Shown in pieces: positions 1 to 37,138 of a stretch of DNA of 37,138 bases. Each line of letters starts with the position of its first letter. Position 1 is the stretch's first letter. The notes below the pieces were generated by a model that did no database searches, was not told where the DNA came from, and was given only the letters and a program-made list of their open reading frames with translations. The translations under genes and the position numbers were made by a program. Location: contig JABLUY010000306.1 of NCBI GenBank assembly GCA_013306675.1, positions 1 through 37,138 on the forward strand, given 5' to 3'. This DNA comes from Thraustochytrium sp. TN22 (Eukaryota > Sar > Bigyra > Thraustochytrida > Thraustochytriidae).

Positions 1-88
1 CTCCAAAAGGTCCACACAAACGCCTACTACGAATACCACTGACTCGGTGTTAATTTAAAAAAAGGCACGTGGCGAATCGAGAAGAACC

Positions 89-1216
89 TCACATTGGAAG
101 ATGGCGCAACGAGGCGCCGCCCGAGGCGCCGCCGGAGGTCGGTATCTCGGAGACTTGGGACATGCCTTCTTGCGGCAATCGGGTTGCCAAGTTCGAGTTC
201 GAGAGCATCGTGTGGCCGTCAGCAGGCGCCACAGCTGCGCGAAGGGTTGGGCGATGCTTTGATGATCGAGAGAAGAAGGATGTTGGCGCAGTGCGCGACT
301 TGCTTCGACGCACCGAGGCAGTGATAGCGAGAAGGCCCACGGTGTTGCAGATCACGTTCAATGGGCCGAGAAGCTGATCGAGAATCAGGAAGTGATACTT
401 GTCTGCAGGGAGCACGTCCGTCTGCCGCAGGATGGCAACCACCGCTGGAGGCGTGTACACAATCCACGTGGTGAAGATAGTGAAGGAACCCCAGAAAAAG
501 TTGGTCCGAGCAATCTCCATGATGCGCTGCTGGCTTGCGCTTGACCGGTTGACGCCTGGTGCGGAATGTGCATGGCGCTTCACCGCAGCGTAAAAGAGGT
601 ACAGAAAGCCGGTCGACATCGAGGTGTCAAAGATGGAAAAGAAGAGCATGGACGGCCATGGATAGTTGAAAACGCAAACGTTGTTGGGAAGCAGTCTGCC
701 TTTACTCACGCATGTATTGAGCAAGAGGGTTAATGGGAGCACATATATTGCCTTGGCGAGATATGCATTGAGAAGCCTCTCCCTTCGCGACAGGATATCG
801 CCACGTTGGATCCTGGACCGCAGCAAGAAGACAGTGTACGTCGCACAATGAGCTGTACCAAAGATAACTGGCGCGGTCACGCCAAGGGCCCGACACTGCA
901 GAGCTGCTTTCACCGATTCCACGGGGATTGCTATCCACTCCATGAAGCAATTGATGGTGAGACAACCAATGAGGTAAATCAAAATGGCGCGCTGCACCTT
1001 CTTCTGAGACGCGCTGCGCGCTCGCTTCTGCCCACAGCTCGTGACCCATATTCGCACCAGCGCGGCAAGCATAACGAAGCTGCTCATGAAGACGCAGACA
1101 TGAATAGCTAGTCTCATTCGCTGGAACGCGACGACGTCCTCCTCGTAGCCATCCGGTAGCGACAGGTATACGTCCTCGATGGACCAGGACAGGTATTGAT
1201 GAAAGAACGATGACAT
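89..1216 (-). CDS. seven-helix membrane protein, paralogue 1 (unknown function)
   Basis: A 375-residue intronless ORF. I start it at the ATG at 1216; a longer reading to 1252 would need a TTG start. Seven hydrophobic segments lie at roughly residues 36-59, 77-100, 113-132, 154-170, 188-212, 240-263 and 276-300, followed by a polar Ser/Arg-rich tail. The topology is receptor-like, but I recognise no named GPCR family. It is clearly paralogous to the protein at 2488-3567: both have G-R-x-L-P-N-x-x-C-V-x-N-Y-P before helix 5, an L-F-x-x-A-V end to helix 5, and A-R-x-N-x-F-W-G-S leading into helix 6. The two genes are tandem and in the same orientation, separated by ~1.27 kb. The shared Cys-Val-x-Asn-Tyr-Pro loop is the best family signature. 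Gene reality is well supported by the conservation; function is unknown. Confidence 0.75.
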   Translation of the reverse strand: MSSFFHQYLSWSIEDVYLSLPDGYEEDVVAFQRMRLAIHVCVFMSSFVMLAALVRIWVTSCGQKRARSASQKKVQRAILIYLIGCLTINCFMEWIAIPVESVKAALQCRALGVTAPVIFGTAHCATYTVFLLRSRIQRGDILSRRERLLNAYLAKAIYVLPLTLLLNTCVSKGRLLPNNVCVFNYPWPSMLFFSIFDTSMSTGFLYLFYAAVKRHAHSAPGVNRSSASQQRIMEIARTNFFWGSFTIFTTWIVYTPPAVVAILRQTDVLPADKYHFLILDQLLGPLNVICNTVGLLAITASVRRSKSRTAPTSFFSRSSKHRPTLRAAVAPADGHTMLSNSNLATRLPQEGMSQVSEIPTSGGASGGASLRHLPM

Positions 1217-1350
1217 CCTACCACGCCTTGCGCCAGTACTGCGCGCGCGCAATGCTGCGCCCAGCTGCGCCCCGCTTTAGCGCTGCGTCCCCGCGCTGCG
1301 CCCCAGCGCTGCGCCCTAGCGCTGCGCCTGGTGCTTCGCCCCAGCTCAGC
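1217..1350. repeat. degenerate GCGCTGCGCCCC tandem repeat in 5' flank
   Basis: About seven imperfect copies of a 10-14 bp unit built on gctgcgcccc / agcgctgcgcc lie at ~1250-1345, just upstream of the ATG at 1216 of the minus-strand membrane protein. It may sit in the promoter or 5' leader. It is a low-complexity tract with no recognised binding site. Confidence 0.6.
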
Positions 1351-2487
1351 ACCCGGTCGCCTGTTTTCGCGCTTGGCCCGGGTTCGCGGGAGTTCGCATT
1401 CCTGGCGGCATTTGGTGTTCATTCGGATGCACTGGAAAGGCCACTTGCGATCCGTTGAGCGGCGCCGGCGCACGCGAGTCACTGCGGCGGACGGCCCGGG
1501 GAGGGCGCCGCCTTGCCAACTTTGTTGAGGCAAGCCTTGCCGACTTTGTCGAGGCAAGCTTTGACACAGTGAGTGCAGGCTCTTGGAAATGCAAAGGCAT
1601 GATGTCATCTGCTGTGATTTACTGTTTTGTGATGTTGTTTGTGTGTTACGGTTGAGCCGGGGAACTTGAAGAAGCAGCAGTAAATTGCGTAGGCGGCTCG
1701 CCAGAATAGCAAAGGGCTTCTGCATGAAACAAATGATTCACCTCAATCTCGTTGACAGGAACTGTCAGCCTTCTTCGCTGCGCTGCCGCTGATTTCCCAT
1801 GACCCCTCCAGCCCGAAGTCTTAGGTACGACAGCTTATCTTCCGACAGCTTGTCTTGTGGAACAGCTGACAGTAGTGCGAGAGCTTTCTAGCTAGGAGAC
1901 GCCGTAGTACAGTGATACCTCAACCGCGGAAGGGGATGGGGCGCACATGGGGCGCACATGATGTGCTGCGATCGGCCGGCTTGGACGCACGCCTCATCTC
2001 AGGGAAAGACGGAGTGCAGCAAGGTCCACGAGCGGAGGAGCGTCCCAACAAAGAACATCCGGCACACTGGCAGGCTGCAGCGCATGACGTGCAGCAACGC
2101 GATCGGGGCCCTACAAGATCTCACCTGCACCTTAAGATCTCGAGACCATCAAAGGTGCGACAGGACGATGAGGCGCCCAGGGTCGAGCTCAGACCACTCA
2201 CAGCTGCGCTCGCAGCTGGCGATCACTCCCACCGTTGTATTCACCCCATAAGACAGACCCCGGCATGAGCTCTCCACCAACGGTCCGCCTGCGAGGAGCT
2301 CACACCACCGCCTCGGCAGACGCCCAATCGTGCGCCAGACATGGCTTCTCAGTGGTTGCCATGCAAACGCTCCTCGCCTGGCGGCCTCGAGAGGGCGCTT
2401 TCTTTGTGCTTCTTGAGCGAAGCTTCACGCTCGCGAGCCAGCACTTGTTCATTTGTCGTCAAACTCGAGGTTATCAGCCAGCCTCAG
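1351..2487. other. intergenic stretch with no supported gene
   Basis: ORFs here are short, differ from frame to frame and carry no recognisable domain or conserved motif. A 12-bp doublet (ggggcgcacat, 1937-1960) is the only local repeat noted. It probably holds the 3' flank of the 2488-3567 gene and the distal promoter of the 89-1216 gene. Confidence 0.5.
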
Positions 2488-3567
2488 TTAGTGAGTGCTG
2501 ACAGTGAGATCTGCCCGGTTCAGGTCGCCTTGAGTTTGACTGGGGACACGCTCACGAGCGGTCTGCCGTATGCTTCCATCGGCGCTTCGAGTTCCGAACG
2601 AGGAGCCGCCGCCCTCACTTTTGCGCCCCCCACGAAACGATCGAATTGTCGATGCTGACGAGACTTTGGGAGGGACCCAGAGCGACTTCGAAATGCTCAA
2701 GACGCCGATAATGTTGAGGATGATGTCCGTCGGCAGTAGCAGCCAGTCCACGAGCCTCAGGTAAGCCTTGCTACCGGGTATTCCAGCGAGGTCGGACCAA
2801 ATTGAGATCATGCCCGGCACACCGAGCGTGACCATGGTGGAGAGAATCATCCAGCTCCCCCAAAACAGATTCTTCCGCGCGGTTTTGCGCAGGCGCTCAC
2901 TGCTCGCGCACGAAATCTTGGCATGCTGCATGCTCCTCGTATGCTGGCCTACGGCGTGCACGAAGAGGAAGAGCAAGCCCCCGGAGACTCCATTGTCGAG
3001 GGCCGCGAGTATCATAATCATCGCCGACGGATAGTTGTACACGCACATGCCGTTCGGGAGGATGCGTCCTTGTACAACAGTGCTACCGATAAACGTCGCC
3101 AATGGCATGACTTTGACCGCTCGCGTCACAAAGGTGCGCACGAGCTGAACGCGTGGGTTCCTGTCATGTGCATGAATATTGGCACGCTGCACGAGGAGGA
3201 AGGACGTGCACACGTGTGCTGCGATGTAGGCTGTCGGCCCGAGAGTGCCGGACGCGCAGCACGCGGCCCAGTTCCACTCGTACGAGCTGTACATGACGCT
3301 AATGAGCCCAAACACGCACGTGGCAAGGGCAAGGACCATGTGCCCGACCACGTACCGAAAGGCCTGCTGCTGCGCTTTGTTGCGCTTGACGCGAGGCGCG
3401 AGCATTGCGAGGAGTACATTCACCAGCAGGCATGCGAGAAAGCCTGCCCACATAAGCACCACGCGTGTCTTCTCGAGGACATCATACACGTGACTGTCCT
3501 CGAAGCCGTCCACCTCCAGATACGTGGTCGCCTCCGAGCGCACCAGGTGGTCGCGAAGCAAAGGCAT
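2488..3567 (-). CDS. seven-helix membrane protein, paralogue 2 (unknown function)
   Basis: A 359-residue ORF starting at the ATG at 3567; the longer frame to 3657 would start on TTG. About seven hydrophobic segments are present (first around residues 38-58, last around 272-293), with a Ser/Arg/Gly-rich cytosolic-type tail of ~65 residues. It shares with the 89-1216 protein the G-R-I-L-P-N-G-M-C-V-Y-N-Y-P loop, the L-F-x-H-A-V segment and the R-K-N-L-F-W-G-S-W motif, so both belong to one locally duplicated family. Its first codons and 5' flank are copied again ~304 bp upstream (3862-4165), giving a decoy start region without the body of the gene. It could be an orphan G-protein-coupled-receptor-like protein, but no family-diagnostic motif supports that. 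Confidence 0.75.
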   Translation of the reverse strand: MPLLRDHLVRSEATTYLEVDGFEDSHVYDVLEKTRVVLMWAGFLACLLVNVLLAMLAPRVKRNKAQQQAFRYVVGHMVLALATCVFGLISVMYSSYEWNWAACCASGTLGPTAYIAAHVCTSFLLVQRANIHAHDRNPRVQLVRTFVTRAVKVMPLATFIGSTVVQGRILPNGMCVYNYPSAMIMILAALDNGVSGGLLFLFVHAVGQHTRSMQHAKISCASSERLRKTARKNLFWGSWMILSTMVTLGVPGMISIWSDLAGIPGSKAYLRLVDWLLLPTDIILNIIGVLSISKSLWVPPKVSSASTIRSFRGGRKSEGGGSSFGTRSADGSIRQTARERVPSQTQGDLNRADLTVSTH

Positions 3568-4165
3568 GGTGCGATAAACGTTTGCTGAGCACTCCAGTGC
3601 ACTGGCAAACAGTCGTTCAGCTCTACAGTGCGGGAGAACTGAGGCTTTGACGTGCAACGAACGGATTTGAAAAATTCAAAGGACCTCTCCATGACCAGTA
3701 ATTTATCTTAGGCAAAAGCGAGGCTTCGCTGCAGATGTAAAGTCAGGTGTGTACAGATCGACTGTGCACGAGATTGCCCACACAGCCAGCAGCTTTTTCT
3801 GCTCAAGCCCTTCTGCTCTCATTTTCTCGGCTCTGCACTACCGCCAGAGGGCACTCGCTTGCCAAAGGCATGGTGCCATGCCCGTTTGCTGAGCACTCCA
3901 GTGCACTGGCAGACAGTCGTTCAGCTTTACAGTGCGCGGGGATCTGAGGCTTCGACGTGCAACGGCTTTGCATCTCCAGTACCAGTGACTTCCTGGTAGG
4001 CCAAAGCGAGGCTTCGCTGCAGTAAGGCTAGGTGTGTGGCTTCACAGATCGACTGCGCCCACGCAGCCAGCCAGCGGCTTTTTCTGCTCAAGTCCTTTCC
4101 CCGGCCCTGCACTGGACAGCACCGCCCCAAGGACCCGAAGGACCTCTCGCGCTCGCGGTGCCCCG
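3558..4165. repeat. two-copy tandem duplication, period ~304 bp, of the 5' end of the 2488-3567 gene
   Basis: Copy 1 (~3558-3861) and copy 2 (~3862-4165) share several blocks in the same order: aaaggcatggtg at 3560 and 3864; gtttgctgagcactccagtg; gacagtcgttcagct; gaggcttcgacgtgcaacg; gcgaggcttcgctgcag; cagatcgactg; and agctttttctgctcaag. Copy 1 includes the true start codon (complement of cat at 3565-3567). Copy 2 has diverged mainly by substitutions and small indels. The unit is therefore promoter, leader and first codons, duplicated without the coding body. Confidence 0.8.
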
Positions 4166-4781
4166 CACAGTTCCCTCGGCCGCAGGCACGAGGCACCGTC
4201 GTCTCCTCGCCGCCACGAAGGCCCGCGACCATGACCCCGCCGTACCCCTGCCGGGGCGGTTGATACGACCATGGCACCTCACAATCAGCAGCCTGACCGG
4301 TACTGATCCGGTGTCCGCTGTACTTGGTACGTATCAAACCGTATCAACCAGACGTACGAGTTCCCAAGTCCTGCACATGAAGACCTTAGTTGCCGTGCAC
4401 GGCTTCCTGGCGCAGGTCTTCTTCGTGCACGAGTTGGCGCGCCCCGAAAAAATGGGTGCAACTTGACAAACGTGCCGTGCTCGGCGTCGTCGGCGCGTGT
4501 GCGGCCCGACTCCCGCGGCGCCGCCGCCGCGTCACGCGGTCGGTTGCGCGCGGCAGCGGCCTGCTCCCTGGCCGCTCGCTCGCGCGGCGGCTGGCCCGCT
4601 GGCCCGCTGGCTGGCCGGCTGGCTGGCTGGCCGCGTTTCTCAAGCGCGGGCGCCCGGCCGCGCGTGGCGTCCATTTTCAAACAGGTTTCATTTCAAACAC
4701 TCATTCTCAACCGCGCGTGCCGCGGGCGTGGGCGCCGCCGCGGGCGAACAGAGCGGAGCAGAGCGCGAAGGAGCGGGCGGC

Positions 4782-5548
4782 ATGGCGCAGGAGCGCGAGG
4801 CGCGGATCGCGGCCGCGCTCGCGGACCCGGCCGACGGCGTCGTGGAGTAGGTTGGCTTGCTTTCCTTGGGCCTTAGGTTTTCGAACGCGCGCGAGGGCGG
4901 CTGGCGCGAGCGAGGGCCACTGACAGCAACCGCGCACACGTGGTGCAACGCGACAGCCTACGCGGCCAGCGCCTGGACGACAAGAGCGCCGTCAAGCTGC
5001 ACAAGGAGCTGGCCAGGCACGGCGCCCAGGTCAAGGTCTTCCGGTGAGTCTGCGCGGGCGGGAGGCAGGGAGGAGAGAGGGAAGATGGGGAGGGAGGGCT
5101 CAGGCGGCGACTGACGTGACGCACGGCGCAGGCTCGACTTCAACCACCTCAGCTACAAGGGGCTAAAGGCCCTGCACGACGACCTGACCGCGAGCTCTGT
5201 GCGCGAGATTCAGTACGTACTGTCGGCGGCGGGGAGCGGGCGCCGAGACAGGACAGACTTTCTCACTCACGTATGATTTTGCTTGCGCCTTGTGCACGCA
5301 GCCTGGGCTCCAACGAGTTCGGCTCCGAGTCAGCCGACCTCTGGCGCGATGTGCTCACGGGCAAGCAGCTCCAGATCCTCAAGTACGTGCGCGCCAGCCC
5401 CATGGCGTTCTCCTGTGGCGCATCTCGCGTGGCCTCAGCTCTGACGGTGTGTTCACGCGCGCAGTTTGCGGTACTCGGACCTCGGCGCGGCCGGCATCAA
5501 CGCGCTCGCCGATGGGCTCCGCCAGAACACCTCACTAGAGGAGCTCGA
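4782..5548 (+). CDS. 5' exons of an LRR protein, probably the N-terminus of the ROCO gene continuing at 8260
   Basis: Five exons can be read: 4782-4846, 4927-5043, 5132-5212, 5302-5382 and 5465-5548. Each intron starts GT (gtaggt, gtgagt, gtacgt) and ends AG, and every one is in phase 2. After a short charged N-terminus, exons 3-5 each encode one 27-28 residue leucine-rich repeat of the ribonuclease-inhibitor/NLR type (L-x-F-x-x-L-x-x-x-G-L-x-A-L pattern). Exon 5 ends at gtacgt (5549), but the intron runs into mobile-element-like DNA. The phase matches the next plausible exon at 8260, and joining the eight exons gives one open frame of ~1584 codons. I infer a single gene with an insertion in intron 5. 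The alternative is a truncated LRR gene abandoned upstream of a separate ROCO gene. Confidence 0.65.
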
Positions 5549-5599
5549 GTACGTTTGGTCGCTCTCGCATCACCCACGCCGTGCCCTCGGATCGCTGAC

Positions 5600-8040
5600 G
5601 CACACTCCCATAGCCCAATCCCATCGCCCTAGACGGAGTTTAATCAGGATAGCCATATTATCCCTAGTAAATCGGCTCTCCTGCTTGCGCTCGACTGACC
5701 TGTTGCTATCATGATTCTAATCATTTTTGGAACTTTCAACTACTGGGTTTGTATGGAAGCGTAAAGTGTTGGTCACTTCCGACTGGCCTGTGCGGATGCT
5801 GAGGCCAACTTGGGCTGCATCAAGGGCACGATGGACTCGTGCTGAGGCTGCTGCGAGAGGATCTTGAACTATGGCTTGATGGGGTGTCGGTGTAGCTGGC
5901 TTGGGCTACGTGGTCGTTCCTGCTCTGCGCTGTAGGGGTACCGGACGAGGCACTGGCGCTGCTCGAATCGACATGATCGAGGCAAATGGGCGAAGGTGTT
6001 CCGTTGACGTTTGTCTTGCGCTTCTTGAAGCCTTCGTGAGGCTCGACGCGCACGCGCGTGTGCCACTTGGAAAAGCAGGTTGTGCGTTCATTCTTTCTCA
6101 TGAACACGTGCAGAGGCACACCGCAGATGGTGCAACGACGGTGCGTTTGCTTGCCGCAGATGACGCAGAGCCGCTTGGCGGGAATCCTCTTGTTGTTGGC
6201 GTTGAAGGATGCCTTTCCCGCTGCCTCTGAGTCATGTTGCAGTGCGGCATCGAGGCGGATGTCGCGGGCTTGGCCGTGGTTGAAGAACTTCTGCAACTCG
6301 GGGGTTCGCTTGCGCTTACCGGCGGTCACGAGGTCCCTCGCCGCTTCCCTGGTGAGCCCAGTGGGCTTGGGCATGCTTGGCTGCATGTTGAACTCCACCT
6401 GCGCCGTATCGAGCTGCCTGCTCCTGTAGACGTGACGGACCATGTCGACAGTGAGGCGGAACGAGACAGTGCTGAGCGCTTCAGAGCGGTTCACCTTGTC
6501 GCGGAGGGCCTTTAGCCCGTCGCTGTCTTCGAGGTTGCTCTTCCTCGCAGCCTGTAAGTAGCGGTAGACCACGATGGCGTTGACAACGAGCTGCTTGTAC
6601 GTGCGCAACGCGATGTTCTGGTCGCAGCTCAGATTCATGCACTGCGTGTTGGTGATCTGCTCCACGTACTGTGTGCTTCCGTCGACGCCGCCCTTTGCGA
6701 CGTTGTATAGCTCCTGCGGTAAGCACTTGATGACATGCACGGGCCGCATGGGCCCCTTCAGAGCGACAAGCTTGCGCATGGCGCGCCACAGCCGGAAGTG
6801 CGAGCTCAGCACCGCCCCCTCCTCCTCGCCGAAGATGGCAGGTGGCTTGGGCGGCGCACCCGCTGTCGATGCTCTGGTGCGCCCATGTCGTGAGCTTGTC
6901 CGCCCACGGTTTCAGAGCGCGCTCCATGGCGAGCCGGGCGTCCGGAGGCACTTCAACGAGGCAGGCGTACAAACACGAACTCGTGCTGGCAGCAACGTAG
7001 AGCACGTGATCGATTTGGAGGACCACAGCTTGGTGCAAGACTTGCGCGCGGTGCTCGGCAGGTATGGCCTTCCACCAAGTCTCGTCCCCCACGTGTTCAT
7101 CTGGGTGCTCACGATACGTGCGTCTACCGCGCCTCCAGGCGCGACGCGCGTCTTGATCTCGACGCTGCATAGTACTGACGATGCGTCGCACTCCGCGCCT
7201 GGAAGCCGGACGCGAGCGACTCCATCCGGCGAGACTGCGAGCCCCGGAACGGTCTTGTGCTGAATGAGGCCGACCTCGAACATGCACTCGCACCACGCGT
7301 CGGTTCGACGACCAACGCAAGTCAGTCTACGAAGTCTTGCAGCGCAGCGGCCTCAGCACGCGCATCCTAGTCGCCAAGCTCCTCTCCTTCTTCGTCTTCG
7401 TCCCCTGTGTCCCGCTTGTCCAGGGGCACGAACTCGCTGTCGCTGTCGCTGTCGCTGTCGTCCTCCACGCGGTGGTTAGGCCTCGCCGATGCCATGATGT
7501 CGCAGTGCGGGCCCGACTCCACGTCCAAGCGCTGCGGCAGGGGCGTGCGAGCTGAGAGCAGGCACAAGGCACCCGCCAGGGCCGCCTGCAGCCGCGCGCC
7601 GCAGCGCCTGCGGCTCCAGCGCGCTCCGCGACGAAGTCGCGCGCGAGCTCCCCCCAAAGCCGCTCTGGGCGAACTGCCGAGCTCATCTCATCCTAACCAC
7701 CACGCCTTCGGCCAAAATGAATAGGGGGCAGGAGCCTTGGGTCGCTTCGAGTGGGCCTCTTCAAGCTCGGCCCCATCGCTGCGTTTTTGATCGAATGCGG
7801 AACTAACTTCGCCAGACTCTAGGCCACTTTTTTGGAGCAAATCGGGAGTAAAGTACCCTCTTAATACGCTTTAGTGCCCCCTGTGCCGGGCGTCACCGAG
7901 GGACCCCCGCGTGGTAGGCGGATACGAGTAAGCATAGAGGTGTGATTGGGATAGTCTTGGCTCGGGCAACTTTGATGGCCGCCTCGACTACTCGGCGCTT
8001 CAAAAGGCGTACGTTGACCGCTCCCTCCCACGCTCGCCCT
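5600..8040 (-). mobile_element. decayed piggyBac-related insertion within the LRR/ROCO gene
   Basis: This block separates LRR exons that are otherwise closely spaced, and it contains an antisense, frame-disrupted ORF with nuclease and piggyBac-like parts (5820-7495). Its base composition is less GC-extreme than the flanking exons, particularly near 5640-5780 and 7760-7960. TTAA tetranucleotides, the target-site duplication used by piggyBac elements, occur at 5640-5643 and 7861-7864. I could not find convincing terminal inverted repeats next to them, so the borders are approximate. A possible LRR exon remnant ending at a gtacgt donor lies near 7955-8008. Confidence 0.5.
5820..7495 (-). pseudogene. 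YqaJ-like PD-(D/E)XK nuclease joined to a piggyBac-like C-terminus, frameshifted
   Basis: Read from 7495 downward. First comes an acidic Asp-Ser repeat N-terminus (to ~7370). Next is a segment with F-E-V-G-L-I-Q-H-K-T, then S-P-D-G (~7229-7218), then V-E-I-K-T-R (~7163-7146), then a V-L-H-Q-A-V-V-L-Q helix. This is the residue order of YqaJ/lambda-exonuclease-type PD-(D/E)XK nucleases. Downstream is K-G-G-V-D-G-S-T-Q (Asp at ~6683), like the G-G-V-D segment holding the last catalytic Asp of piggyBac transposases. A Cys/His-rich tail (6060-6167: C-x2-C, C-x2-C-G-V-P-L, C-F-x-x-W-H-T) resembles the piggyBac C-terminal zinc-binding domain. Only ~60 residues separate the nuclease from G-G-V-D, so most of the DDE core is absent. 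The frame changes near 7365, 7130 and 6880, so it is probably inactive unless unseen introns restore it. Confidence 0.55.
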
Positions 8041-8259
8041 TTTCCATTACGTCACCTTGAACCGCACTGACGCCATCCGTGCAGACCCCGGGCGGATGCC
8101 CGCTTCAAGTCGCGTCGCTTCACCAACTTTGGTTGGCGAACCACCCAGCAATCCAGGTGCGTGCGCGAGCAGCAGCAGCAACAAGGCCTCGCGCTCGCCG
8201 ATCACGAGCGGCTCGCGCTCACGAGCGGATGGAGCTGACGATTGCGCGCCGACCCACAG

Positions 8260-11200
8260 TACTTCGCCCGTGCAGCGGACTCCGCTCGCGCTTTCGACGG
8301 AGATGCTCCAGGCGCTCGCAGCCCTGGCCGGGGCCATCAAGTCCCATCCCAAACTTCGCAAGCTCAGGTACGTTCCGTGTCTCGCTCGGTCGCTCGCTTG
8401 CTGGCTCGCCCGCTGACGCAGACACTATCCTACAGCGTCCCGACCAACGCGCTGGGCGTGGAGGGTATCGAGAAGCTTGGCGCCGCCCTCGGGCCCCAGA
8501 GCGCGATCGTGGAGCTCGAGTACGTTGCACGCCCTTTTTCTCCTTGCTTGGCCAGCCTGCAGCGTGCAGTCGCACTAACTTGCGCAACCTCGCGCCCGCA
8601 TCTCAGCCTGCAGGTCAACGACCTGAGCGCCCTTTGCGCCGAGAAGCTTGCAGTGGCGCTCGCTGGCAACAGCAGCCTAGAGTCGCTCAACCTGGCCACC
8701 AACAACCTAGGTACTGCCGTGAAGGGCCCCGACGGCGACGTGGACGGCATGAGCGTGCTGGCGGACCAGCTGCTCGCGTCCAACACGACGCTCACGCACC
8801 TCAACTTGAGCCGCAACCAGATCACCGGGGACGGCATCAAGGCGCTCGGCGCAGTTCTCGCCAGCAACACCTCGCTGGAAGTCCTTATCCTGGACGAGAA
8901 CCGCATCAAGAACGATGGCGCCGAGGCCCTTGCCGAGATGCTGAGCGCCAACGGGCACCTCCGAGAGCTGCACGTTGAGGGCAACCACATCACCAGCGAG
9001 GGCGTCCAGCGCATCGCCGACGCTCTGGTGGACAACGGCGCACTGGAGGTCCTGAACCTGGCGTGGAACTCGGCGGACGCCCTGGGCGCAATCCAGCTCG
9101 CCCAGATGCTTCAGCGCAACCTCGCGCTCAAGGAGCTCTCGCTTCACGGCAACCAGGTTGGCGCCGAGGGTGCGGCCGCGCTCGCCGAGGGTCTTGCGGA
9201 CAACTCAGGCCTCGCCAAGCTCGGGCTCTGGTACAACGGCATCGGTGACTACGGCGCCAATGCGCTCTCGTGCATGTTTGGCATCAACAAGTCCCTCCGC
9301 ACGCTCGACCTGCGCGAGAACGGTATCGAGCACGGAGGCGCGCGCGCGCTTGCCAAGCAGATCCTCCTAAACTCGACCCTGGAGGTGCTCGACTTGCACA
9401 AGAACCCGGCCATTCGTCTGGCAGACTGCATCTTTCTTTCCCTCTGCGGTGGCGCCCGCGTCGAACATGACGTGGCGAGCAACGACCGCCGCGTGGAGGT
9501 AGCCGTGGAGACCGGCGCGCGGTTCCGCGAGCAGGGTGCCGAGCCGGAGATGGTGCCCGAGGAGATTTTGGAGTCGGACCGCCCGTACAGCGCGCTCAAC
9601 ACGGAGCAGTACTTTCGCGACCTGCTCAAGGGCAAGCTGGGCGAAATCACGCACCTCAAAGTGCACGTGGTGGGTGCCAAGGGCGCTGGCAAGACGAGCC
9701 TGGTCCAGGCACTTCAGCGCAGCCTAGCGCCTGCCCGCGGCGGCCCGCAGCAAGGCAAGGACGAGGAAGCGGCCGAGGAAGCGGTCGAGGAGGAGGAGGA
9801 CACCGTCGTTGGTGATGATGATGATGATGATGATGAGGAGGAGGAGCAGGAAGATGACGACACGAGCGAGGCGCCGACCAAGCCCGTGCGATCCAATCGG
9901 CCTGTACAGAGTCGTTTCCGCAAGGACGTCGACTTCGACGAGGACGAAGAAAGTGAGGACGCGCCGCCGAGCACGGTGGGCCTCGTGGCGAGCGAGCTGC
10001 AAGGCGACGAGCGCGCCTCGGCGCCGCCCATTGCCATCTTCGACTACGGTCGCGAGGCCGAGCCGTACCTGACCCACGCCCGCTTCCTGGCGAATCGGGC
10101 TGTGGTAGTCCTGGTCGTGGACCTGACGGAGCTGGGCGATGAAGATGAGGTTGACGATGAACGCTTCGACGCGCTCGTGGGCAACTGGGTGCGCGTCATG
10201 TCGGTGCAGATGCATCGGTCGCTACTGTGTGTGGTCGGCACCAAGGGCGACCAGCTCGGCTCGTACGAGGCGTCAGCGCGCATGGAGCTGCTGCGTTTCC
10301 GGTACGACGAGCTGCTCGAGCAGCTGGCCGAGGAGGCGCGCAAGGACGCCGGGCGTGGCGTGTGCGGCGCCGTGAGGCCGTTGCGGCTGGCGCAAGAGGC
10401 CTTCTTCGTCGTGAGCGCCCGAGACGAGGACTTCGGCGACGGCCTGTGCGCGCTGAGCGATGTGCTCGCCGACCTGGCGCGCGACCCGGAGCTGGGCTTG
10501 GCGCTGCGCGTGCCTGCGTCGTACGCCGCGCTGGCCAAGTACCTGCGCGGCCACGCCGACGAGGAGGGTCCTGCGGTTCTGGACCTCACCGCGGCGCGCC
10601 AGGAGGCGGGCTTTGATGACAACGAGGGCGGCTTTCATGTGGCGCTGCGCCTCCTGCACGAGCTGGGTGCGGTCGTATGGCTGGAGATGTCCACGATCGG
10701 CGGCGCGGTGAGCAGCAGCGCGGCGCGCGTCCGCGAGGTGATCATCACGCGGCCCAGCATGGTCCTGGCCATGATGCGGTCCATCTTCCAACACGAGGGC
10801 CAAGCGCCAGCCCTGGAGGATGCGGACGCGAACAGCCAGATCGGCGGCGACGAGGGTGCTTCCGAGGAGAAGGAGGGGAATTTGGGGAATTTGGCGATGT
10901 TGGACATCCTCAAGGAGATGTGCATCCTGCAGGAGGACCTCCTGTGCACCTTTCCCCTTGCGGGCGTTGGCCAGTGGGGGGATCTGTCCGAGGCGGACCG
11001 CACGCTGTTTCTGGACTTGCTGTGCGAGTTGGATGTCCTGTGCGAGGTAGCTGCGGCGGGCGGCGAGTTGGACGAGGAGCTGGAGGAGGCGCTCGCTGGC
11101 AACGTGACCGAGGCCGCAGATTTGGTGCTGACCTCGCGGTCCTTCCGTGTGCCGCAGCTCTTCGAGATGCTTGCGGGCCACGATCAGCGGCGGTCGGCGA

Positions 11201-12741
11201 CGGAGCAGCAGGCGCTGCGCAGCTTGCAGCCGCGTTCGGAGCGGTCCTCGCTGCGCACAAGTCTGTCGCGGCTCATGGCCCTGTCGGTCTCGCATGCGGC
11301 GCACTGGCACTTCGAGTTTGCCTCGGCGGCACCGAGTGGGCTCTTTTCGCGTCTCGTGGCCAAGCTGCACGGCCTCATGAGCATCCGCGAGCTCAACGAC
11401 CACTACGTGCATGGGGAGGTGGAGTTCGAGGGTCGCGCCGACAAGCTAGGCACGCAGTACGACCCGGTGAACGTGAGCGTGATGTGGGCGCAGGACGCCG
11501 ACCGGCGCGGCCGTCTGCACCTGCGTGCCGAGTCGACGTCGGGCCGCGACGCGAATGAGTCGCCCGTGATCTTGCGCCGCGTGCTGGCGCAGGTGCTTCG
11601 GCGCCTGGACTTTCTCCTGGGCGGCTTTGGCAATCTCCCGCGGTACGAGTTCGTGCTGTCGACGGACCCGCGCTGGGGCGTGACGCGCCAGGAGCTGGCG
11701 CGGCCCGACGAGAACGGCCAGGTGGCGCTGCGGCTCCTGGTTGTCCGTCAGGTGTCGCCCATCGACGTGCCGCGATATGGCCTGCACGCGCAGATGCGCT
11801 TCAAGCTCCAGGATGCAGAGACGCTGTACCGAACGGTGTTTCCGCCGGCGGTGCTGCAGGCGCGCGTGCGCGTGGGCATTGGCATGAACGGCGAGGACCT
11901 GTGGATGTTCAAGCAGCAGATGCGCATTGACCTGCGCATCCTCCTCCAGCGCGGCAGTGGCGAGGTGATGGTATCTCCGGACGAGGCACTTTGGTACCTG
12001 GAGCAGCTTGCCCTGCTCAAGGGTCGCGCGCAGCTGGACCTCACCAACTCTGATGAGCTTGTGGACGTCTTTGGTCTCAAAGGCTCGGACCTGCGTACGG
12101 CGCAGCTGCTCTGCAAGCTGTACGCCAAGTTTCGGGAGGGCTCACTGAACGCACGCGAGGCGCAGGTGCTCATCTACTGTATTGCCAAGCTCGAGACGCG
12201 CGTGCGCATGAAGTACGATGTCTGCCTGCTGCGGAGCCGCGGCTACGACCGCATCAGTGGTACGCAGCGCGAGTACGCGCAGGAGCTCTTTGACGAGCTG
12301 ACACAGGTGCATGGACTCGAGTGTATCATGCTCGAGGACGACTCCTTCGGGCCGGACCACGTGGAGGCCATCAACGAGTCCCACGTCGTGCTCTGCTGCC
12401 TCTCGCTCGCGTACACCCGCAAGCTGCGCGAGAGCGGCAAGTCCCGCGAGGCTGCCTTTCTCAAGAACGTGCCGAAGAACCACTGCAAGACCGCCTTTGA
12501 ACTCGCGCGTGAACAGCGCGGCACCTCCGACGCGCTCCTCGCCGCCCGTCTCGACCCGGCCGTGCCCATGGACAGGAGCAATTTGCCGTGGTTTGACATC
12601 CACAAGGTCTTTGACCTGACCAATCGCCGTCGTCGCGTGCTCGAGGAGTCCGTCACGGCCGTCGCTGACGCGATTCTGCGCCACGTCTTTCCCTTTGACA
12701 AAGACGCGGCCAAGCGTCGCGAGCTGTCCTGCGTCTATTGA
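8260..12741 (+). CDS. ROCO-family protein: LRR-Roc-COR with C-terminal TIR-like domain
   Basis: Exons are 8260-8367, 8436-8519 and 8607-12741, with phase-2 introns (gtacgt donors). Numbering below assumes joining to the exons at 4782-5548 (~1584 residues). About fifteen 28-residue LRRs run to ~490, including canonical L-x-L-x-x-N-x-I units. The Roc GTPase domain has a P-loop G-A-K-G-A-G-K-T (563-570), a DxxG-type switch D-Y-G-R-E (686-690) and T-K-G-D (752-755). A long Asp/Glu-rich insert (~590-630) lies between the first two. COR follows (~840-1100). From ~1410 there is a TIR-like fold: Y-D-V-C-L-L start, a V-V-L-C-C-L-S strand, then C-K-T-A-F-E-L, where the E-L resembles the conserved alpha-C glutamate of TIR domains. 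The family consists of multidomain GTP-binding signalling proteins (LRRK2 relatives, without the kinase here). An immune or stress sensor role is inference. The TIR call rests on pattern only. Confidence 0.8.
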   Translation, partial: YFARAADSARAFDGDAPGARSPGRGHQVPSQTSQAQVRSVSRSVARLLARPLTQTLSYSVPTNALGVEGIEKLGAALGPQSAIVELEYVARPFSPCLASLQRAVALTCATSRPHLSLQVNDLSALCAEKLAVALAGNSSLESLNLATNNLGTAVKGPDGDVDGMSVLADQLLASNTTLTHLNLSRNQITGDGIKALGAVLASNTSLEVLILDENRIKNDGAEALAEMLSANGHLRELHVEGNHITSEGVQRIADALVDNGALEVLNLAWNSADALGAIQLAQMLQRNLALKELSLHGNQVGAEGAAALAEGLADNSGLAKLGLWYNGIGDYGANALSCMFGINKSLRTLDLRENGIEHGGARALAKQILLNSTLEVLDLHKNPAIRLADCIFLSLCGGARVEHDVASNDRRVEVAVETGARFREQGAEPEMVPEEILESDRPYSALNTEQYFRDLLKGKLGEITHLKVHVVGAKGAGKTSLVQALQRSLAPARGGPQQGKDEEAAEEAVEEEEDTVVGDDDDDDDEEEEQEDDDTSEAPTKPVRSNRPVQSRFRKDVDFDEDEESEDAPPSTVGLVASELQGDERASAPPIAIFDYGREAEPYLTHARFLANRAVVVLVVDLTELGDEDEVDDERFDALVGNWVRVMSVQMHRSLLCVVGTKGDQLGSYEASARMELLRFRYDELLEQLAEEARKDAGRGVCGAVRPLRLAQEAFFVVSARDEDFGDGLCALSDVLADLARDPELGLALRVPASYAALAKYLRGHADEEGPAVLDLTAARQEAGFDDNEGGFHVALRLLHELGAVVWLEMSTIGGAVSSSAARVREVIITRPSMVLAMMRSIFQHEGQAPALEDADANSQIGGDEGASEEKEGNLGNLAMLDILKEMCILQEDLLCTFPLAGVGQWGDLSEADRTLFLDLLCELDVLCEVAAAGGELDEELEEALAGNVTEAADLVLTSRSFRVPQLFEMLAGHDQRRSATEQQALRSLQPRSERSSLRTSLSRLMALSVSHAAHWHFEFASAAPSGLFSRLVAKLHGLMSIRELNDHYVHGEVEFEGRADKLGTQYDPVNVSVMWAQDADRRGRLHLRAESTSGRDANESPVILRRVLAQVLRRLDFLLGGFGNLPRYEFVLSTDPRWGVTRQELARPDENGQVALRLLVVRQVSPIDVPRYGLHAQMRFKLQDAETLYRTVFPPAVLQARVRVGIGMNGEDLWMFKQQMRIDLRILLQRGSGEVMVSPDEALWYLEQLALLKGRAQLDLTNSDELVDVFGLKGSDLRTAQLLCKLYAKFREGSLNAREAQVLIYCIAKLETRVRMKYDVCLLRSRGYDRISGTQREYAQELFDELTQVHGLECIMLEDDSFGPDHVEAINESHVVLCCLSLAYTRKLRESGKSREAAFLKNVPKNHCKTAFELAREQRGTSDALLAARLDPAVPMDRSNLPWFDIHKVFDLTNRRRRVLEESVTAVADAILRHVFPFDKDAAKRRELSCVY
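9807..9845 (+). repeat. GAT/GAG trinucleotide tract coding poly-Asp/Glu
   Basis: A run of gat followed by gag codons in the ROCO reading frame, inside the Roc domain between P-loop and switch motifs. Such tracts commonly vary in length; here the frame is kept because the unit is a triplet. Confidence 0.8.
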
Positions 12742-13063
12742 TTGATTTCAGGCCCTTTTGCCGCCGCGCCGCGCCCTGCCGCGCCGCGCCGCGCGGCGCT
12801 AGTATGAACATGATGAATCTTTTTCTTTTGTTTGATCAACCAACACGTGTGCTTTTGGCTTGCGCGAGACCGCGCGCTTGTCTAGCTAGCTTCTGGAGAA
12901 GCCCAATCTTCCCCACCCAACCACATGCGGCCTCTCTTTCCTTTTTTCTCTCTGTCTCTGTCTCTGTCTCTTCTTTCTTTCTTCATTTCATGCCGCCACG
13001 ACGTGCCTTCTCCATTCTCCATTCCCGCACGCCACCACCCTGCTGTTTCGCGCTCATGCTCGC
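12742..13063. other. convergent 3' flank between the ROCO and RBBP4 genes
   Basis: The two genes end tail to tail. The gap holds a gccgcgcc-type GC repeat (12770-12800) and a polypyrimidine tract with tctctg repeats (12945-12985), probably the two 3' UTRs. No coding or RNA gene is supported. Confidence 0.6.
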
Positions 13064-14347
13064 TCACTCCAAGTCGCTGTCGGCGAGCTTGGCATCGTTA
13101 GCGTCCGCGGCCTCGTCCGCGTAAATGCTCTCGGCCATCTGCCAGACCTGTACGACGTTGTCCTCGGCGACGCTGGAGATGACCCAAGGGTCGTTGGTGT
13201 TCCAGGAAAAGTCCGAGACCGTGGCGGTGTGGCCGCCATGAATGAAGAGCAACTCGGGCGCGCCGTCGGCGGCGTCTTCGGCAGCCTGCTCCTCTCCAAT
13301 GCGACTCAAGTCCCAGACCATGACGCGGCGGTCGGCGCTGCACGAGGCCATGATGGCCTCGCTAAAGGGCGCCCACTCGACCTTGTAAATGTCGTCCTTG
13401 TGGCCCTCGAAGGCGTGCAAGGGCGCGGAGAGCTTGCGCATATCCCAGAGCTTGACAACGTGCTCGCTGCCGCCGGAGAGCATGAGGAAGTCGTGAAAGG
13501 GCGAGAAGGAGAGCGTATTGCCGCCGCCCGCGTGCGCCTGCGCCGAGGACGCAGGCTGCGCCGTGCCCTCGCCCAGCGCGCGCAGGTCCCAGAGGCAGAG
13601 CGCTCCGTCGTCGCCGATGGAGCCGAAACGGTCCGGGTGCTTGCAGTGCCACTGCACGTCACCCACCACCGAGCCGTTGTGCGCGGCGAGCTTGTTGAGC
13701 GGCGCCACGGCACCCGTGACAGAGTCAGCTGCGGCGCGAATGTCCCAGCGGCAGATGGAGCCGTCGTCGGCGCTGCTGAGCACGTGACCCTCGCGCAGCG
13801 AGCTCCAGTCCAGGCCGTAGCCCTCCTTGTCATGGCCGGCGCAGCGAACGTTGGGCTGCGCGGGCCCGTCGCCCGCCGGCGTGGACTCGTGGTCGCGCAC
13901 GTAAAAGACGTGCACCTCGCCCTTGTTCGTCTTGGTGCCGATGATGTAGTCGTCCTGCGGCATGTACCGCGCGCGGTTCACCTCGCCGTCATGGTTGATG
14001 CGTACCTTGACCTCAACCTTGCTCGCCGTGCCGCCGTAGCCGCCCAGCTCGCCCCGCTCGTCGTCATACTTGCGCGCGTCGATGCTCGCGTCCTCCTTGG
14101 GCAGCCGCACGCGCGCGATCAGCAGGTGGTTCTGCGCGCCCTCCGCCGTGTGCGTGCCCAGCAGCAGCTCCTGCTCCGAGTAGTCCTTGTCCGGGAACTT
14201 GCTCTTGCGCTCCAGCCACTGCACCGTCAGGCTCGGCCACTCCAGCGCATGCGTCAGCACCAGGTCGTACAGGAACGGCGTGTTCTTCTTCCACACCTTG
14301 TACTCATCCGCCACGCCCTTTTGCTCCGCCTCCTCCTCCGCCTCCAT
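13064..14347 (-). CDS. RBBP4: RBBP4/MSI1-type histone-binding WD40 protein
   Basis: 427 residues, almost the same length as human RBBP4 (425), from an ATG at 14347 with no intron. The N-terminal helix region (about 14-80, with V-W-K-K-N-T-P-F-L-Y-D and L-E-W-P-S-L-T-V-Q-W-L) is the histone-H4-binding CAF1C domain diagnostic of the RBAP46/48-MSI1 family. It is followed by a WD40 propeller (about 110-405) with clear repeats such as G-H-K-D-D-I-Y-K-V-E-W and S-C-S-A-D-R-R-V-M-V-W-D. The family chaperones H3-H4 in CAF-1, PRC2, NuRD, Sin3-HDAC and related nuclear complexes. The sequence is intact and ends with an acidic tail. Its 5' leader carries a GGC repeat. This is among the most secure calls in the window. 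Confidence 0.97.
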   Translation of the reverse strand: MEAEEEAEQKGVADEYKVWKKNTPFLYDLVLTHALEWPSLTVQWLERKSKFPDKDYSEQELLLGTHTAEGAQNHLLIARVRLPKEDASIDARKYDDERGELGGYGGTASKVEVKVRINHDGEVNRARYMPQDDYIIGTKTNKGEVHVFYVRDHESTPAGDGPAQPNVRCAGHDKEGYGLDWSSLREGHVLSSADDGSICRWDIRAAADSVTGAVAPLNKLAAHNGSVVGDVQWHCKHPDRFGSIGDDGALCLWDLRALGEGTAQPASSAQAHAGGGNTLSFSPFHDFLMLSGGSEHVVKLWDMRKLSAPLHAFEGHKDDIYKVEWAPFSEAIMASCSADRRVMVWDLSRIGEEQAAEDAADGAPELLFIHGGHTATVSDFSWNTNDPWVISSVAEDNVVQVWQMAESIYADEAADANDAKLADSDLE

Positions 14348-14363
14348 CCTCCCCGCGCCGCGC

Positions 14364-14395
14364 TACCGCCGCCGCCGCCGCCGCCGCCGCCGCCA
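14364..14395 (-). repeat. GGC (CGG) trinucleotide repeat in the RBBP4 5' leader
   Basis: About ten uninterrupted ccg units on the plus strand, which read ggc in the presumed RBBP4 transcript, 15-50 bases before the start codon. It lies outside the coding frame. A run like this could form strong RNA secondary structure and lower translation; that is inference. Confidence 0.7.
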
Positions 14396-14599
14396 GCAAC
14401 CTCTTGATTTCGCTCGGATGATCTGATTTCGCTCTGCCGCCGCTGCCCGCTGCCACGCCTAACGACGAACTCACTCACGTGAGATCAGCTAACCACCAAC
14501 CCGGCCCGGCGGCCAAGCGTCGGCCAAGCAGACCTTCGAGCTGAGCGGCGGCGCCGAGACCGAGGCCGACGGCTTGAGGGACGTCACGAAGAGACGCGA

Positions 14600-14773
14600 A
14601 TGCCGTGCTTTGGCTCGGGCGTTGGCTTGGCTGCGAAGAGACCATCGGCCAAGAGCGTCGAGAGCGTGAGGTGGGCGAGCGACAAGGGCACCGTGGAGGA
14701 GGAGGAGGGAGAGGCGCTCGTGGAGCGATTGCAGAAGCTCGGCATGTACGCGATGAGGAAGGACACTTCTTGA
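14600..14773 (+). CDS. small hypothetical protein, 57 residues
   Basis: ATG at 14600 to TGA at 14771-14773. The product starts M-P-C-F-G-S-G, continues through a Lys/Ser/Arg-rich stretch, then an acidic run (T-V-E-E-E-E-G-E) and a leucine-bearing helix-like end (L-V-E-R-L-Q-K-L-G-M). Residue usage looks protein-like rather than the Arg/Ala/Gly-only composition of shadow frames here. It is divergent from RBBP4, with ~250 bp between the start codons. No homologue is recognised. It could be a genuine short gene, the first exon of a longer one, or chance. Confidence 0.35.
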   Translation: MPCFGSGVGLAAKRPSAKSVESVRWASDKGTVEEEEGEALVERLQKLGMYAMRKDTS

Positions 14774-14800
14774 CGTGGTTGGCCTGTTGCTTGCTGCCCT

Positions 14801-14900
14801 GCAAACTTAGGTCAGGAGGTCGTCACCATGCGTTCTGACCTGCACAGTTTGCAAACTAAGGTCAAGAGGTCATCACCATATGTTCTGCCCTGCGAACTCC
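14801..14900. repeat. 50-bp direct tandem repeat, two copies
   Basis: Units at 14801-14850 and 14851-14900 share gcaaact(t/a)aggtca(g/a)gaggtc(g/a)tcaccat, a t(g)ttctg(a/c)cctgc block, and similar ends. They follow the stop codon of the 57-residue ORF. No function is assigned. Confidence 0.75.
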
Positions 14901-15216
14901 GCCCCGGTCACCGAGAACGTCGCAGCTTTGTCGTCGACGTGACGAGCTCCTCCTCACTGTCAAGACGAACATCGACAACTGCCTCCATGGTCGTACGCCA
15001 CCGTCGCGAGCTCGACCGTGCCCTGACCGACGAGAGCCTGGCGGTGCCTTTGAGGCGCTCGAGGTGCTCGAGGCGCGCTTACTGACATCAAGGCGCTCGC
15101 TCACATCCATCAAGGCGCCGCGGTCTTCGCGTGGAGGACGTGGAGGACGACGGTCGCGAGCCTGGCCGCGGCCAGAACCCCGACGCAGGCCTCGTCGGCC
15201 AGCCGCGCTCGCGGGC

Positions 15217-16320
15217 ATGGAGCGCGCGCTGCGAGGCTGCGCGGCGGCGGCGTGGGCCGGCGCGGGCGGGTGGGCCGGCGCGGCCGCGCTGCGGCGGCGC
15301 ACGCTGGTGCGGCAGCGCGGCGCGGCGGCGTGGGCGTGGGCCGAGGCGACGCGGCGCAGCAGGACGACGAGCACGTCGACGGCGAGCACGAGCAGCTCGC
15401 GCGGCGGCGGCGTGGCCGCGGCGGCGAGCGCGGCGCGGAGGTGGGCGCGGCGGCGCGCGTGGGGACTGCAGGCATGGCTGCTGGCGTGCCTGGGTCTGCT
15501 GGCGGCGCTCGAGGCGGTGCGCGCGCTGGGCGACGCGGTGCCGGCGGGCTGGCGCTGCGGCAAGGCGCCGTGCGTGCCGGAGCTGCGCGCGGAGCGCTGG
15601 GAGCCGGCGCTGGACGCCGTCTTCGTGCTGGCGTCCGCGCTCGCGCTCGTGCACCTGGTGAGGTCCAGCGTGCAGCTGCGCGCGAGGCCGAGCCTGCGGC
15701 TGGGGCTCACCTACGCAGGTGGCGCAGCGGCCGCGGCCTGCGCGGTGGTGGCGCTGGCCGCGCCTGCGTCCGCGCTGCGCGGCGACCAACCGCTGGCGGC
15801 CGGCCTGCGCGTGGTGTTGGCGGTCGAGGCCGGCGTGCTCTGCCTCGTCCTGCTGTGGACCTTTCAGCACCTTTGGCGCGCCTCACTGAGCGTGCCCATC
15901 CACATGGCGCTGCTGCGCGGCATGACGCGGCGCATTACCGTGCTTACGCTTGTGCTCACGCTCGGCTGGGTCTGCTTTGGCGCGTGCCAGCTCTGGCTCG
16001 CCGGCACGGGGCGTGCTGTGCTGGAGGATGCGGCCGGCCCGCCTGTCGCGGCGCTCGCCGCGCTCGTGGCGCAGCTCCTGCCCACCTGCGCTATGCTCAG
16101 CTTCCACGGCCGGACGCCCATCGTGCCTCGTCTCGGCTCGCGCTCGCTGCCGACCGGTCGCGCCGCACCATCGCCGCTGCACGTGCCGCTGCCGGGTCTT
16201 CCCTACGCGCAGCAGCTCGGCGACTCCAGCGAAGAGGACAACGAGGGCGGCGCACTGCGCTCGCCGGACCGCCTGCTCGTCGAGACGCGTGGTGACTCGC
16301 TCACCGAGCCGCTCTTGTGA
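15217..16320 (+). CDS. unrecognised multi-pass membrane protein
   Basis: 367 residues from the ATG at 15217; the in-frame extension to 15064 would start on GTG and has shadow-like Arg/Ala composition. Hydrophobic segments lie at about 84-104, 132-150, 163-184, 195-217, 239-262 and 276-296. An Ala-rich N-terminal segment (8-24) could be a seventh. A W-R-C-G-K-A-P-C motif between the first two main helices looks like a lumenal or extracellular loop with a possible disulfide. The last ~70 residues are polar with an acidic S-S-E-E-D-N-E patch. It lacks the N-Y-P loop of the two membrane proteins at the window start, so it is not a close paralogue of them. It converges on the VTT gene at 16556. 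Function unknown. Confidence 0.65.
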   Translation: MERALRGCAAAAWAGAGGWAGAAALRRRTLVRQRGAAAWAWAEATRRSRTTSTSTASTSSSRGGGVAAAASAARRWARRRAWGLQAWLLACLGLLAALEAVRALGDAVPAGWRCGKAPCVPELRAERWEPALDAVFVLASALALVHLVRSSVQLRARPSLRLGLTYAGGAAAAACAVVALAAPASALRGDQPLAAGLRVVLAVEAGVLCLVLLWTFQHLWRASLSVPIHMALLRGMTRRITVLTLVLTLGWVCFGACQLWLAGTGRAVLEDAAGPPVAALAALVAQLLPTCAMLSFHGRTPIVPRLGSRSLPTGRAAPSPLHVPLPGLPYAQQLGDSSEEDNEGGALRSPDRLLVETRGDSLTEPLL

Positions 16321-16555
16321 CTGATCCTGTGTACCATTATCGACCGTGACGAACACCAAGATTTTTGCAAGCTCGCTCGCGCTCTTGCCTTGGCTGCCTG
16401 AAGCTTAGGTCTGCTTTTAGATGAAGGTTTGCTCGTAGCACTGCGCGATCACAACAGACAACACACAATATCTTGACTTTGACTCTTTCTCTCTCTCACA
16501 CATCTCATCTCATCTCATCTCTCCCTCTCTCTCTCTCGCTCTACTCTCTCCTTCT
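16321..16555. other. convergent 3' spacer with pyrimidine microsatellite
   Basis: The gap between two tail-to-tail genes contains ctctt/ctctct and catct(ca) repeats at ~16480-16555. No gene is supported. Confidence 0.6.
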
Positions 16556-17485
16556 CTAAATACCTGAGAGCTCTCGCTCAGCCACCTGCGCGGCCACTTG
16601 GGCAGCCTCGAGCTCAGCAGCCTCGAGCTCGACCTCCATCTTCGTCTCCACCTCGGCAATGGCCTGCCTTACCTTGAAAAAGATGTACACCAGGACCACG
16701 ATGGTCATCACGACACTAAAGACCTGGACGAGAATGTACTCCGTGGAAACGGCGTCGCCGCCACCGTCCACCGCTTCCACGATGTTCTTGGCGACGCTGC
16801 CCAGATAGGCAAAAAGAAGCGAGTACAAGCCGCCAGACACAAACTGCACGGCGAGATGAATGAGAACCGGTGCGTCGAGCACTGCGAGCGAATACGACTT
16901 GAGCCAGGTTGGCGCAATGCTCATCTTGACGAGAAAGATGGCCTTGACCGGCTCCGTCTTCATGAGATCGTGCAGGACGCGGATCTCGAGGTAGTTCTCG
17001 ACGAGCCAGGCGCGCAGGCGCTGTCGCCAACCGCACCAGGTAAACACCGTGCGCACCAGGGCGATGGTCATGGCCAGGCCGAGCATCGTGCCCAGCACAG
17101 ACGCCAGCGTGCCATACCCAAGGCCAAACACATAGCCCGCTGCCAGCGCGAACATGCCCAGCGACATGCAGCACACGAGCCAGACCCCCATGATGAGCGC
17201 GAAGTACACGATCGACTCCGGCTTGTTCTCCACGGCCCACTCGAAGACAATCGTCACCTGCTCCTCCAGCACCGTGCTCACCAGAATGACCGTGCCCACG
17301 AAGAAGAGCACCACCGGGACGATCACTTTGAGCCTATCCAGCGCCAGCTGCGTCCATGTTTTGCTTCGCGCGGCCTCCAGCTGCCGCCGGAACGAGAGTC
17401 GCTGCTCGTGCGCCGCCACGGCGCGCTGCTCCGCCTTTTCTAGCTCCTCCTGCGCGGCTACGCGCCCGCTCAGTTCTCCGCTCAT
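16556..17485 (-). CDS. VTT-domain membrane protein (TMEM64/TVP38/DedA-like), copy 1
   Basis: 309 residues from ATG 17485, with a stop codon almost immediately upstream in frame. A charged N-terminal helix (10-45, probable coiled coil) precedes a transmembrane helix (~52-72). A VTT/SNARE-associated-Golgi domain (~105-235) has the typical A-A-G-Y-V-F-G-L-G-Y-G-T segment, a conserved Arg after the next helix (A-L-V-R-T), and the downstream F-L-V-K-M-S block followed by a re-entrant-type helix. A last helix (~250-270) leads to an acidic coiled-coil tail. VTT proteins act in endomembranes; VMP1 and TMEM41B are phospholipid scramblases and TVP38/TMEM64 members are Golgi/ER proteins. Scramblase or transporter activity here is inferred from the family. 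It is a tandem paralogue of the 18383-19318 gene. Confidence 0.88.
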   Translation of the reverse strand: MSGELSGRVAAQEELEKAEQRAVAAHEQRLSFRRQLEAARSKTWTQLALDRLKVIVPVVLFFVGTVILVSTVLEEQVTIVFEWAVENKPESIVYFALIMGVWLVCCMSLGMFALAAGYVFGLGYGTLASVLGTMLGLAMTIALVRTVFTWCGWRQRLRAWLVENYLEIRVLHDLMKTEPVKAIFLVKMSIAPTWLKSYSLAVLDAPVLIHLAVQFVSGGLYSLLFAYLGSVAKNIVEAVDGGGDAVSTEYILVQVFSVVMTIVVLVYIFFKVRQAIAEVETKMEVELEAAELEAAQVAAQVAERELSGI

Positions 17486-18382
17486 CTGCTATAGCTGCCG
17501 CCGCCGCGTTTCCTCGTCCGCGAAGTGGCGCACCTCCTGCACCTTGTGCAGCTGCACGTGCGGCGCCTCGTCGGCGCGCGACGACACCACGCCGGGGCTG
17601 TCTGCAACGCCGACCGAGGCGATTGCTTGCCGCGTCCTGCTCGAGCAGAGCGTGCAGTGAAAGCGAGAAGGCAAGGCTCGCGCTCGCGCTCCGAAGCCCG
17701 CGCTCGCGCTCGTGCTTGCGCGCCTTGTGTCTGCCGTCCCTCGCTCCCGCGCTCACTCACGGCGCCGCCGCCGAGCCCACGAGCGAGCGGGCGAGCGGGC
17801 GGGCGAGCGAGCGAGCGCGCGAGCGCGCGCGCGGCGAGCAGCGGCGGACGCCGGCTGGACGCCGCGCCGCCTGAATTGGGTTCTGCACGAGCTTTGACGG
17901 CGAGGGTGTTGCGCTGTCGTCTTGCAGTGCCAGTGCCAGTGCACGGGCAGCACGAGGTCGAGGCGGACCTGCAGTGGCCGGAGGTACGGGACGTACACAT
18001 CGTCGTGAACGACCGAAGTCCGCGCTGCGTGGCACTGCAGCCTGAGTGGCAGCCTGGCAGTGAGCCGGGCCCGGCCGGGCGCGCCAACTGAGGTCAGCGC
18101 AGCGAGCCTCGAGTTGCGAGGGAGCGAGCGAGCGAGCAGAGCAGAGCAGCGCAGGGAGATGGCCTTGGGCCGTGAGCAGGGCGTCGTCTGTGTGATCACT
18201 GACGGCAAAAAGAGCAACTACCGGGACACTCTACTACCGGGTAGGGTTCCGGGTGGTGATAGGGTACCGCCACCACTACTTACTTACTACTTGAGGAATC
18301 TACAAAACTGCATGTCTGCCCGGCCTGGGCGTGGCGCGGTCTGCGCGGCTTGGGCGTTGCGCGATCTGCACGGCGAGGGATC
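17486..18382. other. spacer between VTT copies; GC-rich repeats, no supported gene
   Basis: Contains gagc/gcga tetranucleotide repeats (17775-17835 and 18118-18140) and a cagtgccagtgccagtg motif (17925-17941) of a type that recurs near other genes in the window. An ORF through 17889-18091 (plus) has no recognisable domain. The segment serves as upstream region for VTT copy 1 and downstream region for copy 2. Confidence 0.5.
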
Positions 18383-19318
18383 TCACGCGGGGGGCAGCTC
18401 ACGCTGAGCAGCGTGGGCGGCCTGCTCGGCGGCCTCGAGCTCCTCCTCCTCGAGGTCGTGGTCCAACTTGAGCTCTGCCTCCCGAATGGCCTGCTTGACC
18501 TTGTAGCGAATGTACAGCAGCACGAGGATGGTCATCAAGACTCCAAAGACGTTGATGAGGATGTTCTCAGTGGACAGGGCCCCCTTGCCGCCGTCGACGG
18601 CCTCGACGATGTCCTTGGCGACGCTGCCCAGATAGCAAAAGAGGACCGAGTAGACAGTGCCCGAGACGAACTGCACGGCCAGGTGGGTGAGCGGAGGCGC
18701 ATCGAGCACGGCGAGCGAGTAGGACTTGAGCCAGGTGGGAAGCAGGCTCATCTTGACGAGGAAGATGGCCTTGATCGGCTCCGTCTTCATGAGGTCATGG
18801 AGCACGCGGATCTCAAGGTAGTTCTCGATCAGCCAGGCGCGCAGGCGCTGGCGCCAGCCACACCAGGTGAACACGGTGCGCACCAAAAGGATCGTCAGGC
18901 AGAGACCGAGCATCATGCCGAGCACCGCGGCCAAGGTTCCGTACCAAAAGCCAAATACAAAGCCGGCGGCCAGAGAAAAGACGCTCTTGGACATGAAGCA
19001 GGCGAGCCAGACGGCCATGATGAGCGCAAAGTACACAACGGACTCCGGCTTGTTGTCCACCGCCCAGTCGAAGACGATCATGACTTGGTCCTTGAGCACG
19101 GTGCTCATGAGGACGAGCGTGCCCACAAAGATGATGGCCACCGGGATGATGACCTTGAGCCGGTCCAGTGCCAGCCGCGTCCACGTCTTGTTGCGCGTCG
19201 CCTCCAGCTGCCTGTGGAAGGACTCCCGCTCCTCGTGCGCGGCCGCCGCGTGCCGCTCGGCCTTGTCCAGCTCCGCCAGCGCAGCCACGCGCCCGGAGGC
19301 GGCGGCTTGGCCGCTCAT
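18383..19318 (-). CDS. VTT-domain membrane protein (TMEM64/TVP38/DedA-like), copy 2
   Basis: 311 residues. I start at ATG 19318 because the product then aligns end to end with VTT copy 1 (M-S-G-x...G-R-V-A-A, then E-R-x-S-F-x-R-Q-L-E-A, then W-T-x-L-A-L-D-R-L-K-V-I). The longer frame to 19570 begins on GTG and is Pro/Arg-rich, shadow-like sequence. It has the same domain order as copy 1: N-terminal helix, TM1, VTT core with L-A-A-G-F-V-F-G-F-W-Y-G-T and L-L-V-R-T, the F-L-V-K-M-S block, final helix and acidic tail ending near P-P-A. The core is strongly conserved while the ends drift, the pattern expected when both copies stay functional. Same strand as copy 1, ~0.9 kb apart. Confidence 0.88.
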   Translation of the reverse strand: MSGQAAASGRVAALAELDKAERHAAAAHEERESFHRQLEATRNKTWTRLALDRLKVIIPVAIIFVGTLVLMSTVLKDQVMIVFDWAVDNKPESVVYFALIMAVWLACFMSKSVFSLAAGFVFGFWYGTLAAVLGMMLGLCLTILLVRTVFTWCGWRQRLRAWLIENYLEIRVLHDLMKTEPIKAIFLVKMSLLPTWLKSYSLAVLDAPPLTHLAVQFVSGTVYSVLFCYLGSVAKDIVEAVDGGKGALSTENILINVFGVLMTILVLLYIRYKVKQAIREAELKLDHDLEEEELEAAEQAAHAAQRELPPA

Positions 19319-20067
19319 CTCCCCGGCCTCTCCTTGCGTCGCGGAGCCGTCCTCCCTGTTCGCCACCTGGGGCTCGGCGCCGAGCTCGACGTCGCCGCCG
19401 TGCTCGACCTGCTCGTCCACGCCGGGACCGCCCGGCGGCGGCGGCCGGGCGGGGGCCGGCGGGAGCAGCTTGCTGGCGGGTCTCTCTCTACGCGCCCGCC
19501 TCGGCCCCGCGCGCCGGCCGGAGGGAAGTACCGCGCGCTGGAAACGACGGGGGGGTTTGCGCGCATGCACGCTGGCAGTGCCCCCACCCTAGCTCCCGCT
19601 CGCGGCCAGCCAGCGCGGCGCGAGGAGTCGCGGGGCGTGCTCGGCCGCGCGCCGCCCCCGGCCTGTTCTCATGGCACTGACAGTGAGTGACTCTGACTGA
19701 TCGCAACATGATGTCGTCCGTCACCTTGCGGTTCTCGTTCAGGTTTTGGGACATGCGCTCAGCTCGTTGAGCTTGACCCGGCTGCAGGTTGTCATCAGGC
19801 TGGACAGGGACCTTCTTGGCCCCACTTGACGGCTGCGCAGGATCTCGGCACGTTGACGAAAGGCTGGGCAAGCCGGCAGAAAGGCAGCACGTACAGACAG
19901 GCACGGGCAGACGCGTGCGGCACGACAAGGTCATGCAGTGGCAGGAAAGGGTCTTCGCTGACAGCGGCACCTCGCCTGCCACGACACGTTTGTGGATACG
20001 CGAAATCAAGATCACTTCATTTGTCAATGAATCAGGGCTTTGGAATGTACGCCTTCCCCAACCTGGC
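19319..20067. other. spacer upstream of VTT copy 2 and downstream of the polyQ gene
   Basis: Pro/Arg-biased open frames with no domain. It carries ctggcagtgccc (19572-19583) about 255 bp upstream of the VTT copy 2 start. It probably contains that promoter and the 3' UTR of the 20068-22698 gene. Confidence 0.5.
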
Positions 20068-22698
20068 TTACGTGGACGAAGACGAAGACGAAGTCGAAGT
20101 TGAAGCGAGATGGGTCCGGCGCACGCGCGTCTTCCAGCGCATGGCGAGCGTGGCGGTGCGCATGCCAACGTCGAGGCTGCTGATGCCGGTGTTGGCCTGG
20201 TGGCGGCGCGCCTCTTCGAGCGAGTCGAGGAGATTTTTGGGCACGTGGAGGTTATTCTCTTGTAAAAAGGCAAGGTAGTCTTCCATGTCGATCTTGAGCA
20301 CGTTGGAGCGGATGATGCTGACGAGGCGCTGGAAGGGCGCCAAATAGTGGTCGCGACGGTCCATGACGTGCAGGAGCACGCCGTAGAAGAGGTCGCGGCT
20401 GAGAGGGTAGCCCTCGATGATGAGGCGGCGCAGAGCCGCGAGAAGCTTCTGCTCGGCAAGCGTGAGCGGCGCGCTCGAGTCCTGCCGCAGCGCCACGAGC
20501 GTCTTGAACCAGACGCTGCTCTCCAGGTTGTGGCGCGCCTGCAGCGAGCGCAGCGAGCGCGTGGTCTGGCGAATCTCCACGAGCTGCTCCTGCACGTCGG
20601 TCTGGCGCGCCGGCTGCCCCGCGCGCGCCGCGCCGCCCGCGGGCAGGCGCGCCCGGGTCGGGTGCAAGGCCACGTCGAGCGCGATGAACTTGCGACGGTA
20701 CTCGTTCGCGCGGTCGAAGTCAACGTCCGACATGGCCTCCAGCAGGCGCTCCTGCTGCTGCGCCTTGCTCTTGAAGAACTCCTGGCTGCGCTGCACGATG
20801 GCGTCCTGGAGTTTGCCGCTCTGCAGAGCGGCGTGCTGGATGCGCTCCAGGATCTGCGCGTGGTGTGCCTCCAGCCGCCGCAGGCGGCGCATGGCGGCCT
20901 TGTCCTGCGCAGATCCAAGGACGCCGCCTCCGCCCGGCCCTGCGGTCGCAGCCCCTGCATTTGCGGCTCCGTTCGCAGGTGTCGCGCCCGGGGTCGCCCC
21001 GACACCAAGTGCCACGCCCGCCGAGACCTCACCGGCGACGCCAGCAGCGGCGGCTGCAGCGGCGGCGGCGGCCGCGACGGCCACAGCGGCCGCCGCCGCA
21101 GCCACTGCCGGAGCCGGGGCCGTGGAGGACCCCCCGGCGGCGGCCGTGGTCTGGCCCGCGGCCGTCTCGGCGGCAGTAGACACGCCCAGGTGGAAGTTGA
21201 CGAGCTGGTTCGCCAGCTCCGACGCCTTGCTCACAGATTGTCGGCGTGGGAACTGCACGACGTACGACGGGAGCCGCCGCCTCTGCGCGTCGTTCAGGAC
21301 CGTCACTTTCAAGGTCTGGTCCTTGGGCAGGTGCGTGCTGCGCCGGCCCGAGGCGCTGCCTCCTCGGCGGCGCGTCACGGGGCTTGCCGCCGCCATCGCC
21401 GCCGATCCGGGGCTCTCGCCCAGGCCTGCGCTTCGGCCCAGCTGTTCCTCGTGGTCCGTGGCGCTCGGCAACGCCTTGGCGTTGCGCGCGGCTCGCGGAC
21501 CCCGGTCGCATGGCGCGATGGCGTCAAAGCCCTCTTGGAGGCGTTCGAGGATGGTCTGATGCTTGTGGCGCCCGCCGTGTGTCAGGATTCTGCCGCCGTT
21601 CTGCAGGTTTTGTTGTTGTTGCTGCTGCTGTTGTTGCTGTTGTTGCTGTTGCTGTTGCTGCTGCTGCTGCTGCTGCAGTTGCTGCTGCTGCTGCTGCTGA
21701 TTGGTGGGCGAGGATGAGGCTCCTGCGGCAATGCGCAGGCTCGAGCGCTTGGCGCCGGGTCGCGAGGTGCGCCGCGCCTCCGTCGGCGGGTGTGGCTGCT
21801 GGCGTGCGCTGACCAGCATGCTGGTGCGCGTCCCGGACTGCAGGAGGCGCACGGCGCCCGCGGGCGTGGCGGCCTCGCGCAAGGCCGCCTCCTCCTCCTC
21901 TTTGCGCTTGGCCTTGCGCTCGGCCCTGGCGCAGGCCCACGCCGCGCACTCCAGCGGTTCGTGGCGACTTGTCTGCGTCAGCGCGCTGCCGCCGGCGCGT
22001 GCCGCGCTAATACGGGCGTCCACGGCGCGCAGCTGCTCGCGAATATCCTCGTACCCGAGGGTGTGGGAGCTGTGCCGCCCGCCCTTGGACGTTGGCCCAT
22101 GCCGCAGCGCCCAGAGCTTGCCGCGCATTTCGTTGCGGTCCAAGCCCAGCATTCCCGTGCTGGTCTTTTCGGCCATGTCAGCCACGTGCGCGCCGGTCTC
22201 GGCATCGTCCGCGACGTTGGCGACAGCCGACGGGGCGATCGTGCCAGGGTTGTACAGCGCGAGAGCATCGGTCGTGCCTGCCGCGCGCCTGTTTGCCCCG
22301 TTCCCTCGATGCATGGCCTCTTCGCCACGCTGATTGCTGATGTTGTTGTTGTTGTTGATGCTGTTGATGTTGTTGCTGTTGCCGTTGTTGTTGCTGTTGT
22401 TGTGATTGCTCCCGCCGCCGCCGCCGCTGCCCCCGCTGCCCTGGGAACCGGGTCTTGCCGCGGCGCCTCGCCTGACGCGCAAGTGCAGCACGCTCTCCAT
22501 GGACCCGAGCGGCCTATACGGCTTATTGTTGACGGCATCGCGGCCTCTGCTGCGCGTGCTCTCTGCTCGGCGCTTCGCATCGCGGTCGCCAGCTGCCGCT
22601 GCGTGCACGAGCCGCGTCCGCGTGCGGAAGGCCGCGCGCTCCCAGCCAGACCCGCGCTCCTCGCGCTCGATGCCGCCGTGCTCGATGACGAAGGGCAT
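20068..22698 (-). CDS. large low-complexity protein with polyQ, polyN and polyA tracts (unknown)
   Basis: 876 residues if started at ATG 22698 (M-P-F-V-I-E-H-G-G); the frame stays open further upstream through an Ala run, so the start is uncertain. Asn/Ser-rich tract at ~97-122, Gln tract of ~30 at ~332-364 and Ala tract at ~530-553. The ordered-looking parts are a segment near 450-500 (R-R-R-L-P-S-Y-V-V-Q-F-P) and the C-terminal ~260 residues. The latter are helical, with L-L-A-A-L-R-R-L-I-I-E-G-Y-P-L-S-R-D-L-F and I-D-M-E-D-Y-L-A-F-L-Q-E-N-N. I recognise no family. It ends in a Ser/Thr run. Non-repetitive, charged helical sequence argues for a real gene, possibly a scaffold or regulator. 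Function unassigned. Confidence 0.65.
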   Translation of the reverse strand: MPFVIEHGGIEREERGSGWERAAFRTRTRLVHAAAAGDRDAKRRAESTRSRGRDAVNNKPYRPLGSMESVLHLRVRRGAAARPGSQGSGGSGGGGGSNHNNSNNNGNSNNINSINNNNNISNQRGEEAMHRGNGANRRAAGTTDALALYNPGTIAPSAVANVADDAETGAHVADMAEKTSTGMLGLDRNEMRGKLWALRHGPTSKGGRHSSHTLGYEDIREQLRAVDARISAARAGGSALTQTSRHEPLECAAWACARAERKAKRKEEEEAALREAATPAGAVRLLQSGTRTSMLVSARQQPHPPTEARRTSRPGAKRSSLRIAAGASSSPTNQQQQQQQLQQQQQQQQQQQQQQQQQQQQQQNLQNGGRILTHGGRHKHQTILERLQEGFDAIAPCDRGPRAARNAKALPSATDHEEQLGRSAGLGESPGSAAMAAASPVTRRRGGSASGRRSTHLPKDQTLKVTVLNDAQRRRLPSYVVQFPRRQSVSKASELANQLVNFHLGVSTAAETAAGQTTAAAGGSSTAPAPAVAAAAAAVAVAAAAAAAAAAAGVAGEVSAGVALGVGATPGATPANGAANAGAATAGPGGGGVLGSAQDKAAMRRLRRLEAHHAQILERIQHAALQSGKLQDAIVQRSQEFFKSKAQQQERLLEAMSDVDFDRANEYRRKFIALDVALHPTRARLPAGGAARAGQPARQTDVQEQLVEIRQTTRSLRSLQARHNLESSVWFKTLVALRQDSSAPLTLAEQKLLAALRRLIIEGYPLSRDLFYGVLLHVMDRRDHYLAPFQRLVSIIRSNVLKIDMEDYLAFLQENNLHVPKNLLDSLEEARRHQANTGISSLDVGMRTATLAMRWKTRVRRTHLASTSTSSSSSST
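21608..21701 (-). repeat. CAG/CAA repeat coding polyglutamine
   Basis: Mixed cag and caa codons on the minus strand, with one Leu and a flanking Leu, in frame with the 20068-22698 gene. The CAA interruptions would be expected to stabilise the tract. Confidence 0.85.
22331..22410 (-). repeat. AAC/AAT-rich repeat coding polyasparagine
   Basis: Repeated gtt/gat/att triplets on the plus strand read as Asn with occasional Ser/Ile in the minus-strand low-complexity protein. It is AT-richer than the surrounding coding DNA. Confidence 0.8.
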
Positions 22699-22717
22699 CG
22701 GGCCGGCGCGTGTGCTG

Positions 22718-22749
<32 letters not shown>

Positions 22750-23611
22750 GCGCGACGCGCAGCTACGGCGGCCTGCCTCGGGCCGAGCGGCCCTTTGCGC
22801 GGCTGATCCGACTCGGCCTGACGCAGATCTTGATCTGGTTGATCTGCCTTGATCTCTTGATCTCGCCAGGTTCGCAAAATGCAGTGCGCACGTGCGCGCA
22901 CCGAGGCTGCTTGCAGGCAGTGAAACGGCTTCGGGCGGCTGCTCAGCGTGTTTCGAGGTTCCGCTCGCAGGCAGGGGCAGGCGTGGGCGAGGAAGCCGAA
23001 CCGGAGGACTCGGATGCCTGGCCTTCCATGCCTTTTGGGTCGCCCTTGCGCGCGGGCGAGCGTCGAGACCAGACTTGCGATGATGCCGCGCACGTTGCCG
23101 GCGCCCGCGTCGCTGGTGTACTTCTCGCCCCGTCCGCCGTTGGCGAACGCGAGCAGCAGCCCGAGCGTGAGCGTCAGCATGCGCTGCGCGCGGCGCCGCT
23201 CCGCGTTTCGCCTCGTACCGGCCGTGCGGCCTCGTCGCATTCCGCCGCCAGACGCCTGCATCGTGGACGAGCACCTTCGTGCCACCGAGTCGCCCAGATG
23301 AGGCGAGGCGCGCCACGCCGCGCAGGCGGCCAGTCCGCTGGGTGCAGACTCCTGCAGACCTGGCCCCGCCTCGCCTGGCCTCGCCCGGCCTGGCCTGGCC
23401 TCGCGCGCAAGCTTGCGCCGCGCGGCCTGCCCGCGAGCGCAAGCCGTCGGCGACTGCGCGCGAGACCCGCAGCGGGCGTCCCGCGCTGCACGTGCACGAG
23501 CAGCGCCGCAGCGGCAGCAGTCCTGCATCAGAGCCCGAATTGTCGTTGGCGCGCGGGCAGCGGCCAAGGCGCGGCGCGAGGCAGCGCGGCGCGGCGCGAG
23601 GCGGCGCGGCG
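22699..23611. other. divergent intergenic region with a GCC repeat
   Basis: Separates the minus-strand polyQ gene from the plus-strand hydroxylase A, so it should hold both promoters. It contains a (gcc)n run at ~22716-22747 and repeated ggcctggcctcgcc blocks at 23368-23402. A minus-strand frame from ATG 23180 begins with a signal-peptide-like L-T-L-T-L-G-L-L-L-A-F-A but then becomes Arg-rich; I do not call it a gene. Confidence 0.45.
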
Positions 23612-24658
23612 ATGGCCGGCGCGGCGATGACGGGCGGCGTCGCGGCGCCGATGGTGTCGCTCCGCACGGAGCAGGCGGCCGCCGCGGCGGTGGCGGCCGC
23701 CACGGCGGCGTACGGGGTGTACAGCGCGGGCGAGGTGCAGCGGCTGCGGCGCGAGGAGGCGGAGCTGGCGGCGCGCACGGGCAAGCCGCAGCGCAAGCCG
23801 TGCGCGGACAAGCTGCAGGACCACCCGCTGGCGGCATGGGTGATTGGTAACGCGTCGGTGGCGCTCACCACGGCGCTGCGCTACAAGCTGCTGCGCGAGA
23901 TCTCGCAGAAGGACTCGTGGGGCAAGAACTTTTTGCGCACCCTGGCCGGCAACGTCATTCAGATCGACGTCCTCGTGGCCTGGCACAAGATTCTCATCAA
24001 CTACGTGTACGGCCACGTGCCGTTTTTCTCCGACAAGCGCAAGAAGCAGACCGTCCTGGAGGTGGTGACGGACTACCTCAAGTGCAACCTGGTCGTGAAC
24101 GCGGTCGCAGCAGTCCTGAGCACCACGGACTTTCACATGACCAGAAATCCGGAGCCCTTTCGCGGCCTGGCCAAGTGGCGCCCGCTGCGCTTCTTGCTGC
24201 GCCTCATGTGGATCCGCTTCTTCGTGGACATGCTCTTCTTCGCTGGCCACAAGGTGCTGCACCACAAGAAGGTTTACTCGTGGGGCCACCGCACGCACCA
24301 CGGTCACTCGCACACGCAGCTGACCACCAACTACCACTTCGACTCCTGGGACCTCTTCATCGAGGGCAGCCTGCCCTTTGTGGTGGGCAGCTTCCTCTAC
24401 GGCAAGGTCTTTGGCGTGGCTCTCAGTCAATTCGACACGGCGCTCATCGTCAGCTACGTCTACTGGCTCGAGGTCGAGTCGCACGCCGGCAAGCCCATGC
24501 CTACCATGTCACTCCTGGCGCCGCTCTCCCCCTGGACGCAGCGCTACGACGACTGGGCCTCCTGGGCGCACGAGGTACACCACCGGGTCCTCCACTGCAA
24601 CTACTCCATCATGCCCTGGGTCGACTACCTCGCCGGATCCCTTCGCCTTGAGCTATAA
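23612..24658 (+). CDS. fatty acid hydroxylase/sterol desaturase superfamily protein, copy A
   Basis: 348 residues from ATG 23612; in-frame ATGs at 23627 and 23651 are alternatives, the last matching the paralogue starts best. The membrane-type di-iron histidine boxes are intact: H213-x3-H217, H226-x2-H229-H230 and H320-x2-H323-H324. They are followed by N-Y-S-I-M-P-W-V-D-Y-L-x-G, matching the superfamily ending N-Y-x(n)-W-D-x-x-x-G-T. A hydrophobic N-terminal helix (about 24-40) precedes a family signature K-P-Q-R-K-P...Q-D-H-P. Members (ERG3/ERG25-like, alkylglycerol monooxygenase-like) use O2 and di-iron to hydroxylate or desaturate lipids in the ER membrane; the substrate cannot be told here. 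First of four tandem paralogues; copies B-D lie downstream of an intervening ROCO-TIR gene. Confidence 0.9.
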   Translation: MAGAAMTGGVAAPMVSLRTEQAAAAAVAAATAAYGVYSAGEVQRLRREEAELAARTGKPQRKPCADKLQDHPLAAWVIGNASVALTTALRYKLLREISQKDSWGKNFLRTLAGNVIQIDVLVAWHKILINYVYGHVPFFSDKRKKQTVLEVVTDYLKCNLVVNAVAAVLSTTDFHMTRNPEPFRGLAKWRPLRFLLRLMWIRFFVDMLFFAGHKVLHHKKVYSWGHRTHHGHSHTQLTTNYHFDSWDLFIEGSLPFVVGSFLYGKVFGVALSQFDTALIVSYVYWLEVESHAGKPMPTMSLLAPLSPWTQRYDDWASWAHEVHHRVLHCNYSIMPWVDYLAGSLRLEL

Positions 24659-24873
24659 AAATGAACAAAATTGTCAACGTGAGCACTCGCATTCGGAATG
24701 CATGCAACACCAGATGAATGCAACTCTTGGCTGCTCGTTCCAGAACGGCCACGCGACACGTAGATGAGAAAAGAAAGGCCCCGCGCCTCACTTCGCCGGC
24801 GAGGCAAATCGAGGACGCGGGGAGAGCGCGTGCAGGGCGAGGACCTGGCGGAGGTTGAGCCGGCAAGCTCTTC

Positions 24874-27054
24874 ATGCAGGTGCGCAAGGAGGCGCTCCTG
24901 CTGCTGCTGGAGGCGGTGTCGGCCGAAAGGACTCGTCGCGCGCGGCTTTCGCTACGGCAGGCCGCCGAGGCTCTTGGCCAAGGCGCACGATCTTCGCTGC
25001 ATCGCGGCTCGGGCGGCTCCTCGACGGCGAGGGACGCGCCTCTGCCCACGGACACGCCCCGCACCCCGGTGCTCTCAGAGGAAGAAACGGCGCAGCAGTT
25101 CGAGCTGACGGAGACGGACCAGGCGGCGCTGCACGGCAAGGCCGAGGAGGGGTCGGGGGTGAGCTTGACGATCTGGGACTACGGCGGTCAGCAGGTGTTT
25201 TACGCACTGCACCACATCTTCCTCACGGACAAGGGCCTGTACCTGGTGGTCTTCGACATGCGTGAGGTCCTCCGACGTGAGACGTGCAGCAAAGCGGTGG
25301 AGTACCTGCGCTTCTGGCTCAACAGTATCGAGCTGCACGCGCAAGGTGCACCGGTGCTCCTGGTCGGCACCTACCTCGACCAGGTACACCGCGCGGCTGA
25401 CTTGCGCCTGGTGGACCGCACACTGCGGGCGCCCCCACTTCAGGCGGACAAGATTCCCACGCTGGTCAAGCCGGCGGGGCGCCGCGTGTTCTTCGCGGTG
25501 GGCAACTGCAGCAGCGACCCGGAGCGGGCATCGGAGCTGCGCAAGGCCGTTGTGGCAGCGGCCTTGCGGCAGGATTACATGAAGCAGGAGGTACCCCTGG
25601 CATGGCTCAAGGTGCACGAGGAGCTCCTGCTGACGAAGGAGCCCTTTATCGCGTACGAGACGGTCCTGGAGATGGCGGGAAGCTACGGATGCTCGGGGGC
25701 GGAGGTGGACGCGATACTGCTGTACTTTCACGGGCTCGGGGTGGTGGTGCACTTGCGCGGATCGGAGACGCTGGCGCGCGTGGTGGTTCTGGAGCCCCAG
25801 TGGCTGTTGGACAAGCTGGCTTGCGTCATTGCTGCCGGTATACACGTTGGCGCAACGCAGCTGGAGCTCGAAAAGACCGGCAAACCTGTGCTCCAGGCTG
25901 CCTTTCAGCGGCTGCGGCGCGACGCGCTCGCCTCGCGCGCCTTGCTCGAGTGGCTCTGGCGCGGGCAGGAGGTGGATTGCCGGCTGGCATTCATGGAGGA
26001 GAACATGCTCATTGCGTTTTGGGCCTTTGGCGACGACGCGCGCACCGACGAGGTCTACATGGTCACTGGCCTGCTGGGCGTGCTGGATGGCGCCGCGCCG
26101 CTCGAGCTGGGCGATTTCTCGCCTGGCTTGGCCTGCGAGCTGGACTGCAGCCGGCTGTATCTGCCGGACGGCGTCTTCGAGCGCCTCATCGCGCAGGCGG
26201 CTAACTACGCCGCGCACCTTGGCGTCGATGCGCTGCAGCCGCGGAACGGCCGGCACGCAGCGCTCATGGCCTTTGGCTCGGACCGCTTCTCCATCCGTGT
26301 GCAAGGCGATGTCTTGCGCATCACGGTCGATGCGGCGGCCGAGCGCCCGGTGCTTGTCCTCAAGCTGGTCGTCTCCATGTTCCGCAAGCAGCAGGAGGCC
26401 GTCTTCGCGCGTCTGCCCTGGGAGCTCACGGTAGTGAGTCCGGTTTCGGGTGCAGTCGTGGCGTACGTGGCACTTCTCGCGCTGTGGGCCCCGGGCTCCA
26501 CGAAGCGCGTCGAGGCGGTGCGCCCTCGCAAGACCAAGGTGTCTGTGGGGGAGTTCGACCGCTTCTTCCAGGCCGGCGCACATTTCGACCCGGACGCTGA
26601 TGACGACGAGCCCGTTCAGCTGGCCGTGCCGGCGCTTGGTCCGGACGAGTCGAGCCACGTGTTTCTCTGCCACGACAACGCGGGTATCGCCGGCGACCTC
26701 GCCCGCAAGCTCGAGCGCCGCGGTGTCGTCGTCGCCGGGACGCAGGGCGCGGAGATCGCTTCAGATGGTGCAGGGTCGCGCGTCGTGGTGCTCGTGCTCA
26801 CCGTGGGCGTCTTCTCGAGCTCCGCCGTCCGCGAGGAGCTCCGCGCTGCTGTGGATCTTGGCAAGCGCGTCGTGGTGGTCCACGAGGCAGACCCCTTTCG
26901 GCCAACCTTTGCGCCTTGGTCTGCCTACGTCGCATCGGTGCCTTCGTTTCTATCCTTTCTTCTGGCCGACCCGGCCGCCTCGCTTGCGCTGCGTCGCAAG
27001 TACTTCGAGCAAGAGGCGTTCATGTCCGCACTTGCGGACGCCTGCTTTCGGTAG
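24874..27054 (+). CDS. Roc-COR protein with C-terminal TIR-like domain, no visible P-loop
   Basis: 726 residues from ATG 24874. The Roc second half is clear: W-D-Y-G-G-Q-Q-V-F-Y-A-L-H-H-I-F (switch II, Asp ~102), L-Y-L-V-V-F-D-M-R-E, and V-G-T-Y-L-D (~164-169), comparable to T-H-L-D in LRRK2. COR follows (~230-400, with V-V-L-E-P-Q-W-L-L-D-K-L). From ~593 a TIR-like domain begins S-S-H-V-F-L-C-H-D and contains L-T-x-G-V-F-S-S-S-A-V-R-E-E-L-R and G-K-R-V-V-V-V-H-E. The first ~90 residues hold no G-x4-G-K-S/T loop and no LRR, and I see none in the 215 bp upstream. The gene is either 5'-truncated, has a missed upstream exon, or encodes a Roc that does not bind nucleotide normally. It sits on the plus strand between hydroxylase copies A and B. 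Confidence 0.75.
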   Translation: MQVRKEALLLLLEAVSAERTRRARLSLRQAAEALGQGARSSLHRGSGGSSTARDAPLPTDTPRTPVLSEEETAQQFELTETDQAALHGKAEEGSGVSLTIWDYGGQQVFYALHHIFLTDKGLYLVVFDMREVLRRETCSKAVEYLRFWLNSIELHAQGAPVLLVGTYLDQVHRAADLRLVDRTLRAPPLQADKIPTLVKPAGRRVFFAVGNCSSDPERASELRKAVVAAALRQDYMKQEVPLAWLKVHEELLLTKEPFIAYETVLEMAGSYGCSGAEVDAILLYFHGLGVVVHLRGSETLARVVVLEPQWLLDKLACVIAAGIHVGATQLELEKTGKPVLQAAFQRLRRDALASRALLEWLWRGQEVDCRLAFMEENMLIAFWAFGDDARTDEVYMVTGLLGVLDGAAPLELGDFSPGLACELDCSRLYLPDGVFERLIAQAANYAAHLGVDALQPRNGRHAALMAFGSDRFSIRVQGDVLRITVDAAAERPVLVLKLVVSMFRKQQEAVFARLPWELTVVSPVSGAVVAYVALLALWAPGSTKRVEAVRPRKTKVSVGEFDRFFQAGAHFDPDADDDEPVQLAVPALGPDESSHVFLCHDNAGIAGDLARKLERRGVVVAGTQGAEIASDGAGSRVVVLVLTVGVFSSSAVREELRAAVDLGKRVVVVHEADPFRPTFAPWSAYVASVPSFLSFLLADPAASLALRRKYFEQEAFMSALADACFR

Positions 27055-27258
27055 GTAAGAAATATTGTTGTTTTCAAGCTCGTTGCATTGCGCACAGGCG
27101 CGGCCTCTGTCCTCACAAGAAAACAAAGGAACGTTCCGGCCAATCACTCGCGCATTCAAGTTCTGTGGTGAAGACTGGCGTAACTATGCGCAGCAAGCCA
27201 ATTGTGGTTGCGGCAACGTGCGGGTGCCACGTTAAGGATGCTCTTGTCCGTATCGTGC

Positions 27259-27662
27259 ATGCAAAGTCCGGGCTTGACGTGCGCGGCTCGCGCCGGTGGC
27301 AAGAGCCTCGTGTACAAGTACCTGCGCGCCTGGGCGAATGAGACGCAGGAGTTAACATGCAGGCCATGATGGACGGCGTGCGCGACACGCGCACCTTCGT
27401 GCTCGTCCTGACGCAGGGCGTCTTTAGCAGCGCCGCCGTGCGCCGCGAGCTTCGCCAGGCCGTGGACTGCGGCAAGAGGATCCTTTGTGTGAACGAGTCC
27501 ATCCCGGACCGCCCGGGCTATGCTCCCTTTGGCGACTACATCAAGACCACGCCCGACTTTTGCGCGGGGCTTTTTCTCGAGGAGGAGTCGCTGCCCGTGC
27601 GTCGCCGCTACTACGAGGAAGAGGCCTTTCTGGCCGAGCTAATTCGTCGTGCTCTCGAGTGA
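27259..27662 (+). pseudogene. orphan TIR-like domain fragment with a frameshift
   Basis: Two overlapping frames make one TIR-like domain. Frame 1 (27259-27369) has G-G-K-S-L-V-Y-K-Y-L-R-A-W, like the first helix of the domain. Frame 2 (27357-27662) continues with M-Q-A-M-M-D-G-V-R-D-T-R-T-F-V-L-V-L-T-Q-G and V-R-R-E-L-R-Q-A-V-D-C-G-K-R. It closely parallels the C-terminal domain of the preceding gene (L-T-x-G-V-F-S-S; R-R-K-Y-F-E-Q-E-A-F versus R-R-Y-Y-E-E-E-A-F). The switch point is near 27345-27357. It looks like the C-terminal remnant of a tandem duplicate that lost Roc-COR. A spliced or short TIR-only protein from ATG 27357 (101 residues) remains possible. Confidence 0.6.
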
Positions 27663-28396
27663 GGTCTGCGTGTGCCCCGCGTTGCATGTGCGTCTTTGAG
27701 ACGATCGAGTTCTTCAGAATGTGATGTTTTGTTTTGTTTTGTTGTTTCAAGAATGCGGGTGCGGCACTTCGTTGCGGTCGGATATCACAATAGATGGCCG
27801 GGTGAGCGAAGGCGCACTGATCCAGAAAGGTACTTGAAGCTAACTTGGTGCAGACGCGTTCGCATGACCTGAGCGGAGAACCCCGGGTGGCGCGAGATGC
27901 ACTCGTGCGTGCGTCCGCTCGTGCGCTCGCTCGGTGTTGCGCTGACCGACACAGACAACAAAGGCCTGACCCGCCAGCTCAAGCCTGGATCCTGCTGGCT
28001 CAAGATGAGAACCTGCTCCCTCAACTAACACCGAAGCCTCGCGCAAGCGAGCATGCTCACCAACACTCACGATACCAGCTGCTGCTAGATGGCCCGTGAT
28101 ACTGGTCGGATGAAACGCGGCCACGGTGAAGGCAGCGCTACCTTGGCCAAGAAGAAGACGAAGCGATGATGAAGACGTAGAACGATGAAGAGGAAGGGAA
28201 GATCACAACGCGTGATCTCACCACGAAGCGTGCGAGTTTCTCCAAGTGCGCGAGTACCATGGCAGGGTACTACGAAATTTACGAAGCATGTGGGTTCCAC
28301 GACGCTTGCGTCTATCTTTCGACACGTCCCTGTTCAAGGAGCTCGAGAAAGTATCAAGGCTCGGTCATGGCTTCCGTGCTTGCTCGGTTGCCAACC

Positions 28397-28428
<32 letters not shown>

Positions 28429-28900
28429 CGAAGCGAGCACGCCGAGAAGAGGTTGCCAAGTCCAGAGCAAGCCATGGCTCACCCACTGGCGCTGCTCATG
28501 ACGTGAGCGTCCGACCATCACCAGCAGTGCACTAAGCGTCATCCAAGAACATCACCAACCAGACCGCGGCGGCCTGCATTCAATGCCAGCCCCGTGTGCA
28601 GCGGCCGCGCGCGCGACGCGCGCGGGGGAAAAATCGAAGCCGTGTGACTCTCCTGCCGACCACGGTCCGGGTGGCGGACCGGCGGGTTCACGCGGTTCAC
28701 GCGCAGAAGGCTGGTTCTCCTCCTCCAAGTCGAAGGACCAGACCAAGGCCGGCAAAGGCAAAGGCAAAGGCAAAGCAGAGCCCGGACGACCCCGGCCGCG
28801 AGCGCGCCGAGCGGCGCGCACAGCGAGCGGCAGCGTCCCTCGACGTGGTGGTGGTCGTCGTGGCCGTGGACGTCGTCGTCGTCTTTGGAGTCTCTGGAGC
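27663..28900. other. intergenic region upstream of hydroxylase B; GA microsatellite
   Basis: Contains a (GA)n tract at 28397-28429 and a ggcaaa hexanucleotide run at ~28752-28777. Short ORFs on both strands have no recognisable domain. The frame of hydroxylase B is open upstream to an ATG at 28583, but that extension is low-complexity and absent from its paralogues. Confidence 0.5.
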
Positions 28901-29935
28901 ATGGCGGCGGCCCGCGAGGCGGCGCCGCTCCTGTCGGTGCGCACGGAGCAGGCGCTGGCCGTGGCGCTGGCGGGCGCCACGGCCGCGTACGGGTTCGCGA
29001 CGGCCGATGAGGTGAAGCGCCTGCGCGAGGAGGAGGCGGAACGCGCGCGGGAGACGGGCAAGGCGCAGCGCAAGCCGAGCGCGGAGAAGGTGCAGGACCA
29101 CCCGGTGGCGGCCTGGATCATCAGCAACGGGTCGGTGGCCTGCGCCACGGCGCTGCGGTACGCGCTGGTGGGCGAGGCCGTGCAGACGGACTCGTGGCGC
29201 AAGACGTTCCTGCGCATGATGGCGGCTGGCGTGGTGCAGATTGACTTCCTCATCGCGTGGCACAAGGTGCTCATCAACCACGTGTACGGGCACGTGCCCT
29301 TCTTCTCGGACAAGCGCAAGGAGCAGACGGTGCTGGAGGTGCTGCTGGACTACACCAGGGGCAACCTCATCACCAACGCGGTGGCCACCTACATGGGCGC
29401 GTCCGGCTTCGTCAAGGCCAAGAATGCGGGCCACTTTGAGGGCTTGGCGAACTGGCGCCCGCTTCGCTTCTTGGCGCGCCTCATTTGGATTCGCTTCTTC
29501 GTGGACGTCTTCTTCTTCCTCGGCCACCGTATCCTGCACCTGAAGAAGGTCTACTGGTGGGGCCACCGCACGCACCACGGGCACTCACACACGCAGCTGA
29601 CCACGAACTACCACTTTGACTCGTGGGACCTCTTCATTGAGGGCACCGTGCCTTTCCTCCTGGGCAGCATGGCCTATAAGAAGGTGTTTGGTCGGGGCAT
29701 GGGCCAGTTCGAGGTGGCGCTCATGACCAGCTACGTGTACTGGCTCGAGATTGAGTCGCACGCCGGCAAGCCCATGCCCACCATGTCCACCATCGCGCCG
29801 CTCTCGCCCTGGACGCAGCGCATCGACGACTGGGCTTCTTGGGCGCACGAGGTCCACCACCGCGTCCTGCGCTGCAACTACTCCATCATGCCCTGGGTCG
29901 ACTACCTCGCCGGCACGCTGCGCCTCGACTTATAA
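28901..29935 (+). CDS. fatty acid hydroxylase/sterol desaturase superfamily protein, copy B
   Basis: 344 residues. Start ATG 28901 is chosen because the protein then aligns with copies A, C and D from S-V-R-T-E-Q onward; an in-frame ATG at 28583 would add 106 low-complexity residues. Histidine boxes are H209-x3-H213, H222-x2-H225-H226 and H316-x2-H319-H320. The family block W-W-G-H-R-T-H-H-G-H-S-H-T-Q-L matches copy A almost exactly. After the last box this copy reads H-H-R-V-L-R-C-N-Y-S where the others have His at the Arg position, an individual substitution in a stretch otherwise invariant in the array. The likely activity is di-iron-dependent oxidation of a membrane lipid; substrate unknown. 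It is ~340 bp upstream of copy C. Confidence 0.9.
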   Translation: MAAAREAAPLLSVRTEQALAVALAGATAAYGFATADEVKRLREEEAERARETGKAQRKPSAEKVQDHPVAAWIISNGSVACATALRYALVGEAVQTDSWRKTFLRMMAAGVVQIDFLIAWHKVLINHVYGHVPFFSDKRKEQTVLEVLLDYTRGNLITNAVATYMGASGFVKAKNAGHFEGLANWRPLRFLARLIWIRFFVDVFFFLGHRILHLKKVYWWGHRTHHGHSHTQLTTNYHFDSWDLFIEGTVPFLLGSMAYKKVFGRGMGQFEVALMTSYVYWLEIESHAGKPMPTMSTIAPLSPWTQRIDDWASWAHEVHHRVLRCNYSIMPWVDYLAGTLRLDL

Positions 29936-30273
29936 GTAAAGAGTGGGGACGGGAAGATAACGTCACGTACACGTCACGCACACTCATCACAAAAGGTCTG
30001 GCCACCTTGAAGCCGGACCGCGATGCTGCCAGTGCCGCTGGCTCGCGTTGCTGCTGGCTCGCGTTGACACTTGTTGTTGAAGTTGAAAGCGAGCCAGGCA
30101 AACTGGTCACGAGCAGAACGCCAACCCCGCGAGTTGAAGTCGAGCGCGGGCAGCTCGCGCGCGCGCGCCCTGCGTCTCAGGCTCGAGCGCGGCGCTGCGC
30201 CGCCGCTGCACTGCAGCCCGCCGCCGCCGTTGCTGTCGTCGTTGACGTCCGAGTCGTCGTGGTGCTCGGCGTC

Positions 30274-31308
30274 ATGAGCGTGCGCGCCGTGGACCCGGCG
30301 CTGGCGACGGCGCGCGCCGAGCAGCGGCTGGCCGTGGCGCTGCTGGCGGCCACGGCGGCGTACGGGCTGGCGAGCGCCAAGGAGGTGAAGCGGCGACGCC
30401 GCGAGGAGGCGGCCACGGCGGCGCGCACAGGCAAGCCGCAGCGCACGCCGAGCGCGGAGAAGCCGCAGGACCACCCCGTGGTGTCGTGGCTGCTGACGAA
30501 CGGGGCCATCGCGGGCAGCGTGGCGCTGCGGTTCGCGCTGACCGGGGAGCGCCGGCAGACGGACCCGAAGCTCACGACCTTTTGTCGGTCCTTTCTGGGC
30601 GGCCTGCTGCAGCTGGAGCTGGGCACGGCGTGCCAGGCCGCGCTCATCCACGGCGTCTACGGCCACGTGCCGTTCTTCGCGGACAAGCGGCGGAAGCAGT
30701 CCGTGCGCGAGCTGGTGCTCGACTACCTGTACGGCAACGTGGTCCTGTCGGCGATCGTGAACGCGGCGCTGCTAAATGGCTTCTACAAGCTCAAGGATCC
30801 GGGCCACTTTGCAGGATGGGCGCGATGGCGGCCCCTGCGCTTTCTGGGGCGCCTGCTGTGGATGCGGGTCTTCGTGGACGTCTGCTTCTTTCTGGGCCAT
30901 CGTGTGCTGCACCTCAAGCGGGTCTTCTGGTGGGGCCATCGCAAGCACCACGGGCACTCCCGAACGCAGCTGACCACAAACTGGCACTTTGACCCGTGGG
31001 ACCTCTTTGTCGAGGCCTCGCTGCCCGTCTCGCTCGGCATAGCCGCCTACGGTCACTGCTTCGGCGCTGTATTTGACCAGCTCGACGGCGCCCTTATCCT
31101 TGCGCACATTTTCTGGCTCGAGACCGCCAGCCACTCGGGCAAGCCCGTGCCGACCATGTCGCTGCTTGCCCCGCTCGCGCCCTGGACCCAGCGCTTCGAC
31201 GACTGGGCGCCCTGGGCGCACGAGCTACACCACCGCGTCATGCACTGCAACTACTCCATCATGCCGTGGGTTGACTACCTCCTGGGTACCTTGCGCCTCG
31301 ACTTGTAG
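30274..31308 (+). CDS. fatty acid hydroxylase/sterol desaturase superfamily protein, copy C
   Basis: 344 residues from ATG 30274, the start that aligns with its paralogues; the reading frame is open far upstream only because of base composition. Boxes are G-H-R-V-L-H (HX3H), H-R-K-H-H (HX2HH) and H-E-L-H-H (HX2HH), and the ending W-V-D-Y-L-L-G-T is the closest in the array to the superfamily W-D-x-x-x-G-T. It is more diverged from A and B in the middle part (e.g. the segment 110-180 and R for H in G-H-S-R-T-Q-L), which suggests an older duplication or a different substrate. The 5' flank carries ctgccagtgcc ~245 bp before the start. Confidence 0.9.
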   Translation: MSVRAVDPALATARAEQRLAVALLAATAAYGLASAKEVKRRRREEAATAARTGKPQRTPSAEKPQDHPVVSWLLTNGAIAGSVALRFALTGERRQTDPKLTTFCRSFLGGLLQLELGTACQAALIHGVYGHVPFFADKRRKQSVRELVLDYLYGNVVLSAIVNAALLNGFYKLKDPGHFAGWARWRPLRFLGRLLWMRVFVDVCFFLGHRVLHLKRVFWWGHRKHHGHSRTQLTTNWHFDPWDLFVEASLPVSLGIAAYGHCFGAVFDQLDGALILAHIFWLETASHSGKPVPTMSLLAPLAPWTQRFDDWAPWAHELHHRVMHCNYSIMPWVDYLLGTLRLDL

Positions 31309-32601
31309 AAAAGCAAAATCCAAGAACACGAATTTGTTTGTTGACAAGGTCTGCTTGCACGTGCAATGGAGTCAAAGAATCACGCCTGTGAGAGGGAGGG
31401 AGCACCGTGGCCCGGACCGGGACTCGGGCTCCAGACCGGGATCTGTGACGGAGCACTGGCACTGGCACTGGCAGTGCACCAGTTTGGGTCAACCCACCCC
31501 CTGGCCATGCGGCGGCCCGCACCTCCTTCGCGGCCGGTCCAAGCTCTCGGGCTAGTCCGCCAGCGAGCCGCAGCGCTGCACGTGCAGATCCGGTTAATTA
31601 AAAGACCTGTTACTGATCGTACAGCCTAAGTTAGCGCCGGCCCCCTTGGTGGTGCGCGTACTCTGCAACGGCCTTTCTGCGATCAGGGCGACTTGTCGGC
31701 TCGTGCGCTTTGCAACGTAGGATCGCGCATCCGTCCTGCGACGGTGCACGGGCCTCCTCCCCCCCCAGCCCCGAAGTCCGGACTCGGACCGATGGAAGCA
31801 CTGGTCGCGCTGCCCGCGTCCGGCGGTCCGCCGCTCTCGGCGGCCAGCCCGCCGTGCCTGCGACCGTAGTAGGGCGTCGACGCCCGTGCCTCGCCCCCGC
31901 GCCGCGGCGCCTCACGCGCACCTGCAGTGATGGTGAGCCCGAGACAGATCCTCGCTGGCCTCGCTGCCGCCGGGCGGCATTCTTGCCGCCGGCCAGGAAG
32001 CGCCAGCCTGAGGAAGGTTGGCAACCTGCCTGTCACCACTGCAGTCCCAAGATACTGCCAGTGCACGAGGCTCCAGACCGTCGTGCAGCGCCCCGGCAAG
32101 CGCGACGAGGCCAGCGCGAGCGGCGACCTCGCACGGCGACCTCGCGGGCCTTGCCCAGCCGCCCGTCCACCGGCGGCCGTCGCCTGCCAGTGCCAGTGCG
32201 GCCTGCGCTCGAGCTCCGACTCCGGGTCACCGCCCAGGTGGTAGCGTTAACTTAGTCGTAGGTCTCCTCCACGGGGGCTGCCGCGGCCCTGGCGACGGGG
32301 CCAGAGTGCGGCCGCTGGGGCGCGTCCACACGTCGCCCGGCGCCGGCCCGCCGCGCGCCGCGACGGCGGACCGGCGCTGCGGCGCGGCGGCGCGGGCGCC
32401 CGCAGACCGCCATCGCCCCGCGCAGCCCGCCGCGCGCGCGGCCGAGACGGACGCCGGCGCCGGCGATTGGAATTTGCATTCGAAAGTCGGCCGAGAGGAA
32501 GAGATTTGATTTTCAAACTCAAACTCGGAGAGCAGGTCGGGCAGCGCCGCGGCGAGCTCGTACGAGGTCGAGGTCGAGGTCGAGGTCGAGGGGCGGCGAG
32601 G
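31309..32601. other. intergenic region upstream of hydroxylase D
   Basis: No gene is supported over ~1.3 kb. It contains several TGCCAGTG/CACTGGCA motifs (31454-31482, 32055-32066, 32183-32200) and a ggtcga hexanucleotide run at ~32562-32592 immediately before the copy D start codon. AT-richer patches near 31590-31635 may belong to a promoter or 3' flank. Confidence 0.5.
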
Positions 32602-33633
32602 ATGCAAAAGGCCAAGGCCGCGGAGGGGCTCATGTCCGTGGCGACGGAGCAAAAGCTGGCGGCCGTGCTGGCGGCGGCGACCGTGGCGTACGGGTTCGTG
32701 AGCGCGGACGACATCAAGCGGCGGCGCCTGGAGGAGGTGGAGCGCGCGCGCACGACGGGCAAGCCGCAGCGCAAGCCCAGCGCCGAGAAGATCCAGGACC
32801 ACCCGGTGGCGGGCTGGCTCCTGACCAATGCATCCATCTGGGCCTCGGTCGCCTTGCGGCTCAAGATCGCGGGCCAGGCGCAGCAGTCGGACCCCAAGGC
32901 CAAGACGTTCTGGCGCCTCATGTTCGCCAGCGTCGTGCAGGTGGACATGCTCGTGGGCTTCAACAAGCTGCTCGTTGACCACTTCTACGGTCACATCCCG
33001 TTCTTCTCCGACAAGCGCAAGGAGCGCCCGCCGCTCGAGACCTTTCTCGACTACATGCGCGGGAACTTCCCGACCAACGTGGCGGCCACGCTGCTCACCG
33101 TCTCGGGCTTTTACAAGCTCACCAACCAGGGCCACTTCCAGGGCCTGGCCAACTGGCGCCCGCTGCGCTTCCTGGCGCGCCTCATCTGGATGCGCACCTT
33201 CGTGGATGTCTTCTTCTGGGTGGGCCATCGCATCATTCACTTCAAGAACATTTACTGGCTCGCGCATCGTCGCCACCACGGCCACTCCTACACCCAGATC
33301 TCCACCAACTACCACTTTGACTCCTGGGACCTCTTCATCGAGGCCTTCATGCCCGTGCTGGTCGGCAGCATTGCCTACGAGAAGTTCTTTGATCCCATGG
33401 ACCAGTTCGACCAGGCCCTCATCACCGGCTACGTGTACTGGATCGAAATTCAGTCTCACGCCGGCAAGGCCATGCCTACCATGACCACCTTTGCGCCGCT
33501 CTCCACCTGGACCCAAAGCTTTGATGACATGGCTTCCTGGGCGCACGAGGTCCACCACCGCGTGCTGCACTGCAACTACTCCATCATGCCCTGGTTTGAC
33601 TACCTCATGGGCACCTCCCGCCTCGATATGTAA
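32602..33633 (+). CDS. fatty acid hydroxylase/sterol desaturase superfamily protein, copy D
   Basis: 343 residues from ATG 32602, ten bases after a ggtcga repeat. It has the family N-terminus (T-E-Q-K-L-A-A-V; K-P-Q-R-K-P-S-A-E-K) and all three boxes: G-H-R-I-I-H, A-H-R-R-H-H-G-H-S and H-E-V-H-H-R-V-L-H-C-N-Y-S. It is the most divergent copy around the second box (Y-W-L-A-H instead of W-W-G-H) and has a one-residue deletion near F-F-D-P-M-D-Q-F-D. Last of the four-gene plus-strand array; downstream come two tRNA genes and PRP18. As for the others, a lipid hydroxylase or desaturase in the ER is the family expectation and the substrate is not predictable. Confidence 0.9.
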   Translation: MQKAKAAEGLMSVATEQKLAAVLAAATVAYGFVSADDIKRRRLEEVERARTTGKPQRKPSAEKIQDHPVAGWLLTNASIWASVALRLKIAGQAQQSDPKAKTFWRLMFASVVQVDMLVGFNKLLVDHFYGHIPFFSDKRKERPPLETFLDYMRGNFPTNVAATLLTVSGFYKLTNQGHFQGLANWRPLRFLARLIWMRTFVDVFFWVGHRIIHFKNIYWLAHRRHHGHSYTQISTNYHFDSWDLFIEAFMPVLVGSIAYEKFFDPMDQFDQALITGYVYWIEIQSHAGKAMPTMTTFAPLSTWTQSFDDMASWAHEVHHRVLHCNYSIMPWFDYLMGTSRLDM

Positions 33634-33971
33634 GAAAGAACGATATCTTCCTCAACGTCCGGCGTCGCGCGTGCTCTGGGAGACGTGCAAGAGTGAATCG
33701 ACGCCCGTCACTGACAAAGATGCAGGCGAGGGAACTCGCACCTGTGAAAGAAGAGTCCTGCAGTGAGGCGCGGAGAGGGTTTCACTCCAACAAGGGTCTC
33801 AAGCGCAACCGAGAAGTCAGTTCCCTTACCGCTCGAGTGTCGTGGTCCCTGTCTCGCGAGGGGTCCTGACGTGACCGTGACCTGGGCCTTGAAAATCGTC
33901 TGGCCGTCATGGAAGGCAGGTCGAGCAAGGGACGCCGAAAGGGGCATCCAATCATTGCACACGAAGTACTT

Positions 33972-34041
33972 GCGCGAATGGTTGAAGGGTACAATAGCTG
34001 TTTGCCATGCGGCTGGTCCGGGTTCGAGTCCCGGTTCGCGC
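33972..34041 (+). tRNA. trnG-GCC: tRNA-Gly (anticodon GCC), copy 1
   Basis: Folds as a cloverleaf. The acceptor gcgcgaa pairs perfectly with ttcgcgc. D-stem gttg/caat, anticodon stem gctgt/gcggc with two G-U pairs and loop ttgccat, T-stem ccggg/cccgg with loop ttcgagt. The B box ggttcgagtcc is a perfect match to consensus. No intron and no encoded CCA, as usual in eukaryotes. The base at the discriminator position (34042) is T, the first base of the terminator; tRNA-Gly usually has A there. Confidence 0.85.
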
Positions 34042-34046
34042 TTTTT
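34042..34046 (+). terminator. RNA polymerase III T-run terminator
   Basis: Five T residues directly follow the tRNA acceptor stem of copy 1. Confidence 0.75.
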
Positions 34047-34514
34047 GCCGAACCATCCAATCGCAGCCACCGGTGCTGACTGGAATAGTCTGGATGTCTT
34101 CCTTCTTCTTTTTTTTTGTCTCCCTCGGAAGCTAGCCACTGGTAGGCCTAAGAGATAGCTTGGAGAGACTTGGGGCAACCAACTCCCGTGGCCAGTGATG
34201 CAGCATCATGCAGGTGAGAGAATCCACCCCAGCACAGCAGGTCGCAGCCCGTATGAAGTAAGAGACCTGGAGGCGCGAAGAGGTTCTCTCTCCGGCCAGG
34301 TTCTATGACCCGCTCTGACTCACATGTCAATGCTGTTAAAGCGCATCAGTGTGTCGTCGTCGGCGATTCGTCGCTTCACCTCTGACCGTGACCGCGACCG
34401 TGACCGTGACCGTGACCGTGGCCTGGGCCTTCAAAATTGTCTGGTCGTCGGTTGGAAGCATGTCGAGCAAGGGTCGCCGAAAGGGGGTATCCAGGCATTG
34501 CTCACAAAGTACTT

Positions 34515-34584
34515 GCGCGAATGGTTGAAGGGTACAATAGCTGTTTGCCATGCGGCTGGTCCGGGTTCGAGTCCCGGTTCGCGC
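34515..34584 (+). tRNA. trnG-GCC: tRNA-Gly (anticodon GCC), copy 2
   Basis: Identical over all 70 bases to the copy at 33972-34041, with the same cloverleaf, GCC anticodon and perfect B box, and again T at the discriminator position. Complete identity against diverged flanks points to selection or gene conversion on the tRNA itself, so both copies are probably transcribed. Confidence 0.85.
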
Positions 34585-34591
34585 TTTTTTT
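34585..34591 (+). terminator. RNA polymerase III T-run terminator
   Basis: Seven T residues directly follow the second tRNA-Gly; longer than the five-T run of copy 1. Confidence 0.75.
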
Positions 34592-35117
34592 GCTGCACCA
34601 ACCAATGGCAGCCGTGCTGCAGTGGATGATGTCTTCCTTCCTTCTCTTTTTTATCCCCTTCCACCATTTTGGTTGGCCCTTGCATTGCAGCCATTCATTG
34701 TCCGGCGGTCTCGCATCTGCCAGCACCCAGCAGCGAGTGGTAACTTACCAGCCACTTGACGGTCCGTCAGTGAGGCAAGGCTTGAGTCGCTCGTCCAGCT
34801 CGCACGCTCATCAGCTCGCTCGCTCGTCCAGCTCGTCCAGCTCACCCAACTGTCATCAGCAGGCATCAGTGCAACGTGCTCTGCGACCCCGAAACCATGC
34901 AGCCTGGCCACGAGGTCTATTTCTTAGTTTAGAAGGGAGAGCACAGAGGCGGCATCGATTCGCTGCTCCACGAAGTCCACCGCGCGCCCGGCCATGGGCC
35001 CCTGCACCGTCTCGTGTCGTGCGCCGGCCTGAGGCCCTCCTCGTCGCCCTGGTCGCCCTCCTCGGCCTAGTTCGTTCACTCGTGGCTGCGAGCGAGAGCC
35101 CGGCAGAGCCGCAAGCC

Positions 35118-36440
35118 ATGGACGCGCTCGCGGCGCTCATCAAGGACGGCCGCGCGGCGCGCAAGCGCGGGCGCGGCGGCGCGGCGGCGGCCGACGCCGC
35201 GCCCCGCCGCCGCGCCCGCCGCCGCCGCGCCCGCCGACGCCGCGCCGGACGAGGTCGGCGACCGCGGCGACGGCGACCGCGGCGACCGCGACCGCGGCGA
35301 CGGCGACCGCGCGGCCAAGCGCGCGCGCGGCGAGGCCCGGGCTGGAGCGGACAGGGCGGCGGCGGCCTCGGACGAGGCGGAGCTGACCAAGCAGGAGGTG
35401 GTGCGCAGGCTGCGGCTGCGCAGGCAGCCTGCCACGCTCTTCGGCGAGACGGACGCCGAGCGCCTCGCGCGCCTCCGCGCGCTCGAGCAGGTGAGCATGG
35501 GCGAGGACGAGCTCAAGGGCACGGTGCTCAAGAAGCCCAGCAGCGCCGCCGCGACGGCCGCCGCGGCCACGGCGGCCGGCAGCGGCGGAGGCGATCAAGC
35601 GCCCGACGAGGACGAGGCCGGTGCGCGCAAGCACCGCGCGCGCGCGACCGAGGACGACGTCGGGCACAAGAAGACCGCTGAAAAACGCATCCTCGCCTTC
35701 ATGGAGCTCATGCTGGACGGCTGGGAGCAGTCCCTCGAGGCCATGGACGCGGAGGAGCGCCGCGGCGTCGAAGCGCGGCGCGAGGCTCAGACGCTGCGCG
35801 AGACCAAGGAGCACCTTCGTCCGCTCAAGAAGATGCTCAAGAAGAAGAGCGTCGCGCCGGACACCGTCAGCGCGCTGGACCGCATGATCCAGCTTTGCAT
35901 GAAACGCGAGTACCGCGAGGTAAGTGGAAATGGAGGAAGGAGAGGCAGAGGGGGGGGGGGCAGCAGAGGGAGGAAAAGAGAGAGGGAGAGAGAGAGTGGC
36001 GGCCTGGCAAGTGAGGAAAATTGCGATCTGGTCATCCTTCCACTGAGTCGGACTCCGGCTGTGAGCGACTACGATCTCATTTTATTCAGTTTTCACGAAT
36101 CTGATGCCACCGGCGACGCCATTCATCTCCCTCGCCTCCCCACTGCACGATGCCCCGGCGGGTTGCGTGATCTTATTCGATGACTGACTGACGGAAAGAA
36201 TGTCTCGCTGACTCTGCGCAGGCCTCGGACCAGTATGTGCGACTCGCCATTGGCAACGACCCGTGGCCCATTGGCGTCACCATGGTCGGCATCCACGAGC
36301 GCAAGGGCCGTGAGCGCATCAACGCCGGCAATGTCGCGCACGTGATGAACGATGAGGCCCAGCGCAAGTATCTGACCAGCATCAAGCGCCTTGTCACGCT
36401 GCGCCAGCGGACTCACCCTGCCGACCCTTCCAAGATGTAG
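35118..36440 (+). CDS. PRP18: pre-mRNA-splicing factor 18 (PRP18), one intron, apparent 1-base frameshift in exon 1
   Basis: Exon 1 is 35118-35919 and exon 2 is 36222-36440; the intron has gtaagt at 35920, cag at 36219-36221 and ctgac-type branch-site candidates near 36181-36194. The N-terminus M-D-A-L-A-A-L-I-K fits PRP18. A splicing-factor motif follows (E-V-V-R-R-L-R-L-R...L-F-G-E-T-D), then the Prp18 domain with [10 protein letters not shown] and, in exon 2, [17 protein letters not shown], the conserved loop that acts with Slu7 in the second splicing step. The start and the SFM are in different frames. One base too many in the C-run at 35202-35205 explains it; without it the product is ~339 residues, against 342 in human. 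It is probably a sequencing error or a rare allele. Confidence 0.92.
35920..36221 (+). other. PRP18 intron
   Basis: 302-base GT-AG intron in phase 0 with purine-rich g-run and (GA)n sequence at 35935-35998. It splits the Prp18 domain just before the A-I-G-N-D-P-W-P loop. Confidence 0.9.
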
Positions 36441-37138
36441 ATTTTCTCTGTGCACATGAATCCTGTATGTATCATGGTCTGGTGCTTGGTCTCGGCAGTG
36501 GCGGCCAGAGGATCTCTGAGTGTGAATACCACCAACCACAAAGAGAAGCGAGCCAAGGCGCAGCACAAGGTCAAGGTATAGCACGCACGCCTGTGCCACG
36601 CTAGTAGACAAGATCAAGACAGCGAACCCACATGCGCTGCCCAGCCAGGCGCACACGACAAAAGTTTGATACGTGCCTCGGAGTTCCGCTGCCGGGCTGC
36701 TCGGCTCGCTCATTCATGCTTCGCACAAGGGCATCAGCGCCGCCTGGCCAGGTACGCGCAGACGCCAGCCAGCCATTGACGCCAGGCCCCGATTCTGCTG
36801 CAGGAGCAGGAGTAGGCTCCGCTCGCTGCACCACAGCCGCAGCCCGAGCTTGCTGCAGTGCACCGCAGCCGCAGCCCGAGCAAAGCACTTCAACTTCAAC
36901 GCGGCCAGCGCCCTCCTCACTCACTGTCAGCGCCACTCCGGCTGGGCGCCCGCGGCACTTGGTCGGCAAGCTCTCCGATCTCTCCACTCCACACACCGCG
37001 CCGACCCCGATGTCCTCCACGGGCACCTCCCGCTCCGCCTCACTGGCAGCTAACTAGCTCACGTACCTCGCCGATCACTAGCTGGAGGGGTCGGTTGGTC
37101 GCTCTGGCGGCCCATATTAGCCTGGGAAGCGTTCCTCG
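36441..37138. other. 3' flank of PRP18, no supported gene
   Basis: ORFs on both strands here are short and domain-free. A two-copy ~32-bp repeat (36825-36849 and 36856-36881, core accgcagccgcagcccgagc) is visible. The window ends before any further gene can be recognised. Confidence 0.5.

Follow-up and report, generated by a model that had tools for sequence, protein, structure and literature searches.

A putative LRR/Roc-like GTPase/TIR-like receptor gene of Thraustochytrium sp. TN22, probably split by a mobile element at a splice acceptor, and the LRR-Roc-COR-TIR family around it

The stretch of Thraustochytrium sp. TN22 DNA analyzed here (the window; 37,138 nucleotides, 65% GC, from a genome of 37.9 Mb in 453 contigs) raised the question of whether two groups of exons on the plus strand, lying about 2.7 kb apart with a mobile element between them, form one receptor gene built on a ROCO chassis, and what the element does to that gene. 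The predicted spliced exons point to a eukaryotic host. Searching the genome with Pfam PF00121 gave 2 TIM genes, and by eye no GAPDH partner was noticed among the frames listed. The upstream group consists of exon 1 (4782-4846), which has an ATG start and ends in phase 2, exon 2 (4957-5043; 87 bp, phase 2-2), exons 3 and 4 (5132-5212 and 5302-5382; 81 bp each) and exon 5 (5465-5548; 84 bp), exons 2 to 5 each carrying one leucine-rich repeat (LRR). The downstream group, as initially mapped, consists of exon 6 (8260-8367), which carries LRR sequence, exon 7 (8436-8519; one LRR in 84 bp) and a last exon (8607-12741) holding more LRRs, a Roc-like GTPase, a weak COR and a TIR-like C-terminus. All eight exon coordinates that the initial annotation had placed in 4782-5548 and 8260-12741 were confirmed, and so was its account of the introns: all seven are in phase 2, with gtacgt-like donors (GTACGT in five, GTAGGT and GTGAGT in the remaining two). 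Joined together, the eight exons make an open frame of 1574 codons (about 1584 had been estimated) with one terminal stop. Coding bias in the predicted frame was 0.51-0.67 for exons 2-5 and 7, for which the other two frames were negative, and a weak 0.05 for exon 6. Since the LRR part is made of one-repeat exons in phase 2, whole repeats could be added, lost or skipped with the frame kept, a tolerance that was seen for the joins tried.

The domain content of the protein was assessed using Pfam, profiles of related proteins and structure searches. Pfam recognized the N-terminal LRRs typical of Roco proteins (LRR_6, 2.4e-23), together with TIR_2 (12208-12690, plus strand; E 1.2e-4, 23 bits against a curated cut-off of 28) and Roc (5e-4), the last two under their curated cut-offs; COR, COR-A included, was not called. 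A Roc-like GTPase domain lies at 9655-10440 (plus strand), with the P-loop GAKGAGKTS, IFDYGRE, in which DYGR is the G3 motif, GTKGD and VSAR, and hhalign aligned it with the Roc of the family described below at a probability of 91% (E 8.9e-7), Roc alone being aligned. A profile built from eight family ORFs gave the receptor gene 11.4 bits, where the best of 200 shuffles reached 0.6. With the single domains, the real score was equalled in 1000 shuffles by none for Roc, by one each for COR-A and COR (3.3 bits), by three for COR-B and by 29 for TIR (-0.5). At the putative position of the catalytic Glu the gene reads, by eye, C-x-x-A, where all seven aligned family members have C/V-x-x-E, and because of this replacement its TIR may be non-catalytic. 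AlphaFold models of the protein were poor (pLDDT 45 and 39), and a fold search returned nothing at E 0.001, TIR chains appearing first at E 1.3. A PDB search with the C-terminus gave 0 matches, and a genome search with the C-terminal part (10600-12738), in which two candidates were scored, matched its own locus alone at E 0.001. Together, these comparisons suggest a strongly divergent relative of the family in which Roc is well supported, COR weakly, and TIR by Pfam and not by the family profile; the LRR and Roc portions of the LRR-Roc-COR-TIR order first proposed for the gene stand, while its COR is weak and its TIR falls below the curated cut-off.

The genome holds a large family with this layout, which is therefore not a one-off. 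COR-A gave 46 genome matches (42 above cut-off) and TIR_2 gave 126 at E 0.01 (114 above cut-off), the interrupted receptor gene being absent from both lists. A same-strand TIR follows 36 of the 46 COR-A matches at a distance of 901-1263 bp. Among the ten without one is a second ROCO frame in the window (24859-27054, plus strand), an ordinary member of the family whose TIR is reduced. It scored 693 bits with the family profile and matched TIR_2 weakly (0.048); a P-loop pattern was not found for it in the forward frames of 23700-25200. Seven aligned members, this one included, carry COR-A in 7/7, Roc in 6/7 and TIR_2 in 6/7, and their profile matched in the PDB the Roc of LRRK2, COR stretches of Roco-type chains and SARM1/TIR proteins; the chains named 'Rab family' and 'Leucine-rich-repeat' are ones that we take to be prokaryotic Roco proteins. 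A search for prokaryotic relatives found 51 stretches matching a pattern, none of which was confirmed by tblastn. The ROCO chassis suggested at the outset is thus shared by a large gene family of this genome, although in the receptor gene itself COR is weak.

Cassette-like LRR exons recur in this family. On contig C86, eight 87-bp phase-2 exons precede a Roc-COR-TIR exon, and five near-identical 285-bp units are found, successive units differing by 0-3 bases. Phase-2 LRR exons of 84 or 87 bp occur in five paralogue loci overall, the others having four (L042), two (L007) and one each (L005 and L008), in a scan that required phase 2 and 78-93 bp and was blind to other exon kinds. A scan by frame alone found LRR-like matches in those same five loci, a single chance-like match inside Roc in L003, and none in the short flanks of L001, L004 and L006. 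Across the genome, the 285-bp unit was matched 157 times. Among 38 of these matches picked by hand from 30 contigs, a COR-A match follows on the same strand within 8 kb for 16 (11 contigs) but not for 22, and a TIR match follows within 10 kb for 20 but not for 18.

The element between the two exon groups of the receptor gene occupies 5614-7950 (2337 bp), with its coding sense on the minus strand and inverted ends CCCAATC, and is flanked by a target-site duplication ATAG (5610-5613 and 7951-7954). Its 363-aa ORF (5820-6911, minus strand) has a Cys-rich end and represents the C-terminal part of the element's protein. A DNA search gave at least 60 matches, a lower bound as 40 of 106 candidates were scored, comprising the window copy, 54 other long copies (1.8-2.36 kb) and five short pieces; the ORF had 112 genome matches at 99-100% identity, window copy included. 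Of the 23 distinct pairs of flanks compared, 18 showed identical 4-bp duplications (ATAT in 13, ATAG in 4, CTAT in 1) and 5 were unmatched. Whole copies were cut from 26 of 31 loci (L010-L040); 22 were identical, some of these loci showing the same copy, and the other four differed by 1-2 bases. The element appears to have multiplied recently in this genome. The window copy carries seven private substitutions, all within 7308-7369, and because of these the window insertion may be older than most copies, or the sequence may be faulty there. A copy on contig C109 is 4127 bp long, and the window element matches both sides of an internal gap relative to it (element positions 1-1685 at 98.4%, 1686-2337 at 97.9%), for which reason autonomy of the window element was rejected. 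The part of the longer copy where a DDE transposase would be sought is missing from the window copy, which we read as an internally deleted, non-autonomous derivative. No transposase model exceeded its cut-off on the 865-aa ORF of the longer copy (SgrT 0.0072, DDE_Tnp_1 0.031 and YqaJ 0.062, all under cut-off). The label piggyBac, which we apply as an assumption, draws on the 4-bp target duplication, the inverted ends, a KGGVD-like motif and the Cys-rich C-terminus; unlike piggyBac, the element has targets ATAT/ATAG and not the TTAA duplication, contains a YqaJ-like segment and lacks a transposase model over cut-off.

The initial annotation had placed an antisense element inside intron 5. A repeated antisense element does lie within 5549-8259, but intron 5 ends, at its 3' splice site, with the left copy of the ATAG duplication, and the element therefore sits on the intron/exon boundary and not inside the intron. 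The original intron 5 (5549-5613) measures 65 bp; it begins with a GTACGT donor, has CTGAC 15 nt ahead of the exon and ends in the ATAG acceptor, and this native branch point and the acceptor at 5613 remain upstream of the element. Directly after the right-hand ATAG lies an LRR exon that had been missed (7955-8008; 54 bp, phase 2 at both ends), which is open in the right frame, encodes LGSGNFDGRLDYSALQK after a split Asp and is followed by a GTACGT donor; its coding bias in the predicted frame was matched by 3 of 2607 non-coding windows, which overlap and are not independent. A 72-bp stretch at 8085-8156 (phase 2-2) fits in phase and splice signals, and because its bias was reached by 208 of 2449 windows it is regarded as a possible exon. 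The acceptors at 5613, 8084 and 8259 are each preceded, at a distance of 14-21 nt, by a CTRAC branch-point-like word, as are those of 5 of 6 undisputed introns, compared with 6 of 141 AGs outside genes. In the 154 nt upstream of the right-hand ATAG, the closest CTRAC stands 148 nt from it. When exon 5 is joined to the left end of the element, the reading runs through the split Asp and five codons to a stop, giving 138 aa in total. A harmless intronic insertion was rejected as the leading reading on the 65-bp intron, the missed exon and the branch-point data.

These data bear on how, and whether, the two halves are expressed together. The join of exon 5 to exon 6 favored at first would make the element part of a 2.7-kb intron, with the whole gene expressed via 5548^8260, in effect by exon skipping. 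The frame does stay open over this junction, the acceptor at 8259 has CTGAC 21 nt upstream, and one-repeat phase-2 exons tolerate skipping. However, each of the four alternative joins that were compared gives an open frame (1574-1616 codons), so that an open frame proves no single one of them, the join skips at least the likely coding exon at 7955-8008 and perhaps also 8085-8156, and the native signals, branch point and ATAG acceptor (5613), are intact and lie much nearer to the donor; we consider expression by this route unlikely. The element might instead separate two genes, the first a short one coding for LRRs and the second, downstream, an LRR-Roc-COR-TIR gene. This would fit an in-frame internal Met near 8750 and a promoter that the element could supply, but phase, repeat register and donor type carry on across the gap, and the gap minus the element is an ordinary 65-bp intron, which makes this highly improbable.

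A different doubt concerns the downstream half, which might be no ROCO but a P-loop GTPase of another kind that also has LRRs and ends in a TIR-like tail. The missing COR-A call, the low COR profile score and the hhalign alignment confined to Roc are what one would expect in that case, whereas the Roc aligns with that of the family, the domain order is the family's own, and the COR and COR-B scores were rarely matched by shuffles (1/1000 and 3/1000); we hold a GTPase outside the ROCO proteins to be quite improbable. Our preferred reading, which we judge probable, is that of one gene encoding an intracellular LRR/Roc-like GTPase/TIR-like receptor, a divergent outlier of the LRR-Roc-COR-TIR family, split by an element at the acceptor of intron 5. 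The earlier proposal of a single gene with an LRR-GTPase-TIR-like layout, interrupted by an element, is supported to that extent.

In the sequence of events that we propose for this single split gene, a piggyBac-like element would have inserted into the ATAG serving as the 3' splice site of intron 5, and the duplicated ATAG would have stranded the native branch point and acceptor ahead of the element. Normal splicing would then lead five codons into the element and to the stop, leaving the 138-aa product as an LRR stub, and a full product would require skipping to the acceptor at 7954, 8084 or 8259. With the element at the edge of the exon and the native acceptor still ahead of it, the insertion probably leads to a truncated product and does more than enlarge an intron. 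The insertion would illustrate how target duplication at a splice site can strand an acceptor ahead of a transposon, and the choice among splice sites where an acceptor has been copied in this way could be examined here in a natural experiment. The domain order of the family, the cassette exons, the near-identical exon duplication and, in the receptor gene, the insertion with its target duplication are seen directly in the DNA. By analogy with LRRK2-type Roc, prokaryotic COR and SARM1-type TIR, which the family domains resemble, the LRRs would recognize a ligand or guarded protein, a nucleotide-driven rearrangement of Roc-COR would gather the TIRs, and TIR clustering would consume NAD+ or produce a signal. 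Whether these genes make up a large, fast-changing NLR-like repertoire on a ROCO chassis, with duplicating one-LRR phase-2 exons, a Roc-COR switch and a TIR output, seems to us an evenly balanced question. If so, the shuffling of LRR exons in ROCO genes would not be peculiar to brown algae and could be wired to TIR, the union of ROCO-TIR with LRR-exon shuffling in tens of genes would be new, and the diversification of immune receptors by exon cassettes would become testable in a microbial eukaryote with a compact genome and more than 40 COR-A matches.

Among known systems, LRRK2 and the prokaryotic Roco proteins are matched in the PDB by the Roc and COR of the family, which differs from them in having no kinase and a C-terminal TIR. 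SARM1 and the bacterial TIR NADases are alike in the TIR itself, as the family profile matches SARM1 (1.8e-7) and the TIR protein 3h16 (1.4e-8), but the TIR here is fused to LRR-Roc-COR and, by eye, the window gene lacks the Glu. A review of Roco proteins distinguishes three groups, and the word TIR is absent from the portion of its text covered (PMC6337361). An atlas of eukaryotic TIR proteins describes uncharacterised clades confined to eukaryotes, and ROCO does not occur in its main text (PMC13142454). In Aplysia, two putative TLRs with ROC and COR domains have been reported (PMC9334734), and a TPR-ROCO-TIR is named for Chondrus crispus (PMC11378527). These fusions likewise place Roc, COR and TIR in one protein, and those of Aplysia, being called TLRs, imply LRRs; they differ in being few genes, of the animal TLR type or the TPR type, with LRR exon arrays unmentioned in the parts of these papers covered. 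The ROCO-TIR combination is thus not new, because fusions are known in Aplysia and Chondrus.

In gene structure there is a likeness to the brown-algal LRR-ROCO genes, which have 72-bp phase-2 LRR exons and, in the part of that study covered, LRR-ROC-COR as their sole architecture (PMC11378527). They share with the genes described here the LRR-Roc-COR layout, phase-2 exons with a single LRR each, exon shuffling, family expansion and a proposed immune role; the exons here are 81-87 bp as against 72 bp there, and the family here includes a TIR. In the literature searched, no report turned up of a large LRR-Roc-COR-TIR family that has LRR exon arrays. ROCO-TIR fusions and the phase-2 LRR exons of ROCO genes are each already known from other lineages, and a large family that unites TIR fusion with LRR exon shuffling looks new within the literature searched.

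Copies of the 2337-bp non-autonomous piggyBac-like element (window 5614-7950, minus strand) were found inserted into one another in the same genome assembly, e.g., at C79:15964-25649 and at the loci L020 and L031, and the nested insertions frequently occupied the same position, ~45 bp from one element end. This nesting produces tandem and head-to-head arrays. At the locus L010, another copy inserted at ATAG has in its flank a CTAAC 20 bp upstream of the element, resembling a splice acceptor; an acceptor-like appearance was seen at two of the three un-nested ATAG sites with identical 4-bp duplications on both flanks, a tiny sample that includes the window's own site. Comparison with otherwise near-identical copies showed seven substitutions found in the window copy alone, all within 62 bp (7308-7369) just past the internal deletion point, for which sequence error or gene conversion is a possible cause.

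Elsewhere in the window, two minus-strand open frames of 395 codons each (89-1276 and 2488-3675) look by eye like multi-helix membrane proteins, and a Pfam search of both returned nothing above cut-off. The window also contains an RBBP4/CAF1-like WD40 protein (13064-14362, minus strand) and three adjacent fatty-acid hydroxylase ORFs (28502-33633).

Outside the window, six matches to the TIR_2 profile form a tandem array spaced at ~1043 bp (C160:192-5666), in which TGA interrupts the reading frame of four matches, and matches to the 285-bp LRR exon unit form regular arrays at C398:312540-315422 (spacing ~276 bp), C11:72739-76405 (~315 bp) and C407:94571-95713 (~260 bp).
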